This document shows, one piece after another, positions 1-64,000 of a DNA stretch of 64,000 nt. The position numbers and the translations under genes are program-made. How positions within the stretch are numbered: the stretch's first letter is position 1; every line of letters starts with the position of its first letter. Source of the DNA: Bradyrhizobium diazoefficiens (GTDB taxonomy: Bacteria; Pseudomonadota; Alphaproteobacteria; Rhizobiales; Xanthobacteraceae); contig NZ_JAENXS010000006.1 of the NCBI RefSeq assembly GCF_016612535.1, positions 96,544-160,543 on the forward strand. The letters run 5' to 3'. Under the pieces are notes generated by a model. That model saw only the letters and a list, made by a program, of their open reading frames with translations. It had not been told where the DNA came from and searched no databases.

Positions 1-172
1 GGAGGGAAGTCGGCGAATCTCGCCGCCTAAATCGCCCGCAACCAAAACCGCCAGAGCGGGCGGAGAATGACGGGTCGGTACATTTGAAATATGGGGAGAC
101 GCTCTCAGAGCAACCGTGGGACTTGGCCAGGCGCGGGGGAGCACGATGAAAGGTAAGGACCGGAGGCCGCGC

Positions 173-350
173 ATGAATCCAGTATTCGCAGGTCACGTGC
201 GCGGGGGGCATCTGATGTCGTGCGGAGGGATCTGGATGCGCGTGAGGCCACGCGCTTCGAAGATAGAAGCAATGGCCTTTCTTCCAGCGGTTACGAGGGG
301 ACAATCGCGACCACTCCTGTAGAGATCCTCCCTATCGTCGCGACTGGTTC
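173..350 (+). pseudogene. 5' remnant of a CYP153-like cytochrome P450
   Basis: The ATG and following ~140 bases match the start of the intact P450 at 12,207 (both read atgaat.cagtatt.gcaggtcac) and stay alignable to about 310-350, including a shared gcggttacga block. The frame is broken by small indels and the match then fades. About 145 bases upstream (from ~28) also match the 145 bases upstream of the intact gene, including the gcgggcgg and ccggagg blocks. The rest of the P450 (I helix, ExxR, haem loop) is absent here. This is a dead duplicate; a third scar carrying only the 3' end lies at 26,100. Confidence 0.7.
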
Positions 351-749
351 ACGACATAGCATGAGCTCGAGCTGTTACTGCATCCGGTTCCTCGACATTC
401 AGATAGACCCAGGCGCAGCCCGAAGCTTGGTGGAAGGACGATTGAATCTGGCGTGATGTCGAGAAGATGCTTGCGGTCCGCCTCGAGGCGGGTCCCCACA
501 CCTTGAATGTCGCAGCAGATTCGTCGCTCTACGTCTTCACACCGCCTCAATGTCCAGCGTCAGCATCAACGCGATCAGCTGCAGGCCTCACGGAGGGAGA
601 ATGACTGGCGCCTCTTTCAAGAATAGGGGTTAGCCAGAGCGCAAAACCACCGTGGGGTTCATAGATCGGCCAACATCTGCGACAAGAGGAGTACTGGTCG
701 GGGCAAGAGCCTTAGGCTTGCGTACAAATCGAAATGTGGAGACGTCGGG
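351..749. other. Gap with no recognisable gene
   Basis: About 400 bases between the P450 remnant and the methyltransferase-like gene. Short open frames occur on both strands but none has a recognisable domain, a ribosome-binding site with a sensible start, or clear coding character. The first part may be further, unalignable P450 debris. Confidence 0.4.
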
Positions 750-1688
750 TTGCGAGCAGATTTTTCGCGTATCAATCGGGATAAAGCTATCTTCGATGAC
801 ATTTACGCTTTGGATGATCCAAGAGCGTATTTCTCTGTCCTGGGAGGTTTGGATTATATGATCCCGGATGTGGCCGAGCCGGTGGTGCGCCAGATTCTGG
901 CAGCGAAAGCTTCGGCAAGTAGCGTTAAGCCGATCGTGCTTGATGTCGGCTGTTCATACGGCATCAACGCGGCGGTGCATCGGTTTCCACTGACGTTCGG
1001 CGGCTTGCGTCACCGCTATGCCCGGCGCGAGATGAGGGCGATCAGTTCCGAGACACTGGTGGATCTCGATCGCAAGTTTTATTCGGCTTGGCCTGATGTT
1101 GGTCTAGCGCGGTTTATCGGTCTCGATGTATCGGCACCGGCAATCCGTTATGCAACGGCCGTTGGCCTGCTTGAAGAGGGTATTGTCGCCGACCTTGAAA
1201 AGGAATCACTTTCGACAGAAAGCGCGCGGATTCTCCGTTCCACTGATGTTATCATGTCGACGGGCTGCATCGGCTACGTGACCGAGAAGACGTTCAGCAA
1301 AATTCTTGATGCGACAGAGACGCGTCCATGGATTATCTCTTTCGTGCTGCGGATGTTCCCGTATGATTGCCTGGCTGCGACATTCGCGAAGCGTGGCCTT
1401 GTGACGGAGCGCCTTACTGGTGCGACATTTATTCAGCGTCGATTTCGCGACGCTGAGGAATTTGAAAGGACCCTGGCTACATTGGCAGCACTTGGCGTCG
1501 ATGCGACCGGCCTTGAATCAGAAGGTCTATTCCACGCCGATCTGATCTTGTCACGCCCTCAATCGGATGCACGCGCCGCTCCTCTGGACGACATCGTCAC
1601 CGTCGCCAGCGGTCGAGGTCGGCCAATCGGGCCGCGTTACGTTCACGTTGGAGGTCTCGAGGGTTTGCAGGTCGCACTGGAGCCGTGA
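750..1688 (+). CDS. Class I SAM-dependent methyltransferase-like protein
   Basis: The 312-residue protein has a Rossmann methyltransferase motif I (VLDVGCSYGINA, about residues 65-76) and a motif II-like segment ending in an acidic residue (FIGLDVSAPA, ~127-136), so it probably binds S-adenosylmethionine. The substrate cannot be read. The start taken is a TTG at 750, preceded by ggaga at 737-741; the first in-frame ATG lies ~36 codons later and would remove a conserved-looking N-terminus. It stands alone: upstream is P450 debris and downstream an inverted repeat. Methyltransferases of this size in rhizobial islands often modify small metabolites, but nothing here fixes a role. Family moderately sure, function unknown. 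Confidence 0.65.
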   Translation: MRADFSRINRDKAIFDDIYALDDPRAYFSVLGGLDYMIPDVAEPVVRQILAAKASASSVKPIVLDVGCSYGINAAVHRFPLTFGGLRHRYARREMRAISSETLVDLDRKFYSAWPDVGLARFIGLDVSAPAIRYATAVGLLEEGIVADLEKESLSTESARILRSTDVIMSTGCIGYVTEKTFSKILDATETRPWIISFVLRMFPYDCLAATFAKRGLVTERLTGATFIQRRFRDAEEFERTLATLAALGVDATGLESEGLFHADLILSRPQSDARAAPLDDIVTVASGRGRPIGPRYVHVGGLEGLQVALEP

Positions 1689-1746
1689 GAGATTCGTGGT
1701 TTCAAAGATAGCCGCGCGTGCGTCCCCGGAACGGCGCACGGAAGCA

Positions 1747-1783
1747 GATCATGCTCCCATCCTTTCGAGGTTGGAGCATGATC
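1747..1783. repeat. Inverted repeat with GATCATGCTCC arms
   Basis: gatcatgctcc (1747-1757) and its exact reverse complement ggagcatgatc (1773-1783) enclose a 15-base loop, 58 bases after the methyltransferase-like gene. The same arm sequence forms the palindrome after the P450 at 13,452-13,526. Such GATCATGCTC palindromes are a dispersed element family in Bradyrhizobium. Here it may also end transcription, though no T-run follows. Confidence 0.6.
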
Positions 1784-2408
1784 GGGCTCGACTGCGCGGC
1801 TGCGACACGCGCATCCACCCAGCGCAGCGATACCGGGTCCGGGCGGCAGGCGTGCATCGAGCAACGTGCTGCTCGATATCTCTCCTGCGCGACTCCACAG
1901 CAGCGCCTTAATTCCCCTGTCGCCTGCGATCGCGCTCCCACTCTGCATATCGCATGAGTTCACGATAACGGCGAATGCACGCCACATCGAGCATTGGGCT
2001 CGCGCCTCCGTTCGGCACAGTCCGCCCTGGCAGCGCAACGGTCTCAATCTATTCTCACAAGTGGCTCTCAAGAGGCTTGAATCTGACGTAACGTGAGCTT
2101 GTATGATCATACAAGTAGGGCGGCGGATCGCGTTCGACCGTCGGTCACTTCCTGACGCGTGATGAGAATTGTGAACCTTTCAGACCTTCGAACCCGCATC
2201 GAGACACCCTGTTCTGATTCCCGGGAACTCCCGACACGACCAATCGGTCACCATGCGCGGTCCGGCGGCCGCTCGGGTGAACCGGGCCTCTGAGCGCAGC
2301 GCGACATTCTCACGTCACGGCAGGGTTTAAACGCAAGCTCGCCCATCGCACGACCATCGCGCCGTGCAGCATAAACAATATCGTAGATCACCCCGACAGA
2401 GGATAGCC
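1784..2408. other. Gap with no recognisable gene
   Basis: About 620 bases holding only short overlapping frames on both strands with no family signature. I see no repeat, IS end or RNA gene. Confidence 0.4.
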
Positions 2409-2714
2409 GTGAACCACATGCAGCGCACCAACCGCTCGTCGCGTCCCAGAGCGTATCGCTATACAATTGCTCTTTTTGGCGTTGCGATGACGACAGCTCT
2501 AGGCTGCGGAAGTGCAGGTGCGCGAGATCGGCCGGTCTCAGCGGAGGCGCGAGAGGCGTGCACACCGGATGCGTTTCGCCTCTGCGGCGCCCATATCCCT
2601 AATGAGGACGCCGTTGCGGCCTGTCTCAAAGCCAATATCCAACGCCTGAGCGTACAGTGTCGCCAATTCATCTCAGTTCGGGATGCTGCCACCGGAAATG
2701 GGGGCCTAAGATGA
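2409..2714 (+). CDS. Small exported Cys-rich-repeat-like protein
   Basis: A 101-residue protein from GTG 2409, chosen because agagga lies 6-8 bases upstream; ATG 2418 is the alternative. A basic N-terminus and hydrophobic stretch (YTIALFGVAMTTALG) ending near GSAGA suggest a signal peptide, so the mature part should be periplasmic. The mature region has the spacing C-x6-FRLCG-x-HIP ... AACL-x2-N-x3-LSVQCRQF, resembling one unit of the Cys-rich repeat family (PF00839-like) seen in many small bradyrhizobial exported proteins. Four cysteines would allow two disulfides. It ends ~180 bases before the carboxylase operon. Function unknown. Confidence 0.6.
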   Translation: MNHMQRTNRSSRPRAYRYTIALFGVAMTTALGCGSAGARDRPVSAEAREACTPDAFRLCGAHIPNEDAVAACLKANIQRLSVQCRQFISVRDAATGNGGLR

Positions 2715-2891
2715 GGTATGCGCGACAGCTAGTTTTCGCTCGATCTCATTTGTGCCGCGGCACGTGTGCGTGGCGCCGCCTTAGACAGATCCGATCAATG
2801 GTTGTGATACGTGACGTGGGCCTCACAGGACGATCGCCGGGCTCAAGCTCACGCCTGTAGTCGGGCATACCAAGCAGCTGAGGTATTCCCC

Positions 2892-4367
2892 ATGCACGAA
2901 CTGCCTTTTGATACTGTTCTGATCGCCAACAGGGGCGAGATCGCCGTTCGTATTATCAAGACCCTTCGCAAGCTGGGGCTTCGGTCTGCGATCGTCTACC
3001 ACGACATTGATGCCGGCACGCTTGCCGTCGCTATGGCCGATGCAGCCATCGCGATCGACGGACGCACGCCGATTGCTGCCTATCTCGACATTCCGCAGAT
3101 TATCGCCGCGGCCCGACAAGCGAACGCTGGTGCACTTCATCCAGGTTATGGATTTCTGTCGGAGAATGCGGAGTTCGCCAGGGCCATTACGAGCGCCGGC
3201 ATCACCTTCATCGGACCTGCCCCCGAAAGCATCGAACTGATGGGCGACAAAATCCGAGCGCGCAACTTCGTCCAGCGACACGGGTTTCCAGTCGCTCCTA
3301 GCGCCATCGAGGAAGACGATCCAACGACCTTCGTGCGCAGAGCCCGGGCGATGGGACCCCCGTTGCTCGTCAAACCTTCCGCGGCCGGTGGCGGCAAGGG
3401 CATGCAGATCGTGCGCGACATCGGGCTCCTGGAGGACGCAATCGCGCAGGCGCGCAGCGAGGCGCAGCGCTACTTCGGAGACGGCCGGCTTTACGTCGAA
3501 CGACATATCGAGAGCCCGCGCCATATCGAAGTCCAGGTGCTCGGCGACGCCTTCGGCAATGTGACTCACCTGTTCGACCGGGAGTGCTCGATCCAGCGTC
3601 GGTTTCAGAAGGTCATCGAAGAGGCTCCCGCGCCGGGGCTGCCGTCGGAGTTGCGTCAACGGATCTGCGATGCCGCCGTCGGCATCGCGCGTGCAGCCAA
3701 CTATCACAATGCAGGCACTGTCGAATTCCTCCTTGGGGGAGGAGAGTTCTACTTTCTGGAAATGAATACACGCTTGCAGGTTGAGCATGCCGTGACCGAG
3801 ATGATCACCGACGTTGACCTTGTTGCCGAACAGATCCACATCGCTGCGGGCCGCCCACTTCGATTGGCACAATCGGACATTGTGCCGAGCGGACACGCGA
3901 TCGAAGCCAGGTTGTGTGCCGAAGCGCCGGAGCGCGGATACGCTCCAACAACAGGCAAGGTGCTTGTGCTCGACTACCCCGAGGGCGACGGTATACGCAT
4001 CGACAGTGGCCTTTCGCGAGGTCAGACGATCACGACAGCATTCGACCCCTTGCTCGCCAAGATCATCGTGCATTCGCCCTCGCGTATCGAGACTGCGCAA
4101 AAGGCGCATCGCGCGATGCGGGAACTGGTGCTTCTCGGGTGCGCAACCAACGCCAGCTTCCTTGCCCGTATCCTCGCGGATGACGGATTTCTGCATGGAC
4201 ACATTCACACGGGCTACCTTGAGGAACATCCGCACATCGCCGCAGGCGCCCCCCGGGCCGACTTATCGGCCTTCCTGGCAGCAGGCGCCCTCCTGACCGG
4301 ACCGGTCCGCGAATCGGCAGATGCCGTGTCCGACCTCCACGCGGCGCTGGGCAGTTGGAGAAACTAG
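2892..4367 (+). CDS. Biotin carboxylase subunit of an acyl-CoA carboxylase
   Basis: The 491-residue protein charges carrier-bound biotin with bicarbonate using ATP, the first half-reaction of biotin-dependent carboxylases. Visible features are the N-terminal LIANRGEIAVRI, an ATP-grasp glycine loop (KPSAAGGGKGMQIV), the RRFQKVIEEAPAP segment and the EMNTRLQVEHAVTE catalytic stretch. The start at 2892 has gagg eight bases upstream; reading further 5' adds 27 residues unlike the family. The length matches a free biotin carboxylase rather than the ~660-residue MCC/GCC/PCC alpha subunit: a stop at 4365-4367 falls where the linker to the carrier domain would begin, and the carrier domain follows as its own ORF one base later. 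Sits first in a carboxylase operon. Confidence 0.9.
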   Translation: MHELPFDTVLIANRGEIAVRIIKTLRKLGLRSAIVYHDIDAGTLAVAMADAAIAIDGRTPIAAYLDIPQIIAAARQANAGALHPGYGFLSENAEFARAITSAGITFIGPAPESIELMGDKIRARNFVQRHGFPVAPSAIEEDDPTTFVRRARAMGPPLLVKPSAAGGGKGMQIVRDIGLLEDAIAQARSEAQRYFGDGRLYVERHIESPRHIEVQVLGDAFGNVTHLFDRECSIQRRFQKVIEEAPAPGLPSELRQRICDAAVGIARAANYHNAGTVEFLLGGGEFYFLEMNTRLQVEHAVTEMITDVDLVAEQIHIAAGRPLRLAQSDIVPSGHAIEARLCAEAPERGYAPTTGKVLVLDYPEGDGIRIDSGLSRGQTITTAFDPLLAKIIVHSPSRIETAQKAHRAMRELVLLGCATNASFLARILADDGFLHGHIHTGYLEEHPHIAAGAPRADLSAFLAAGALLTGPVRESADAVSDLHAALGSWRN

Positions 4368-4368
4368 C

Positions 4369-4872
4369 GTGAATCACTGTTTTGAGGTTGATGGCGTCGA
4401 ATACCAGCTATGGCTGTCACGATGCCGAGAGGACTACCGTCTCTGCTTGCATGACAGGGTGATTGCCCCGGTCGCGTTCTCCCATCGCGGTGACGGCTGC
4501 GGTGTTGTTATGATTGCGGGTGAAAGCCAGCCCGTCAGGTTTGCCATTGATGGCGAAACCATTCACATGCACATGAACGGCGAAACGCGCAGTTTGCATT
4601 ACCGCGACCCATTGCGGACGCTTGCTAGGTCGAGGCAGGAGATAAGCCAAGCCGTCGCTCGCGCGCCCATGCCGGGTGTCGTCATTGCCGCCCGGGTTTC
4701 GCCTGGCGAGGCCGTTTCTGCCGGGACGGCCCTGATGACGATCGAGAGCATGAAGTTGGAGACGGTCATACGGTCTCCACAAGACGGCATTGTCGAGCGT
4801 ATTCACTTCAAGGAAGGCGAGAGCTTTGAGCAGGATGCTGTCCTGGTTACGCTCCTCGAGGAGCGGACCTGA
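4369..4872 (+). CDS. Biotin carboxyl carrier domain protein (detached alpha-subunit C-terminus)
   Basis: From GTG 4369, one base after the biotin carboxylase stop, this encodes 167 residues. The C-terminal ~75 residues are a biotinyl domain: PMPGVVIAARVSPGEAVSAG, then ESMKLE with the biotin-accepting Lys in the usual MKL setting, and a closing G-x-V-E-R-I-H-F-KEGESF. The N-terminal ~90 residues look like the BT/linker region of MCC-type alpha subunits. Together with the preceding gene the length (~659) equals one normal alpha subunit, so this is either a genuine split or a stop acquired at the domain boundary. Expression probably depends on translational coupling to the upstream stop. The partner carboxyltransferase starts two bases downstream. 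Confidence 0.85.
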   Translation: MNHCFEVDGVEYQLWLSRCREDYRLCLHDRVIAPVAFSHRGDGCGVVMIAGESQPVRFAIDGETIHMHMNGETRSLHYRDPLRTLARSRQEISQAVARAPMPGVVIAARVSPGEAVSAGTALMTIESMKLETVIRSPQDGIVERIHFKEGESFEQDAVLVTLLEERT

Positions 4873-4873
4873 A

Positions 4874-6481
4874 ATGCAGCAGCTCTCGTCTCTGGTGGAC
4901 GTCAGGTCGCAAGACTATCGGCTCAACGAACTTCATAACAGGCGACTTGCAAAAGAACTGGAGGAGCGTCAGCAGGCAGCGCGCTTCAAGCGCCCGGTGC
5001 GGGATCTTGAGCGTCTCAAGCGGCAAAACAAGCTGTTTGTGCGTGATCGGATCGAGGCTTTGCTTGATCCAGACACGCCGTTCCTCGAGCTTTCGACGCT
5101 GGCGGCTAACAAAGCCTATGACGGTGAGGTGCCCGGCGCCGCTCAGGTCGTCGGGATCGGCATTGTCGCGGGTCGAGAGGTCGTCATTCACGCAGATGAC
5201 GCTAGCGTCAAGGGCGGGGCGTGGTATCCGCTATCGGTCAAGAAGATCGTGCGGGCCTTGGACATTGCGATCGAGAATTGCCTGCCAGTCGTTCACTTGT
5301 GCGACTGTGCCGGAGGTTTCTTGCCCTTACAGGCGGAGTTCTTCGCAGATCGCTATCACGCGGGTCGAATCCTTCGCAATCAGTCCATTCTCTCAAAGAT
5401 GGGAGTACCGCAGGTCGGTATAGCCATGGGCCATTGCAGCGCCGGCGGCGCCTACGTCCCGGCGCTTAGCGACTACAACATCATTGTTGAGGGCACAGGA
5501 GCGATCTTTCTGGGCGGTCCTCCGGTCGTCAAAGCTGCCACTGGCGCAGAGATCTCTGCCGAAGAACTCGGCGGCGCTCATATGCATACCAGCGTATCGG
5601 GGACGAGCGACTATCTTGCAAGCTCGGAGCTGCATGCGATTGCAATTGCCCGAGACATCGTCGCTCGCTTCAGTGATCCTGTAAAGGCCAAGATCAACCG
5701 GACCGCTCCGGAGCCTCCCGCCTATAGTGCATCCGAACTGTACGGCATTCTTCCGAGGGATCCCCGGACGCAATTCGATATGCGGGAGATCATCGCCCGT
5801 CTGGTTGATGGCAGCCGATTCCACGAACATAAGGCACGTTATGGCGAGACTCTTGTGTGCGGCTTCGCGCGACTGCATGGCTATCAGATTGGCATTCTCG
5901 CAAACAACGGTGTGTTGTTGAGCGAAAGCGCACTAAAAGGCGCTCACTTCATCCAATTGTGTGACAAGTCTCGAACACCTCTGCTCTTCCTGCAGAATAC
6001 GACCGGCTTTATGGTTGGCCGCGACTACGAAAGGCGCGGCATAACCAAGGACGGCGCCAAGCTGATCATGGCCGTCTCCGGGGCATCCGTGCCAAAGTTC
6101 ACGATCGTCTGTAATGCCTCTCATGGAGCAGGAACCTACGCCATGGCGGGACGGGCTTTTGATCCGCGTTTTGTGTTTACTTGGCCGCAGTCTCAGATTT
6201 CGGCGATGGGCGCCGAGCAGGCAGCGGGCGTCCTCACGCACGTGAAGGCAAGACAGCTGGCTCGGCACAATGGGCACCTCTCCCCGGAGCAACTGGCAGC
6301 CATTCGCCAGCCGATCCTGGAAGAATATCGGGAGCGGTCGGGCGCGTACTATGCGACATCCGAGTTGTGGGACGATGGCATCCTTGATCCCGTCGATACC
6401 AGAAACGCGCTTGGAATGGTTCTGAGTGCTTCGCTCAACAGCCCGATCGCCTCACCGCATTACGGCGTATTCCGAATGTGA
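4874..6481 (+). CDS. Acyl-CoA carboxylase carboxyltransferase (MCC/GCC-like beta subunit)
   Basis: The 535-residue protein transfers the carboxyl group from biotin to an acyl-CoA. It has the crotonase-like carboxyltransferase fold with ASVKGGAWYPLSVKK, GHCSAGGAYVPALSDYNII, the IFLGGPPVVKAATGAEISAEELGGA signature region and a C-terminal YAMAGRAFDPRFVFTWP. These stretches resemble methylcrotonyl-CoA and geranyl-CoA carboxylase beta subunits more than propionyl- or acetyl-CoA enzymes, so a branched enoyl-CoA is a likely substrate (inferred). The start has gaggagcgga directly upstream and overlaps closely with the carrier gene. No hydratase, lyase or regulator of a leucine or isoprenoid pathway is adjacent; an acyl-CoA ligase follows after 450 bases. 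Confidence 0.85.
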   Translation: MQQLSSLVDVRSQDYRLNELHNRRLAKELEERQQAARFKRPVRDLERLKRQNKLFVRDRIEALLDPDTPFLELSTLAANKAYDGEVPGAAQVVGIGIVAGREVVIHADDASVKGGAWYPLSVKKIVRALDIAIENCLPVVHLCDCAGGFLPLQAEFFADRYHAGRILRNQSILSKMGVPQVGIAMGHCSAGGAYVPALSDYNIIVEGTGAIFLGGPPVVKAATGAEISAEELGGAHMHTSVSGTSDYLASSELHAIAIARDIVARFSDPVKAKINRTAPEPPAYSASELYGILPRDPRTQFDMREIIARLVDGSRFHEHKARYGETLVCGFARLHGYQIGILANNGVLLSESALKGAHFIQLCDKSRTPLLFLQNTTGFMVGRDYERRGITKDGAKLIMAVSGASVPKFTIVCNASHGAGTYAMAGRAFDPRFVFTWPQSQISAMGAEQAAGVLTHVKARQLARHNGHLSPEQLAAIRQPILEEYRERSGAYYATSELWDDGILDPVDTRNALGMVLSASLNSPIASPHYGVFRM

Positions 6482-6931
6482 CGTGGCAGCGGAGGCCGCG
6501 CACGGGGCGAGATGCCCGGCGCCAGATCTCCGTCAGCACAAAGGTCAACTATCCCATCGCCAGAAACAGCTCACCCGATTGCGTTCTTGAAGGAAACCGA
6601 ATCACGGTGGATTGATTGACGACTTGAAGCTCACGCGGCGTCAGGTTGTCGGCTCGAAACGAGATGATGGTCGATGCTGCGCCATGCAAGCCGCAACGGC
6701 TACACTGCAGTTCCGCCAGTTCGTCTCGCCGTCAGCCCGGAAGCCACGGGCCTACTTGAAGCCGCCACGAGATCAAAAACCTAGAGGAGATCTTGGGTGT
6801 ACCTGCGACAACGAGCGAGCGAAGTTCAACCAACAATTTGATGCGATTGCTATCTCCGTCGCGACGATTGAGTGGCTCTCGCTTCGAACGCACCGGCGGC
6901 AGCTGGCGCAAGTGAAAGAAGCGGATGACTG
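6482..6931. other. Gap between carboxylase and ligase genes
   Basis: About 450 bases with an open plus frame (6612-6932, basic and low in recognisable features) that overlaps the ligase start. I see no domain in it and treat it as non-coding or decayed. Confidence 0.4.
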
Positions 6932-8470
6932 ATGATGGATCTTCCTACATTGATTGAGCGCAATGTGGCGTTCGCTCCGGACAAGCCGGCGATCCGCTTC
7001 GAGGGCACGGTCTTGAGCTACGACGCGTTCAATCGGCGCATCGAGCTGGCGGCGCGCGCCCTCAAAAGTGAGCTCGGCGTCGAAAAAGGTGATCGCGTTG
7101 CGATCCTGAGCCTCAATCGGCCTGACTATCTGGTACTGCTGTATGCCTGCGCGCGGCTTGGGGCAATCCTCGTGCCGTTGAACTGGCGGTTGGCTGTTAC
7201 AGAGCAGCTCTTCATCCTGTCCGACGCTGGCGCCAAAGTGCTGGTCCTCGAGCACGCTTTTGAGGCGATTCTATCGGTTTTAGCGGAGAGACTGCTCTCG
7301 ACCGCCATCGTCGGCCTTGATTTCGCGCCGGGTCGCGGAAGCGGGTGGGATGAGCTGCTTGAAGGAGGTCGGGGCGATGGTCGCAATGCCCACCCTGGCC
7401 TGTCCTGCCCGGTTCTGATTGTCTACACCTCAGGCACGACGGGCCGGCCGAAAGGTGCCGTGCTGCGCCAGGAGGCATTACTGTGGAACGGGGTGATGAG
7501 CCAGCACATGCACGGACTCACTTCAGCCGATCACGTCTTGACCGTGTTGCCGATGTTCCACGTCGGCGGCCTCAACATTCAGACCACCCCAGCCTTGCAT
7601 CACGGCGCAACAATAACCATGCACCCACGGTTTACCCCGGACGCAACATTTGCTGCGTTTGAGCGGGATCGACCTACATTAACGGCGCTCGTACCCACCA
7701 TGATCCAAGCGCTGATAGATCATCCTCGGTGGTCGACGGCTGACCTATCCTCGCTGAAGGCGATCTCTACCGGTTCAACCATGGTCCCGCAGCAGCTTAT
7801 CGCAGCTGTGGCGGCGCGCGGGATCTCGGCGTTGCAGGTTTATGGCTCCACGGAGACCTGCCCCATCGCGATCTATACAAAGCTCGGTGGCGATCCTGCC
7901 GGTGAGGGATCGACCGGCCTACCCGGCCTCTGCTGCGAGGCGGCAATCATCAACGATGTTGGCGACGGATTGCCGGCAGGAACCCCAGGCGAGATCGCGG
8001 TGCGAGGACCCAATGTGTTCTGCCAATACTGGGGTAATGGACAAGCAACGCGCGAGGCCTTGCGCGATGGTTGGTATCGGACGGGCGACATTGGACATTG
8101 CGATGGGGACGGATATTTTTGGGTCCATGACCGAAAGCCAAATCTGATTATTTCCGGCGGAGAGAACATTTATCCGGCGGAAGTGGAGCGTGTACTCCTG
8201 GAACACCCAGATGTCGCGGAATGCGCGGTCGTCGGACGGCCAGATCCGAGTTGGGGCGAGGTGCCGGTGGCCTATGTGATTCGGCGTTCGGAGGCTCAGA
8301 TTGACCAACACGCGCTGACTGCACATGCGCAGTCGCATCTCGCCCGCTTCAAGGTGCCTCACGAGATCATTTTCACGGACGATTTGCCTCGAACGGCGTT
8401 GGGTAAGGTCGAGCATTTCATCCTGAAAGCGATCCAAGCGAAATCACGTCCCCAGGTGAACAACAGTTAG
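6932..8470 (+). CDS. AMP-forming acyl-CoA synthetase / ligase
   Basis: The 512-residue protein belongs to the ANL superfamily and should activate a carboxylic acid to an acyl-CoA through an acyl-AMP. Motifs in order: P-loop YTSGTTGRPKGA (~165-176), QVYGSTET (adenine/acid pocket), YRTGDIGHCDGDGYFWVHDR, SGGENIYPAEVE and the C-terminal PRTALGKVEH carrying the adenylation lysine. Full length for the family. The start could be either of two adjacent ATGs (6932 or 6935). It follows the carboxylase genes on the same strand, suggesting the acid activated here feeds the carboxylase; substrate specificity (fatty, aryl, branched) cannot be read from sequence. Confidence 0.9.
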   Translation: MMDLPTLIERNVAFAPDKPAIRFEGTVLSYDAFNRRIELAARALKSELGVEKGDRVAILSLNRPDYLVLLYACARLGAILVPLNWRLAVTEQLFILSDAGAKVLVLEHAFEAILSVLAERLLSTAIVGLDFAPGRGSGWDELLEGGRGDGRNAHPGLSCPVLIVYTSGTTGRPKGAVLRQEALLWNGVMSQHMHGLTSADHVLTVLPMFHVGGLNIQTTPALHHGATITMHPRFTPDATFAAFERDRPTLTALVPTMIQALIDHPRWSTADLSSLKAISTGSTMVPQQLIAAVAARGISALQVYGSTETCPIAIYTKLGGDPAGEGSTGLPGLCCEAAIINDVGDGLPAGTPGEIAVRGPNVFCQYWGNGQATREALRDGWYRTGDIGHCDGDGYFWVHDRKPNLIISGGENIYPAEVERVLLEHPDVAECAVVGRPDPSWGEVPVAYVIRRSEAQIDQHALTAHAQSHLARFKVPHEIIFTDDLPRTALGKVEHFILKAIQAKSRPQVNNS

Positions 8471-9151
8471 GTTAGGCTTTTCATCTTCGGCCTGCGTTGT
8501 CCTGCCGATATGGATAGGTTGCGGCCACGAGAGACCATTCGCAAAGTCGCCGCGCGCCGATGAAATTGCTGAAATGCCTCTGCCGCGAATGGGTCAGAAA
8601 GCTGGTCGTTGTCTTTGCATCTGCTGGTCGAGTCAGGCATGCGACTGGTGCTCTCAGGTGAGTCTCGAAATCGCGCGTCTTCGGCGCAAGGCGATCGGCA
8701 GCCACAGCACCGCGGCATGCATCGTAAACTTTCCTGCGCGTTCAAATTCAGCTGACTTTTGACGGCGCCGCTACAGCTGGAGTCCGTAGCTGTGCCGTCT
8801 GTCCTGCGACTCCAAAGCCGGCGTCGAATTCCCACGCCGCCCAGCCGGCACGTCGCATCATCGCCCGGCACCGGGCGACAATGGGCTCTGGCAAGGCAAC
8901 ATGGTGCCAGGCGGCGCCGCCTTCAGGAACTCTTGCTATGGAAGTTGGAGGACCCCTACCCGATCTGCCGCTCCGCCCCAAGCAGCTTAACGAGGAATTG
9001 CTCGCCCTCGACCCGACGTCGAAACGGGTCGGTGATGAGCCGAATGCTGATGCTTGCTGACAAGGCCCGAGAAGAAAAAGAAGTGAATAACCGCGATGCG
9101 TTCCAACGCCGGCGCCCGACGAGATCGACGAGTGAGTCATCACATCATTGA
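8471..9151. other. Gene-poor gap
   Basis: Nearly 700 bases with several short frames on both strands; none shows a domain. A 40-codon frame near 8938 is open but unremarkable. Probably decayed DNA like its IS-containing right flank. Confidence 0.4.
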
Positions 9152-9289
9152 ATGGCGACTAGCCAGTCTCCCGACAACGCAGCGCGTCGATGCCAAGATC
9201 GCCGCATCCGCGAGGAAACGGTCGGCCGCAATGAGGCCTGTCCGTGCGGATCGGGAAAGAAATACAAGAACTGGTGCGGCCTCAATTGA
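9152..9289 (+). CDS. 45-residue SEC-C motif peptide, probably a gene remnant
   Basis: The frame from ATG 9152 ends in [22 protein letters not shown], a textbook SEC-C zinc-binding motif (CxC...CG) as found at the C-terminus of SecA and of many small bacterial proteins. No ribosome-binding site precedes the ATG and the first half is featureless, so it is more likely the surviving 3' end of a longer SEC-C protein than a functional micro-protein. Next to it lies an IS3 transposase remnant on the other strand. Confidence 0.5.
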
Positions 9290-9309
9290 CGCCGCTACCG
9301 TGATCCATT

Positions 9310-9480
9310 CCGGAGCCGTCAAAAGCCGGGCCGCCTGGTCCAGCAGTTGAGTTCTTCCACGCATAGAACGGGTCCGGGTAACCACCTCATGGCGCTGAGC
9401 CAGATCGGTCGGCATCGCCTGCTCCGCCACGCCTCCCAGTGCATCTTTGCCTTCAGCGCCTTGTCACGGAGAGCCCCCCA
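9310..9480 (-). mobile_element. Decayed IS3-family OrfA fragment
   Basis: On the minus strand the frames spliced together read like an IS3 OrfA helix-turn-helix: KALKAK, then EQAMPTDLAQRHEV, then YPDPFYAWKN and LLDQAARLL, matching the usual arrangement of KAKVALEAL, ELASRYEVHPNQI-YAWK and LLDGAARAF. At least two frameshifts separate the pieces and OrfB is missing. No terminal repeats were recognised. Confidence 0.55.
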
Positions 9481-9901
9481 CCAAGCATGTGGCGTCGGGT
9501 ACGTGACGATCCAACTGATATTGTCGGAAATCATTCAGCGCCCATTGTCGGTTTTGCGACAATTCGAGCATGTAACGCGACCCACGCTTCAAGCTTCTTG
9601 AAGATGCTTGTATCAAGCGCTGGCTGAAGCGCCAGCGTCAGTTCGGCACGCTTTTTGCGTGTTGGAAGGGCATCATCGAGCAATCGGTGATGTCGGGCGG
9701 ATCCAGCGTCCCACATTAGCCTACGTTGGGCCACCGCGTTGAAATCGGAACGAGGTGGTATGAACCGGTACATCTGGACGGTTGCGGCGCGGTCGCTCAC
9801 GGCGCTCGTCGGGATCTCCTCGGGGTGTACGAATACGAAGCCGCGCGCGTACGACAGGACTGTGTACCTGTACGCAAGCATTGTGAATAGATAGAGTCCT
9901 G
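9481..9901. other. Gap upstream of the PurC-like gene
   Basis: An open minus-strand frame (9531-9881) has no recognisable domain. The region presumably contains the promoter of the gene starting at 9902, but no clear element stands out. Confidence 0.35.
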
Positions 9902-10675
9902 ATGCAGCCTATCGAATCAGCCGCGTTTCCAGATCCAGACCACTGGCGCTCCAAGTTCGACGATTTGCCTTTGCTGATCGAGGGCGAGTCGAAGGTGATC
10001 CGCGTTATCGACGATCAAAACGTGATCGTGCGTTTAAAGCCCACGTTGTTTTCGTACTCTGCAAATCGCGCTGCCACAGTTGATGGCACCGACTGGTTAC
10101 GTCTACGCATCAGCGAGCGGCTTTGGCGGACGCTAGAGACTGAGGGTGTGCCTTCCACGATCGTTCACGTTGGTGAAGACTATTACATCAGTCGGCGAGT
10201 TGCGGCTCCGCCTATCGAGGTCATCGTGAAGGCAGCCTATGTCGGCACACCAAAACATATCTATCTCGGGCTGGAGACTTTCCCAACCCGCCATGGCGGA
10301 TACCTCCGACCCGATCAGCGACACGAACCCTATGTGCGCTTCGACTGGCGCAACCCGCTCCCACATCGGGACGAATGCATGCCGGATTGGCTCGCGAACC
10401 GCTTCATCGATACGGATGCTGCGAGGCATTTGGCCTTACGCGCCTTCAAGGCGCTGGCGAGAGTCTTGGCGTCGTGCGAAATTGAACTCCTCGATATTTG
10501 TTTTTTTATCACCGCCGAAGGCGATGCGATATTTGGCGAGGTTTCGCCAGACTGCATGCGAGCCAAGCACACATCAAATGATTTAGACAAGGACCTGTGG
10601 CGGAAGGGCAAAGATCCGGAGATTATCCTTCGCCAGTGGCGAGCGTTTCTGGATCGGCTGAAAGCGCTTTCATAG
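9902..10675 (+). CDS. SAICAR synthetase-like (PurC-family) protein
   Basis: The 257-residue protein resembles phosphoribosylaminoimidazole-succinocarboxamide synthase, which joins aspartate to CAIR in purine synthesis. Supporting stretches: an N-terminal lysine-rich GESKVIRVIDDQNVIVRLKP strand pair, the central IEVIVKAAYVGTPKHIYLGL, and a C-terminal LLDICFFITAEGDAIFGEVSPD followed by a DKDLWRKG block, which matches the family's ExSPDxxR...DKDxxR. It is divergent from housekeeping PurC and sits with a HAD phosphatase two bases downstream, not in a pur operon. It may be a paralogue making a ligated imidazole or other carboxamide in a specialised pathway (inferred). Confidence 0.7.
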   Translation: MQPIESAAFPDPDHWRSKFDDLPLLIEGESKVIRVIDDQNVIVRLKPTLFSYSANRAATVDGTDWLRLRISERLWRTLETEGVPSTIVHVGEDYYISRRVAAPPIEVIVKAAYVGTPKHIYLGLETFPTRHGGYLRPDQRHEPYVRFDWRNPLPHRDECMPDWLANRFIDTDAARHLALRAFKALARVLASCEIELLDICFFITAEGDAIFGEVSPDCMRAKHTSNDLDKDLWRKGKDPEIILRQWRAFLDRLKALS

Positions 10676-10677
10676 AG

Positions 10678-11397
10678 ATGAGCAATCCTGGAGCCATCAT
10701 CTTTGACTGGGGTAACACCCTTTGCGACTATCCATTACGGACCGAGGCCGAACAGATTGAGTTCTTGCATGATTTCCTCATCGATCCGTCCAGCTTTACA
10801 GGTTTGGCCACCGTCCCAGCGCCGAGATCCATCGCTAGCGCAACATTGCAGGCGCTGAACAGAGAGCGCGAGGATTGTCGTGTGATTTCTTTCGCCGACC
10901 GGTTGAGATGCGCGTTGGCACCTGACATGGATGACGCGGATGCAAGGGTACTCGAGCTGCGTCTCTGCAACAGAATCTTTGCTGGTGGCCAGCTCATGCC
11001 AGGAGCGGAGAAAGTCATTACTACGGTTCACCGCATGGGCTACCGGACAGCAATCTTGTCCAATACGCCTTGGGGAACGAGCCATACGTTGTGGCGAGCC
11101 GAGGTCGCTCGGCACACAAATGTCAGCCGCAACTGCGATCTTGTCATGTTCTGCGGCGATTGCGGCTATCGCAAACCCAGCAAAGCCGCTTTTGACGCCT
11201 GTTTAGACTTTTTGCGGGAGGCGCCAGACAATGTCATGATGGTAGGTGACAGCTTTCGCTCGGACGTTCTGGGCGCACGCGGCGCGGGATGCCAAGCAGT
11301 CTGGTTTTGCCGTGACGCCTCGCTACCAAAAGACAAATCAGTCGCTGTCATGACGACGCTCGATGACATTATTACGCTCTTGGGCGAGGGGGCGTAA
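10678..11397 (+). CDS. HAD-superfamily hydrolase
   Basis: A 239-residue haloacid dehalogenase-like phosphatase. All four HAD motifs are visible: motif I IIFDWGNTLCDYP (the second catalytic Asp is replaced by Gly: D-W-G-N-T), motif II AILSNTPWG, motif III Lys in RKPSKAAFDACL, and motif IV MVGDSFRSDVLGARGAG. The DWGNT variant of motif I occurs in several HAD subgroups that keep only the nucleophile Asp. The start overlaps the end of the PurC-like gene region by position (stop 10675, ATG 10678), so the two are almost certainly co-transcribed and may act on the same phosphorylated intermediate. Confidence 0.85.
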   Translation: MSNPGAIIFDWGNTLCDYPLRTEAEQIEFLHDFLIDPSSFTGLATVPAPRSIASATLQALNREREDCRVISFADRLRCALAPDMDDADARVLELRLCNRIFAGGQLMPGAEKVITTVHRMGYRTAILSNTPWGTSHTLWRAEVARHTNVSRNCDLVMFCGDCGYRKPSKAAFDACLDFLREAPDNVMMVGDSFRSDVLGARGAGCQAVWFCRDASLPKDKSVAVMTTLDDIITLLGEGA

Positions 11398-11520
11398 GCA
11401 AGATCGGTCATTTCATTTCTGGAGGAAGCGCTGGTGACTCCGGATGCCTCTACGCCACCCTGAGATTGAGCCCTATAGCTGGTGCGCTGGGAAACCGGCA
11501 AGGGAGTAGGTGGTGGAAGT
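11398..11520. terminator. Possible transcription end after the HAD gene
   Basis: A short spacer between the HAD gene and IS110 debris. No strong hairpin with a T-run is visible, so a terminator is assumed from position only. Confidence 0.15.
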
Positions 11521-11810
11521 CTACTGCGAAGCAAGAGTAGGCGCCGCCCTTCTCTTTATCGGCACGAACCGCATGCTCGGCCGCGTCACCGCCTCGCAGA
11601 TTGCTTCTGCATCGGTCGTGTCGTTCTTACCGCGTTTGAGGAAAGCCTTCACCGCTCGGCGGCACCAGCCGGACCTCGTGCCCAAGCGCGATCTATTCGC
11701 GCACCCGATTGTGCGGAGTCGCGCGCCTCGATACTGATCAGGCGCGGAGCGAAGCGGGCTAAGCACGCCAGCAAATCGATCTATTGCGCAGAAAAGCTGA
11801 CGTCGCCGCG
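11521..11810 (-). mobile_element. IS110-family transposase fragment
   Basis: On the minus strand VKAFLKRGKNDTTDAEAICE, followed by AVTRPSMRFVPIK, is the diagnostic RuvC-like region of IS110 (DEDD) transposases. Upstream pieces in shifted frames (IALGHEVRLVPP) extend the match toward the N-terminus. The element is cut off after FVPIK by a stop and lacks the Tnp20 domain. The same N-terminal and leader region reappears in worse condition at about 25,800-26,095, in both cases next to P450 sequence. Confidence 0.8.
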
Positions 11811-12206
11811 ACGGCCACAATCACCAAAACTCGTTCTTGGTCTGACATTCAGCGACGGGATCGAGGTCAGTCAACCCACAGCCGCCGCCTCCTGACCGGC
11901 CAACCCGTCACCAGAATTCAGCGGTAGCTCGCAATGACGCTGAAACCAGCTGAGCTGGTATGCGAGGAACAATTATAGCAATCAACGCGAGCTCACGCTC
12001 CTCTCAATTATGGTAGGGGAGCTGCGCTCCAGCCTGCGTTATTGTTCGACCATTCGAACCGGTCAATCGCTCGCAACCCAAAGCGCCGCAGCGGGCGGGA
12101 AATTGGGGTCGGTCACTCAAAATTCGTGGGAAGCTCTCATTGCCGCCGTGGGAATTCGCACCAGGCGAAAGCAGGCAGGATGAGAGGTTAAGGCCGGAGG
12201 GCGATC
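11811..12206 (+). promoter_or_regulatory. Upstream region of the P450, shared with two other sites
   Basis: Roughly 395 bases without a gene. The left part (11,811-11,935) aligns with 25,960-26,095 (ccacaatca, actcgttctt, gccgcctcctgac-ggcc blocks) and is probably the non-coding end of the IS110 element. The right part (~12,060-12,206) aligns with 28-172 and should hold the P450 promoter. ggaggg at 12,195-12,200 is a good ribosome-binding site. No -24/-12 or nod-box motif was recognised. Confidence 0.4.
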
Positions 12207-13448
12207 ATGAATACAGTATTGGCAGGTCACGCACGCGAGGGGGCACATGACGTTCTTCTGAGCGACCTGGATGTCAGCGACATCAAGCGCTTTCAGGATG
12301 ACAGCATTTGGCCCTACTTCGAGCGGTTACGAAAGGAAGATCCCGTCCACTACTGCCAAGATAGCCCCTACGGTCCCTATTGGTCTATAACAAAATACCA
12401 TGACATCGTTGCAGTCGACATGACTCACGGAGTGTTCTCGTCAGAGCAAGGGGTCACGATCGTCGATGTGCCGGAGGAGTATTGGACTCCGAGTTTCATC
12501 AAGATGAGCCCTCCGAAACATGGCGAGCAACGCAACACGATCAGTCCGATCCTGGCGCCGGAGAACCTGGCCAAGCTCGAAGGCTTGATCCGTCAGCGGG
12601 TCAAGGCCGTTCTGGATGGCTTGCCGCGCAATGGAACCTTCGATTGGGTTGATAAGGTCTCGGTCGAGTTGACCACGCAAATGTTGGCGACGCTGTTTGA
12701 CTTTCCGTTTGAGGATCGGCGGCTGCTGACTTATTGGTCGGACATTGCCGCCACAACTCCGCGTACCGGCCACGAGATCGACACCTGGGAGAAGCGACGG
12801 GCAGTCCTGTCCGGGTGCTTGGACTATTTCACAGGCCTTTGGAACGAACGCAAGAATGGCGAGCCCCGCGCCGACCTGATTTCGATGATGGCGCACGCAC
12901 CGGTTACCCGGAATATGGAGCCGCGCGAGTTCCTGGGTAACCTCATCCTGCTGATCGTGGGCGGGAACGACACGACGCGCAATTCGATGAGTGGAAGCGT
13001 ATTGTTCATGAACCAGAATCCGTCCGAACTCCGGAAGCTACGCGATACTCCTCGGCTGGTGTCGAGCGCCGTCTCCGAGATCATACGCTACCAGGCGCCG
13101 ATCGCACACATGCGCCGGACCGCCGCGGTCGATATCGTGATAGGCAACAAGCATATCAGACGAGGCGATAAGGTCGTCATGTGGTACATTTCCGGGAACC
13201 GGGACGATGAGGTCATCGACCAGGCCGACAGCTTCATCATCGATCGGAAGACTCCACGCCAACATCTCTCGTTCGGATTTGGCATCCATCGCTGCGTCGG
13301 TAGACATCTTGCGGAACTGCAGCTGAAGATCCTTTGGGAAGAAATGCTGAACAGGCGCCTCGACGTCAAGGTTGTCGGCGAGCCGGAGCGCGTCCCATCC
13401 AACTTTGTGCACGGATATTCTGCCCTCCCAGTGCGGATTGCGGCTTAG
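12207..13448 (+). CDS. Cytochrome P450, CYP153-like
   Basis: A complete 413-residue bacterial P450. The I-helix reads LIVGGNDTTRNS (~249-260), the K-helix ExxR is E291-I-I-R294, and the haem loop is FGFGIHRCVG (356-365) with Cys363 as axial ligand. The stretches YGPYWSITKYHDI, MSPPKHGEQR and VSVELTTQMLATLFDFPFE closely follow CYP153 enzymes, which hydroxylate alkanes and other aliphatic chains at the terminal carbon. CYP153s need a ferredoxin and ferredoxin reductase; neither is adjacent. Start supported by ggaggg. Two decayed copies (173 and 26,100) show the locus was duplicated. Family assignment fairly sure, substrate inferred. Confidence 0.85.
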   Translation: MNTVLAGHAREGAHDVLLSDLDVSDIKRFQDDSIWPYFERLRKEDPVHYCQDSPYGPYWSITKYHDIVAVDMTHGVFSSEQGVTIVDVPEEYWTPSFIKMSPPKHGEQRNTISPILAPENLAKLEGLIRQRVKAVLDGLPRNGTFDWVDKVSVELTTQMLATLFDFPFEDRRLLTYWSDIAATTPRTGHEIDTWEKRRAVLSGCLDYFTGLWNERKNGEPRADLISMMAHAPVTRNMEPREFLGNLILLIVGGNDTTRNSMSGSVLFMNQNPSELRKLRDTPRLVSSAVSEIIRYQAPIAHMRRTAAVDIVIGNKHIRRGDKVVMWYISGNRDDEVIDQADSFIIDRKTPRQHLSFGFGIHRCVGRHLAELQLKILWEEMLNRRLDVKVVGEPERVPSNFVHGYSALPVRIAA

Positions 13449-13451
13449 CAA

Positions 13452-13526
13452 GAGCATGATCCGAAAAGAGCGAAGCGGTTTTCTTCCGCGGCAAACGCAG
13501 AACGCGTTGGCGCGGAGATCATGCTC
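13452..13526. repeat. Palindromic repeat after the P450 (GAGCATGATC arms)
   Basis: gagcatgatc (13,452-13,461) and its reverse complement gatcatgctc (13,517-13,526) bracket a GC-rich ~55-base core, starting three bases after the P450 stop. Same arm family as at 1747-1783. It can fold into a long hairpin and may stabilise or end the P450 transcript. Confidence 0.6.
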
Positions 13527-13589
13527 AAGCAACAACCCAAAGCGCGATGATGCTTCGTCCTCATCTCATCGCGCTTTATGGAGCAGGCT

Positions 13590-14085
13590 CCCACCCGATG
13601 TCGCGCCGCGCCTTATCGAGCTTGTCACGAACGTCCCGAGCCGTGAGCTGTTCCTGACCCAACAAATCTCGGATGTCTCGCGTCAGATCGCGGTGAAATG
13701 CCTACGTATGTGCCGAAGATGGCACGCTCGGCAAACCAGCGTCTGGCCTCATGCGATTGAGCCAACACGCCTCGTTGCAGGCTTGTGTAGGTTTCCAGAA
13801 CATCCCGCGTGGCGGCGAGGATCTGGCTGGCGCGGCTGAATTGGTAGCGGTTGTCCTCAATCGCCGGGGTATGCGACTTGGCGGCTTCAGCGTCGAACTA
13901 CCGGACATGTTCGTAAGGCTGCGGCCGGTCGTCGATGATGATGACCGCATCTCCGTCGAAGTCGCCATCAAGCCTTCTGTTCACCGGGCGGGACCGCAGC
14001 CACCCGATCCTGGGCGTAACTCCGTCGCCTGGAGAATGGCCACGGCATGTCAACCCATCGAGAATGCGCCCGAATAGGCATCGGA
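13590..14085 (-). pseudogene. Decayed gene of unknown family with a DGDFDGD motif
   Basis: One minus frame can be followed for about 115 codons with one TAG: GVTPRIGWLRSRPVNRRL, then DGDFDGDAVIIIDDRPQPYE, then after the stop FDAEAAKSHTPAIEDNRYQF and SQILAATRDVLETYTSLQRG, running on as VLAQSHEARRWFAERAIFGTYVGIS. The coherent, protein-like reading across a stop indicates a recently broken gene. A later frameshift brings in a fragment near RRDIGWEP. I do not recognise the family; the acidic DxDFDGD stretch recalls metal-binding loops but that is only a resemblance. Confidence 0.45.
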
Positions 14086-14375
14086 GACAACGGGAACTCG
14101 GCGGCCGTCTTTTTCGAACGATTGGCTACTGCTGAGCTCGGAGGCCTGCAATTGTCAGACTTCCCGTTTAATCCGTCACAACGCCTTGGTCTAAAGCGAC
14201 CCAGATCGTACGGCGGCGCGTTATGTCGCGATGGGCTAGCTCGCGGCTGAAGCCAACGCCCTCGGCCATCGGTTGAAGAAAGTAGTGCGCAAGGACATTT
14301 CGGAGCGCTCCATAAGGCTTGCGATTGGTCGCGAACTGGATTGGCCTCAAGCGTCTTTGGTTTAAATTTTATGTA
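14086..14375. other. Gap left of the AbiE operon
   Basis: Continuation of decayed DNA. A 60-codon minus frame (14,168-14,350) is open but without identity. Confidence 0.35.
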
Positions 14376-14379
14376 GGAA

Positions 14380-14419
14380 AATCCCTGTTTTTCGGGGATT
14401 TAGCGACATAGTACTATGT
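14380..14419. promoter_or_regulatory. Twin inverted repeats in the antitoxin promoter
   Basis: aatccctg (14,380-14,387) is followed six bases later by a near-complement cggggatt (14,393-14,400), and acatagtactatgt (14,406-14,419) is a perfect 14-base palindrome. A tgtaca hexamer lies at 14,448-14,453, just before the ATG at 14,456. The stretch is AT-rich relative to its surroundings. AbiEi antitoxins are known to repress their own promoters by binding inverted repeats, so these are probable operators. Confidence 0.55.
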
Positions 14420-14455
14420 TGAAAAATGCCCACATTTCGGGTATATTTGTACATA

Positions 14456-15274
14456 ATGCTTGATAGACGCCGAACGCTTTCCTCGTACCTGACGGACCTG
14501 CTGGCCAGCGGGCGGGTATCTTTTACCCGGGACGAGGCCATCGCTGAATTGGGTACGACTGCTCGGGGGTTTCTCGCCGCAGCAAAACGCCTGCAAAACA
14601 AAAAGACCCTCATCAATCCGCGGCAGGGCTTCTACGTGGTCGTCCCGCCGCAATACCTGGCTCGTGGCGCGCCTCCGCCTCAGTGGTACATCGACGACCT
14701 AATGAAGCATGAGGGCCACCCTTACTACGTCGGATTGCTGAAGGCCGCCGAGATACACGGAGCTTCCCATCAAGCGGTCATGCAATTTCAGACCATAACA
14801 GACAAGCGGATACCTAAAACCCGCGCTGGCCGTTCGATCCTCACCTTCTTCTATCGCAAAGACATAAGCGTTCTCACGGAAGCGATCACAGACCACAAAA
14901 CGGATACTGGTCACTTCAAGCTATCGTCTCCCGAACTTACGGGGCTTGACGTACTCCGCTACCTGCACGCGGCCGGGACGATAGACAGCATAGCCACCGT
15001 GCTTTCCGATCTTGGCGCCAAAATGAAGGCAAGAGAGCTGCAAAAACTCGCGCCCGCCTTTGAGCGCTCCGTCGTCCAGCGGCTCGGCTACCTGCTCGAC
15101 TTTGTCAAACACGGCCAGGCCGCCGAAGGGCTTCACGCCCACCTGCAAAGCGAAAAGCAGCTGCCCTGGGTCGACCTCGATCCATCCAAGCGTGCTGGCA
15201 AATCCCGCAATCCCGCCGAGCGCGACGCCCGCTGGAATGTTCTGGTTCACCGTCGTCCGGAGCTCGATCAATGA
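14456..15274 (+). CDS. abiEi: AbiEi-type antitoxin / transcriptional autorepressor
   Basis: A 272-residue protein with an N-terminal winged-helix part (LASGRVSFTRDEAIAELGTT, then AKRLQNKKTLINPRQGFYVV) and the body typical of AbiEi antitoxins (PPPQWYIDDLMKHEGHPYYV, GLLKAAEIHGASHQAVMQFQ, then ELTGLDVLRYLHAAG). In type IV toxin-antitoxin systems this protein counteracts the nucleotidyltransferase toxin without direct binding and represses the operon. The ATG at 14,456 is preferred over 14,426 because it places the palindromes upstream of the coding region. Its stop overlaps the toxin start (ATGA at 15,271), the normal operon layout. Confidence 0.85.
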   Translation: MLDRRRTLSSYLTDLLASGRVSFTRDEAIAELGTTARGFLAAAKRLQNKKTLINPRQGFYVVVPPQYLARGAPPPQWYIDDLMKHEGHPYYVGLLKAAEIHGASHQAVMQFQTITDKRIPKTRAGRSILTFFYRKDISVLTEAITDHKTDTGHFKLSSPELTGLDVLRYLHAAGTIDSIATVLSDLGAKMKARELQKLAPAFERSVVQRLGYLLDFVKHGQAAEGLHAHLQSEKQLPWVDLDPSKRAGKSRNPAERDARWNVLVHRRPELDQ

Positions 15275-16149
15275 TCCCGGCCATGAACATCGTTGCGTGG
15301 AGCAAAACGGCTCCATGGCCGGAAGATCGGCAGGTAGAGCAGGATCTCATTATATCCCGCGCGCTCGTAGAAATCTTCAAGGATGATTATCTGAAGAAAG
15401 AACTGCGGTTTCGTGGCGGCACCGCACTCAATAAACTGCACTTTCCACGCGCATATCGGTACTCGGAAGATATCGATCTTACACGCACAACCGAGGGTCC
15501 TGTCGGTCCAATTCTCGACCATCTCCGAGCTGTGCTGGAGCCGTGGATGGGCCGCGGCCATTACGATCTCGGAGAGATAGGACCAAGGCTCACTTTTACG
15601 ATCAAAGCCGAGCATGAAAACGCCTCGCAGGCTATTCGAGTCAAAATCGAAATCGCCACACGCGAACGTACCGCCTACGACGGAGAGAAGGCCTTCCCAC
15701 TCGAGGTTAAGAACCCCTGGTTCAACGGAAAAGCGGATATTGCGTCGTTCAGCCGAGAAGAAATGCTAGCGACGAAACTCCGTGCACTTCTCCAACGCGA
15801 TAAAGGCCGGGATCTCGTTGATCTTGCGAAGGCCGTTGTGCTGTTTGATGGGCTCGAGGCTGCACGTGTCGTCGAGCTGTTTGGCAAATATCTGAGTGCG
15901 TCCGGCCAGACCATTTCTCGGGCCGAGGCTGAGGAGCGCATGTGGGCAAAGCTGGAAGACCCCTCTTTTTTGGCCGACGTGCGCCCGCTGATGGCTCCCG
16001 ATGATGCGGAAGATTTTGACTCCGACGCGGAGCGCACCGCGTTCGTGACCGTGTTCACTGAATTCGTAAAGCGTGTACCGGGCCAAGCCTGGTTGGATAC
16101 GCCCGCCAAGGCGAAAAAGAACGAAATGCCTGAATTGGCCAAAGCCTAG
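15271..16149 (+). CDS. abiEii: AbiEii/AbiGii-family nucleotidyltransferase toxin
   Basis: A 292-residue protein of the DNA polymerase-beta-like nucleotidyltransferase family. The N-terminal signature is intact: LRFRGGTALNKLH followed by YRYSEDIDLT, giving the GG-x-A and D-x-D metal-binding residues. The YSRE/Lys stretch around SREEMLATKLRALLQRDKGRDLVDL, quoted here as spanning about residues 165-190, matches the family's second conserved block. AbiEii enzymes transfer nucleotides to RNA targets such as tRNA and cause reversible growth arrest and phage abortive infection. Two in-frame starts exist (15,271 and 15,283). All catalytic residues appear present, so the pair is probably functional. 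Confidence 0.85.
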   Translation: MIPAMNIVAWSKTAPWPEDRQVEQDLIISRALVEIFKDDYLKKELRFRGGTALNKLHFPRAYRYSEDIDLTRTTEGPVGPILDHLRAVLEPWMGRGHYDLGEIGPRLTFTIKAEHENASQAIRVKIEIATRERTAYDGEKAFPLEVKNPWFNGKADIASFSREEMLATKLRALLQRDKGRDLVDLAKAVVLFDGLEAARVVELFGKYLSASGQTISRAEAEERMWAKLEDPSFLADVRPLMAPDDAEDFDSDAERTAFVTVFTEFVKRVPGQAWLDTPAKAKKNEMPELAKA

Positions 16150-16153
16150 GGCC

Positions 16154-16540
16154 ATGACACGCCCGAACGCACCGATCGCATTTGCTGCGCCGACGGCTAC
16201 GAGCTTCATTCGTTGGGTTGGAAGGCGTTTCAACAACTATGCGTGTCTGTTGCCTCAGAGGTTTGGGGGTCAAACCGTTCAGGGCTTCTTCGACGCAGAT
16301 GATGGCGGTCGGGATGGCGCGTTCTACGGAATTTGGAGCTCTAGCAAGGGTGAGACGTTCACAGGCAACTTCACGGTTCAATGCAAGTTTTCGCAGAAGG
16401 TCTACCGGCACCTGAGGCTAACTTTCCTGAAGGATGAACTCGCCAAAGCTGCTCGTCTCGCGTCACAGTGGCTCGCGGACAACTATTTTCAACGCGAGGA
16501 CATCGAAAGCATCGAAGCCATCGTTTACATACAAATCGAA
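16154..16540 (+). pseudogene. Truncated nuclease-like gene behind the AbiE pair
   Basis: A frame starting four bases after the toxin stop is coherent for ~130 codons: IRWVGRRFNNYACLLPQRFG, GFFDADDGGRDGAFYGIW, then ETFTGNFTVQCKFSQKVYRH. The G-RDGAFYG...TVQCKF spacing resembles the D-(E/Q)xK core of restriction-endonuclease-fold proteins such as Mrr-like nucleases. After about 16,540 the reading changes to low-complexity, arginine/serine-rich sequence with no family character, although the frame stays open to 16,993. I read this as a gene cut by a recombination junction. Position and spacing suggest it was a third member of the operon. Confidence 0.5.
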
Positions 16541-16855
16541 AAAGACTGCCGTCACTTAGCGCCCGGCCAAGGGCCGCGCCTTCGCTCCGCATCTAGCCAT
16601 GAGCGATCAAAGGATCGTCCTAGCCTTGGGAAGGCCTTCTGCTTTTGCCTGGCCGTGGACGTGGTCTCCTTGCAGCTTGATTGGGGGGGGACGTGGACGC
16701 GCCATAGCGATTTCGGATCCGGCAGCACGAAACGCGATCTGTCGTCGACGCCCCAAGGACCAGCGCCAGACTGTTTCTGCGTCCGTGTCGCCAGTGGACC
16801 TGAGGGAAACGTCGGCGGGCTGTGTCACGCGAAGGCGATTCCTCGCTTCAATGCG
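16541..16855. other. Junction region without a recognisable gene
   Basis: About 315 bases between the truncated nuclease-like gene and the convergent end of the dihaem cytochrome gene. A run of eight G at 16,682-16,690 is notable. No terminator with T-run or IS end recognised. Confidence 0.35.
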
Positions 16856-19129
16856 TCACAGCGTTTTCAGATACGCGACAAGCGACCGCCGTTCGTCGTC
16901 ATTGAGTTCGGGACCGACGACGCCAGGCGGCAGCTTTGTGACGTCAGTCTCTTGCCCCTCGAAGGAGTGTCCACGGTTGCTGTTTCCGAGTAAGGACACG
17001 TCGAAATTGGTCAAGCCGGCCGCGCAAGCCTCGTCGGCATGCGCTTTCGTCACAAGCCCGACATTGACTGGATCGAATTGGCGACTGCCAACGCAGAACG
17101 AAGTTGGCCGCTCGCGTTGGGGCAGCAACATGTCTCGCAATGTCGGTACTGATCCGTTATGCAAATACGGTGCCGTCGCCCAGACGCCGTCCAGCGGACG
17201 TGCCCGATAGCGGGCGTCAAGGGAAAGAACACCTTTGTCCTTCCCGCCAATGTTTGCGCGCGCATTGACATAGATGCGCTGGTTTTGGCAATTCTTCCTG
17301 GGCCCCCACATTTGCTGCTTGAGCTGATCGGGCGTGCCGTTGGCGACGTTCCATTGGTCGACCGTTTTTCCGACCACGTCCATCAGTGCCAGCACGAACA
17401 GCGGATCAGAGGCGTCGTCCGGCAGCAAGTTACAACCCCACGCCTTGTTGAGATCATCAACGGGTTTCACACCAAGCGAATCTGGCAGGTGAACGCGACG
17501 TTCTGTCAGGACGCGGGACTGTTGGCTGTCGGTGCCGATCTCGGCCACAGGCAGCTGCACGAGGCTAAAGTAGTGTCGTCCACCGATTTCGACCCAATTT
17601 TTCTCGTTCTTGGCGGTGCGATCTGGGTTCTCCGGCTGCCAGAACGAATCCTGCGGCCACTTCTTGTCGAACTCGGGATCGTTGACTGGGCCGCGATGAC
17701 ATTCAAAACAATGTGCGCGGTAAAGGTCGCGGCCTTTTTCGGCGAGTTTTTCGTCAATTGCCCAAGCCGGGTCAGCTCGAAACTTCTCCTGTGCGTCTCT
17801 CCATCGCGGTGCAATGAGCCCATTGAACTTCCTGCCACCTGGGTTGGGCGCTGAGAAGGGATCGGTGCCGCGCAACAGCTCCTCGATCCGCGCAACGTCC
17901 GACAGATGGATGGACGAGCCAAAGAGCGGACGGCCGGGCGCGGCCGCTGTCATGTTAATCTTGGCCGCGACGCCGAGCGCCTCACCCGCATTGCGAACAA
18001 GTTCGTTGAGAACGGAGGCGTCGTACTGTGCCCATAGAAAATACGGAGTGTCCCAGATGGGCGGAAAGCTCACGGGCGCATCGTTGCGTACGAAGTTCCT
18101 TTTCAGGAGCGGATCCGCGAGCTCGCCGGTCTTTTGATCGAGAAAATTCGCGTAGAAGACTTGATTGCCGATCCGGTTCAGTGCGTCCAGCCGGCCAAAG
18201 CCTTCGTCGAGATCGAGAACGCCCTGCGCCGCCAAAAGACCATCCGTCTGCGCCTTCTGACGCTTGATTTTGTCGAGCGCGAGCTTCAAACCCTCCTTCA
18301 GCTTTTCCCGATCGACGCTTTGACCTTTGATCTCCTCCAGCTTGCTGGCAAAGCGCTCAAATCGCCAGGGGAGCATCAACGTGTAGCCGATCGACAATCC
18401 GATCACGCGCTCGACCTCGCCGAGATTGACCATCGACGGCCCGCCGTCGATCCGAATGCTCACATTCTTGTACTCAAGATGCCCGGTATGACAGGCGGCG
18501 CAGGTTAGCCCGATCTGGTCTTCGTAGGACTCGCCCGTCGTCGGGTCGACACCTCCCTTGAGGATAGCGAAGCCAACGGGCAATCCATTCGGATTGTTCG
18601 GCAGGTTTGGCGCCCGGCCAGGCTGTGCGGCATCTGCCTTCTGCGCATCATCGTGATAGCCATATCCGGGTGCATTACCGGTAAAATCGTTCGAGCTGGG
18701 ACTTGGGATAAATCCAAGGCGACGCAGGTAATCATCGTCGGTCAAACGGGTGTAGAATACGGACAGCTCCGGCCGCTCCAACGCCATGAACCACTGATAG
18801 GGCACAGGAATTGTGGCGGTTCCCTGCGACGTATGATGAAACCAGTAGCGCTGCTGTGCGCTCCAGTTCTGCGGCAACCAGTAGGCTTGCTCGATTTTCG
18901 AGGGCTGTGGCAAGGTCGCCGGCAGCAACTGAGCGACAAGGTTCGCCTTGCCCTTGATCGAGAGCGCGACATCGCGGAGCTTTTCCGGCACGAAGTACGC
19001 CATGCCGAGCGCAACCGCGGCGGCAACGCCGATCGCGACGAGTAAACCCGCCAAGCAGCGCCAACGAGCCATCCAAGAATGAAGACCACAGACGACAGAA
19101 CGAAGCTTCGTAAGCAACCACCCCATCAT
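16856..19129 (-). CDS. RoxA-like dihaem c-type cytochrome
   Basis: A 757-residue exported protein with an N-terminal anchor or signal segment (~24-46) and two haem-c motifs, CAACH (~210-214) and CFECH (~474-478). Their spacing, with aromatic stretches such as QAYWLPQNWSAQQRYWFHHT and a C-terminal peroxidase-like block (VWATAPYLHNGSVPTLRDML), resembles the dihaem rubber-oxygenase (RoxA)/CcpA-like superfamily. RoxA cleaves polyisoprene using O2; whether this homologue does so cannot be told. The start ATG 19,129 or 19,126 follows a ggggga block. Third gene of a minus-strand operon after a membrane patatin-like lipase and a monohaem protein. Maturation would need the host's Ccm system. Confidence 0.75.
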   Translation of the reverse strand: MMGWLLTKLRSVVCGLHSWMARWRCLAGLLVAIGVAAAVALGMAYFVPEKLRDVALSIKGKANLVAQLLPATLPQPSKIEQAYWLPQNWSAQQRYWFHHTSQGTATIPVPYQWFMALERPELSVFYTRLTDDDYLRRLGFIPSPSSNDFTGNAPGYGYHDDAQKADAAQPGRAPNLPNNPNGLPVGFAILKGGVDPTTGESYEDQIGLTCAACHTGHLEYKNVSIRIDGGPSMVNLGEVERVIGLSIGYTLMLPWRFERFASKLEEIKGQSVDREKLKEGLKLALDKIKRQKAQTDGLLAAQGVLDLDEGFGRLDALNRIGNQVFYANFLDQKTGELADPLLKRNFVRNDAPVSFPPIWDTPYFLWAQYDASVLNELVRNAGEALGVAAKINMTAAAPGRPLFGSSIHLSDVARIEELLRGTDPFSAPNPGGRKFNGLIAPRWRDAQEKFRADPAWAIDEKLAEKGRDLYRAHCFECHRGPVNDPEFDKKWPQDSFWQPENPDRTAKNEKNWVEIGGRHYFSLVQLPVAEIGTDSQQSRVLTERRVHLPDSLGVKPVDDLNKAWGCNLLPDDASDPLFVLALMDVVGKTVDQWNVANGTPDQLKQQMWGPRKNCQNQRIYVNARANIGGKDKGVLSLDARYRARPLDGVWATAPYLHNGSVPTLRDMLLPQRERPTSFCVGSRQFDPVNVGLVTKAHADEACAAGLTNFDVSLLGNSNRGHSFEGQETDVTKLPPGVVGPELNDDERRSLVAYLKTL

Positions 19130-19184
19130 TGTCCCCCGACCTTCAACTGCGCTGAAAAACCGCCACTTGCAGCGACCCGCCTTA

Positions 19185-20552
19185 TCACTTGTTGAGCAAC
19201 TGGCTGTTGACGAAAGAAACCACGTCCGCCGTTTCAGCTGCTGCGCGGCGTGTGATCGTTGGTGCGACTCCACCGTGCAGGAACGACGGGAACCACCCGA
19301 AATTACGAACGTTCCAGTTTTCCTTTGGCCAGACGGCATTGTTGACGCCCGGCACCGTGAAATTCTTGACGTTCCTGGCCAGGGGCTGCGCCGTCTCGGT
19401 GTGGCAGCTCACGCAGTCGGTGTTGAAGAAATGGCTTTGCTTCGGATCGGCAATAATCTTGAGGGTCTCAATGATGCGGCTGTCATCGACATGACCGTCG
19501 AGGAACATGGCCGTTGACACGCCCTTGCGATCGGCGATGGGCTGAGGCGGGCTCTGAAGCGAGGCGTGACGACACGTTATCGGGTTTTGATTATTCGTCG
19601 ACGGCTGCGGGACGACGTGTTTTGCGCCAGAGAAACTGAGCATCTGGGCAACATGCATCCCGTCAAGCGTCGGACTGGGTACCGGTATAAGGCCAGCCTG
19701 AGGGACCTTCAGCATCGATACGAAAATCCACGGCTCGGGCGGGCGGGTCCCCATGACCGCCATGGTCTGGAGGCGCTGCGGAGACAGATGCTTCTCGAGC
19801 AGCGCCTTCAACGCATCCCGAAACGGCTTGGCCGAGGCGCCGCGCAGGCCCGGATGGACATTCATGTCACCCGCGGTCACAATTTTTACGCCACCAAACG
19901 TTCCGGCCGCCAACTGATCGCGGAGCGCCGCTACGTCGCGAATGATGCCTTTGAACGTCTCATCGTCCGGCTTCGATCGGGGAAAAGGTGCGCAACCATC
20001 GAGCGGTGGGTCAGGTGGCGAGAGAGTAAAACTGAATATCAGATGCCCGGCGATATCGTGGACCTTGAACCCGTCGGATCCGTTCGTCACCGGCTGGACG
20101 ATGAGACGGATCTGTGGCTGCCGGCCGAACTTTGCGATGATCTCATTCGACAGACCGGGCGCTCCGGGATCGATCCGGATACCGGCAACGAACCAGGCCT
20201 TGATGTCTTTTACGCTGTCAGGCAGGGCGATCCTGGCGACACCGGAATCTGGCACGCCAGCGCGCTCGGGATTTTCTGCGTTCGCTAGAAAGCGCGCAAA
20301 ATCCCCGTCCGACCAGAGCCGCTGCGGCGATCCGGTCGGACCGGCGAGATCCGACAGCGCAATCAGATTGGCCAAGTCGGCCGCATTCTGCGGTGGCGGA
20401 AACAGGATGGATAGGTCGTTGGCCGAAAGCGGCCTCAAAGCCGTTTGCGCGGCAACCGGGCGGGGTTCTGCGGCAGGGGCTATGGTCGTGCCCGCTGCCA
20501 GAAGCGTGAGTGACAAGAAAGAAGATCTCCAAACATCTCGCCATATCGCCAT
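19185..20552 (-). CDS. Exported monohaem cytochrome-like protein
   Basis: A 455-residue protein with a signal peptide (SSFLSLTLLAAGTTIAPAAA-like region, residues ~11-28) and a single CVSCH haem-c motif near residue 387, followed by a conserved-looking aromatic C-terminus (NVRNFGWFPSFLHGG). The preceding ~350 residues have no domain I recognise. ATG 20,552 is chosen because ggaggggg lies six bases upstream. It lies 124 bases after the patatin-like gene and 55 bases before the RoxA-like gene, so it is most likely a periplasmic electron carrier or accessory subunit for the dihaem enzyme. Function otherwise unknown. Confidence 0.7.
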   Translation of the reverse strand: MAIWRDVWRSSFLSLTLLAAGTTIAPAAEPRPVAAQTALRPLSANDLSILFPPPQNAADLANLIALSDLAGPTGSPQRLWSDGDFARFLANAENPERAGVPDSGVARIALPDSVKDIKAWFVAGIRIDPGAPGLSNEIIAKFGRQPQIRLIVQPVTNGSDGFKVHDIAGHLIFSFTLSPPDPPLDGCAPFPRSKPDDETFKGIIRDVAALRDQLAAGTFGGVKIVTAGDMNVHPGLRGASAKPFRDALKALLEKHLSPQRLQTMAVMGTRPPEPWIFVSMLKVPQAGLIPVPSPTLDGMHVAQMLSFSGAKHVVPQPSTNNQNPITCRHASLQSPPQPIADRKGVSTAMFLDGHVDDSRIIETLKIIADPKQSHFFNTDCVSCHTETAQPLARNVKNFTVPGVNNAVWPKENWNVRNFGWFPSFLHGGVAPTITRRAAAETADVVSFVNSQLLNK

Positions 20553-20678
20553 CACTTACCCCCTCCTAGATTCACGTCGCGAACCGATCTCCGCGACGAC
20601 CACGTCACGCATTTGCAATGCGATTGCATAAGCCGCCCGCGGCCTTTTCAGCCCATGCGAGCATCTGCGCACTGCCTC

Positions 20679-23600
20679 TCATTGTTCGCCCCGGAACGCA
20701 CTCGCCCATGTCTCAAGCGCGGAAGGATGCAGGACGCTTTGGATGCAGTTGAGAAACATCTGGCTTCTCGCCGCGACGATCTTCTGGATGGCCGGACCAT
20801 TTTCCATGTCCGCCTGGAGCGAGCGCACTTGCTTCCAATCAAGCGAGTTGTCCTTGAGCAGATCAAACAATGTCCGGTGGCCGTAAAGATGCCCCCTGAA
20901 GTGAGCGAAGGCCACCTTGGCAGAGATCTTCGAATTCCAGAGCGCATCGGGGAACGTCATCAGGTCGAGCCCAGGCAGCTGCCCCAGTTGCTGCATCTGG
21001 GTCTGCGCTTCCTGGTACTGCTCGCGTCCGACCAGTTGATACATGCCCCGCAGCCGAAAATCCCAACCATCATCTGTCCCCGGCCGGTTGCCAAATTGAT
21101 TGCCGTCGTAGCCCAGAACGGCATCGGCCAACTGTTCGGGATGGGCGAGGAGCGAGGTTAATTCGACCGATGGCTTGCCTGCGGCGACAAGAGCGCGATT
21201 GCCTTGATCGATACGATCGCGCCATTTCTGGGGAATTTGCGAAGCGTCCACAAACCAGAAATTCTCGCTCGTATGGGTAAAGTCCGCGCTGTCGTAGGAA
21301 ATGGAACCGAGAATATAAGCGAGGATGCGAGGATCGGTTTCGGTGACCCGGTCCCATTCCTGCAACAACGCCTGGACCTGCTCGGTCTGAAAATACGCCA
21401 GATAGCTCTTTCGATATGGCGGGATGGCTGCCGGCATGGGCAGGTTGTTCTTGGACGCCTTCGCCAGCTCATTGTCGTGGGCCTGCACTCTTTCCAGATA
21501 GTTTTGATAGCCGCGCTCCTGCAACCATTTCTTTTCATAACAAGCAAGCAGTGGCTGCGGCTCGATCTTTATGGCCGGTTGCCTCTCCTTGGCGAGTTGA
21601 TCCGCATACGCGGCCTCGGCCAGTCTGGAGTCCTTCAGTGTCTGAAACGCGCTTGCAACGTCTCCATTCAAAATATGAAAGATCTTGACCTGCAGGCAAT
21701 CGGCATTGCTTTGCTTTGCGCGAGACTGATCGAAAGTGTCATTCGGCAGGCAATCCCAAAATCGGCCGCTGCTGAGCGAAATGATGTTCCCGGTTTCCTC
21801 CGACAACGTCCAGCCAAGCGGCAAGCTGTAGAACAGGCCGGCTATTTCAGTTCGGCCGAAGGTCGCAAACCGGGGCGCACTCGGTGCGGCATCCCGAGCC
21901 GTGAGGCGATCGATATCGGCGGCACGGTTGAGCGCAATATAGGTCCGCGAACCTTGCGTGCTAAACAGCGCTCGGACCGGTTCCATGAGCTCGCCGAACT
22001 CGAACGATCCATGATCTGCGAAATCACCGTTTACCAGAGACAGCAGATAAATTCGGAATTTTGGCGCGTCCGACGTCCCTTCAATACTCTTCAGCTTCGC
22101 AATCAGATCGAGCGCAGTTTCGATGCCGGAATTCTCCACATAACCACCGTCCACCAAGCGGGCGCGTGGATTGGCGGTCATGCAGTCGTTCTTCAAGGTT
22201 ACCGTTGCGGCCGGCGTCACCCAAGGAAACCGCGCACTGGCAAAAGCCGCGGTGCTCAGCGGAATATGCAGCGACCGGCTCGTGACGGTCTCTATGCTTC
22301 CGTTTTTATCGCGTTTCAGGTTGGCGAGAATACACAGGTCGCTATCTTTCGGGTGAGACGGATCGATGTCGAAGGGAGAAATGACAACCCGTTTGCCACT
22401 GCCGGTATCGGTCGTGTTCAGGAGCAGTGCCGGCATGTTGCTGTCGGGCGCCCAATGCGATTGGAAGTCGGCTCTCAGCAAGTTAGATCGGTCGCCGCTG
22501 TTTTTTTGGGTCTTGATCATGCGATCTGCGGCATTCTCAAAAGTATATTCGAGAAAGCGCGCACGATCGAAGAAGCGGAAGGTGACCGGAGAGAACAACT
22601 GCGTGAAATCGGAAAACAGAACGCCGGCGACCAAGGGCGAGATAAAGTCGGTGGTCAGAATGCCCGCAACGCGTTGCTCGACCGCACCGGGGACATCGAG
22701 ATCCTGAGCCCGGGTGACGCCGGCCAGGAACGCCGCAATCTTGTCGCAGGCCTGTCCGGCAGGAGCATTGGCATTTTGCTGCGCGGGGTCGGCATGAAGT
22801 GCGGCAGCGAAGGTGGCGGCGCCGACACTGCCACCGGACACAGCGCTGATTGCAAACAAATGCTGTCGAAATGCCGGACAGAGGTCCTGCATCCGCGCGA
22901 GAAATCGCGCCGCGTTATGGGCGGCGTAAATGCCGCCGCCCTGGGCCGTCACAATGAATACGGGATACTCACCGAGCCTCTTGGCCTCGGTGAGCCGAGC
23001 CGGCTGCAGCAACCAATCGTGAAAGGCGGTCGCAGCGGAGATGCGCGCATCGCCTGCTTTTGCCTCGACTACCGGACGCAGTTCATGATCGTCGCTTCCG
23101 GAGAGGGACGCGACTGCGAACAAGGCGCCGAAGACGAGCGGTATATAGGGAATGCCTCGCCGGATGGTCAAAAGTGCAAAGTGGCTCATGACCCCGACCA
23201 CGCAGATCGTGAACAGAGCTATGACGCCGAACGTTCCGACAATCTGTGCAAGCCTATCCGGAAAGAGAACAAATGTGGTTGTCAGCAGAGCTATACCGAA
23301 AATCGTGAGCGCGAAAAACCTGAGGCTATGGAAATAGGACTCGTTTGCCCGTTTCGAGAGATCGAGGAGGCGTTTCTTTCCGCCCACCCACCACGCGAAT
23401 AAGACGAAACAGATCAATAGGATCGCAATTCCGCTCGCAAGCAACACGAGCATATTCCGCTCGAACGCCAAGGCCTGATTCTCGATACGAAAGATGCTGC
23501 CGACCTCTTCGACGCCCGCCGGATATGCCGGTCGCGACAGGAACTGACCTGACATCGCAGCCACCATTGGCAGCGCTCCAAGGACAATCGGAGCAAGCCT

Positions 23601-23864
23601 GTAGATGATCGGCTGGACGGTCGCACCTGGCGCTCGGAGTTGCGACTCGGTCGTCAGTTGAAATGCGCTCAGCCAGACGGCGATCGCGATCACACTGATG
23701 GCGATGAATTCCTTGAGAGCCACCCAGCCATGATCGTCGGCCGCTATGCGATAGAGCTCGCGAATCTGATCAGGCAGGAAGAGCAGGCCCGAAAGCAACA
23801 AAGCCAGAACGATGATCCACCGGAGATCGCGCATCAACGCAAAAAGGTGCTCGCGCGTCGTCAT
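20679..23864 (-). CDS. Membrane-anchored patatin-like phospholipase
   Basis: A 1061-residue protein. The N-terminal ~255 residues contain six or so hydrophobic segments (for example 18-31, 52-70, 88-106, 138-160, 183-201, 213-233). The rest carries a patatin domain: oxyanion loop AQGGGIYAA (~307-315), nucleophile elbow SAVSGGSVGAA with Ser346 in GxSxG, and LVDGGYVENSG giving the catalytic Asp of the Ser-Asp dyad. Patatin domains hydrolyse acyl esters of lipids. The start follows a gggagg site. The fusion to a multi-pass domain and a ~400-residue C-terminal region of unknown fold is unusual. First gene of the operon with two haem proteins. Confidence 0.8.
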   Translation of the reverse strand: MTTREHLFALMRDLRWIIVLALLLSGLLFLPDQIRELYRIAADDHGWVALKEFIAISVIAIAVWLSAFQLTTESQLRAPGATVQPIIYRLAPIVLGALPMVAAMSGQFLSRPAYPAGVEEVGSIFRIENQALAFERNMLVLLASGIAILLICFVLFAWWVGGKKRLLDLSKRANESYFHSLRFFALTIFGIALLTTTFVLFPDRLAQIVGTFGVIALFTICVVGVMSHFALLTIRRGIPYIPLVFGALFAVASLSGSDDHELRPVVEAKAGDARISAATAFHDWLLQPARLTEAKRLGEYPVFIVTAQGGGIYAAHNAARFLARMQDLCPAFRQHLFAISAVSGGSVGAATFAAALHADPAQQNANAPAGQACDKIAAFLAGVTRAQDLDVPGAVEQRVAGILTTDFISPLVAGVLFSDFTQLFSPVTFRFFDRARFLEYTFENAADRMIKTQKNSGDRSNLLRADFQSHWAPDSNMPALLLNTTDTGSGKRVVISPFDIDPSHPKDSDLCILANLKRDKNGSIETVTSRSLHIPLSTAAFASARFPWVTPAATVTLKNDCMTANPRARLVDGGYVENSGIETALDLIAKLKSIEGTSDAPKFRIYLLSLVNGDFADHGSFEFGELMEPVRALFSTQGSRTYIALNRAADIDRLTARDAAPSAPRFATFGRTEIAGLFYSLPLGWTLSEETGNIISLSSGRFWDCLPNDTFDQSRAKQSNADCLQVKIFHILNGDVASAFQTLKDSRLAEAAYADQLAKERQPAIKIEPQPLLACYEKKWLQERGYQNYLERVQAHDNELAKASKNNLPMPAAIPPYRKSYLAYFQTEQVQALLQEWDRVTETDPRILAYILGSISYDSADFTHTSENFWFVDASQIPQKWRDRIDQGNRALVAAGKPSVELTSLLAHPEQLADAVLGYDGNQFGNRPGTDDGWDFRLRGMYQLVGREQYQEAQTQMQQLGQLPGLDLMTFPDALWNSKISAKVAFAHFRGHLYGHRTLFDLLKDNSLDWKQVRSLQADMENGPAIQKIVAARSQMFLNCIQSVLHPSALETWASAFRGEQ

Positions 23865-24129
23865 GGTCCCTCCCGCGCACAAAGTCGGCAGACATCGCTT
23901 ACCAGCAGGAATGCGATGATCGGCTGCAAATTTTTGCTATACTCGCTGCAACCAAGCGTCAGTCTCCTCTAAAATAGAGCCGGCCGATGAAAATGGCTCG
24001 GGAGGCACTCTCCCTAAGCGAGTACGGCGGCGAGAACCTACCTATAGTAGTTCTGACGCTTTGTCGAGAATTTCCATTGAGCGACAAAAATCCTTCAACC
24101 ATCGACGACCAGGATGGGTGTGCCGCATT
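23865..24129. promoter_or_regulatory. Promoter gap of the patatin operon
   Basis: About 265 bases between the divergently placed patatin gene and the decayed secreted-protein gene. It should hold the operon promoter; I see no clear operator. Confidence 0.3.
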
Positions 24130-25270
24130 CCAGCCCTTCGTGAGCACAACATATTCGTAAATCCCACGGGCCGCCGGGGCGAAGCATGCTGCCGTTTCTT
24201 GGTTGTGCTCGCTGTCGGGACGACTGCCTCGCCGGTCATCCAGCACGCCGCATTCGCGCAAGCCGGCCCGGCATGGCTCGAGCAAGCCAAGGCCGACTAC
24301 CAAAAGGCGGTTGCGGAAAATGACGCTGCACGGCAGCAATATGAGGCGCAGGCAGCCCCCTATTGGACATTCGTCAGCGACAAACGCCAACTCCGCAATA
24401 CCAAGCGTCGCAACGGTGAGCCTCTTGTCGTCGACGACTATGTGCTCGCCCAACCGCCTATCTATGCGGGGCCGCCCAGACCGGTTGACCCCACGGCCCC
24501 AACCACTAAGGCGCCGGTCACGCGGACAGCCATCCCTGGCGTTGCGGATTTTCTCAGCAACGCCTTGACGCAGTTTCAGTTTGTGCCCCAACGGCCTCAT
24601 TTTCCGAGCTCGAATTCAAAGCCGCCTATGTCGGGGTTGCAGCAGAGGCTGTTCTGACACGGAGCCAGATCGTAAGGGTCTATGCGTTTGAATCGGGAGG
24701 CAACGGAACGTACGACGTCCAGGCTGGCCTCGAGTATGACAGGCCTGATGCCCTGCCCATTTTCAACTGCGCTCGGTTACAATCAATTGCTCAATACCCA
24801 CAGCGTCGAACTCATGGCCGAGAAAGGCGACCAGTTTCTAACCGCGCTCACCAGGAAGTCGGCGTCCCTCCGCGGTGAAGCACGGAAGGCGCTGGATAGA
24901 AAGATCGAGGTCTTGCGCCGAATGATCGAATTTGCTCGCTCAGTTCCCGACGATTGAAGCCAGCACGAGAGGATTGCTTCACGACTTTCCGCGTCCGAAC
25001 TCGAGATGATGAACCTGACTGGCGATGGTAATGGATCTGGCCTGGTCAGCATGCCGCCGGACATGCGAGACCGAGTTCCGACGTCGAACTTGTTTCAGCG
25101 CGCAGGGTACGAGCGCAATCCCGTCGCCATCTGTCATAATACCGCAGCCGGCCTGTTTGCCGCCATCAATGCTGAAATAGATGTCGAGGGCATGCTGCCA
25201 GGGCCACCGAATTGGCCGCGGCTTACGAGGGCGCGATACGCCGCTCCGCGCGCTGAAGAACAAGAGACCC
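24130..25270 (+). pseudogene. Frameshifted gene for a secreted protein of unknown function
   Basis: Coherent protein sequence jumps frames several times: a signal-like FLVVLAVGTTASPVIQHAAFA then a coiled-coil-like AWLEQAKADYQKAVAENDAA; after a shift at ~24,600 ELEFKAAYVGVAAEAVLTRS and VRVYAFESGGNGTYDVQAGL; after another near 24,770 ALGYNQLLNTHSVELMAEKG and on to a TGA at 24,955; then LFQRAGYERNPVAICHNTAA. Together ~350 residues. The YAFESGGNGTYDVQAG and LGYNQLL stretches recall lytic-transglycosylase-like or peptidoglycan-associated folds, but I would not assign it. At least three disabling changes. Confidence 0.6.
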
Positions 25271-25350
25271 ATTGCAGACGAGCTCCGAATATCGGAGAGA
25301 TCACTTCGATTGGACGGACCAGGAAGCTCGAGCTGGCGAGGATAGGCCTG

Positions 25351-25740
25351 ATGAGAAATCTTAAGCTATCGATGGGCCTTGTGACTGCGATGGCGACGCT
25401 ATTCGCTATCGGCAGCTTGATCGAGGACAAGAAACTCTCGTTCTTGGTTTGGAGTTTGTCGGCGGTGCCGATCGCTGCCCTGTTCTATTCGGTTCGCCGA
25501 AAAAACAGAGTGATTTACGGCTCGATCGAGATGATCGCCGCGATAGCCGCGCTCTTTTTCCTGTTCCTGCGTCTCGGACCTGGCGAGCTGACCGTCGAGC
25601 TTATTGCGGCACGGACCGTGGCCATGCTGGCTATCGTGTACGTCATGGTACGTGCGTTGGATAATATCGGCGAGGGACTACGACCTGGGTCCCGCCAGGA
25701 AAGCCGTTGGACTGGCCTGTTTCCAAAGGCACAAAAGTGA
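25351..25740 (+). CDS. Small four-helix membrane protein
   Basis: A 129-residue protein with about four hydrophobic segments (residues ~7-22, 30-47, 55-73 and 82-101) separated by short basic loops (VRRKNR). It ends in a polar tail. No family is recognised; the layout is common among small inner-membrane proteins of Bradyrhizobium. The ATG at 25,351 has only a weak gaggat upstream. It lies directly after the decayed secreted-protein gene. Confidence 0.5.
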   Translation: MRNLKLSMGLVTAMATLFAIGSLIEDKKLSFLVWSLSAVPIAALFYSVRRKNRVIYGSIEMIAAIAALFFLFLRLGPGELTVELIAARTVAMLAIVYVMVRALDNIGEGLRPGSRQESRWTGLFPKAQK

Positions 25741-25799
25741 GCACGGCGCTCATGTGAGCTGAAAGAATTGCAGGGCAGCATCGACCGGCCTAAACTAGG

Positions 25800-26095
25800 T
25801 GCATCGAACTTGCGACCGTTCCAGAGTTCCTCGGTGCACGTCTTGTCGACCCTTCGCGAGTCCTCGAACGAAATGCCGACACAGTTTCCCCAGCAATGCA
25901 ACAGCTCAATGATCTGTTGCCGCAGCCAGAAAGACGTTGTCGTCGCCCAGAAGAGCTGGCGTCATCTCGATGGCCACAATCAGTAGCCAAGACTCGTTCT
26001 TGAGATGACGTGCACGATGAATTGAGCGTCAATGGCCCTCAACCGCCGCTGCCTGACTGGCCAAGCCGCCTCCAAAATCCGGCGATAGACGGCAA
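25800..26095 (-). mobile_element. Badly decayed IS110-type end, second copy
   Basis: The stretch 25,960-26,095 aligns with 11,811-11,935 beside the better IS110 fragment, and the minus frame to its left (QIIELLHCWGNCVGISFEDS...EELW) has the spacing of the IS110 N-terminal ..L..C.VG.E...S..HW..EL region. The diagnostic DDAEAI block is missing. Assignment rests mainly on the parallel with 11.5-11.9 kb. Confidence 0.4.
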
Positions 26096-26099
26096 TCTC

Positions 26100-26275
26100 T
26101 CTCGTTCGGATACCGCGTCCATCGCTGCGTCGGAAGATAGCTTGCGAAATTGCGGCTAAAGATGCTTTGGGAGGAAATGCTCAACAGGCGTCGATATCAA
26201 AGTCATCGGCGAGCCCGACCGAGCTGCACCCAACTTTATGCACGGCTATGCTTTCTTCCCAGTGCAGGTGTCAGC
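26100..26275 (+). pseudogene. 3' remnant of a CYP153-like cytochrome P450
   Basis: From ctcgttcgga onward the sequence matches the last ~170 bases of the intact P450 (13,268-13,440). It retains HRCVGR of the haem loop, then has a TAG, and continues with LRLKMLWEEMLNRR and NFMHGYAFFPVQV. The remaining ~1 kb of the gene is deleted and replaced by IS110-type sequence immediately upstream. Confidence 0.75.
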
Positions 26276-26741
26276 TTGGGGGCAGGCTCCTCCTTGCGAT
26301 CGATCCGAGATGAGGCGAGCTTGTAACCGACCGCCGGTTTGAGCAGCCCTACGCCTGGAGACGGGTTCTCTCATGTCATCAAGTCTTTTGGATTCGGACG
26401 CGAATCTCCCATTTCCGCTAAGAAGCCGATTGGCGGCTGCGAGGACATTCGGGGAGGTGCGTTGATGACAGTCGCGGGATGACTTTACGAGAGCGGCCCC
26501 GGGTGTCTGCCCAATTGCCTTGGGCTCGGGATCTTGCCTCCATTTTTGGCTTGCACCTCCGGACCACGAGTGGGAAGACAAGCACACAAGCCGACTGTAA
26601 GCGAAGAACTGCGCATCAAAGAAGCCAACAAATTACCTGGCTAGGAATTTAGGGACAGACGACAGGAGCATTCGTCAGTTCGTGCCGACTGATCTCTGGC
26701 ATACAGCGCTTCTGCTCGCCGTCCCGCAAAAGACGCGGCGA
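26276..26741. other. Gap with no recognisable gene
   Basis: About 470 bases; an open minus frame (26,246-26,587) has no domain. A sequence at 26,672-26,700 faintly recalls a TtsI box but is too degenerate to call. Confidence 0.35.
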
Positions 26742-26924
26742 TCAGTCGGATTGAGTGGACTGCTGAGCACAGCATGCTTGATTGAGCTCATCTTCAAAAC
26801 TACCGGCGAATGTCCCAGGCTCACATGTTGAGTACTCTATGAGGATACTGACGCCACCATTGTAACTCGCCATCGTCGCAAAACCGGTTTCACTTGGCTG
26901 CGTGACGACGTTGGTCGTCGTCAC
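26742..26924 (-). CDS. Possible 60-codon ORF behind the avidin gene
   Basis: A GTG-started frame begins 13 bases after the avidin stop and encodes 60 residues (TNVVTQPSETGFATMASYNG, then ILIEYSTCEPGTFAGSFEDE and CC near the end). No ribosome-binding site is convincing and I recognise no family. It could be a co-transcribed small protein or chance. Confidence 0.2.
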   Translation of the reverse strand: MTTTNVVTQPSETGFATMASYNGGVSILIEYSTCEPGTFAGSFEDELNQACCAQQSTQSD

Positions 26925-26937
26925 GCGAAATGTCGGG

Positions 26938-27441
26938 CTATTTGCGGTTTTTGGTATTGGAGAGTTTCTCGCCTGGCCCGTCCTTGGCCTCCCCTTTGCC
27001 AGCGGATATCAATTTCGACTTGTCACCGCTGCCGAACGTGAAAGTGTCAGCGCCGGCACTGATCCCATTCCATACAACGGGCTCGGCGAGCGAGAGGAGC
27101 CAAAGCCCTTGAAAATTCGATGCGGCATTGAGTTGTCCCGTCCACACGGTCGTTGAGCCGCAGCCCCCGAAGTTGACTGTAAAGCTGATCGCTGTGCCGC
27201 TATTGGTTTGGGCGAGCCAGCCTGTCATCGCCTGAGGGGTGCCTTCGTCGCAGCTATTCGTCGCGTTGTTCATATAGGTGCCGGAGATGGCGCCCGTGCT
27301 CTGGTCGTAGTCGTTGACCGCCAGAACTGAGCCGTATTGGTTCTTCCAGGTCCAGATGGGCTGCGCCCGTGCGGGTGCCGTCAATAGCAGCCCCAGGCCA
27401 GCCAAAGCCATCCATCTTGTGAGTTTCCATTTTTGATGCAT
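26938..27441 (-). CDS. Secreted avidin-family biotin-binding protein (bradavidin-like)
   Basis: A 167-residue protein with a Sec signal peptide ending at ARAQ and a mature ~140-residue avidin beta-barrel. Biotin-pocket stretches are recognisable: WTWKNQYGSVLAV (N, Y, S contacts), GAISGTY, MTGWLA, TVWTGQL, WNGISAGADTFTF. Two cysteines (NSCDEG and FGGCGS) match the disulfide of bradavidin, and the C-terminal SNTKNRK resembles the bradavidin tail (SNTK). Avidins sequester biotin with very high affinity; the physiological role in rhizobia is unclear. ATG 27,441 has ggga upstream with seven-base spacing; the codon before it is GTG. Neighbours are a dihaem peroxidase and P450 debris. Confidence 0.9.
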   Translation of the reverse strand: MHQKWKLTRWMALAGLGLLLTAPARAQPIWTWKNQYGSVLAVNDYDQSTGAISGTYMNNATNSCDEGTPQAMTGWLAQTNSGTAISFTVNFGGCGSTTVWTGQLNAASNFQGLWLLSLAEPVVWNGISAGADTFTFGSGDKSKLISAGKGEAKDGPGEKLSNTKNRK

Positions 27442-27557
27442 CACCGACTCCCATGTCGCTTCAGAAAGATCGCGCTTTGCCTATAAACCTCATTTTCAAG
27501 ATGCGCAATCCCGCCGTGTATTACGTCATACTACTCCTGCGGGTTGCCGCGCGCATA

Positions 27558-28640
27558 TTATTTTCCTGTCGACGGCAGAGGCGTCGTCTCGGTGCGGGTG
27601 GGCAGTATCGGATACTCAACCTTGGGCAACTGCCCGGTCAGCGAATTCAGAAACGCGACAATATCGTCTTCTTCCTTATCGCCAAGCTTGGCGCCAAGCT
27701 GAACTTCGGCCATTACGCCGACAGCTTCTTTAAGGCTCCAAACCTGACCCGAATGGAAGTATGGCGGTCGCAACGCGACGTTGCGCAACGGTGCTGCACG
27801 AAAAACGTATTCGTCGCTGGCCACTTTTGTGACGGCGGACCGGCCTTTGTCGGCGGCCGGAAGCAAGCTTGTGCTTGGCTTTTCGACCGCGCCAAACGGA
27901 AAATAGTCTTGTCCGCCAACGTTGATTCCATTGTGGCAGGAGGAGCATCCTGTTTCCATGAATAGCTTCAATCCTGCTTTCTGCTGATCATTGAGAGCAT
28001 TTGGATCGCCTTCAAGGTACTGATCGAAAGGGGCTGCGGGCGTAATGAGAATCGCTTCAAAGGCTTCGATCGACTTCGCGAAATTGTCGAAAGTGACTGG
28101 CGATGCCTCGATTGGAAACGCCTTTTTGAACATGATCACATACTCGCTCATCGAGTTCAGCGTGTTGATGACATGATCTGGAGTGGCGTTCATTTCAGCA
28201 CTCGCCTGCACGGGCCCCTTTGCTTGCGCCTTGAGATCCGGCGCCCGTCCATCCCAGAACTGCGCCACATTGAAGACTGCGTTATAGACGGTTGGGGCCC
28301 GACGTGGTCCCAGCTGCCAGCCGTGTCCAACCGACGTTGGACCGGCATCGACTCCGCCTGTACCAAGATTGTGACAGGTATTGCAGCTAATGACCCCACT
28401 AGCCGACATTCGCGGATCGAAGAACAGCATTTTACCGAGTTCGACCTTCTCGTGAGTGACCGGGTTGTCCTTCACCGCAGGGACGACCGAGGGGATCGGC
28501 CTGAACGTGCGCCTGGCAGCCTTCATCAAATCATCTTCTGCATCAACGTGTGATGTGACCAGCATCGCAATGACTGCAGCACACACCTTGCGTACAAGGG
28601 GGAATTGCAGGATCACGCACTTCTTTCTAGTAAGTACCAT
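27558..28640 (-). CDS. Periplasmic dihaem cytochrome c peroxidase (CcpA/MauG family)
   Basis: A 360-residue exported protein with signal segment VCAAVIAMLVTSHVDA and two haem-c motifs, CNTCH (~86-90) and CSSCH (~233-237). The order ELGKMLFFDPRMSASGVISC, RRAPTVYNAVFN and FWDGRAPDL before the second haem, and APLRNVALRPPYFHSGQVWS after it, is the standard bacterial dihaem peroxidase layout. These enzymes reduce H2O2 in the periplasm with electrons from cytochrome c; MauG relatives oxidise partner proteins. The start is the ATG at 28,640, though an in-frame GTG 24 bases on is possible. It is transcribed toward the avidin gene with ~115 bases between them. Confidence 0.85.
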   Translation of the reverse strand: MVLTRKKCVILQFPLVRKVCAAVIAMLVTSHVDAEDDLMKAARRTFRPIPSVVPAVKDNPVTHEKVELGKMLFFDPRMSASGVISCNTCHNLGTGGVDAGPTSVGHGWQLGPRRAPTVYNAVFNVAQFWDGRAPDLKAQAKGPVQASAEMNATPDHVINTLNSMSEYVIMFKKAFPIEASPVTFDNFAKSIEAFEAILITPAAPFDQYLEGDPNALNDQQKAGLKLFMETGCSSCHNGINVGGQDYFPFGAVEKPSTSLLPAADKGRSAVTKVASDEYVFRAAPLRNVALRPPYFHSGQVWSLKEAVGVMAEVQLGAKLGDKEEDDIVAFLNSLTGQLPKVEYPILPTRTETTPLPSTGK

Positions 28641-29564
28641 CGTTGCCAGTTCTCATTGATGCTTTGGGGAATTGGAAGGCACGACGCCGCGTTCGGCTAT
28701 CCTGCATGGCGTAGTTCGGTCTCGCGAAAGCGCGTCGGGCTGGCGCTACCTCGTAGCTATTTGCGGTGCTCGATCTGACCGCGCGGCGCAGGTGGGCGCC
28801 CTTTAGACTGACTGGACCGCGCCGCGAGTTCAGCTAAGACAAATCTGACAAAGACACCTTTCTTTTGACCCACGGGTACGATTCGCGGGCACGCTCAGGT
28901 CGGCGCAATCGGCAGCCAGCTTGATCGAGGCGATTCTGTGCACACAGGTCTCCAACTTCCGACGACGTGGAGTGAGAATGGCAAGTCTTGTACCAGTTCT
29001 GGCGCGCGTGAAATCAGCGCAAAATCGCACGTTAAGAACATCGCGTCACACGATCAGAGCGATTGCGACCTATGTCCGAAATCAGACACCGCCGCTTCGA
29101 GGTAACCGGAACACGAGCTAACACCGAACGAGCCTGGCCGGGGCCGCATTTGTTCGATGCATCCTTACGAGAGCAAGGGACGTGAACGCCGCGTCCACCA
29201 GGGATACTTCCACCCGATTTACCTGGACCACGCTTGACAACGCCAAGCTACGCCGAGGGGGCGTCAATCGCGTACGCGCATCTACGTTCGGCCAAATCAA
29301 TGATCAATATCTTGCAGCTGCTGGAGGCTCGCCGCAACCGCTGCATGTTTAGGGCACGTTGCAACTACCAACGCCGCCAATTGATCCGGATGACAGTTGC
29401 ATGTCAGCTGTTGATTGGGCCGTGGGGTTGCCCGAGCGCTTTGGTCACGGGCAGCCGGAGCAGCGCGTGTTGAGAGCCCGACGAGTCGAGCGCTCATGCA
29501 AGGAGACAGCGCGCAACATCAACCACACCCGGCGGCCACGAATGTCCCTGAGCGACGCGCGGGC
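28641..29564. other. Gene-poor gap
   Basis: More than 900 bases with only short, domain-free frames on both strands. Likely decayed island DNA. Confidence 0.4.
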
Positions 29565-29770
29565 TCCCTACTTTCGCAAATGCTGCGTGCTGAGATTTGC
29601 TCCAGGAGCACCCTCTCCTTCCTGATGGAGGCTCACGATGCGCTTTCCGGTGCGATTGCCAAACGCGCAGGCTTCAAAGGCCTCTGGGCGTTAGGCCTGT
29701 CCATTGCCAGCTCCCTCGGCTACCGCGATGCCAACGAGGCTCCCTTGCACATCGTTGACGTCCTGAAACT
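29565..29770 (+). pseudogene. N-terminal fragment of phosphoenolpyruvate mutase
   Basis: The frame reads LSFLMEAHDALSGAIAKRAG then FKGLWALGLSIASSLGYRDA and NEA, the first ~60 residues of PEP mutase (AepX/PepM), which makes phosphonopyruvate, the entry step to phosphonates. The WAxGLSxSxxLGxRDxNEA signature is clear. The match stops after VVDVLK-like VDVLKLID; the DGDTGxG loop and the rest are absent. No other phosphonate gene is seen nearby. Confidence 0.65.
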
Positions 29771-29932
29771 TATCGACGAAATTGCGACGCTCGCCGTCTC
29801 TCGGGAAACGGAATGCCCTCGACCAGCACCGCAGGACGAATTCGTGCTCCTATCCGGACATACTCCTCGAATTCCGCACAGGGCCAGATCGCAACGCTAG
29901 GAACACCCGGTTTGGCTGCCGCCGAGCGAACC

Positions 29933-30175
29933 TCACGGAAGCGAGCGCCGCGCGGAAGCCTGGCTGACCTGGATCTCTCGCCCCGAGGTCCGCGAACGGT
30001 ACGGCGCACTCAGCAGCATCAGAAAAAGCGCCCTGTGAGCTTCATATCGAGCAGCGGATCGGCTGCTTCTTGACCCCGTGATGACCAGCATGCCTTCGTT
30101 CGTGCGGACCGCCCACACACAGCTTCGTCTTCGCCGTTCCAAGACAATTTCGAAGATTGGAAATCGATCAGACAT
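29933..30175 (-). CDS. Possible 80-residue hypothetical protein
   Basis: The minus frame is open for 230 codons (to 30,625). Its last part, from the internal ATG at 30,175, reads like protein: MSDRFPIFEIVLERRRRSCV, WAVRTNEGMLVITGSRSS, then ARYEAHRALFLMLLSAPYRS; the preceding residues NADYEWRLFLEGLNE may belong to it as well. I recognise no family. It may be a small island gene or a fragment. Confidence 0.3.
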   Translation of the reverse strand: MSDRFPIFEIVLERRRRSCVWAVRTNEGMLVITGSRSSRSAARYEAHRALFLMLLSAPYRSRTSGREIQVSQASARRSLP

Positions 30176-30945
30176 CTCGTTCAGCCCCTCAAGAAATAAC
30201 CTCCACTCGTAGTCTGCATTTCTGCATCGGTAGCCAAATCTACCCCGTGGCGCTTGGTGCTTCGCTCCAGTGATTCTACGGACCGCGGCGCGGGTTCTCA
30301 GAAGGCTTTGATGAGCGCGTAAGGCCCAGATGGTATTCAGCCGGCATGTTTTTCCTTGGACACACCGAACTCGCTTCGCACACTCGCCTAAGATCCGTTT
30401 TTGATCCGGATAGCAGTTCCTCTGCCTGCAAGCTCGCCGCGCAGGGATCAAAACACGCAGAACTCCAGCTCTTTTTGTGCCATTATGCAGGATTCCGGAC
30501 GACTCACTTTCCGCATGGTCGAGGGCGCCGCCCGACCCGCCCGCAATCTCGCTGCTCGGCTCGGCCGCGTTCATCCTCATCACTCGCGCACATAGCGCAT
30601 CGCAGGCCTCTCCGTTCGCATCCATGGTCGCCCCGTTGCAAAGCCGACAGTGGCGGCTGTCTGGGAGCCAGAAGAGGCCGGGACATCATCGCAGATTATT
30701 GGGTGACCTCTTCTTGGAACGGAAGCGACTTGAGATCAGAATGATGGGTGAGAACATCTCGGACCGGGTGGGCGACATAGAGCGGAATCCGCACTCCGGG
30801 TCGCGCGTCAAGTTCGAACAGATATATTCAAGTCGTCGACCAGTCTTCACACTCCGCTCTCACCCTCGCCGCAGACTTTCCTTCTCCGCTTCGCACTCTT
30901 GCTGCCTTTGCGCACCCCTTCTCCCACCAGCAGGCCCCGCTCCCC
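30176..30945. other. Gap right of the aminomutase gene
   Basis: About 770 bases containing the upstream extension of the frame described at 29,933 and short plus frames without domains. It includes the 3' end of the six-gene minus-strand cluster; no obvious terminator hairpin. Confidence 0.35.
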
Positions 30946-32049
30946 TCAATTTGAGCCGTTATGGCCCCCTTCCTTCCATAGCATGAATTCGATCTTTCCG
31001 GGGACATCAAGATGCTCTGGAAAGTCAGGAAACAAAATCGGACTTCCATCGCGCACAAAGGTCGCAACATCACGATCATCCGTCGCGGTATAGTTTTCTC
31101 GCCGCGCCTTTCCGCTCTTGGAGTCGAATACAAAGCGTGTCGAATTGATCCATGATGGCGAGGTGGCGTTAAGACGATCAGCTATGCGCCACACACGACT
31201 CAAGCGCACGCGGAATGCCGCGGAGAAGTTGATGGGATCTGGAATGAATATCGAGAGATTGCGTACGCCCATCTGGTCGAGCATCTCCAGGAGTTGATAG
31301 AGGACGAAATGGTGATCATTCGTGTTACGTAATAGCGGAAACTGGTTGTAGAGCCTGATCTTGCGCTCTCGAAGTTTTTTGATCTTTTCAGACACGTCCC
31401 CGCAGATTTCATATGGGTGCACGATGTGAAAGACGAGACGGATGTTATGCTTTGCAAAGAGATCAATTTTCTCGGCGGTGAAGGCTTTCGGTTCATACAC
31501 AATAGCCCTCGTATGAATTCGGATTGACTTAACGGATCGAACCGAACGGATTCCCTCAATGATTTCCGCCAGCCTGGACGTCGGCAGAATCAACGGATCA
31601 CCGCCTGACAGGATAACCTCCATGACTTCTGGGTGGTCGCCCAGATAGTCGCGCAGCAGGTGCAGATCAGCAAGTCGTCCAGCTCGTTTGTCGGGTGCAC
31701 CGATTTCTGTAAGCACGTCTGTGCGGAAGCAATATTGGCAATTCCCAAAGCATTCCGATGTGGTGAGGAAAAGTATGCGGTCAGCATACTTTCTGACGAT
31801 GGACGTTTTGTGGGTGCGGCCGAACGCATTGGACCGATCGTCGACGAAGTCCTTCACCTCGTTCGGCGCCCTCAACAACAGTCTGTCTTGCGTTGGAAAG
31901 GACACTCGGTGAAGCGGGCCCAGATGATTGCCTAACGCAGCGACCTCCTCCTTGATCTTCCTGTGATAGAACGGCGTCACCTTCAGCGGCAGCAGACCCT
32001 CTTTGATCGAGATGGTCTTGAACCTCTCGTTGACAACGGATTGATCCAT
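30946..32049 (-). CDS. Lysine 2,3-aminomutase-family radical SAM enzyme
   Basis: The 367-residue protein has the CxxxCxxC cluster (C100-FGN-C104-QY-C107-FR), the ILSGGDPLILP glycine block, FHIVHPYEI, and a C-terminal SKSGKARREN stretch whose Lys (~314) aligns with the PLP-binding Lys of KamA. These enzymes use SAM, a 4Fe-4S cluster and PLP to move an alpha-amino group to the beta carbon. Length is between EpmB (~340) and KamA (~416). No EF-P gene is near, so a small-molecule amino acid (lysine, glutamate, arginine or other) is a likelier substrate than EF-P modification. Its ATG lies one base after the permease stop, so it is translationally coupled as the last gene of the cluster. Confidence 0.85.
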   Translation of the reverse strand: MDQSVVNERFKTISIKEGLLPLKVTPFYHRKIKEEVAALGNHLGPLHRVSFPTQDRLLLRAPNEVKDFVDDRSNAFGRTHKTSIVRKYADRILFLTTSECFGNCQYCFRTDVLTEIGAPDKRAGRLADLHLLRDYLGDHPEVMEVILSGGDPLILPTSRLAEIIEGIRSVRSVKSIRIHTRAIVYEPKAFTAEKIDLFAKHNIRLVFHIVHPYEICGDVSEKIKKLRERKIRLYNQFPLLRNTNDHHFVLYQLLEMLDQMGVRNLSIFIPDPINFSAAFRVRLSRVWRIADRLNATSPSWINSTRFVFDSKSGKARRENYTATDDRDVATFVRDGSPILFPDFPEHLDVPGKIEFMLWKEGGHNGSN

Positions 32050-32050
32050 A

Positions 32051-33304
32051 TCAGGTCAACTCCGTTCGATTGTTGCGGCTCAAGACGTATGCAAGGATGG
32101 CACTCGATGCGATAAAGGGGTGAGAAGACCTGAAGCCGGCGATGATCAGGACAGAGCAAATCACAATCGGAGTAGCGAGCAACCACGATACCAGCCCTCC
32201 CCGAAGCCTCACGAGTGCAAGCGCCGAAATCATGTAAATGAAAAGAAGATTCATTCCAGCAAGACTGAACATCGTTTCGATGTCGAGCCACCCAATCAGG
32301 TCGCAGGCCAGAACCAATAGCAAGCATCCAACCACGAAATAGACACCGGTCCGGGGTGCACCATTGTGCAAGCGCCCGAGGCAGGCCGGAAGGACGTGTC
32401 GTCCGGAGAGGTACAGAACGAGCCGTGAGATCGCGACAACTGACCCGAAGAGGTTCGCGGCGATCAACGATATGCCTAGCAGGGGAACCAGCCAGCCTGG
32501 TGCGGATGGTGCAAGTTCGGCCGCCGCCTGAAAGACTGGCGCACTGAAATTCGATTTTATATCAGCGACATGGACGAGCGCTGCGCTGCAAATGTAGACT
32601 CCACAGACAACAACAAAGGCCAACAGCATCGCCAGACCAAAATCCCTTTTGGGATTGCGAAAGTCTGCAGCTAGATGGGTCGCAATCTCCCAACCGCTGA
32701 AGGAGAAGAAGATCACGGGAATCTGGCTCGCAATGGACAATAGGTTTGCGGGTCGATCGAACTGAACACCCTTGGCCCGCACTGCCAGCACCATGAGGGC
32801 GAACAGGGTGCCTACCAAAAAACAGACTGACCAACTGCCGATGAGCTTCACGCCACGATGGAGTGCCTCGCCACCGGACAGGGCAAAGACGCCAGCCAGT
32901 AGGATGAGCAACGCGGCAAGCAGATGGACGTCGACACTGGGGCCTGTTAGCTTCTGGAGGTAGACAGCCCCCGCCAGCGTGATGGATGGCAAGCCCACCA
33001 TCGTCGCTCCCAGAAACAGCAATGACACCAGCAATTCCAGGTATTGGCCAAAAGCCAGCTTGGCATAGTATGCAACACCTCCGGAACTGGGATATGCGCC
33101 CCCTAACAGGACCATCGTCGCCAGGATCGGCGCAGAGAGCAAGGCGCAGGCGAACCACACATAGATGCCGTCCTGGCCAATGTTTTCGAACACAAATCCT
33201 GGAAGGACAAGGATCCCGGATCCAATGATGACTGTGACGATCAGTAAAATCCCGGAGGCAAGCCCCAGATGTCCCTCGAGTTTGCTCTCGCTTCCATATT
33301 TCAC
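32051..33304 (-). CDS. APC-family amino-acid permease
   Basis: A 417-residue membrane protein with about twelve hydrophobic segments. The first carries GIGSGI-like IIGSGILVLPG, the unwound TM1 substrate motif of the amino-acid/polyamine/organocation superfamily; FSFSGWEIATHLAADFRNPKRDFG marks TM6-loop of the same family (about residues 197-220). It should exchange or import an amino acid or related amine. The start is GTG 33,304 with gagg five bases upstream. Directly coupled to the aminomutase gene, so it may move the substrate or the beta-amino acid product; exporter or antiporter function is equally possible. Confidence 0.85.
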   Translation of the reverse strand: MKYGSESKLEGHLGLASGILLIVTVIIGSGILVLPGFVFENIGQDGIYVWFACALLSAPILATMVLLGGAYPSSGGVAYYAKLAFGQYLELLVSLLFLGATMVGLPSITLAGAVYLQKLTGPSVDVHLLAALLILLAGVFALSGGEALHRGVKLIGSWSVCFLVGTLFALMVLAVRAKGVQFDRPANLLSIASQIPVIFFSFSGWEIATHLAADFRNPKRDFGLAMLLAFVVVCGVYICSAALVHVADIKSNFSAPVFQAAAELAPSAPGWLVPLLGISLIAANLFGSVVAISRLVLYLSGRHVLPACLGRLHNGAPRTGVYFVVGCLLLVLACDLIGWLDIETMFSLAGMNLLFIYMISALALVRLRGGLVSWLLATPIVICSVLIIAGFRSSHPFIASSAILAYVLSRNNRTELT

Positions 33305-33505
33305 GCTGACCTCGCATGAGCTTCCCGCAATAGCCGGCCATACGATCTGTCAATCGCCGGGCTAACGAGAGGGGTAAGCCAATCTACAAAACCTATGCTG
33401 TCATCGACGCCGCCGCTGAGTTCGCCATTGGCGAGCCACGGTCCTGCACATTCAAGGCTCAGGGTTCAAGCGGCAAGAACGGCCACGCCGCTGATGTACT
33501 GACCG
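33305..33505 (-). other. Spacer between YqcI/YcgG gene and permease
   Basis: About 200 bases. A plus-strand frame (33,384-33,513) reads YAVIDAAAEFAIGEPRSCTF and ends at a TGA but has no known domain. Coordinates span 33,305-33,505. Confidence 0.25.
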
Positions 33506-34252
33506 TCACTTGAAGTGCAGAGGGCACTCGAGCGGGGCGTCCTCGTTGTTGTCGGGTATCATGTACTGCTGCCACTGCGCTTCGCCCAGAACGTACGATC
33601 CCAGCAGCCCGCTGTGTGCAACGTCATCGTAGGTGTCGATGTTCTGTCTGATCTTTGCCGTGATGGCGCTGCCTTGTTGATTGGCAGGTGCAGCAATGTC
33701 GAAGATCTTTCGTGGATTGATAATGAAAGCCAGCCCGGCGCCCATGTTTCTGCTTCTGCGGAGAACATGCGCTGGATGGCTTACATTCACGAAGAGTTCG
33801 CAGCCGTGAAAGCACATCGTCCAGGTGCGGTGCGCGGGATCCTTGGACACAAGCGAAGGCCACGGTCGCTGATCTTCATCGAGTAGAAACTGCATCGCTT
33901 CGATGAATATATGCTTGAATTGATCCGTGGTCGTGAGGGTCACGACCGGCTCAAACAGCACCAGGAGCGAACGGTTGTGGTTGACGTCGAGCGTGTCGAT
34001 ATTGATCTGATCAATGTAGGTGCGTAAGCCGGAAGCAAGAAGCCCAAGCTCATACCGCGAATTTTTGGGTTCGTATGGAATCAGGAGGAAACGCAAATTG
34101 CCGCGCTTGACCGTGTTGCGCGCGAAAACGCAAGGAAATGCGGTGCGGGGGCCTGCTTCATTTTCGAATTTCGAAAGGATGTGCGAAATCGCTGATTGGC
34201 CCCAGCGGAACTTATCAGGGAGCCCAGCAAGTTCGTCCTGACTGAATAGCAT
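33506..34252 (-). CDS. YqcI/YcgG-family protein
   Basis: The 248-residue protein matches the YqcI/YcgG family: FPCVFARNTVKRGNLRFLLI near the N-terminus (residues ~30-50), a central HRTWTMCFHGCELFVNVSHP-like block and a C-terminal GSYVLGEAQWQQYMIPDNNE. Members are compact soluble proteins; some family members act as haem-dependent or non-haem oxygenases or tailoring enzymes on amino acids, but a role for this one is not established. The start follows gaggggag. Located mid-cluster between a methyltransferase and an amino-acid permease, which fits a tailoring step on an amino-acid-derived compound. Confidence 0.75.
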   Translation of the reverse strand: MLFSQDELAGLPDKFRWGQSAISHILSKFENEAGPRTAFPCVFARNTVKRGNLRFLLIPYEPKNSRYELGLLASGLRTYIDQINIDTLDVNHNRSLLVLFEPVVTLTTTDQFKHIFIEAMQFLLDEDQRPWPSLVSKDPAHRTWTMCFHGCELFVNVSHPAHVLRRSRNMGAGLAFIINPRKIFDIAAPANQQGSAITAKIRQNIDTYDDVAHSGLLGSYVLGEAQWQQYMIPDNNEDAPLECPLHFK

Positions 34253-34834
34253 GTTTTCTCCCCTCATTTGTGCATTAGGCGCGTGTGTGCGATTGCCCGA
34301 GCCCTCCGCGCGCCACCAACCGCTTCTGCAGCGAGCGATTTCATAACCTGTCGCAGCATGTCGGCTCACCGCTCGATTGGACATATCAACGGCGTGAACC
34401 ATCGATCACATGATGACTGTGCGCAATGTCCGCGTCGGCTCGGGAAAGCGCGGCTTTCGCTCAGTGATCGCTGCGCGGCGAACCTGATCATGGCATCTCC
34501 TGTCGTTGGCGCAGGCGTTTGTGGCTAGTCGTGCATGTGTCGTGCCAACGGGGACTCAACACGATCAATCTGAGAGCGATGGGTCTCATGTCCGACATCG
34601 TCGGAGATCCGACAATGCGTGCAAGCGTAAGCGAGAGCTCCGAGAGCTCGGATCGGCGAGCATCCTTCGGACGCGGGCCTATGGGCGAATTCGCTGATGG
34701 AGAAGGATGTACGATATGGCTTCAAGCAAACCGCGACGGCACGCGATGGGTCCCAACATGATGGCTCCTTCCGGCATCGGTCGCGATTCGATCCATGCAG
34801 ACGTCGATCGAAAAGCTCGATCATGAGAGAACCA
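34253..34834. other. Gap inside the minus-strand cluster
   Basis: About 580 bases between the methyltransferase end and the YqcI/YcgG start. Short frames only; a second promoter could lie here, or a gene may have been lost. Confidence 0.35.
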
Positions 34835-35522
34835 TCAAATCCGCATCCACGGAGCAGATTTGGGCGCTCGGAGTGCGATCCAATCAGGATCCGACCACGA
34901 CCGCTCCACTTCGAAGCTGAACAAAGGGATCAGATAGTCCCGGATGATGATCGTGACGTGAGGTTCGTGGGCCTCATCCTCGGTCAATTGCCTGCTTTCA
35001 TCGGCATCCGCATATTGAGCCGTCGACTGGACCAAATGTCTCTTTCCGAAGCAAAGCCTCACGTCGTCGAAAAGGAATAGGGCGCCGGGCCTCAACAGCC
35101 GCACTGCTGCAAAGGCAGCCGCCAGATCGACATAGATCGAATGGCTCCCGTCGAGATAGATGACGTCGAAAGTCTCTCGACTTCGCGCCAACCTGATCAG
35201 GTTGAAAAGGTATGTTCCTGACGCATTTCCCAGAAAGGTGATGTTTCGATCGGCGATGCCCGGCCGCCGCCAGATCGGCCCGGCGTTCCGCGCAAACATG
35301 TTCGAAGTCCAAGCCGACATACTGGATGCCGAGCTCATTGATAGCCCTGAACCGCTCCTGCCTTAACGTCGGTCGTACACCGATCTCGAGAAAGCGGCAC
35401 CCCGGATGCTGCCGAAGCAACTGGACCAGCCGAGCATGAACCGAGTGCCTGTACGCCCGATAGTTGCTGGGGAGCGGATGGCCGCCGTCAAATAGGACAT
35501 CGTGACGGTCACCATCCATCAT
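34835..35522 (-). pseudogene. Class I methyltransferase with one frameshift
   Basis: The N-terminal part, from ATG 35,522 or 35,519, reads LVQLLRQHPGCRFLEIGVRP and IQYVGLDFEHV; the C-terminal part, in another frame, reads ITFLGNASGTYLF, FDVIYLDGSHSIYVDLAAAF and LRPGALFLFDDVR. Joined near 35,258 they give ~228 residues of the Methyltransf_24-like type (LEIG, GLD, YLDGSHSY, GGxxxxDD). So the gene is one base away from intact. It may be truly broken, a sequencing error in the gatgcccggccgccgcc tract, or recoded. It would supply SAM-dependent methylation in the cluster. Confidence 0.7.
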
Positions 35523-35680
35523 TCGTCTCGCAGTTGGTCGGAACATACATCTGACATGCCGTACGCACGGCCAAGAGCCCCACCTTCCCGGCCACGACCA
35601 ACGATGGCTAATATCGGCCGTTTCCGGCAAACACTGCAAGACAGAGTGCCGAGGGCGCGCTGAAGCCAAAGCGGCGACAT

Positions 35681-37072
35681 TCATGCCGGCACTTTGCTGA
35701 GGTCGCCTAATGGGGTCGCTTGATTTCGCTTCGCTCCATCCGTCGTGAGCGCCGCCAAATAGTGAGCAAAGAGCGATATCGTTCGGGTGTGCGAATCAAG
35801 GGAACTCTTGTCGCTCCGTCCCGCCAGCCAATCGTCAAACAGCCTTTTGCGGCCAGCGCCGAGATCAGCGTTTCGGACAAGCGTGTCCCGCGCGGGATAA
35901 GTCCGTTCGCGTAAAACTACGCCTCCGAGGAAGCCGGCATTCCGCCATACCGTGATGTGCGCCTCCCTTCGCAGTTGCGGATGACCTTCCACGCTTAACT
36001 GTGGGCGCTTGAAGATCCTGGCCTCGATCGCTGCGAAGGGACCGATATTCAAGCGAATGGTCTCGGACCCGTACCGTCCGTTCTTGTTGTAAATATCGGC
36101 CGGCAGTTGCCGCCAATTGCGCAACGACACGCTGGTCTGCAGAAGGTCGAGGCGAAACAGGCAGACGGTCTCGCGGCTTCCGGGACGCCTTGCGGCTCCA
36201 GACGAGACAATATCCGTCTCACCCCAGAACGGTGGCGCCGGAAACTGTGCAGCGCCTGGCGCATCGCCACGAAGCCTGCGGACCGCATCCGGGCCAACCT
36301 GCCCGACCTGGTCGGCGGCGGTCGCCCGGTGGACATCAAGCTCGACCGCCAGCCTCCCGAAGTGGTCCTCATTGTGAGCCAGCAGACCGGAGAGAATATC
36401 GATGTAGTGATAACCGGAATGGCAAAGCATTCCGTAGCCGTAGCGGTAAGGATGGTCCTCCCGGGAGAGGATCTCCTCCTCCGTGTTCCAGACTCCCGCG
36501 TGATGCTCGACACCGATGTAGGTGACCGGCGTGCCGAGGTTTCGGGAGGCGCGGCGCGCATAGCGTCCAATTAATTCATACACTGCGTTGTAGCGGCGCG
36601 GCGTCATGACCACGCAACGGCCGCCAGTCCGATCGCAGATTTCCTTGAGCTCGGCTACCGCATCAACGAGACGGTCCGCTGTAGGGCGTCCATTCGACCC
36701 CATCGGAAGAACGACGGGCTTGTCGACCAGGCAATCAAGGCCAAGTCCAAGAGCCGCGCGAAGGTAGCCCAAATGAGCCTTGGGTTCGGTCGAGACGATG
36801 ACTTTTGCGCCGGGACGTGCAAGAGCCGTCAGGACGTCCTCCCCATGGCCGGAATACCAGATCGCCCGTCGCCGGAGATCGGGTACCCATGAGAGGCCCG
36901 CCGGCTTGCAAATGCGGGTCCGGAAAAAGGCATCCACATCGTCTCGCGCACTGTCGAGCTCGACGACATGGAAGGCCGATGCTCGACCGCTGGCCACGGC
37001 ATCCTCGATCAGAGGAATATATTTCGCCCGGGCATAAGCACCGAGCCCGACGAGAATGATATCTCCTCGCAT
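35681..37072 (-). CDS. Gfo/Idh/MocA-family oxidoreductase
   Basis: The 463-residue protein has an N-terminal Rossmann domain (IILVGLGAYARAKYIPLIED), the VIVSTEPKAHLGYLRAALGL then DCLVDKPVVLP block with the conserved Lys of the E/D-K-P motif, and HSGYHYIDI supplying the His/Asp pair of the second domain. These NAD(P)-dependent enzymes oxidise or reduce sugars, cyclitols and amino-acid-like alcohols. At 463 residues it is longer than typical (330-400). ATG 37,072 is preferred because it begins directly before the Rossmann strand; an upstream frame to 37,249 would add 59 unlikely residues overlapping the next gene. Second gene of the cluster. Confidence 0.8.
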   Translation of the reverse strand: MRGDIILVGLGAYARAKYIPLIEDAVASGRASAFHVVELDSARDDVDAFFRTRICKPAGLSWVPDLRRRAIWYSGHGEDVLTALARPGAKVIVSTEPKAHLGYLRAALGLGLDCLVDKPVVLPMGSNGRPTADRLVDAVAELKEICDRTGGRCVVMTPRRYNAVYELIGRYARRASRNLGTPVTYIGVEHHAGVWNTEEEILSREDHPYRYGYGMLCHSGYHYIDILSGLLAHNEDHFGRLAVELDVHRATAADQVGQVGPDAVRRLRGDAPGAAQFPAPPFWGETDIVSSGAARRPGSRETVCLFRLDLLQTSVSLRNWRQLPADIYNKNGRYGSETIRLNIGPFAAIEARIFKRPQLSVEGHPQLRREAHITVWRNAGFLGGVVLRERTYPARDTLVRNADLGAGRKRLFDDWLAGRSDKSSLDSHTRTISLFAHYLAALTTDGAKRNQATPLGDLSKVPA

Positions 37073-37229
37073 GCCTTCTGATACTCTCTCACTTTTCTCA
37101 ATCAGAACTTCGGATGCGATGAGGGCAGACACTTGGTCGACCTGACGGATGCTGATAGGGTGAGATACTGCCTCCTCGCACGCCGAGAACCGCCGATATG
37201 GAGACGCCTTGAGTCCATCGATCGCTACG

Positions 37230-38258
37230 TCATGCGCAGGCGAGCGCACGGTTCTCGATATTCTTCAGGAGGGCGACCTGGCTCGGGCATTGGCCGCAGC
37301 CGCTGTTCGCCCGAAATTTCTTCAGAGCCGGCGAGGTACGCCAAACCTTCTCCAGGTCGAATTCCGGCGATCGGATATTGCCGAGGAGGAACTCGCGGCT
37401 ATCGGGATCCCCGACGACGAAGGAACAGGGATACAAATCGCCGTTTGTAGAGAGGTAGACCGCGGTGGCACCACAGTCGCATTCGGTATATCTGACGTTT
37501 GGCCGCGGCTGCGAGGTATCGACGAAAATCGGCGGCGGCAGTTCAAGTTGCGCAGAGCTGGGCTGCGCAGCAATCTCCATCAGGGCTTCTTGCAGCTCTC
37601 GAATTTCGTCAGCCGATCCCAAGAGCGCATCCTCATTGCCGAGGGCAACGCCCGAGGCGAACATCGGCTTGACCCTGAAGGAGTAGACGCCGATTGACGA
37701 CAGGAGCCGGTAGGCGTCAAGCGCCTCACCGATGTTGTGCCGGTTGGCAGTCATCCTGGCCTGCACCAAGGCCCCGCAATTGGCCGCCTCAGCCATCTGC
37801 CGGAGCGCAGAATCGTAAACCCCCGCCTTGCCCCGGAAGCGGTCCACCGTGTTTCGCTTCGCACCGTCAAAACTGAACTGGAACGTCAGCTTCTCGCGAT
37901 CGTCAAAGAACGAGGCGACGTCACAAATTGGCACTTGGCCGAGACCCCCTGTATTCAGCTGGACGTGAAGCCCCCGCTTGTTTGCACGGGCCATCACGGC
38001 TGCCGTGCGAGGAAACACGTGCTTGAGAAGCGGCTCGCCACCCGTCAATGAGACTTTTCTCAGCGAATACTTGTCGACGAGAAGGTCCACGAACTCCTTC
38101 ATCTCCTCGATGGATAGTTGTGATGGCTCCAAAAGCCGCTTGTATTGATCCCGATACTCTTCGGGAACATAGCAGTGCTCGCAATGAAGATTGCAGTAGA
38201 AGGACACACAAATTCTCGCGTGGTTGAAGACAATGGGTAGTGGATGGTCGCTTGGCAT
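37230..38258 (-). CDS. Radical SAM protein with SPASM-like C-terminal Cys domain
   Basis: A 342-residue protein with the SAM-binding cluster C22-NLH-C26-EH-C29, the KVSLTGGEPLL glycine motif (~68-78) and a C-terminal Cys set (C260, C262, C278, C321, C324, C341) around YLSTNGDLYPCSF and SGCGQCPSQ, the pattern of SPASM auxiliary-cluster domains. Such proteins modify peptides or small molecules by radical chemistry. No precursor peptide is evident next to it. The ATG at 38,258 has gggagg five bases upstream. First gene of the six-gene minus-strand cluster. Confidence 0.85.
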   Translation of the reverse strand: MPSDHPLPIVFNHARICVSFYCNLHCEHCYVPEEYRDQYKRLLEPSQLSIEEMKEFVDLLVDKYSLRKVSLTGGEPLLKHVFPRTAAVMARANKRGLHVQLNTGGLGQVPICDVASFFDDREKLTFQFSFDGAKRNTVDRFRGKAGVYDSALRQMAEAANCGALVQARMTANRHNIGEALDAYRLLSSIGVYSFRVKPMFASGVALGNEDALLGSADEIRELQEALMEIAAQPSSAQLELPPPIFVDTSQPRPNVRYTECDCGATAVYLSTNGDLYPCSFVVGDPDSREFLLGNIRSPEFDLEKVWRTSPALKKFRANSGCGQCPSQVALLKNIENRALACA

Positions 38259-39135
38259 GGCATCCTCCCGGCTTTCTGCCAGAAAGGTTGCAGCAGGATT
38301 TATGCCAGTGCGACGCGCCGAATCGCTGACGACTTTGATGGTGCAATGTCGCATTCAAAACAGCTTGGCGGATTCGCGACATCAGGCGTGTTTGGTTTGA
38401 GACAGACGCACGCGCACGCTCCCCAGTCACCAAGCGGGTCTACAAACTTCCAACAGCGCGCCCGGCTCCATCGGCGTTTTCAGCCGCGGCATTGGCAGCG
38501 ATGAGCAATTCATGTCCTACCCAATAAAAGTCGCCTCATCCGTCCCACCGACCACAACGCGTCGATGAGCAGAGCGCGGTCAGCGAGCGCCAATTACGGG
38601 AACAGCTCTTCTTGCGCGTTACGGAGCAGCGACTTCTGACACTTCCTACTAGTGGGGGAAGCCGGCGTAACCAGAACGAGTTGTCGCGTAACACCCGTTC
38701 GATTTCTCTCGGGATTAGCGAAGCCCGTTAAGCCCGTCACGGCGTGCAAGAGACGATGTCGGACGCGCGTTCGTAAACCACGCCTCGCATCGGCTTCGCG
38801 AGTGGCACACCGATTGCTGAAACGAAGAAGCCGCCGGCAATACGGTGGGTCGATTCCGAAGTTGCCAATGAAGCTAGCCCGATGACTCCTGATGTTTGCG
38901 CCGACGAGACAATGTCGACGTTGGCGCTACCTTCGTCAAGCGGCTCGCTGTCGCTTGCAAACAGCAACGGACCACGACGCGTTTGCTGCAGGTCGGCGCC
39001 AAGCGGACCGTTCTAACGAGAGGCAGATATTGGCGCGTTGCAACCCAACGATCCTGTGCCGCCGACGTTTGAGCCATATGGATCCGGCAGAGGTTCGCTG
39101 AGATGCATACCATCGAGCTTAGAAGGATGATGATC
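38259..39135. other. Cluster promoter side and gene-poor gap
   Basis: About 880 bases. The left end should hold the promoter of the radical SAM cluster. I looked for a small precursor-peptide ORF upstream of the radical SAM gene and saw none with a ribosome-binding site. The rest has short frames without domains. Confidence 0.35.
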
Positions 39136-39390
39136 ATGAAGCTCGACGAACCTCCTTCGTGCAGGCCCGCAGCGCCGACCGTCTTTGTTGGCAAGAACCG
39201 TCGCGGCAACTGGATTGCCTGCGAGCAGAACGGCATTTTTGGCGGCTTCTTCGTGAACCGCGCCGAAGCATTGAAGTACGCATTGCGCGAGAATGGTTAT
39301 CATCCAGAAACGATCGTCGAGCTGTCACATGAAATCGAGCTCGATGTTTCCGTCAGTCCGGACATCATGGGTACGACGTGCGTAGCTTGA
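39136..39390 (+). CDS. Small conserved-looking hypothetical protein
   Basis: An 84-residue protein starting at the third of three clustered ATGs, which sits nine bases after agaagg. The core VFVGKNRRGNWIACEQNGIF then GGFFVNRAEALKYALRENGY resembles small DUF2188-like proteins, in which a W-x-V/A strand is followed by a helix with the pattern (A)EAhxYA. Cytosolic, no cysteines paired. It stands alone, with a pdxA pseudogene downstream. Function unknown. Confidence 0.55.
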   Translation: MKLDEPPSCRPAAPTVFVGKNRRGNWIACEQNGIFGGFFVNRAEALKYALRENGYHPETIVELSHEIELDVSVSPDIMGTTCVA

Positions 39391-39662
39391 TCCGTCGAGG
39401 GGGCGATTGAGCAGGGTGACCGCCTGAGGTTCTTTTCTGGTCGACGAGGGGCGGCAGTCGCTGATATCACGGTTGCGCACGGCTAGCATGTCACCGAGGT
39501 GACGCGCCTAATCATGCCGGATCTGCCGCGCTCGATCATTCGAGGCCCGCCGCTGGGTCGGCCTCGCAGTGATATCGAAATCGGAGCCCACGGCGCACCG
39601 AAAGTGTGACGCACGCTGCTCAAACGATAATAGGTTGGGCTTCGAGACCACGACACGAGACC

Positions 39663-40180
39663 CATCCGCATCTTGCCATTACCCTAGGCGATCTCGCCCG
39701 CATCGGCCCGGAGATCATCACCAAGGCCTGACATACGCTGCGATCGCGAATCGAAACGAGTGTCCTGCGGCTGTTGATCATTGGCAGCGGTCGGGCGCTG
39801 AAGAGCACCGCCACACAGTTGGAAGCGAAACCCGACAAAGGAATGGCCGAATTTCTACCTTCTCCAGGCCGATGAAGAGGACGAGCCGATCAAAGGAGAG
39901 TGCTGTCGGCCGACGCAGCCTCTTCGCGTTCAAGGCCGTAGAGGGCGCGTTCAACTGACCCTGCCCGACGCACCGGCGACATCGTGACCACACCCTTGCA
40001 CGAGGAGGCTCTGAACAGGCTATCACTATCCCGGCCATACCGAGATGCTAGCCGCGCTCAGGGGCATCAAGGGCTCAGTGATGATGCTGCCGGACGACAG
40101 CATGCGCCTCAGTCATGTCTCCACGCGGATCTGATTAAAGCTGAAACCCATGCCACGCCTAATTTGCGCGCTCATTAAGT
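39663..40180 (+). pseudogene. pdxA-family pseudogene
   Basis: Fragments in shifting frames match 4-hydroxythreonine-4-phosphate dehydrogenase: HPHLAITLGDLARIGPEIIT at the start, DIVTTPLHEEALNR in the middle, and HTEMLAALRGIKGSVMMLPD then MRLSHVSTRI. Several frameshifts and stops, and the 3' third is missing. It could be a PdxA2-type paralogue from a C4-sugar-acid pathway rather than vitamin B6 synthesis. Confidence 0.75.
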
Positions 40181-40615
40181 GAGCGGTGTTCTACCCGCTT
40201 CTCGTCGTGAGCGATCTCCCCGATCGGGCGAAACGCCTCGGTCAGTTTGGCTCCCCTGGCGAAGCAGCTTCAGCCAGACGAGACTGACGAGCACGATCGG
40301 CCAGCGCGAAATCGTTTGGTGTGCCCTACGCTTCCGCGCGTGTTTCAGGCGCTATCGCGATCGACACGAGGCAAGCACCCTTGCGATATGCACATTTGCG
40401 TGCGGTTGGAGGAACACAGCAGTAGTCCACCTCTGAAGTAACGCAATCCGCGATGTACGCGCCCAGCGCGTTGGCCTAGCCCGCATCATTGCACGCGAAT
40501 ATGTGCGCATGCCTCTAGGACAACAAATTGACTCATCCTTGCGGCCTGATGAACGGCTGACCATCCGGTGCTGCACTGCAACTTCTGTAGGTTTGTCAAT
40601 TTGGCTAACGTCGAC
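40181..40615. other. Gap with no recognisable gene
   Basis: About 435 bases after the pdxA remnant; short frames only. Convergent with the CoA-transferase gene end. Confidence 0.35.
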
Positions 40616-43060
40616 TTATGACGAAACTTTCTTTGATTTTGCGAGCTCCGCGTCCGATAGCATCTGGGTGCCGATGATGCCCTCCTTTGCCAAGTGACCG
40701 ATCTCGGTGTCGGAGAGCTCGAGAAGCCCTGATAGGATCTCTTTATTATGTTGTCCCAGCGTCGGTGCCGCTGTGCGGATCGCATATGGCCGCGCACCTT
40801 CACGAATCGGTATCGAGGGTTGCGGATGCGGGCCAATGAAAGCGCGTTCGACTTCATGCAGAAATGCACGGGACTTGAGATGTGGATCGTTGAGCAGGTC
40901 AATTGGCAGGTGAGCCACGCCGGCGGCGACCCTTGTGGCCTGCAACTCGGACATCGCCAGATCCGCATTCCGGCTGAGCGTCCAGGCTTCGATAGCTCTC
41001 TCGATCAGATCCTCGATCCCGCGGCGGGCTTCCGCGGATTTCAGCGATGTGTCTGTGGCCCAGTCTGGCCGGCCGATCAGAACGGCGAGTCGCTGCCACA
41101 TGTCGTCATCGGTCGCGGCTACCATGATCCAGTTGTCCACACCCACACACCGGAAGCAGCCGTGCGGCACAAACTGAGGATGTCGATTGCCGTATCTTGT
41201 CGGCGGCAGACCGCCGATCGACTGAACGGTGATCCATGGCGCCGCGAAGGGCATCATGCATTCGATCTGCGCCAAATCGATGAACTGCCCCTGACCACTG
41301 CTGCGGGCGTGAATCAACGCGACCAGAACCGCGGCGCAGCCGTTGAGCCCACCGACCGGATCTCCGAAGGCAGTGTGGCTCATAACGGGTGGCCCACCGG
41401 GGATTCCGACTACGCCCGGCAATCCCGATGCCTGTTCGAGAGTCGATCCGTACGCCCGGCAATCGCGATGGACGCTGTTCGAACCAAAGGCTGACATCGA
41501 CATCATGACGATGCGAGGATTGAGCGCTTTGAGAACGTCGTAACCAAGCCCGAGCCTTCGCAGGACATCGACGGAAAAATTGTCAGCGACAATATCAGCT
41601 CGCGCCAACAGCCGTTTGGCGAGAGCGAGACCTTGCGGCCGCGTCAGGTCGAGTGTGATACCGCGCTTGTTGCGATTCATGATACAGAAGCGCACCGCCT
41701 TTTCGTACATTTGACCGTCAACGTAAGCAGCCCGCCTGTCAACGCCGCGCCACCAATCTGGATATTGTATGGCCTCGATCTTGATTACATCTGCACCGAG
41801 ATCAGCCAGCGTGCGCGTACACAATGGCCCCGCCCAGCCCATCGTGAAGTCGATTACTTGAATCCCAGCCAAAGGCTGCCTGCGGGGATCGGCACAGCCA
41901 GATGAACCCGCCGCATTGAAGGACGGATTTGTTCGGTTCCTTGCGAAAGCCTGCTGCTCGCCGGGAGCCGGAACCTTGCCGCCTCGACGAGGGCCCGTCA
42001 ATGTCAGGCGCTGCATCGAACCAACAGTTAAGCCCTCTTCTTCGCCAAGCAACACGGGCACAATCGCGCCACGCGCGCTTTTCTCGGTGTCGAGTAGCAA
42101 ATCAGATATTTCGGGTACTGGCACGATCGGAATCTTCCGTTGCAGTCCCTCTACAAACCACTCCTGCGCCGTCCGGGCTTTAAGCTTCGGCAGAAACTGT
42201 CTTTCGATCTCGTCCACGTATGGCAGACGATCTGCACCGAGGACCAGACCCGGATCATCACGTAACTCCGATAAACCGAGCATATCGCAGAATGATCGCC
42301 ATTGCGCAGGCGTTAACGTTGTAACTCCGAGCCATCCTTTTTTGGTTTCGTAAATGCCGGCCGGAAACATCGGCCAGAAGCGGTTAATGCCGATCCGGCG
42401 TGTCATTTCGTCTCGAACATGGGCTTCGAACATGTGATTCTCGCTGAGAGCGAGGTTCGCTTCAAAAATGCTGACCGACCACGATCGCCCTGCCCCACCC
42501 TGCGTCCGAGCAACAATCGAAGAAGCCACGGCTATGAAAGCCCAGAGGCCTGCAAGGATGCCCGTCTGGAAATCCGGAGCGTACAACGGCGGCCCCTCAA
42601 CCGGACCGACCAGCTTGATGAGCCCGGCTAGCGCACGTACCGTCGAATCAGTTGCCGCGAATCCTGCATAGGGCCCGCGGCTGCCGAACCAGCTCGCTTC
42701 GATGTAGATCAAGCTGGGACGACGTTGCCGGATGGTGGCGACATTAATGGACTGGCAATCTGCGGGATCGACATCGCGACCGTCGATCAGAATGTCACAG
42801 CTTTCAAGTAATGCCATCAACCTCGTCATCGCGTGTTGGTCGGCCGGATCGATGATAACGCTTGACTTGTTGAAGTTCAGGAAAGCAAACCACGCGCTTT
42901 GGCCCCCCGGCGTCAGTGGCGCGGCGCGGCGAAGTGGGTCCCCTGGGGGCGGCTCGATTTTCTGAACATCGGCGCCAAAATCGGCAAACAACCGTGCGCA
43001 ATAGCTTGTTGTGGCCGAGCTTCCGATCTCAACGACTCGCAGACCTGAAAACACTCCCAT
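40616..43060 (-). CDS. Tandem CaiB/BaiF (family III) CoA-transferase
   Basis: The 814-residue protein is two family III CoA-transferase domains in one chain. The first opens with LRVVEIGSSATTSYCARLFADFGADVQKIEPP (residues ~7-38) and the second with IQVIDFTMGWAGPLCTRTLADLGADVIKIE (~407-436); the second has NRNKRGITLDLTRPQG and HTAFGDPVGGLNG with the expected catalytic Asp, while the first has LYAPDFQTGILAG. These enzymes move CoA between acyl groups through a mixed anhydride and glutamyl/aspartyl-CoA. Fused double-domain forms occur but are less common than single ~400-residue ones. Start supported by ggag six bases upstream. No partner gene nearby; substrate unknown. Confidence 0.85.
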   Translation of the reverse strand: MGVFSGLRVVEIGSSATTSYCARLFADFGADVQKIEPPPGDPLRRAAPLTPGGQSAWFAFLNFNKSSVIIDPADQHAMTRLMALLESCDILIDGRDVDPADCQSINVATIRQRRPSLIYIEASWFGSRGPYAGFAATDSTVRALAGLIKLVGPVEGPPLYAPDFQTGILAGLWAFIAVASSIVARTQGGAGRSWSVSIFEANLALSENHMFEAHVRDEMTRRIGINRFWPMFPAGIYETKKGWLGVTTLTPAQWRSFCDMLGLSELRDDPGLVLGADRLPYVDEIERQFLPKLKARTAQEWFVEGLQRKIPIVPVPEISDLLLDTEKSARGAIVPVLLGEEEGLTVGSMQRLTLTGPRRGGKVPAPGEQQAFARNRTNPSFNAAGSSGCADPRRQPLAGIQVIDFTMGWAGPLCTRTLADLGADVIKIEAIQYPDWWRGVDRRAAYVDGQMYEKAVRFCIMNRNKRGITLDLTRPQGLALAKRLLARADIVADNFSVDVLRRLGLGYDVLKALNPRIVMMSMSAFGSNSVHRDCRAYGSTLEQASGLPGVVGIPGGPPVMSHTAFGDPVGGLNGCAAVLVALIHARSSGQGQFIDLAQIECMMPFAAPWITVQSIGGLPPTRYGNRHPQFVPHGCFRCVGVDNWIMVAATDDDMWQRLAVLIGRPDWATDTSLKSAEARRGIEDLIERAIEAWTLSRNADLAMSELQATRVAAGVAHLPIDLLNDPHLKSRAFLHEVERAFIGPHPQPSIPIREGARPYAIRTAAPTLGQHNKEILSGLLELSDTEIGHLAKEGIIGTQMLSDAELAKSKKVSS

Positions 43061-44219
43061 GATGACTCCAAAGTTCCGACCATGCTGCTGCCACGAATCA
43101 TTGCCTGTTAAGCGATAGGACGCTGTCGATGCGCAGAGGACGGCGCGGCTTTACTAGGCACCGACGCGTGGATGGTTTGCGATTGGCCCGAGGTGGCGGC
43201 AACGTGACCAAGGGAACCGGCTCGGTACACGGCTGCCGAATGATAGCATAAGCAAGATTCTTGATCGATTTTGGATGGGGACACTCGCGAACTCAGACCA
43301 TCAGCATTCAAGATCGATGCTGTTCACGGGCCAATTTTACACACTGCATTCCACACCAACAGTAAGTCTCTTAACCGCACCTACACGTCCAAGTGTTGAT
43401 GGCTCTCCGAGCAACAAGCAAGGACTGCGCCAGCGCGGACTGCGGTGGAGCAATAGCTGCTGCGGAATTGGATGACGTGAACCCGGCCGGTGTTGTCGGA
43501 ATGTTTGACATCAGAATACATCTACAGAGAGAGGCGTTTTGTTCTTATTGAGAAGAACGTAAAGCTGTAAAGTACGCAGCGGCTTTGCAACCGCCTATTT
43601 CGTACGCCACGCCATGTATGCCCCATTGAAGACGTGCGTTGTTCCAATCCGAGAAGAGCAGCTCACAGTCAGTGGGTAAAAGTTTGCGAGCAGGCGAGTT
43701 TGTGGTGCCGAGCGAGGCGCGCATCAAAAGCTCTGCGAACGTCGGGCGATCGCTCGAATAAGGAAGGAAGCCGGTGCGGTCCCTTCCAGCAGGCATCGAC
43801 GAAGGCAGCTGGCTAGCCGACGACTCGGCTGCCTAACGAGGACGATGCGCACTGATCCATCAGATTAACGCGCAGTGGGCTCGAATCCGCTGGTCGGACA
43901 TACAATTGGTGGGATTGTTGAGGTTCAAGTCCGAAGTGAAAATTGATTTGATTGAGTGCGCCCCACTAAGCACCGGTGCAATATGCCCGATCCCAGCCTT
44001 GGCACCGGCGCTTCGGCTCCAAAGGGCGGCAAAGGCGTCGGACACGTCCGAGCGGGCGGGGACAACCCCTTGCGAGTATTTATTCTCGGCAACGATGCGC
44101 GAAGGACGTTGGCCTGAAAAGTAAAAACATGCCTCGAAGTCGAAGACCGACCTGGGACCTGGCGAACCTTCATGTTGTTGCATAGAGCCTTCACGAGCTA
44201 TTCCGCGCGAGCGTCATCG
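43061..44219. other. Gene-poor gap
   Basis: About 1.16 kb with only domain-free short frames. An open minus frame (43,860-44,183) ends in LNLNNPTNCMSDQRIRAHC, unrecognised. A ggctcgaatccgctgg stretch at 43,878 superficially resembles a tRNA T-arm but lacks the rest of a tRNA. Confidence 0.4.
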
Positions 44220-45509
44220 TTATCTGACGGAACGGGCCGGTCCTTCTGGGGGGGCGGCGGTCGTGTCACTCATTCCCAAGATGCAGTCGCACAACCGCTC
44301 TATATCGCGGGTCTCATGATCGGCCGTAATACACACTCGGATCCCCGCCCTTCCCTGCGCAACGGTGGGGAAGAACGTCACCGACGTATAGAACCCAGCA
44401 TCGAGAAGCTCTCTTGCGATTGCAATCGCCTTGGCTTCTGATCCTGTTGCGATCATTCTGATCGGAAGTGAATTGCCTTGCTCTGCAGTTAAGACGCGAC
44501 GGTCAAAGAGCTCGATGCGTTGCGTCAACCGCCTCTGCCGCTGACCGAGTTCTTCCGAACGGTGAATCTTGCACGAGCCAAGTGCCGCTCCAACTGCCGC
44601 TAGATTGGGAGGTACCGAGAATGCGTAGGGGACGGAATACCGTCGAAACAGAGCCTCCTGGTCGGGCGTCCCGAGCATCAACATGCCGCCTGATGCGCCG
44701 AACCCCTTGCCCAGTGAGGCTGCTATGATCGTCCGGTCACCGAGCCGGTGCGGAAACTGGGAGCGAGCAAATCCTTCACCGTGCCGTCCAAATAGCGATG
44801 TGCCATGTGCATCGTCGATGTAAAGAAAGAGGCCATAGCGCTCCTGAAGTTGATGCAGTTCGTTGATCGGCGAATGGCCTCCCATGGAGTACACTCCATC
44901 GCATACATAGGCGACCACCGGCTCCTGGCGGCACAGGCGTTCGAGAGCGTCAATGTCGTTGTGCGCAATCGTTTCCACCCGTGTTTCATCAGCGACCACG
45001 GGCTTGTGATAGGCGAGCGAGACGTGCGCAATGCGATCGAACACAACGACTGGTTTCCTTCCGCCCGTTAGTTGGCCAGATGCAAGGAGGGGCATTGCGC
45101 CTAAATTGGCGAGCATGACTGTGGAATAGGTAAGCACGCGCGCGCAGAACATATCTGACAGCGTTGCTTCAAGCTCTGCGAGGAGGTCGAAATTGAGTCG
45201 CGTTCGCGCGCAGGACCAGTGCAATGATCGATGCGCCTCTATCGCCTCTATCGCGCCAGCGACGATCACGGGATGGTTGTCGAGGCCCAAGTAAGAGCAT
45301 CGCACGAAATCAATCACCTGCGGTCGACTTTCAAGCGAGCCGGAACCCAAAGCAAAAGCCCGTCCGATCGTTGAGCGTCCATGGATACCCATGAGGCCGG
45401 CCGCATGGGCCGCATCGAAATACCTCCTGCTCTCCTCGATCACGTAGGCGGTGTTACGAAAATGTCCGGTCGGCCGACCACCTCTAGAGAGCACATCTTG
45501 TTGCTGCAT
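44220..45509 (-). CDS. Alpha-oxoamine synthase-family PLP enzyme (BioF/CqsA-like)
   Basis: The 429-residue fold-type I PLP enzyme joins an acyl-CoA to an amino acid with decarboxylation. Family marks: FVRCSYLGLDNHPVI, TYSTVMLANLG, VCDGVYSMGGHSP, the Asp/His pair in IDDAHGTSLFG, and the PLP lysine in SLGKGFGASGG. It lacks the bio, hemA or kbl context that would name it and reads closer to the BioF/KBL/CqsA side than to ALA synthase. ATG 45,509 is preferred for the ggaga six bases upstream, over 45,521. Products of such orphan enzymes include alpha-amino ketones used as signals or sphingoid-like bases; which applies here is unknown. Confidence 0.8.
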   Translation of the reverse strand: MQQQDVLSRGGRPTGHFRNTAYVIEESRRYFDAAHAAGLMGIHGRSTIGRAFALGSGSLESRPQVIDFVRCSYLGLDNHPVIVAGAIEAIEAHRSLHWSCARTRLNFDLLAELEATLSDMFCARVLTYSTVMLANLGAMPLLASGQLTGGRKPVVVFDRIAHVSLAYHKPVVADETRVETIAHNDIDALERLCRQEPVVAYVCDGVYSMGGHSPINELHQLQERYGLFLYIDDAHGTSLFGRHGEGFARSQFPHRLGDRTIIAASLGKGFGASGGMLMLGTPDQEALFRRYSVPYAFSVPPNLAAVGAALGSCKIHRSEELGQRQRRLTQRIELFDRRVLTAEQGNSLPIRMIATGSEAKAIAIARELLDAGFYTSVTFFPTVAQGRAGIRVCITADHETRDIERLCDCILGMSDTTAAPPEGPARSVR

Positions 45510-45987
45510 TACATTCTCCATTCCATCTGCGAACCCGTCGCCTTCGATAAGCGCGGCGCAATGGGCGGTCTAACGAAATCGGCGGAACTTGAGATGCCGC
45601 GCGAGGCATTCCGGGCAGCTCGGTCGTCTGCTCCGGCCACCAAACCACTACCGACGCCACTTGTGCAGCTACCAAGTCAGATGGGTTGGCTAGATCGAAG
45701 CGCCGCGCAATGTAGGAGGTGATAAGGAACGATCGCGCACTGGCCAGAGGCCGGTGTGGCAAATGTCTTCGCCATGATGTTGAAGTGACGGGCTGTAGCG
45801 GCCTTACTCCACCCCTCGAACCACAAAAACAACTTGGCACCTCGACCCTTCAGCGTCATGGGCATTCTTGTGGGTGTCTGTTCGGTTCTCCGCGACTCGC
45901 TCATGTTCGGCGAGTTCAGATTTCTCGGCTAGGACAGAATGGACAACAGCAATGCGGCTCAAATTCTCAAAATTGAGGAGTCTCTTT
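45510..45987. other. Composition boundary gap
   Basis: About 480 bases of low-information sequence. At its right edge composition shifts sharply to the high-GC, C/G-ending codons of the acyl-CoA dehydrogenase gene, suggesting a junction. Confidence 0.35.
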
Positions 45988-47223
45988 ATGGATTTCACCA
46001 TCTCGCCCAAACAAACGGAATGGCTCGAGCGCGTGCAGTCCTTCATGACCAAGCACGTGCGTCCGGCGGTGCCTGTTTATGACGAGCAGGATCGCAACGG
46101 CGAGCGCTGGAAGGTGATCCCGGTCCTGGAGGACCTCAAGAAAAAGGCGAAGGCCGAGGGCCTCTGGAACATGTTCATGCCGCCGAACGAACATGAGGAT
46201 GACGAATTCCGCGGTGCAGGATTGACCAACCTCGAATACGCGCTGCTGTCGGAGGAGATGGGCCACATCTCCTGGGCCTCGGAAGTGTTCAACTGCTCCG
46301 CGCCCGACACCGGCAACATGGAAGTGTTCATGCGCTACGGCTCCAGGGAGCAGAAGCGCAAATGGCTGCGGCGGCTGATGGACGGTGAGATCCGCTCCGC
46401 CTTCCTGATGACGGAGCCGGCGGTGGCCTCGTCGGACGCCACCAACATCGAGACCCGCATCGAGAAGGATGGCGATCACTACGTCATCAACGGCCGCAAA
46501 TGGTGGTCGTCCGGCGTCGGCGATCCCCGCTGCAAGGTCGCGATCCTGATGGGCAAGACCGATTTCAACGCCGCAAAACATCAGCAGCAGTCGCAGATCC
46601 TGGTTCCGCTCGACACGCCGGGCATCAAGGTCGAGAAGATGCTCCCCGTATTCGGCTTCGACGGCGCGCCGCACGGCCACGCCCAGGTGTTGCTCGAGAA
46701 CGTGCGCGTGCCGAATGAGAACATCCTGCTCGGAGAAGGCCGCGGCTTCGAGATCGCGCAGGGCCGTCTCGGCCCGGGCCGCATCCATCACTGCATGCGC
46801 ACGATCGGCAAGGCCGAGGAGGCGCTGGAGAAGATGGTGAAGCGGCTTGCCTCGCGCACCGCTTTCGGCAAGAGGATCGTCGAGCATTCGGTGTGGGAGC
46901 AGCGCATCGGCGAAGCTCGCACCAACATCGAGATGACGCGTCTGCTCTGCCTCAAGGCCGCCGACATGATGGACAAGGTCGGCAACAAGATCGCGCAGGC
47001 CGAGATCGCCATGATCAAGGTCGCAGCGCCCAACATGGCCCTGAAAATCATCGACGAGGCGATCCAGGCCTTCGGCGGCGCGGGCGTCTCGGATGAAGCG
47101 GGCCTTGCCAAGGACTACGCCCACATCCGCACGCTGCGGCTCGCCGACGGTCCGGACGAGGTGCACAACCGCGCCATTGCCAGACTTGAAGTCCGGAAGT
47201 ATGCAAACTCCTCCAAGCACTAA
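45988..47223 (+). CDS. Acyl-CoA dehydrogenase, ACAD10/11-like
   Basis: A complete 411-residue flavoprotein. It has [20 protein letters not shown] (FAD/substrate loop), [49 protein letters not shown] and the C-terminal [20 protein letters not shown] then [13 protein letters not shown]. These stretches match the ACAD10/11 subgroup. The start has gaggag eight bases upstream. Paired with an APH-type kinase 161 bases downstream, a known arrangement: in ACAD10/11 and the bacterial Lva pathway, the kinase phosphorylates 4-hydroxyacyl-CoA and the dehydrogenase-like enzyme eliminates phosphate. Codon use is strongly G/C-ending, like housekeeping Bradyrhizobium genes and unlike the surrounding island. 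Confidence 0.9.
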
Positions 47224-47384
47224 GGACGGTGGAGAGCGCACCCTCGCTCTCGTTGCCGTCATTCCGGCAAGGTCCGAAGAACCACACCCGGAATCTCGAA
47301 ATTCCACAATGCGCAGTTGCGGATAGCGGTTCGCCTTTTCGAGGCGCCCCGAAGCGACGGGAAATAAGAAAAACGGGGAGCGTC

Positions 47385-48443
47385 ATGGCTGGCGGCGTCA
47401 AGAAAGACGAGGAGTTCTCGGGCACCAAGCCGGTCGAGGAGCGGCATCGCATCGACGAGCTGCGGCTCGAGGCCTGGATGCGCGACAGCGTCGAAGGCTA
47501 TGAGGGCCCGCTGGTCGTCCTTCAATTCAAGGGCGGTCAGTCCAATCCGACCTACCGGCTCAACACGCCGAAGCGCTCCTACGTGATGCGCCGCAAGCCG
47601 TTCGGCAAATTGCTGCCCTCTGCGCATGCGGTCGATCGCGAATATCGCGTCATCGCGGCGCTCGGCAAGCAGGGCTTTCCGGTCGCCCACGCCTACGCGC
47701 TGTGCCAGGATGACAGCATCATCGGCGCTGCCTTCTACATCATGTCGATGGAAGAGGGCCGCGTGTTCTGGGATCCGTCGCTGCCGAGCCAGGATAACGA
47801 TGCCCGCCGCAAGATCTTCACCAGCAAGATCGAGACGCTGGCCAAATTGCACATGTACGATCCCACAGCGATCGGCCTCGGCGAGTTCGGCAAGCCCGGC
47901 AATTATTTCGCGCGCCAGATCGACCGCTGGACCAAGCAGTATCGGGCGTCCGAAACCCAGCACATTCCGGAGTTCGAGAAGGTCGCCGAATGGCTGCCCA
48001 AGACCGTGCCGGAGCAGGCCCGCGTCTCGATCGTCCACGGCGACTATCGTCTCGACAATATGATTTTTCACCCGACGGAACCGCGCGTGCAGGCCGTGCT
48101 CGATTGGGAGCTGTCGACACTCGGCGATCCCATGGCCGACTTCACCTATCTGCTGATGCAGTGGGTCATGCCGGGCCTCGACGGCGCCGACGTCAAGGCG
48201 CTCAACATCCCGAGCGTGGAGGAGGCCGCGCAGATCTATTGCAACGTCACCAGGATGACGGTGCCGGATCTTAACTGGTACTTTGCCTACAATCTGTTCC
48301 GCCTCGCCGGCATCACGCAAGGCATTGCGGGCCGCGTCCGCGACGGCACCGCGGCGAATGCCAAGGCGCTGGAATCCGCCAAGCGCACCGTACCGCTGTC
48401 GAAGGCGTCGTGGGACTACGCGCAGAAGGCGGGCGCGGTGTAG
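47385..48443 (+). CDS. APH-family phosphotransferase (ACAD10/11 kinase-like)
   Basis: The 352-residue protein has an aminoglycoside-phosphotransferase/choline-kinase fold. FKGGQSNPTYRL is the nucleotide loop, SYVMRRKPFGKLLPSAHAVD includes the ATP lysine, SIVHGDYRLDNMIFHP is the Brenner-type catalytic loop (HGDxxxxN), and AVLDWELSTLGDPMADFTYL is the metal-binding DxE/D segment. In tandem with an ACAD10/11-like dehydrogenase it most likely phosphorylates hydroxyacyl-CoAs rather than antibiotics. Start at ATG 47,385 with ggggag upstream. Core-like codon use, as in its partner. Confidence 0.9.
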   Translation: MAGGVKKDEEFSGTKPVEERHRIDELRLEAWMRDSVEGYEGPLVVLQFKGGQSNPTYRLNTPKRSYVMRRKPFGKLLPSAHAVDREYRVIAALGKQGFPVAHAYALCQDDSIIGAAFYIMSMEEGRVFWDPSLPSQDNDARRKIFTSKIETLAKLHMYDPTAIGLGEFGKPGNYFARQIDRWTKQYRASETQHIPEFEKVAEWLPKTVPEQARVSIVHGDYRLDNMIFHPTEPRVQAVLDWELSTLGDPMADFTYLLMQWVMPGLDGADVKALNIPSVEEAAQIYCNVTRMTVPDLNWYFAYNLFRLAGITQGIAGRVRDGTAANAKALESAKRTVPLSKASWDYAQKAGAV

Positions 48444-48586
48444 ACAAAGCTTCCCAACCAACTCACCGTCGCTTGTCGCAAAGCGCAAGCTTTGCACAAT
48501 CAGGGTGAAATCATCCTATGCTGGCGAAGAGTTGTGGGAGAGAGCGATCCCGGAATCACATGCGAACTTCTCGTCACGTTCGAACC

Positions 48587-49384
48587 TCAGCCTCGGGAAG
48601 CACTACCGGAACGAGTGTCGGGCCCTCCGTTTGCCTGAACCCTTTCAACGAGCCATTTCGGTGGCGTGATGCGCGGAGGAAGGAACAGGGCGCGATAAAG
48701 CCGGTTGAGTTGTTCGGCGCTGCGTGGAATGTCGGCCGATTCCAAGAGCTCGGTCATCATGCGCTTGGAATAGAAGCGAGGCTCGCGCTTACCCTCGCCT
48801 ATCAGCGCGGCCTGAGATTGCCGGGTAAGGGATCCATCTAATAGGCGCAGCCACACCTCACAGAAAAGCGCGTAGGCATAGTGTTGCGCTCTGGTCTCTA
48901 GGGAGAGAGCAGCCTCTGAGGGCAACACGGGGAACTGCAACTCGCCGATAATATCCCCCCTATCAGCCAGCTCGGAAAGGTAATGAACGGTCACTCCGAA
49001 GCTCTTGTCGTCATTGAGTATGGCATGCGTCCGCGTAAAACTGCCGCGGTATTGGGGCAGTGGAGCCGGATGGAGATTGATTCCTCCTTGATCAAAGCGC
49101 GAAAGAGTATGGGCGGAGAATATCTTGGGCCAAATCACGCTGACAAGAAAGCTTCCATGGCAGGGAATGTCGTCGATTGACTCGAAATATGGTATTCCAT
49201 ATCGGTCTGCGACTTCCCAAAGCTCTTCGGTGGTTTCGTCGCTCCACCACGTTTTCTCGTTTCGGTTTGCGCCGAGAATTGCTGAGACTAGATCTTTCCC
49301 GCAGGTTTCGATGATAAACAAAATGCAACGGGTTGCGAGTCCCCTGGTGCCAACAAATACGAGTCTCTTACCTATAATGGACAT
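48587..49384 (-). CDS. Formyltransferase-family protein
   Basis: A 265-residue protein with the formyl-transferase core: GGINLHPAPLPQYRGSFTRT (the H-P-x-L-P-x-Y-R-G motif that binds N10-formyltetrahydrofolate and carries the catalytic His/Asp network), ILNDDKSFGVTVHYLSELAD and RGDIIGE. The Asn of the N-x-H-P motif is present. It lacks the C-terminal tRNA-binding domain size of Fmt (~310 aa), so a sugar-amine, amino-acid or hydroxylamine substrate is more likely than Met-tRNA. ATG 49,384 has gagg six bases upstream and is preferred to 49,396. Isolated on the minus strand between unrelated genes; substrate unknown. Confidence 0.8.
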   Translation of the reverse strand: MSIIGKRLVFVGTRGLATRCILFIIETCGKDLVSAILGANRNEKTWWSDETTEELWEVADRYGIPYFESIDDIPCHGSFLVSVIWPKIFSAHTLSRFDQGGINLHPAPLPQYRGSFTRTHAILNDDKSFGVTVHYLSELADRGDIIGELQFPVLPSEAALSLETRAQHYAYALFCEVWLRLLDGSLTRQSQAALIGEGKREPRFYSKRMMTELLESADIPRSAEQLNRLYRALFLPPRITPPKWLVERVQANGGPDTRSGSASRG

Positions 49385-49679
49385 TCTGGACCTCATCTCC
49401 TACCAAACAGCCTGCTCGGGCAATCCCCGTAATCAGCAAGCCGGCAAATGTCGTAAGATGCATCACAAACTTCCTCCTCTTCGGGAAGCTTGCAAACCGT
49501 ATGATCAACTTAGTTGGCAGGACCCGACAAGACCGTAAACTATCATTTCTAGCAGATTGAAAAACCTCGATGGGAGAGCAACGCTGCGCCACAGCCGTTC
49601 GCCGAATACATGGTCCCAGCGAGCGCGGTTGACCTCCGTGCCGATGGCGACGCGGTTGCTGGCGAGGTGAAATCTCATT

Positions 49680-50912
49680 ATGAATGATACACCAAACATC
49701 AAGGATCGCGGGCCTCGCCTACTGGACTCTGCCGGTCACGCTTGCACGTCCTCTCGGGCATCACTCAAGACCGTTAGCCAGATGTTGAACAGCATGTACT
49801 CCCGTGTCTCCGGCCAAGCGGCCCTCAACCGCGGGACGATCGCGTTTCGCGGCATCACCAAGCGATTCGGCTCGGTCGTCGCCGTCGACGGGATCGACCT
49901 GGAGGTTGGCGCTGGCGAATTCCTCTCGCTTCTCGGTCCATCAGGTTCGGGCAAGAGCACATTGTTGATGATAGTGGCCGGATTCGAAACGCCGACGTCT
50001 GGTTCGATCGCCGTAGGCGAGCGGGACCTCACGTACGTCGCGCCGAATAAGCGCGGGATCGGTATGGTGTTCCAGCGCTACGCCCTGTTTCCGCACATGA
50101 CCGTCGCGCAGAACGTTGCCTTTCCACTCAGAATGCGCGGCGTGCTCAAAACCGAGATCGGCCCCCGCGTCGAGCGCGCGCTCGCGCTCGTACACTTGCA
50201 ACACTATGGTGCCCGGATGCCGGGCCAGCTTTCCGGCGGTCAGCAGCAGCGCGTCGCGGTGGCGCGTGCGCTGGTCTTTGAGCCGCGGGTGCTGCTGATG
50301 GACGAACCGCTCGGCGCACTCGACAAGAAGCTGCGCGAGGAACTGCAGATCGAGATCAAGAAGCTGCATGAGAGGCTCGGGGTCACGATCATTTACGTGA
50401 CGCATGACCAGGAAGAGGCGCTGACGATGTCCGATCGCATCGCCGTGATGGACAAAGGCAAAATCCAGCAGGTCGGTAGCCCAACAGCGCTCTACCATGC
50501 CCCCAATAGCAGCTTCGTCGCCGACTTCATAGGCAAGATGAACTTCCTCAACGGCTACGTGCAGGCAATCGACGAAGCCCGGGTGAATATCCTTGTCGCC
50601 GGCGGCATCGTCGGAATCCCGCGCTCGCAGCTCGCGCCCGGAACAGCGCTTGTTACAGGGCAGCCAATTCGGATCGCCGCGCGTCCCGAAAGCATCGCCG
50701 TTACGGAGACCTCTGCGGGCTCAATTTCCGGCGAAATCGAGACGTCTGTCTTCCTGGGCTCGCACCGCAAGCTGATTGTGCGAACCGATGACGGAACGCA
50801 GCTTCAAATTCAGGTACCGTCCTCCTCTCGCGCCTCCAACGAGCCGAGGCGCGGCCGGACTCATCTCACCATCGATGCGACAGCCGTCCGCCTGTTTCCG
50901 CACGAGGTCTGA
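49680..50912 (+). CDS. ABC transporter ATP-binding protein, polyamine/opine type
   Basis: A PotA-like ATPase (410 residues from 49,680; the ATGs at 49,782 or 49,794 would give the more usual ~372). Walker A GPSGSGKST, Q-loop VFQRYALFPHMTV, signature LSGGQQQRVAVARAL, Walker B VLLMDEPLGALD and switch VTHDQEEALTMSDR are intact, followed by a TOBE domain. It powers import with the two permeases just downstream (3-base and 2-base spacings). No binding protein is in this operon; a candidate is encoded at 55,139-56,194 on the other strand. Likely cargo: a polyamine or related amine (inferred from family). Confidence 0.9.
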   Translation: MNDTPNIKDRGPRLLDSAGHACTSSRASLKTVSQMLNSMYSRVSGQAALNRGTIAFRGITKRFGSVVAVDGIDLEVGAGEFLSLLGPSGSGKSTLLMIVAGFETPTSGSIAVGERDLTYVAPNKRGIGMVFQRYALFPHMTVAQNVAFPLRMRGVLKTEIGPRVERALALVHLQHYGARMPGQLSGGQQQRVAVARALVFEPRVLLMDEPLGALDKKLREELQIEIKKLHERLGVTIIYVTHDQEEALTMSDRIAVMDKGKIQQVGSPTALYHAPNSSFVADFIGKMNFLNGYVQAIDEARVNILVAGGIVGIPRSQLAPGTALVTGQPIRIAARPESIAVTETSAGSISGEIETSVFLGSHRKLIVRTDDGTQLQIQVPSSSRASNEPRRGRTHLTIDATAVRLFPHEV

Positions 50913-50914
50913 GC

Positions 50915-51781
50915 ATGGAACCCTCCCCGAATACCTCATCCGACATATCGAATGCCGGGCAGCTTTCGCGTGGCCTGTCGCTCGGTCTGGCCTTGCCACT
51001 TGTCTTGCTGCTCGGCTTCGCTTTCCTCCTGCCGATCGGCAAGCTGCTGCTGGGCAGCGTCTTCGCGCCGAAGGCGACGGCCGAGCACTATGTAAGGATC
51101 GCGCAGGAACCGGTCTTTTTACGCATCCTTCTGCGCACGATCCAGACCGCGGCCGTCGTCACGATCTCCTCCTTCATACTCGGCTATCCGGTCGCGATCG
51201 TGATGGCCCGGCTCCAAGGACTGGCCGCCATGCTGATCGGGGCCTGCGTGCTGATCCCGCTCTGGACGAGCGTGCTGGTGCGATCCTATGCTTGGATCGT
51301 GCTGCTTCAGCGCAACGGCATCGTCAACAGTGCGCTCAAGAGCTGGGGGCTGATCGACCAACCCCTCCGGCTGATCTACACTGAGGGCGCTGTCATCCTA
51401 GCGATGACGCATGTGCTCCTGCCCTACATGATCCTGCCGATCTTCACGTCAATAAAGTCAATCCCGCCGGAGCTCGATCGCGTTGCGCGCAATCTCGGTG
51501 CCTGTTCTTGGAGGAGCTTCGTTTCCGTCACACTCCCGCTCAGCTTGCCCGGAATCTATGCGGGCGCGATCATGGTGTTCATTCTCTCGCTTGGCCTCTA
51601 CATCACTCCGGCCTTGGTCGGCGGTCCGCAAAACCTGACCATGGCCACACTGATTGGCCAGCAGACGACTGATATGCTGAACTGGCCCTTCGCCGGAGCG
51701 CTCTCCGGCCTGCTGTTGGCGGTTACGCTCGCTCTCGTCGGGGCGTTCAAGCGATTCCTGCGTTTCGGAAAGGGCGCCTGA
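50915..51781 (+). CDS. ABC transporter permease (PotB-like)
   Basis: A 288-residue inner-membrane protein with six or so hydrophobic segments. The cytoplasmic EAA loop reads ARNLGACSWRSFVSVTLPLS, the contact site for the ATPase. It starts three bases after the ATPase stop. It matches the first permease of PotABC-type importers. Confidence 0.88.
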   Translation: MEPSPNTSSDISNAGQLSRGLSLGLALPLVLLLGFAFLLPIGKLLLGSVFAPKATAEHYVRIAQEPVFLRILLRTIQTAAVVTISSFILGYPVAIVMARLQGLAAMLIGACVLIPLWTSVLVRSYAWIVLLQRNGIVNSALKSWGLIDQPLRLIYTEGAVILAMTHVLLPYMILPIFTSIKSIPPELDRVARNLGACSWRSFVSVTLPLSLPGIYAGAIMVFILSLGLYITPALVGGPQNLTMATLIGQQTTDMLNWPFAGALSGLLLAVTLALVGAFKRFLRFGKGA

Positions 51782-51782
51782 T

Positions 51783-52640
51783 ATGCCGGTCACAGCCTCT
51801 ACCTTCCCGACGTACAGTGGCTTCGGCCGCAGGAGGATGGAAAGGATTCGGTCCCTGTCGTTCGGGCGCTGCCTTCTCAATCTTTTCGTTGCTCTCGTCT
51901 TGGCCTTCCTGTTGCTGCCGACTCTGCTCGTCGTGCCGATGTCACTCGGCGAAGCTTCCTATATCCAATTCCCGCCAAAAGGCCTGACGCTGAAATGGTA
52001 CCGGGTCTATTTCGGCGACATGGACTGGATGAGCGCAACATGGTTCAGCCTGCGCATCGCACTGGCTACGACGGCAGCGGCAACCATCATCGGGATGCTG
52101 GCGTCCATCGCCATCGTGCGCGGCAAGCTGCCGGGCGCCCAGGCGATCCAGGCGCTGACGCTCGCCCCCCTGATCGTCCCGCATATCGTGCTCGCGGTCG
52201 CACTGTATCTTGTCTTCGCGCCGCTCGGCCTCACCGGCAATTTTGTCGGGTTTGCAATTGCCCATACGATGCTGTCGGTGCCCTATATCCTGCTGACCGT
52301 GACGGCGGCACTCCAGCGCATTGATCCTATCCTCGAACTCGCGGCGCTCAACTGCGGCGCGTCGCGAGCCCAGGGCTACGTCCATGTCGTGCTGCCCAAT
52401 ATCGCTCCGGGCGTTGCTGCCGGCGCGGTCTTCGCCTTCCTCGCCTCCTTCGACGAAGCGACCGTCGCCTTCTTCATCTCCGGCGTCGAAGGCAAGACGC
52501 TCACGCGCAAGCTGTTCGAGGACATTGACTATAACCTGACGCCGGTCATTGCAGCCGCATCGACCGTCACAGTCGTCCTGTCGCTCGTTTTGATGGGCGG
52601 CGTCGAGTGGCTGCGCGCACGCAGTGCTACCTCGGCGTAG
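51783..52640 (+). CDS. ABC transporter permease (PotC-like)
   Basis: A 285-residue inner-membrane protein with about six hydrophobic segments and an EAA loop ALNCGASRAQGYVHVVLPNI. It begins two bases after the first permease and completes the transmembrane channel of the importer. The C-terminal part FDEATVAFFISGVEGKTLTR is typical of the PotC side of the family. Confidence 0.88.
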   Translation: MPVTASTFPTYSGFGRRRMERIRSLSFGRCLLNLFVALVLAFLLLPTLLVVPMSLGEASYIQFPPKGLTLKWYRVYFGDMDWMSATWFSLRIALATTAAATIIGMLASIAIVRGKLPGAQAIQALTLAPLIVPHIVLAVALYLVFAPLGLTGNFVGFAIAHTMLSVPYILLTVTAALQRIDPILELAALNCGASRAQGYVHVVLPNIAPGVAAGAVFAFLASFDEATVAFFISGVEGKTLTRKLFEDIDYNLTPVIAAASTVTVVLSLVLMGGVEWLRARSATSA

Positions 52641-52779
52641 AGTGCAACAAGCCCGAACAGGCATGCGACTGCGAATTGCACATCGCCAGAGGAGGCCCCG
52701 CATGACCGGTAGAAGCAATTCCACGCGCGTTGATCGTCTAGTGCAAGGATGATCGCGGCTGAGGTAAAGCGACACGGTC
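52641..52779. terminator. End of the ABC transporter operon
   Basis: A 140-base spacer before the group II intron tail. No strong hairpin is visible; transcription end is inferred from the change of strand and content. Confidence 0.15.
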
Positions 52780-53010
52780 GTGTGAGACTTTCTAGGTTAT
52801 TGCTGCCGGCCACGATCGGGCCTGCGGCCACGTTCTCTGGTTCACCCTGCAAGCCAGTGATAGACGTGCTTGTATTTTCGCTCCAGCCAAATTCCTGACG
52901 TACGGTTCATGCGGCGTGCCAGCGAATAGAGCGCTCTGAGTAGTGTATTTGCCATAGTAAGCGATCCACCCCAACCATCGCGTATAGCTCGCGAGCAATA
53001 TCGTCCACTG
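52780..53010 (-). mobile_element. 3' tail of a group II intron maturase
   Basis: On the minus strand, LGWIAYYGKY in one frame and SALYSLARRMNRTSGIWLER then KYKHVYHWLAG in the next match the C-terminal maturase domain of group II intron reverse transcriptases (GWxxYYG...SALY...LxxRMN..L..WxxRKYKxL). A frameshift separates the two parts; the RT domain and intron RNA ends are not present. Confidence 0.55.
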
Positions 53011-53285
53011 TCATTCCGGTTCGCCTACGTCGGCCGCACGGCGTTCAGCTCGTGATAAGGTACCGAGAAGCGTGCTCTATTGACAGCTCACGGGTTGCAG
53101 CGGTTTCGAAGAGCGCTCGACTGTGGATCAAGACGGAGGCGGGCTTGTGGGTCGCGGCGCTGCAGGATCCCGGCGCGTCTCGGCAAGCCCAAAATCGTTC
53201 GCAGGGCACCAAGTAGCTTGTGACGGAGAACTGGCGCGGTCGCGCTTTTCCCGCTATTTGACGCATCACGCAACACAAGGAAACC
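53011..53285. other. Spacer
   Basis: Short gap with no recognisable feature. Confidence 0.3.
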
Positions 53286-53890
53286 ATGCCGGGGCACTTG
53301 CTAGCAGAGGCCGTGACGCCGATCGTGCGTCAATCCAATCTGGGCGAACTGACTTACGAGCGGCTCAAGCAGATTATCGTGGCGCGCTCCTTTCCGCCCA
53401 ACGAGAAGCTGACGGTCAGGTCCGTGACGGCTGCGCTTGGTGTGAGCACACCGCTGGCACGCGGATGCGATCAACCGACTTCTGATCGAAGGCTCACGCG
53501 TCAACGAGGGACTCAAAGACGGTCACACTACCATCTCTTATGGTGGAGGCTCTCGACGAGATCACCGCGACCTGGCTCGGGCTCGAAGAATTGGCCGCCG
53601 AGCGCTCGCTCCTGAAACATCACCCGTTCTGACATCGCCGGCCTTGAGCAGATGCAGAAGGCTATCAATGCCGGCCTCAACCACGGCGTTTATTGCGAAG
53701 TCCTGCGGGTCAATCGCGAGTTCCACTTCCTGATCCGCCAACGCTTCGGCTGGACGCGTCTCGTCGGGCTGATCGAATCGCTCTGGCTTCGGCTGGGTCC
53801 CTCGCTGAACGGCCTTTATCCCGGCTATGCGCAAGAGCGGCGCGACGTTTCGAACCATATGGCCGCCATCGAGGGGCTGTGCATTTAGAA
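53286..53890 (+). pseudogene. GntR/FadR-type regulator pseudogene
   Basis: The N-terminal winged helix is intact (LTYERLKQIIVARSFPPNEK, LTVRSVTAALGVST), then frameshifts: AINRLLIEGSRVNEGLKDGH continues in another frame, EALDEITATWLGLEELAAER in a third, and an FCD-domain part (NREFHFLIRQRFGWTRLVGL, IESLWLRLGPSLNGLYP) in a fourth. At least three disruptions. It was probably the local regulator of the adjacent ABC importer and catabolic genes. Confidence 0.75.
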
Positions 53891-54386
53891 CGGCACGAAG
53901 GTGCGCGCCGCGGATGGAGCAAGATATCCGCGACGGCTACGGACCGTTGAAAGCCTTCGTCAGATCTACGCGCTAACGTGAGAGATCTCTCGGCACTCCC
54001 ATGCTGCCAATCCTCGGGCTTCAGAACTGGCACCGGTATTTTAGAAGGTTTCACATAGTCGAAACGCCCGACGACGCGTTTGACGGTGCCCGTCTTCTGC
54101 TTCGTAAGATCGTGCGCCCATTGCTGTTTCTATCCCATGGCGAGCGCTGCGTGACGCCGCCTTCGCAGAGAAGCCGACGATAAAACCGCTCGCTCATCGT
54201 AAGTTCAAACTCTCCCCTATGCGAACACCACCACATTGTAGAGTCCACGCTTTATCGCCCGGGCCACAGACGCGACGCCAAGGCCGTTCCAAACAGGTCT
54301 GCCCTGTTCATCATCTCTTCCTACTCCGATCGCCCGACGGGCGCTCCCTCCTTGTGTGGCGAATGCCGGCCGGGAACGGCCTTTCC
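53891..54386. other. Gap downstream of the GntR pseudogene
   Basis: About 500 bases with no recognisable gene; it contains the convergent end of the SDR operon. Confidence 0.35.
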
Positions 54387-55142
54387 TCAGCCCGGCTTGC
54401 CTCCGCCGACGCGCAGATAGGCGCCGGCGACGTAACTGGCCTGATCGGATAGAAGCCATGCGATCGCCTCTCCGATCTCCTCGGGTTCAGCGACGCGGCC
54501 GATTGGAATCCCGGTCGCGGCAGCTTCGAGCACGGCGACATCGGGCATCCCGGTGCGGGTCGCGCCGGGGCTCACCGTGTTGACGCGGATGCCTTCGCCC
54601 GCGAGCTCCTGGGCTAGACCGAGCGTCAAGCAATTGAGTGCGGCCTTCGAGACGGCATAGTGGATCTCGACATTGGGAGCGCCGCTTGTGGACAGCCCCG
54701 ACGAGACGTTGACGATGCCGCCCCCCTCCCCGCCGTTCTGCAACGACATGCGCGGGATCGCTTCGCGGATGCAGGCCATCGCGCCGAAGAGGTTGACGTC
54801 AAAGACCCGCCGGACCACAGCATCGGGAACGTCGACGTAGCGGCCGCGCATGCCGACGAGTCCAGCGCAGTTCACCAGTCCGCGCAGTCGCCCCAGTTCG
54901 GCGTCGCAGCGCGCGAACAGTTCCGCGACGGCGCCCGCATCGGTCACGTCGGCCTTGATCGCGGTCGCCCGCCCGCCTGACGCAACGATTCCTGCGACGA
55001 GGGCATGGGCCGCGTCGTCGGCAGCGACGTAGTTCACCGCGACCGCCCAGCCGCGCTGCGCAAGCAGACGGGAGGCGGCCGCGCCGATCCCCCTGCTGCC
55101 TCCGGTCACGATTGCAACAGCGCGGCTTGCATCCGCAGTCAT
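54387..55142 (-). CDS. Short-chain dehydrogenase/reductase
   Basis: A 251-residue classical SDR: AIVTGGSRGIGAAASRLLAQ is the TGxxxGxG nucleotide loop, LVNCAG the NNAG-like motif, VNVSSG supplies the catalytic Ser region and YAVSKAA the YxxxK pair. The closing LLSDQASYVAGAYLRVGGGK is typical of FabG-like enzymes. It reduces or oxidises a hydroxyl/carbonyl with NAD(P). Its ATG overlaps the TGA of the binding-protein gene (ATGA), so it is co-translated as the third gene of the MmgE/PrpD operon. Confidence 0.88.
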   Translation of the reverse strand: MTADASRAVAIVTGGSRGIGAAASRLLAQRGWAVAVNYVAADDAAHALVAGIVASGGRATAIKADVTDAGAVAELFARCDAELGRLRGLVNCAGLVGMRGRYVDVPDAVVRRVFDVNLFGAMACIREAIPRMSLQNGGEGGGIVNVSSGLSTSGAPNVEIHYAVSKAALNCLTLGLAQELAGEGIRVNTVSPGATRTGMPDVAVLEAAATGIPIGRVAEPEEIGEAIAWLLSDQASYVAGAYLRVGGGKPG

Positions 55143-56194
55143 TTGCTGAGCAGGTCCATCACGCGGCGGGAGATCATCTCCCGATTATCGGCGATCCATT
55201 TCGCGTCCGGTTCGATGGTCCTGCTCCAATTCGTCGGATTGGTCGGCATCGAGCCCCACTCCGCCTCGCTGAGATATTCACGGACTGCAGAGCTGGGAGT
55301 TGCGACCCCGACGTCCTCAGTGAATGCCGCATGTTCCTTGGGGTTGTGCAGAAAGAATTCGAGGAACCGATAGGCGGCGTCGCGGTTTGGCGCATCGCGC
55401 ACGATGCTCCAGTATGTGACGTTCTGAATCGACTCGTCATAGGAAAAACGCAGCGGCACGCCCTGCGCGATCGACGGCACGACGCGGCTGACCCAGAGCA
55501 GGCCCATCACTGCGTCACCATCGCGCATCGCAGCCTGGCTCTGCTCGCCCGTGCTCCACCAGACAGAGACGTGTGGTTTGATCTCCTCCAGTTTGCGGAG
55601 CGCCCGCTCGACGTCGAGCGGGAACAACCGTTCCTGTGGGACACCGTCGGCGAGCAGGGCGACCATCAGCAACCACGGATGGGCTGAGGGTGTGCTCGGC
55701 AGGCTTCGCGGACCTGGAAAAGTCTTCATATCCCAGAAATCGGCCCAGTTCTTCGGCTGCTTCTCGTTGAACTGCGTCGTGTTCCAGGTCAGCACCCCCG
55801 CTCCGATGCTTCGCAACACGCCATGCGGAGTGCAGGTGTTGGGCAGTTGGTTCTCCTTCGCGGCGGGAATCCGCGCGCACTCGATCGGCTCGAGCAGTTC
55901 CTGATATCGACCGATCAGATCCTCCGGAAAGGCGGTCACCACATCCCATTCGGTGCTTCTGGCCTGCCGCATGGCCGCGAGGCGCGCCCACTGCGGCCCG
56001 AGGCTGGCGCCGACTGGCGCGATGCGGATTGCCGTCTGGTTGGTGAAAGGCTGATAGAAGTGTCGCACCAGAGCTCGCTCGAAGGTCCCGCCGCTGGTGA
56101 CAACGACCAGAGGCCGTTGCTGCGCCTGGCTGCCGGCGCCAAACACCATCAGAGATGCGGCGAGAATCGCAGCAAGCCTCAGACTACAGTTCAT
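55139..56194 (-). CDS. ABC transporter substrate-binding protein
   Basis: A 351-residue exported protein: signal peptide LRLAAILAASLMVFGAGSQA, then a type II periplasmic binding fold (LVVVTSGGTFERALVRHFYQ, GVLTWNTTQFNEKQPKNWAD, YRFLEFFLHNPKEHAAF). It belongs to the PotD/Fe3+-type extracellular-solute group that serves PotABC-like importers, so it is the probable receptor of the importer encoded at 49.7-52.6 kb. Start at ATG 56,194 with gagggga upstream; it overlaps the end of the MmgE/PrpD gene and the start of the SDR gene, a tightly coupled operon. Confidence 0.85.
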   Translation of the reverse strand: MNCSLRLAAILAASLMVFGAGSQAQQRPLVVVTSGGTFERALVRHFYQPFTNQTAIRIAPVGASLGPQWARLAAMRQARSTEWDVVTAFPEDLIGRYQELLEPIECARIPAAKENQLPNTCTPHGVLRSIGAGVLTWNTTQFNEKQPKNWADFWDMKTFPGPRSLPSTPSAHPWLLMVALLADGVPQERLFPLDVERALRKLEEIKPHVSVWWSTGEQSQAAMRDGDAVMGLLWVSRVVPSIAQGVPLRFSYDESIQNVTYWSIVRDAPNRDAAYRFLEFFLHNPKEHAAFTEDVGVATPSSAVREYLSEAEWGSMPTNPTNWSRTIEPDAKWIADNREMISRRVMDLLSK

Positions 56195-57728
56195 CGGACT
56201 TCCCCTCTTTATAGCGGTTGCTCTCGCGGCAGTCTGGCTGTGCCAGGGCGGCAATCTCGCGCGCGCTTCTCGTCTCGATATCCAACAGAGCGTCAAGGAG
56301 CCGCTCCGCCTGGGGGGCGCCAAGGCTTGGCCTCACCAACACGTGGAACTTGCGCGCGATCTCATCGAGCCCGAAATGTGGCCCCCCCGGCGCTCCCCCC
56401 GGAATCTCTGCGTAGCCTTCACGAACAGATCCGTCAGCGAGCATAATCCTCAATCGGAACGGCAGCAGCGACCGCCGGAGGAAAGCGTCGTCCGCACCCG
56501 ACAGGAGCGACAGAGAAACCTTCGCTGCCAGCTCCCGCGCTTGCGGCTCTTCAAGTGCGCTTTCGACCAGACCCTCGGCAGAGGACCGCCCCAACAGTTC
56601 GAGCGCGATCAGCAGGGGAAGATGAAACTGCGCTTCGATGATTGTATCCGGCCACTCCCCGGCGAAGTCGCGAACGATTTCCCCAAACGTTACGACCTCG
56701 ATGCGAGCAACTTCGGCCGGTTTAATCGGCTGTTCGGCGGTCAGTGCGCGAAGGACATCCAGCGCCGGATGTACCCAGCGACAGCAGCCGTAGGGCTTGC
56801 AGCCGACCTGCATCAGTCGGAACTCGGAGCCGAGCCCTCGAGCCATTTCCGCGCTATCAAATCGGTCCGATCCCGCCATTCGCCAAAAGCCGGTTTCGCC
56901 ATCGAAGATGTCGCGGCTTCCGGCAAAGCCGCGCGCGGCGAGCGCGCCGGCGGTGACCGCGCCCATCGTTGCCCAAGCGTAATTGTTCTTCAGCCACGGC
57001 ATCGGGCGGCCATGGAACTTCCGCAGGAAGGGGACCGGCGCGTGCTGCGCCGCGAGGCCGAAGACGTCGCGCGTTGCTTCGGGCGATAGGCGATGAAGTC
57101 GCGAGACCGCGCTGGCCGCACCATAGATCTGCCAGGTCGCGAGGCCGAGAACATCGGCGGCGCGCTCCGGCGACGGGCGGATCGCGGCCCCCAATCGCAA
57201 GGACATCTCGTAACCTGCGATGATCGCCACCAGCAGTTCGCTACCGTGCCGATCAAGCTCTTCGGCCACCGCGATCGCACCAGGGATCACCGATGTTCCT
57301 GGATGGCCGAGCCTGACGAGGGAATCGTCGAAGCTCAGCAGCGTCGCCGCATAGGCGTTGACGGCGGCCGCCTGGGGAGCAGGCAGACGCGTTGATCGGC
57401 CGAACACCGCTGCCGTAGGCCTGCCACCATGACTTTCTTGATATTCGAGGAAGCTGGCCGCTATGCCCGTCTGGGCACCGGCGATTGCGCAGGCAACATT
57501 GTCCGCAACAAGCCATTTCGCCCAGGCTATGACGTTTGAGGGCAGGTCACCGTACCTGATCCTCGCTACATAATCTGCGATCTGTGCGGTCACACAGCTT
57601 TGCGTCGCCGGCATCGCATCGGGGTGGGACGCGTCGTTCAGGAGACCATTCGCGGTCACCCGTCCAGCAGCTTCTGCGGTCCAAGTGTGCTGCGGGATTT
57701 CGGTCGAGATATGATGCTGTTGTGTCAT
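56184..57728 (-). CDS. MmgE/PrpD-family protein
   Basis: A 514-residue protein of the MmgE/PrpD family, which includes 2-methylcitrate dehydratase, cis-aconitate decarboxylase and iminodisuccinate epimerase. Recognisable blocks: FGRSTRLPAPQAAAVNAYAA, SVIPGAIAVAEELDRHGSEL, KFHGRPMPWLKNNYAWATMG and MQVGCKPYGCCRWVHPALDV. Specific activity cannot be read. Start has gggaga seven bases upstream. First gene of an operon with a binding protein and an SDR, suggesting catabolism of the compound brought in by the importer; epimerisation or dehydration of an imino- or hydroxy-acid is plausible (inferred). Confidence 0.88.
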   Translation of the reverse strand: MTQQHHISTEIPQHTWTAEAAGRVTANGLLNDASHPDAMPATQSCVTAQIADYVARIRYGDLPSNVIAWAKWLVADNVACAIAGAQTGIAASFLEYQESHGGRPTAAVFGRSTRLPAPQAAAVNAYAATLLSFDDSLVRLGHPGTSVIPGAIAVAEELDRHGSELLVAIIAGYEMSLRLGAAIRPSPERAADVLGLATWQIYGAASAVSRLHRLSPEATRDVFGLAAQHAPVPFLRKFHGRPMPWLKNNYAWATMGAVTAGALAARGFAGSRDIFDGETGFWRMAGSDRFDSAEMARGLGSEFRLMQVGCKPYGCCRWVHPALDVLRALTAEQPIKPAEVARIEVVTFGEIVRDFAGEWPDTIIEAQFHLPLLIALELLGRSSAEGLVESALEEPQARELAAKVSLSLLSGADDAFLRRSLLPFRLRIMLADGSVREGYAEIPGGAPGGPHFGLDEIARKFHVLVRPSLGAPQAERLLDALLDIETRSAREIAALAQPDCRESNRYKEGKSDEL

Positions 57729-57799
57729 GGGCAGTCTCCCTGATCCCGGAGTGCCCGGCGGCGGCAGATCGCCCCGCCATCGGCACGCCCGCAGTCGCT

Positions 57800-58558
57800 T
57801 TACCGCTGCTCCTGTAGCGCGGGACCACGCTTGCTAACAATTTGCTCGGCGGGACTCCGCGACGATACTGCTGATGCGCCTCTGTCGTGACTATTGATCA
57901 AGCTTCTCAACTCGTCGCCGGTGGTCCAGAGAAGCCAATCGTCGTCCACAATATCCTCCGCCACAAGCTGCAGTTCGGATCCACGAGGTTCAGAGTGCGC
58001 TACATCGTACACGCGCTTATCTATCGACCAGCGCCCAGCAAGTGCGCACGTAAAGTCAGGGGCCCACATAGCGAGTGACACGCCTCGCATTATCCCCGCC
58101 ATGATCTTCGTTAGACCTTGCCCTCTAAAATCTGTTCGCACCCAAAGGTCCCCGTGATAGACTACCTTTCCGGTGATCCTCCGTGCGCTAGGTGCATTGC
58201 AGATGCAGCGATCTTGGGGATGTGCCTGTTTGTCCGGGTCTGCATAAAAGAATTTCAGAGATTGGAGATGTTCGGCGAGGTTGCTTTGCGAGAGGTCATA
58301 TAGCCGAGCCGCATCGACGAGAGCGACCTCATTATTCGCATCGACGCCCACCACCCAATATCCTTCGCCAGTTTTGATGGGCGAGCGATCCGGCCGGAAG
58401 ATTGGGTACGTCTTTCCTTTAGTTGGAGTCGCCTCTGTTATCGAGACATATTCATGAAAGTCGAATCCTATCGAAAGATTGATGCCCGTCTGGATGGCTG
58501 CCTCGTCGTACGACTGGATGAAGCGCGAGACGCGCAACGGATCGACTAAGCCTTTCAT
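57800..58558 (-). CDS. GNAT-like acetyltransferase
   Basis: A 252-residue protein with a probable GNAT acetyl-CoA loop (LWVRTDFRGQGLTKIMAGIM, the RxxGxG/A-type pyrophosphate loop in R-G-Q-G-L) near residue 140. The N-terminal half (GFDFHEYVSITEATPTKGKT, YWVVGVDANNEVALVDAARL) matches no domain I know. ATG 58,558 is preceded by gagagaggg. It lies 70 bases upstream of the MmgE/PrpD operon on the same strand but is lower in GC with poorer codon adaptation than its neighbours, so it may be a separate insertion. Confidence 0.6.
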   Translation of the reverse strand: MKGLVDPLRVSRFIQSYDEAAIQTGINLSIGFDFHEYVSITEATPTKGKTYPIFRPDRSPIKTGEGYWVVGVDANNEVALVDAARLYDLSQSNLAEHLQSLKFFYADPDKQAHPQDRCICNAPSARRITGKVVYHGDLWVRTDFRGQGLTKIMAGIMRGVSLAMWAPDFTCALAGRWSIDKRVYDVAHSEPRGSELQLVAEDIVDDDWLLWTTGDELRSLINSHDRGASAVSSRSPAEQIVSKRGPALQEQR

Positions 58559-59449
58559 TGTTATACCCTCTCTCTTATCGCCCGTGGGGCCACGTAGTAG
58601 GTCACAGTACATGATCGAGGAGCGTCGGGAGACTACCTACTCTGGGAGGACGTTGCGACCTGGCTATGCTGGCCTCCGCAACACAGTACGTAGTATCCCG
58701 TTGAGCCGCCGCATTGTGCCGACAAATGGGTTTGGCGGGTGCAGGAACCCGCACGCACGACTCTGGTTTGCCGGAAACACACCCTGGCACCATCTCACAC
58801 TCTGCCGTCGGGCCGTTGACAGAGTCTTTTGCACTGCTCACCGCAAAGAAGCATATCCGTTAGAAGATGTTCTAGGACCGCATTATGAGAAACAGCAACG
58901 CCGCTCTGCACGAATGAGCGAGCGAGCAACCTTCAGCCAGCAGGATCGATCTTGAGTGTGGATCATTATGCCCACGCGTTCTTTCCCAAAGGGGTCGACG
59001 AAGTGGAGCTGCTTCAATTGGGAGGATCGACTTCCGCTAGCTCATCCTCTGGAGTCGCAGACGGGCCGAACGCCACACCCGGCACTGCTCCAGCACTGGA
59101 GTCGCGTCCCGTTCAACAGGTAGTCCCGAGATGTGGCTCATTTTGAGAATTCCAATGCTTCAGCAGATCCGCGCCTTTGACGGCCCGACCGGCTCCCGAG
59201 ATTTCGAGAGGAAAATTGTCGAGGAGAGGCAAGGGACCAATTTCCCTCTCCAGAAGGAGGCTGGGAACGGGCAAAGCACCCGATGATCGCGCAGTTATCA
59301 AATCATATCGTCCTACCCCGAGCGCATCAAAGCATCGCGTTGAACCAATCAGCCGCACATTTTCGGCCCTGGACGAACCCACATTAGAAGAATTCGGCTT
59401 GATAGCCGGATATACTTGCAGAGCTCCTGACGGCCGGAAAGGAACAGTG
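58559..59449. other. Gene-poor divergent gap
   Basis: About 890 bases between the minus-strand GNAT-like gene and the plus-strand aminotransferase. Short frames only; both promoters should be here. No operator recognised. Confidence 0.4.
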
Positions 59450-60802
59450 ATGAATGTTGTCGAGCCTCTCAGCGTCAATTCGGCCTTAGATGAGGCGCTT
59501 CGCGGTGCCATCGGCTCCTATGTGGCGCGCAATCCCTGCAGTGCGAAGCAGCATGCGTCGGCGTGCGCAGCCATGCCCGGCGGCAACACCCGCACTGTGT
59601 TGTTCCATGAGCCGTTCCCGTTGACGATCCATTACGGGAAGGGCTCCGCAGTGTTCGACGCCGACGGCCATCGCTATTTCGATTTCATGGGCGAGTACAC
59701 GGCGGGCCTTGCCGGGCATTCCAATCCGTTCATCGGCGAGGCAATCAAGCAGGCGGTCGACAACGGACTGAGCCTTTCGGGCCACACGCGCGTGGAGGCG
59801 GACTTTGCTGCGATCATTGCAAAGCGCTTTCCAGCGATGGAGCTGTTGCGTTTCACCAATTCCGGAACTGAGGCGACGCTGCTAGCGTTGACGCTCGCGC
59901 GCGTCGTGACCGGCAAAAAGAAGGTGATGGCTTTTGATGGCGCCTATCATGGCTCCGTGTTCGCTTTTAAGGCAGCGGTCAATCAGGTTAACGTGCCGTT
60001 CGATTGGCTGCTTGCGCCCTACAATGACGCTGCCGCGGCGGCAAAGCTGATCGCGCGGCATGCCGGCAATATCGCCGCTGTCATCGTCGAACCGATGCAG
60101 GGCTCTGGCGGCTGCATTCCCGCCGAACGAGATTTCCTGTTGGCGCTACGCAAGGAGACCGAGAAGGTTGGCGCGCTGCTAGTGTTCGATGAGGTGATGA
60201 CCTCGCGTCTTGCGCCTGGCGGACTGCAGACGCGCTACAGCATTCGTCCAGACCTGATGACGCTTGGCAAGTATGTGGCAGGCGGTCTGTCATTCGGCGC
60301 CTTCGGCGGTCGCGCCGACTTGATGCAGCGTTTCGATCCGCGCAAGCCCGGCGCCCTCGCCCATGCCGGCACCTTCAACAACAACGTGCTTACCATGTCC
60401 GCCGGCGTTGCGATGATGACGAAAGTCGTCACGCAGCACGCGCTGGATCGCGTCAATGCGCGCGGCGAGGCGCTGCGTACACGGCTGGAGGCGCTGTGCC
60501 GGGAGCATCATGTCCCCCTGTGTGTCACCGGGGTGGGTTCGCTGTTCACCATCCACGGCGTCGCGGGACCGGTGAGATCGATTGCCGACGTCAACGCGCA
60601 GGATCAGCGCATCAAGGAACTAATGTTCTTCGATCTTCTCGAGCAGGGAATCTACTTTGCCCGGCGCGGCATGGCGGCGCTTTCGTTCGAGATTGATGAC
60701 GCAGCCTGCGAAGCTTTTAGCGCCGCTTTCGAGCAATTTCTCAAGCTGCGGGGACCGTTGTTTGCGACAGACGCGATCAGCCCACGCCGCGCTCGCGGCT
60801 GA
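59450..60802 (+). CDS. Class III aminotransferase, glutamate-1-semialdehyde aminomutase-like
   Basis: A 450-residue fold-type I PLP enzyme. It resembles HemL-type aminomutases: MPGGNTRTVLFHEPFPLTIH, YFDFMGEYTAGLAGHSNPFI, LLRFTNSGTEATLLALTLAR, VEPMQGSGGCIP, LLVFDEVMTSRLAPGG and the PLP lysine in TLGKYVAGGLSFGAFGG. It ends with the family's short C-terminal domain. The setting (binding protein and phosphotriesterase-like hydrolase) argues for a catabolic amine or beta-amino-acid transaminase rather than tetrapyrrole synthesis. ATG 59,450 follows aaagga. Earlier in-frame ATGs would add a nonhomologous leader. Confidence 0.88.
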   Translation: MNVVEPLSVNSALDEALRGAIGSYVARNPCSAKQHASACAAMPGGNTRTVLFHEPFPLTIHYGKGSAVFDADGHRYFDFMGEYTAGLAGHSNPFIGEAIKQAVDNGLSLSGHTRVEADFAAIIAKRFPAMELLRFTNSGTEATLLALTLARVVTGKKKVMAFDGAYHGSVFAFKAAVNQVNVPFDWLLAPYNDAAAAAKLIARHAGNIAAVIVEPMQGSGGCIPAERDFLLALRKETEKVGALLVFDEVMTSRLAPGGLQTRYSIRPDLMTLGKYVAGGLSFGAFGGRADLMQRFDPRKPGALAHAGTFNNNVLTMSAGVAMMTKVVTQHALDRVNARGEALRTRLEALCREHHVPLCVTGVGSLFTIHGVAGPVRSIADVNAQDQRIKELMFFDLLEQGIYFARRGMAALSFEIDDAACEAFSAAFEQFLKLRGPLFATDAISPRRARG

Positions 60803-60876
60803 TCCGCGTCTCGAGGGTGCGCAACAATTTCTCGAACAGAACAATGCGCTCGGAGCGCACATTCAGGGGCACGTCC

Positions 60877-61866
60877 ATGTCCAATCCAAGCCGCCGCACC
60901 GTGCTCGCTGCTAGCGCCACCGCGCTGTCGTTGCGGTTCATCGGCCGTGCGTCCGCCCAAGCGCAATGGCCGAGGCGGGTGGTCAAGGTGGTCGTACCGT
61001 TTGCAGCCGGCGGTACAACCGACATTCTCGGCCGGCTGATGGCGCAAAGGTTATCTGAGGAATACGGCCAGCAGTTCATCGTCGAGAACAAGGCAGGCGC
61101 CGGGGGTAACCTCGGCGCCGATTACGTTGCGAAGGCTGATCCGGATGGCTACACTCTCGTGATCGGCACGCCCGGTCCGCACGTCATCAACCAGTATATC
61201 TACAGGAATCAGCCGTTCGACGGCGCAAAGGACCTTGCGCCCGTCGTGGTGATTGCGCGCGTGCCCAACCTGATCTCGGTCAATCTCGATGTGAAGGCGA
61301 AGACGCTGCAGGAGCTCATCGCGCTCGCCAAGGCCAACCCGGGCAAACTGTCTTACGCATCGCCGGGCACAGGCGGCACTGGCCACGTGGCGACCGAGCT
61401 ATTGAAGTCGATGGCCGGCATCGATTTGCTACACGTGCCCTATCGCGGCAGTGCGCCGGCGCTCACTGACGTGATCGGAGGCCGGGTCGAGATGTCGCTC
61501 GACAATCTTCCTGCGGCGCTGCCGTATGTGGAGGGTGGCAAGCTCCGCGCACTCGCCGTCACCACCGCAAAACGCTGGCCGGAATTGCCGGACCTGCCGA
61601 CGGTCGCGGAAGCCGGGGTCCCGGGTTACGAGGCCTCGTCCTGGTTCTCGATCGCGGCTCCCGCCAACACGCGGGCAGACATCATCACCAGGCTCAACAG
61701 GAGCGCGAACAGCTACCTGGCGGACAAGGAGATGGCAGGGAAGATGCGCAAGCTCGGCGCCGATCCGGTCGGCGGCTCGCCCGAAGAGATGGCGAGGCTG
61801 ATCGCCGGTGAGAACGTCAAATGGAAGAAGGCGATCGAGTTCGCCGGACTTAAGCCGGAGCAGTGA
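60877..61866 (+). CDS. Bug/TctC-family periplasmic solute-binding protein
   Basis: A 329-residue exported protein with a twin-arginine-like signal (PSRRTVLAASATALSLRFIG). The mature part shows Bug family marks: VVPFAAGGTTDILGRLMAQR, FIVENKAGAGGNLGADYVAK, ANPGKLSYASPGTGGTGHVA, DLPTVAEAGVPGYEASSWFS. Bug proteins bind carboxylates, amides or aromatics for tripartite tricarboxylate transporters. No TctA/TctB membrane genes are adjacent, which is common for Bug proteins. Start ATG 60,877 has agggg eight bases upstream. Confidence 0.9.
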   Translation: MSNPSRRTVLAASATALSLRFIGRASAQAQWPRRVVKVVVPFAAGGTTDILGRLMAQRLSEEYGQQFIVENKAGAGGNLGADYVAKADPDGYTLVIGTPGPHVINQYIYRNQPFDGAKDLAPVVVIARVPNLISVNLDVKAKTLQELIALAKANPGKLSYASPGTGGTGHVATELLKSMAGIDLLHVPYRGSAPALTDVIGGRVEMSLDNLPAALPYVEGGKLRALAVTTAKRWPELPDLPTVAEAGVPGYEASSWFSIAAPANTRADIITRLNRSANSYLADKEMAGKMRKLGADPVGGSPEEMARLIAGENVKWKKAIEFAGLKPEQ

Positions 61867-61874
61867 GGCTACCC

Positions 61875-62921
61875 ATGTTGAAGCTCGACAGACTGGCGCT
61901 GAAAGGGTGGGCGCAAACGGTGCTGGGGATCGTCGACCCCGCCGCCTTAGGACCCACTTTGATGCACGAGCACATCATCTGCGATATCACGCCGCCGAAA
62001 TATGTTGCGGCCGGCATCGAAGACCTCGAGATCGAGCTTTGCAATTGTTGGCAGATCAACTACGGGCAAAGGCGATCCGGCCTCAAAACCAAGCTCAACC
62101 AGCGAGATATCGCGGTAAACGAAATCCGTGAGATGGTCGCTGCGGGCGGACGCACCATTGTCGAGCTCACCTCGGGCGGCTTGAAACCGGACCCTGTCGG
62201 ACTTGCGGATATCTCGCGGGCCAGCGGAGCTCATGTTGTGATGGGCTGCGGTCATTATGTCCACGAGTTCCAGGACCAGCGGAATCACGACCGAACAGCC
62301 GAGGACTTCGCGTCTGAAATGGTCTCGCAGGTCCTGGAAGGTGCGTGGGGAACTGACGTGCGCGCCGGAATCATCGGCGAGATCGGTTGTCAAGCGCCGT
62401 GGACCTGCCTTGAGCGGCGCGTGATGCAGGGCGCGATCCTTGCGCAGCAGGAGACCGGCGCTGCGATCAACGTGCATCCTGGCCGTCATGAAGACCAGCC
62501 GCAGGAGGTGGCGGAATTCTTCTTGAAGCAGGGCGCGCCGATGGATCGCATGGTGATAAGCCACATCGACCGTACGATCTTTGACGAGTATCGACTGCTG
62601 CGCCTTGCCGAGACGGGCTGCGTCATCGAGTTCGACCTGTTTGGCATGGAGCAGTCCTACTACAGTCACGCGGACATCGACATGCCGAACGATGCTGTGC
62701 GCCTACGCCTGATGCGAGCACTGGTCAAGCGCGGGCATCTCGAGCAGATCGTGATCAGTCACGACATCTGCCACCGTACGCGTCTAACGCGTTTCGGCGG
62801 GCACGGCTATCAGCACATCTTCACCAATGTGATCCCGATGATGCGTCGCCGCGGCTATAGCGAGACTGAGATCGACACGATCATCCTCCGGACACCGAAA
62901 CGGCTGCTGACCTTCGTCTGA
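61875..62921 (+). CDS. Phosphotriesterase-family metal-dependent hydrolase
   Basis: A 348-residue amidohydrolase-superfamily protein. The N-terminal ALGPTLMHEHIICD is the HxH metal motif (LGxTxxHEH), GIIGEIGC sits where the bridging residue lies, AAINVHPGRH and MVISHIDRTIFDEYRLL give the two further metal histidines, and VISHDICHRTRLTRFGGHGY holds the final metal Asp. Relatives include phosphotriesterases, lactonases and resiniferatoxin-binding homologues; here a lactone or amide is as likely as a phosphoester. Start ATG 61,875 has gagg seven bases upstream, nine bases after the TctC-like gene. Confidence 0.88.
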   Translation: MLKLDRLALKGWAQTVLGIVDPAALGPTLMHEHIICDITPPKYVAAGIEDLEIELCNCWQINYGQRRSGLKTKLNQRDIAVNEIREMVAAGGRTIVELTSGGLKPDPVGLADISRASGAHVVMGCGHYVHEFQDQRNHDRTAEDFASEMVSQVLEGAWGTDVRAGIIGEIGCQAPWTCLERRVMQGAILAQQETGAAINVHPGRHEDQPQEVAEFFLKQGAPMDRMVISHIDRTIFDEYRLLRLAETGCVIEFDLFGMEQSYYSHADIDMPNDAVRLRLMRALVKRGHLEQIVISHDICHRTRLTRFGGHGYQHIFTNVIPMMRRRGYSETEIDTIILRTPKRLLTFV

Positions 62922-63243
62922 TCGCGCACTCCTCTGGGCTCATCGCCGCAGCTCCCGAATGAACGGCAGCATCCGAGCGCGTTCGCAGGTCGCAATCAGC
63001 CGAGGTAGACTAGCGATCGTTCTCAGCTGCTCCGACGGGCACACGTCCCAATGGGGGCAGCATGAGGTGATCTGGTCTTCATAGGCTGGGCACGGTCTTC
63101 AATCGTCCGCCAGCCTGTTGAACACGTGCTCTGCACTCCGTCTGAGTAATGAAAGAGACTGGTGACCGAAACAGGTGCAACCGGCAATAGCGCGAGAACG
63201 AACCTAAGCGCACGGCTTTTGCCTTGGGGACGTAACCAAAGCC
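62922..63243. other. Convergent intergenic gap
   Basis: About 320 bases between the hydrolase end and the convergent FadJ-like gene end. No gene or clear terminator recognised. Confidence 0.4.
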
Positions 63244-64000
63244 TCAATATTCCCGCTTCGCCTGTTTGAGGTGTCCCGCTAAGAAGGACAAATGCCTCAT
63301 TACGCCGCTTTTCGACGCCGGGGCCAGTGACGCGAACGTCTTGCCTTCATCGGCGAGCTTCTTCAGCAGCGGTGCCGGCTCGAGGTTCGGGTCGTTGGTC
63401 TCCTTGGCGTAGAAGGCCAGGCGATCGGAGATATGCTTGAGGCCAACACTGTCGGCCCAGTACATCGGGCCGCCGCGGTAGATCGGCCAGCCATAGCCAT
63501 AGAGCCAGACCACATCGATGTCGGAGGGCCGCGCCGCGATGCCTTCGGCGAGAATCTTCGCGCCCTCGTTGATCATGGGATACATCATGCGCTCGAGGAT
63601 CTCCTCGTCGCTGACCACGCGCTTCTTGCGGCCGAGACGCAGCATCGTCTCGTCGATCAACTTCTCGACCTCCGGATCTGGCATCGGCGCGCGCGAGCCG
63701 GCTTCATACTTGTAGTAGCCCTTGCCGGTCTTCTGGCCGAAGCGGCCGACTTCGCACAGCGCATCCGCAATCTCCGACTTGATGCCGCGATCCTTGCGCG
63801 AGCGCCAACTGACGTCAAGGCCGGCGAGGTCGCTCATCGCGAACGGCCCCATCGGCATGCCGAATTTCGTCACCACGGCGTCGACCTGCTGCGGCAGGGC
63901 GCCTTCGAACAGCAGCTTTTCCGACTGCTTGCCGCGCTGGGCCAGCATGCGGTTGCCGACGAAGCCGTCGCAGACGCCGACCACGGCCGGTACTTTCGCA
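63244..64000 (-). CDS. C-terminal part of a FadB/FadJ-type multifunctional enzyme (partial)
   Basis: The gene runs off the right edge; ~252 C-terminal residues are present. CDGFVGNRML is the closing strand of the 3-hydroxyacyl-CoA dehydrogenase Rossmann domain, MPMGPFAMSDLAGLDVSWRS and GRFGQKTGKGYYKYE are the 3HCDH C-terminal signature, followed by ERMMYPMINEGAKILAEGIA and VWLYGYGWPIYRGGPMYWAD of the second C-terminal repeat, as in bifunctional enoyl-CoA hydratase/3-hydroxyacyl-CoA dehydrogenases of beta-oxidation. G/C-ending codons resemble core chromosomal genes. The hydratase half would lie beyond 64,000. Confidence 0.88.
   Translation of the reverse strand, partial: AKVPAVVGVCDGFVGNRMLAQRGKQSEKLLFEGALPQQVDAVVTKFGMPMGPFAMSDLAGLDVSWRSRKDRGIKSEIADALCEVGRFGQKTGKGYYKYEAGSRAPMPDPEVEKLIDETMLRLGRKKRVVSDEEILERMMYPMINEGAKILAEGIAARPSDIDVVWLYGYGWPIYRGGPMYWADSVGLKHISDRLAFYAKETNDPNLEPAPLLKKLADEGKTFASLAPASKSGVMRHLSFLAGHLKQAKREY

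Follow-up and report, generated by a model that had tools for sequence, protein, structure and literature searches.

The six minus-strand genes at positions 30946 to 38258 of the window (the whole 64,000-nucleotide stretch of Bradyrhizobium diazoefficiens DNA that was analysed) are two neighbouring modules lying head to tail, rather than the one small-molecule pathway proposed in the initial annotation. Module B is a conserved operon of three genes (the trio) encoding a YqcI/YcgG protein, an APC permease and a KamA-type enzyme, whereas module A is a separate Bradyrhizobium cluster that includes the SPASM, Gfo/Idh/MocA and methyltransferase genes. The likely role of the trio is to produce and transport an unusual modified amino acid, probably of the beta-lysine type.

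Two modules with separate distributions

The genes of the two modules in the window, with an adjacent remnant, are as follows.

29493..29798, plus strand: PEP mutase fragment, ~103 aa (sequence match)
30946..32049, minus strand: KamA-type radical SAM/PLP amino-acid 2,3-aminomutase, 367 aa (PF04055, TIGR00238, aligned active-site residues)
32051..33304, minus strand: APC-superfamily amino-acid permease, 417 aa (PF13520)
33506..34252, minus strand: YqcI/YcgG-family heme-thiolate N-oxygenase, 248 aa (PF08892, AglA residues, ribosome-binding site)
34835..35522, minus strand: class I methyltransferase, frameshifted remnant, module A (PF13578, two frames)
35681..37072, minus strand: Gfo/Idh/MocA-like oxidoreductase, ~463 aa, module A (lengths of relatives, weak family links)
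37230..38258, minus strand: radical SAM/SPASM enzyme, 342 aa, module A (PF04055 and PF13186)
40616..43060, minus strand: double-domain class III (CaiB-type) CoA-transferase, module A (PF02515 in two stretches; a neighbour in relatives)
44220..45521, minus strand: alpha-oxoamine synthase-like PLP enzyme, module A (NF005697 and bioF-type matches; PDB 8xha, 293.6 bits)

The gene-level description in the initial annotation, comprising six genes on one strand with a one-base spacing between the APC gene (end 32051) and the KamA gene (start 32049), is largely borne out, with family matches for the radical SAM/SPASM enzyme (PF04055, 43.3 bits; PF13186, 30.7 bits), the YqcI/YcgG protein (PF08892, 155.8 bits against a cut-off of 27), the APC permease (PF13520, 73 bits) and the lysine-2,3-aminomutase-like radical SAM protein (PF04055, 32.4 bits). 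The class I methyltransferase matches PF13578, but the gene is broken, its N- and C-terminal parts lying in two frames (it is in one frame at three of nine loci compared). The class of the ‘long’ Gfo/Idh/MocA protein is suggested by weak links, and its 522-aa open reading frame is over-long; relatives have about 463 aa, and the overlap with the SPASM gene therefore vanishes. The frameshift, the wider SPASM/Gfo cluster and the sigma54/NifA-type promoter did not figure in that annotation. The genes lie in a symbiosis region, with nodA on the same contig ~109 kb away; among other trio-bearing genomes, that of L002 gave no nodA match and that of L004 a partial match only.

KamA and YqcI do occur together, as had been anticipated: the trio was found in 11 loci (the window, L002-L005, L016-L018 and L022-L024) from Bradyrhizobium, Mesorhizobium and Rhizobium etli. 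The trio is kept as a unit, whereas members of the six-gene set occur in unrelated neighbourhoods. The SPASM, Gfo and methyltransferase genes are missing from 8 of the 11 trio loci, and, conversely, among 21 genomes carrying the Gfo gene, 16 lack any match to KamA at E 1e-40 and only three have the trio beside Gfo. All six genes are found in the same order and on the same strand in the window and in two close Bradyrhizobium loci (L016, L017). In one further genome (G829, locus L056), a piece of the YqcI start adjoins the methyltransferase at the same place as in the window and a C-terminal KamA piece lies on a different contig, while in G281 KamA and Gfo are ~100 kb apart.

The trio is rare: 7 of 391 genomes of the family match KamA at E 1e-60 or better, and five of these carry the trio. 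For KamA matches of at least 60% identity, a YqcI match lies on a contig of exactly equal length in 13 of 25 cases (one of them in an uncultured Rhodoferax), compared with none of 95 below 60%, the pairing being derived by comparing separate KamA and YqcI match lists. The three proteins are conserved and constrained together: their pairwise distances correlate (r 0.85-0.93, a level reached by 0 of 2000 permutations), and wherever dS exceeds 0.5 and a ratio results, dN/dS is 0.09-0.22, in a list without the APC genes of L018, L023 and L024 and KamA of L016 and with no value for KamA between the window and L023. The YqcI value of 0.53 for L002-L003 derives from 48 bases only and is meaningless; translation of L003 YqcI from the conserved start ends prematurely. 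The patchy distribution of the trio and its plasmid copies suggest that it is horizontally mobile.

Module A (alpha-oxoamine synthase, an SDR in relatives, CoA-transferase, SPASM, Gfo/Idh/MocA, methyltransferase) would constitute a distinct Bradyrhizobium pathway, one that is eroded in the window, where the methyltransferase is frameshifted, the SDR is missing and the nearby PEP mutase is a fragment. The Gfo/Idh/MocA-like protein itself has no Pfam match, and its class is indicated by weak links, namely PF01408 in 2 of 28 homologues, the name given by one source and a YhhX stretch at E 0.011. Matches of the SPASM enzyme to PDB sequences are mixed (5wgg, cytosylglucuronate decarboxylase 7vob, SkfB 6efn and MoaA) and a role as RiPP maturase was not assigned; among the best 25 of 63 NCBIfam matches, no cut-off was reached. 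A conserved 95-aa reading frame (orf95) lies near the SPASM gene.

A phosphonate link of the trio, raised by the adjacent PEP-mutase remnant and by the action of AglA in the argolaphos pathway, was taken as coincidence. Among trio loci the remnant is confined to the window, L016 and L017, and L002-L005, L018 and L022-L024 gave no match at E 1e-3 to the PEP mutase, aminotransferase or nucleotidyltransferase of that cluster. PEP mutase is ~46 kb from KamA in G281. It was also considered as a possible member of module A: in G328, G873, G834 and G347 it is no more than ~20 kb from Gfo, as are fragments of it in G380, whereas G304, G820 and G879 have it far from Gfo or on a separate contig. Among 42 genomes, 13 without Gfo have a nearly full-length PEP mutase of at least 70% identity.

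A putative nif-type promoter upstream of the trio

Candidate regulatory elements were located upstream of both modules in the window.

34532..34548, minus strand: putative sigma54 -24/-12 promoter of the trio, TTGGCACGACACATGCA (16 of 17 bases as in the M. loti msi158 (OmpW) promoter)
34582..34597, minus strand: TGTCGGACATGAGACC, second putative NifA upstream activator site (one mismatch; exact counterpart in L017)
34599..34614, minus strand: TGTCGGATCTCCGACG, first putative NifA upstream activator site (differs from TGT-N10-ACA at one position; exact counterpart in L017)
38293..38307, minus strand: TGGCATAAATCCTGC, putative but weak -24/-12 element for module A (GG-N10-GC in 8 of 9 aligned loci; 8/11 consensus here)
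38347..38362, minus strand: putative NifA site upstream of the SPASM gene, TGTTTTGAATGCGACA (TGT-N10-ACA conserved at 8 of the 9 loci aligned)

New here is the presence of a -24/-12 (sigma54) promoter on 10 of the 11 trio operons, each with at least 9 matches over the 11 scored positions of TGGCACG-N4-TTGC and with GG-N10-GC; in four (L002, L005, L017 and L018) it stands behind an exact NifA-type TGT-N10-ACA site, at 51-89 bp. The -24/-12 sequence is perfect in the two R. etli loci (L023, L024) and absent from the M. huakuii locus (L022). Such promoters arise by chance in 35-54 of 1000 shuffles, their frequency across the window is 0.10 per 700 bp, and none was found at six control KamA loci without YqcI. 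Exact NifA-type sites arise in 7-31 of 1000 shuffles. One-mismatch sites, as in the window, L003, L004, L016 and L024 (the last at 42 bp), occur by chance in 27-43% of shuffles, and because of this the exact sites at four of the eleven loci are the sole firm evidence for upstream activator sites; L022 and L023 have no NifA-type site at all.

These promoter sequences suggest that NifA activates the trio in nitrogen-fixing nodules. Control through a nod box was rejected, the only candidates being isolated ATC-N9-GAT sequences at different places in the window and L018, and eight upstream stretches scanned held no match to a tts-type motif.

Active-site residues of KamA and YqcI

KamA falls under the cut-off of every NCBIfam model that it matched, including the best, TIGR00238 (‘KamA family’; 152 bits, cut-off 199.2), and the lysine 2,3-aminomutase equivalog TIGR03820 (113.2 bits, cut-off 525.4), and is therefore not filed as a lysine 2,3-aminomutase. 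Its catalytic residues are nevertheless those of that enzyme: C100, C104 and C107 (CxxxCxxC) align with C125, C129 and C132, the GGDP motif is kept, and in a multiple alignment K314 (SGK) lines up with the GGGGK of AblA and the IGK of BlsG, preserving the PLP lysine, although a pairwise HMMER alignment sets K337 on R316, two residues further on. Residues D293 and D330 of lysine 2,3-aminomutase hold the side-chain amine of lysine, and these align with D271 and D309; L-lysine would be the most likely substrate of KamA.

For YqcI, the start at 34252 (248 aa) is preceded by aggggag; residue numbers here follow the 298-aa reading frame. The protein matches PDB 9ub3 at E 6.4e-20, and its C91, F204, R218, R231, F234, R252 and Q279 align with AglA C44, F152, R166, R179, F182, R200 and Q228, among which are the heme cysteine, heme-carboxylate contacts and a guanidine clamp (PMC12866846). 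Thus C91 takes the position of the heme ligand C44, and R218 and R252 those of the carboxylate contacts R166 and R200, the third contact, K196, being replaced by threonine. With the GntA model NF041366 the protein scores 40.2 bits, below the cut-off (145).

Proposed function and alternatives

On balance, we lean towards the trio being a mobile, NifA-switched symbiosis operon that joins a lysine-type aminomutase and an N-oxygenase to export or exchange by the permease, with module A separate. The trio would be a self-contained, horizontally moving operon with its own sigma54 promoter, turned on by NifA inside nitrogen-fixing nodules. KamA, using [4Fe-4S]/SAM and PLP, would shift the amino group at carbon 2 of a basic amino acid, likeliest L-lysine, to carbon 3, and YqcI, a predicted cysteinate-heme monooxygenase supplied by housekeeping reductases, would hydroxylate a nitrogen of a basic amino acid (the guanidine in characterised relatives, or the terminal amine if the KamA product is taken). 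The permease may then export or exchange the product. The earlier idea of a stand-alone route built on amino-acid enzymes and a permease survives in this form. A fuller version, in which an N-hydroxylated beta-amino acid is made in bacteroids by a mobile nif-regulon operon of Bradyrhizobium, Mesorhizobium and Rhizobium symbiosis regions and moved to the plant cell or to neighbours, is tentative. A heme enzyme that depends on O2 and a radical SAM enzyme sensitive to it make awkward partners under NifA, which acts at low O2, and this counts against the proposal.

The substrate cues conflict, with the KamA residues pointing to lysine and the YqcI relatives to guanidines, even as AglA K196 and Q177 are lost. 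It is conceivable, if rather unlikely, that arginine is the starting point, KamA making beta-arginine (as BlsG does) or converting YqcI-made N-hydroxyarginine to N-hydroxy-beta-arginine. The six characterised YqcI/YcgG enzymes are described as hydroxylating arginine derivatives (PMC12866846), and YqcI keeps the guanidine-clamp residues. Against this, the KamA/EpmB/AblA-like NCBIfam scores of KamA (152, 145.3 and 129.1 bits) exceed that for TIGR04468 (116.5), yet the lysine AblA score (113.2) is about equal to the latter. KamA also retains both lysine-amine aspartates, while the one annotated BlsG that was aligned has threonine at the second position.

An importer serving a nodule catabolic or osmolyte route, with separate substrates for YqcI and KamA and no exported product, is improbable, although APC permeases transport in both directions. 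KamA relatives of ~54% identity are paired with a LysE-family gene in place of the APC gene, and APC transport may therefore run in either direction; on the other hand, no catabolic gene recurs beside the trio in seven loci (L002-L005, L022-L024), as judged by eye. Least credible is a single six-gene pathway. The shared order and strand of three loci, the YqcI piece in G829 and NifA/sigma54-like elements on both modules speak for it, but it is very hard to reconcile with the eight trio loci and 16 Gfo genomes described above, the distant pair in G281 and the broken methyltransferase of the window; the six-gene unit was rejected, since the modules occur separately, and the six genes should not be searched or assayed as a single pathway.

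Returning to the favoured NifA-switched operon, rhizobial symbiosis islands hold many accessory genes whose nodule products are unknown, and a unit of three genes that sits behind a nif-type promoter and encodes two enzymes whose chemistry is known is compact enough for direct testing. The trio could tie a specific metabolite to symbiosis and, if the proposal is true, would define a class of nodule metabolite in which the chemistries of an aminomutase and a heme-thiolate N-oxygenase come together. The two enzyme families would thereby gain a common pathway, none having been found in the literature searched.

Comparison with known systems

The trio promoter of the window shares 16 of 17 bases with that of msi158 in the NifA-RpoN regulon of the M. 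loti R7A symbiosis island, where an msi158-lacZ fusion gave 1281.7 Miller units in bacteroids versus 5.5 in a nifA2 mutant (PMC3538637). That island also has a NifA2-dependent L-lysine 6-monooxygenase (msi280) and ACC deaminase, and a YqcI-APC-KamA operon was not found among the regulon entries in the available part of the same report (PMC3538637).

YqcI has in common with the guanidine N-hydroxylases AglA, GntA and DcsA the family, the heme cysteine, two of three heme-carboxylate contacts and the Phe/Arg clamp. It differs from AglA in having threonine for K196 and asparagine for Q177 and in not keeping the phosphonate-side residues G187, S221, T222 and K225, and its substrate is therefore probably another one. 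The guanitoxin and argolaphos clusters use a YqcI/YcgG N-hydroxylase, as the trio appears to do, whereas KamA is absent from their descriptions in the available part of the source (PMC12866846), a comparison made by description only.

KamA shares the radical SAM triad, the GGDP motif, the PLP lysine and both aspartates with lysine 2,3-aminomutase (KamA/AblA; PDB 2a5h) and EpmB, but is ~26-30% identical to plasmid proteins annotated as AblA or lysine-2,3-aminomutase-like and has a shorter PLP loop than lysine 2,3-aminomutase. The partners differ as well: AblA in L083 adjoins a beta-lysine acetyltransferase, whereas the partner of KamA in the window is a predicted heme N-oxygenase.

Separate occurrence of two gene modules

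The minus strand carries the six genes at the places given in the initial annotation, and their families stand as named there, except that the oxidoreductase has no Pfam match of its own; its Gfo/Idh/MocA class (hereafter Gfo) derives from PF01408 in 2 of 28 homologues, the name used by one source and a weak YhhX stretch. The ORFs of Gfo and YqcI are too long at the 5' end, with true starts near 37072 and 34252, respectively, and the methyltransferase is divided over two frames; of nine loci compared, only G347, G785 and G879 have it as a single frame (G-numbers denote genomes, L-numbers fetched loci). nodA is situated on the same contig as the window, ca. 109 kb from KamA.

The earlier proposal that all six genes form one unit did not survive a comparison of neighbourhoods. 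A KamA family search gave matches in 7 of 391 genomes, a KamA scan of genome contigs gave 6 loci and, of 131 records from a plasmid search, 4 were 60-80% identical, 3 of which were fetched. The order YqcI-APC-KamA (the trio, or module B) is kept in 11 loci (L004 and L019 are one contig). In 8 of them, stretches of 14-25 kb show no SPASM, Gfo or methyltransferase match (the genes of module A); these genes stand beside the trio in the window, L016 and L017. When the genus was searched with the oxidoreductase, 21 of 265 genomes matched, and in the 20 neighbourhoods viewed (G841 was left out) Gfo is adjoined by SPASM or SPASM pieces in 16, by methyltransferase pieces in 11 and by KamA in 3. The far side of Gfo is cut by contig ends in G781 and G863, with less than 3 kb left in G785, and all 21 genomes were therefore searched whole for KamA, which at E 1e-40 was present in 5 and found in none of the other 16. 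In G000, G302 and G269 the trio is beside Gfo; in G281 KamA lies ca. 100 kb from a Gfo in two pieces, and in G829 it is a C-terminal piece only (residues 220-367), on another contig than Gfo. The Gfo matches of G826 and G912 are only 31% identical and are no orthologues. A piece of the YqcI start with its upstream DNA adjoins the methyltransferase in G829 (L056), so the modules either came together in at least two lineages or did so at an earlier time. G269 (L017) contains the methyltransferase/YqcI stretch twice, ca. 6 kb apart, and APC and KamA are missing from the first copy.

Module B is a unit. Among the matches listed (41 YqcI relatives and 120 of 860 KamA relatives), 13 of 25 KamA relatives with at least 60% identity match a YqcI relative's contig in exact size, and 0 of 95 below 60% do so; this shared-contig test is a proxy, with only the longest contig per cluster listed, and the remaining 12 may or may not be linked. 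One contig common to both proteins is from an uncultured Rhodoferax, and the pair is therefore not confined to rhizobia. The B. yuanmingense locus tags AOQ72_02725 and 02735 are consistent with KamA and YqcI flanking a single gene. Across the 11 loci, the distances of the three trio proteins are correlated (r 0.906, 0.850 and 0.929). Wherever dS exceeds 0.5 and a value was obtained, dN/dS is 0.09-0.22; closer pairs, with few changes, range from 0.11 to 0.68. In L003 (B. macuxiense, ca. 7816-8563), YqcI read from its conserved start is cut short, and a 228-aa ORF begins further in. L020 (ca. 9269-10219) holds a KamA relative (56%) whose match is interrupted by five stop codons, beside an APC fragment, and is perhaps a decayed copy of a trio-like operon.

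On plasmids of Sinorhizobium and Rhizobium, KamA relatives of ca. 54% identity adjoin a LysE-family gene; this two-gene unit (L025-L027, ca. 9965-11723) has ACC deaminase and argB annotated nearby in L025 and L027. Those of ca. 50% follow a WD40-type protein in other Hyphomicrobiales (L109, L110 and L116 of 20 matches, with Pfam on one).

Putative promoter of the trio

Sites with GG-N10-GC upstream of YqcI were scored against TGGCACG-N4-TTGC (11 fixed positions), together with TGT-N10-ACA, which we take to be the form of the activator (NifA-type) site. PMC3538637 prints the NifA activator as TGT-N10-AGA.

Best -24/-12 score upstream of YqcI in the 11 trio loci
Score 11: L023, L024
Score 10: window, L002, L003, L004, L016, L017, L018
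Score 9: L005
Score 5: L022

A score of at least 9 is reached in 10 of 11 trio loci, versus 35-54 of 1000 shuffles per 700-bp stretch (the shuffles keep base composition only); within the window, sites of at least 9 occur at 0.10 per 700 bp and those of at least 10 at 0.022. The loci represent about six lineages, with a -24/-12 site in at least one member of each, and in L022 an IS1380 transposase is annotated ca. 360 bp upstream of YqcI. Six KamA loci that lack YqcI (three of the LysE type, two of them near-identical, and three of the WD40 type) contained no site of at least 9. In L002, L005, L017 and L018 an exact TGT-N10-ACA precedes the -24 element by 51-89 bp, versus 7-31 of 1000 shuffles. 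The window and L016 each have two such sites with one mismatch apiece; one-mismatch sites occur in 27-43% of shuffles, and these therefore carry weight only in so far as they resemble the exact L017 pair.

Module A and its surroundings

Module A is partly eroded in the window. In G328, it runs from alpha-oxoamine synthase through a 248-aa ORF, SDR, double CoA-transferase, SPASM and Gfo to the methyltransferase. The alpha-oxoamine synthase and CoA-transferase are upstream in the window, G328, G873, G863, G834 and G781, with no SDR between them in the window, where the sole SDR match (54408-55118) is 36% identical and 10 kb off. The product can be guessed to be an acyl-CoA and amino-acid condensation product, then reduced, oxidised and methylated. 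Before SPASM, TGT-N10-ACA and, ca. 55 bp from it, GG-N10-GC are each kept in 8 of 9 aligned loci; the window's own -24/-12 element matches at only 8 of 11 positions, a score met 0.39 times per 700 bp by chance. Judged from these motifs, modules A and B may both be nodule-expressed without forming one pathway.

Features near module A
27558-28640, minus strand: MauG-like di-heme protein
29493-29798, plus strand: PEP-mutase fragment, 103 aa
39103-39390, plus strand: 95-aa protein without family match
L054 14475-16498; L075 954-3563; L079 9541-13870: apparently intact PEP mutase, with a nucleotidyltransferase, in related Bradyrhizobium

A PEP mutase (329.7 bits in G328, above the cut-off of 319.55) and a nucleotidyltransferase are near module A on the opposite strand in G328, G873, G834 and G347. 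An aminotransferase accompanies them in G873 (PF00155) and, as judged by eye, also in G834 and G347, and a CDP-alcohol phosphatidyltransferase does so in G834. Together these possibly constitute a phosphonolipid cluster. The MauG-like protein is kept near module A in G328, G873, G302, G834 and G269. The 95-aa protein, a single genome copy on the opposite strand upstream of SPASM, has the same placement in six relatives (G328, G873, G834, G785, G829 and G347); it lies between CoA-transferase and SPASM in G328, G873 and G834, and precedes alpha-oxoamine synthase in G863.

Substrate cues in KamA and YqcI

KamA aligns with lysine 2,3-aminomutase (LAM, 2a5h; E 1.4e-21), whose cysteines, R134, D293 and D330 correspond to KamA C100/C104/C107, R109, D271 and D309, and a multiple alignment with annotated AblA and BlsG (an arginine-type aminomutase) places the PLP lysine at K314. 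Where KamA has D309, the annotated BlsG has Thr, and L084, another rhizobial 'lysine 2,3-aminomutase', is without both aspartates. Given the substrate and cofactor roles that we presume for the compared LAM residues, those of KamA weakly favour lysine as substrate.

YqcI matches structures of the guanidine N-hydroxylase AglA. Of the AglA residues, YqcI keeps the heme-ligating cysteine, the Phe152/Arg179/Phe182 clamp described in PMC12866846, Q228 and two of the three contacts to the heme carboxylates; it has lost K196, Q177 and those on the phosphonate side, so that YqcI is likely a thiolate-heme N-oxygenase with a substrate other than AglA's. On these residue comparisons, the KamA and YqcI cues point to different side chains.

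Comparison with known systems

The Mesorhizobium loti R7A study (PMC3538637) gives the RpoN consensus as TGGCACG-N4-TTGCW and lists, in its Table 1, TTGGCACGACACATGCG for msi158, an OmpW-family porin gene; the trio promoter of the window reads TTGGCACGACACATGCA. According to the same study, an msi158 fusion yields 1281.7 units in bacteroids of the wild type and 5.5 when nifA2 is lacking, a fully effective symbiosis needs msi158, and acdS and an L-lysine 6-monooxygenase are in the same regulon. The nifA2 dependence of the msi158 promoter favours the overall interpretation, but it is balanced by the weakness of NifA sites with a single mismatch and by the truncated contigs, so that the likelihood stays as before. 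Outside nif/fix, most genes under NifA2 are described there as dispensable for fixation (PMC3538637), and loss of the trio may therefore give no plant phenotype. In M. loti, pepM shows nodule expression that is nifA2-dependent.

In R. leguminosarum UPM791, RLV_1884 (375 aa, annotated lysine 2,3-aminomutase) is in the top 50 by spectral counts in pea bacteroids and was not detected in vegetative cells (PMC7950203). Its length fits L084 (374 aa) no less well than KamA (367 aa), and it is a precedent for the aminomutase family in bacteroids, not for the KamA gene itself. No published account of a YqcI-APC-KamA operon was found in a literature search that had most subscription papers outside it. 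The enzyme families and the NifA-RpoN regulon are already known; what is new is their combination as a probably mobile, apparently nif-controlled operon, the control being putative.
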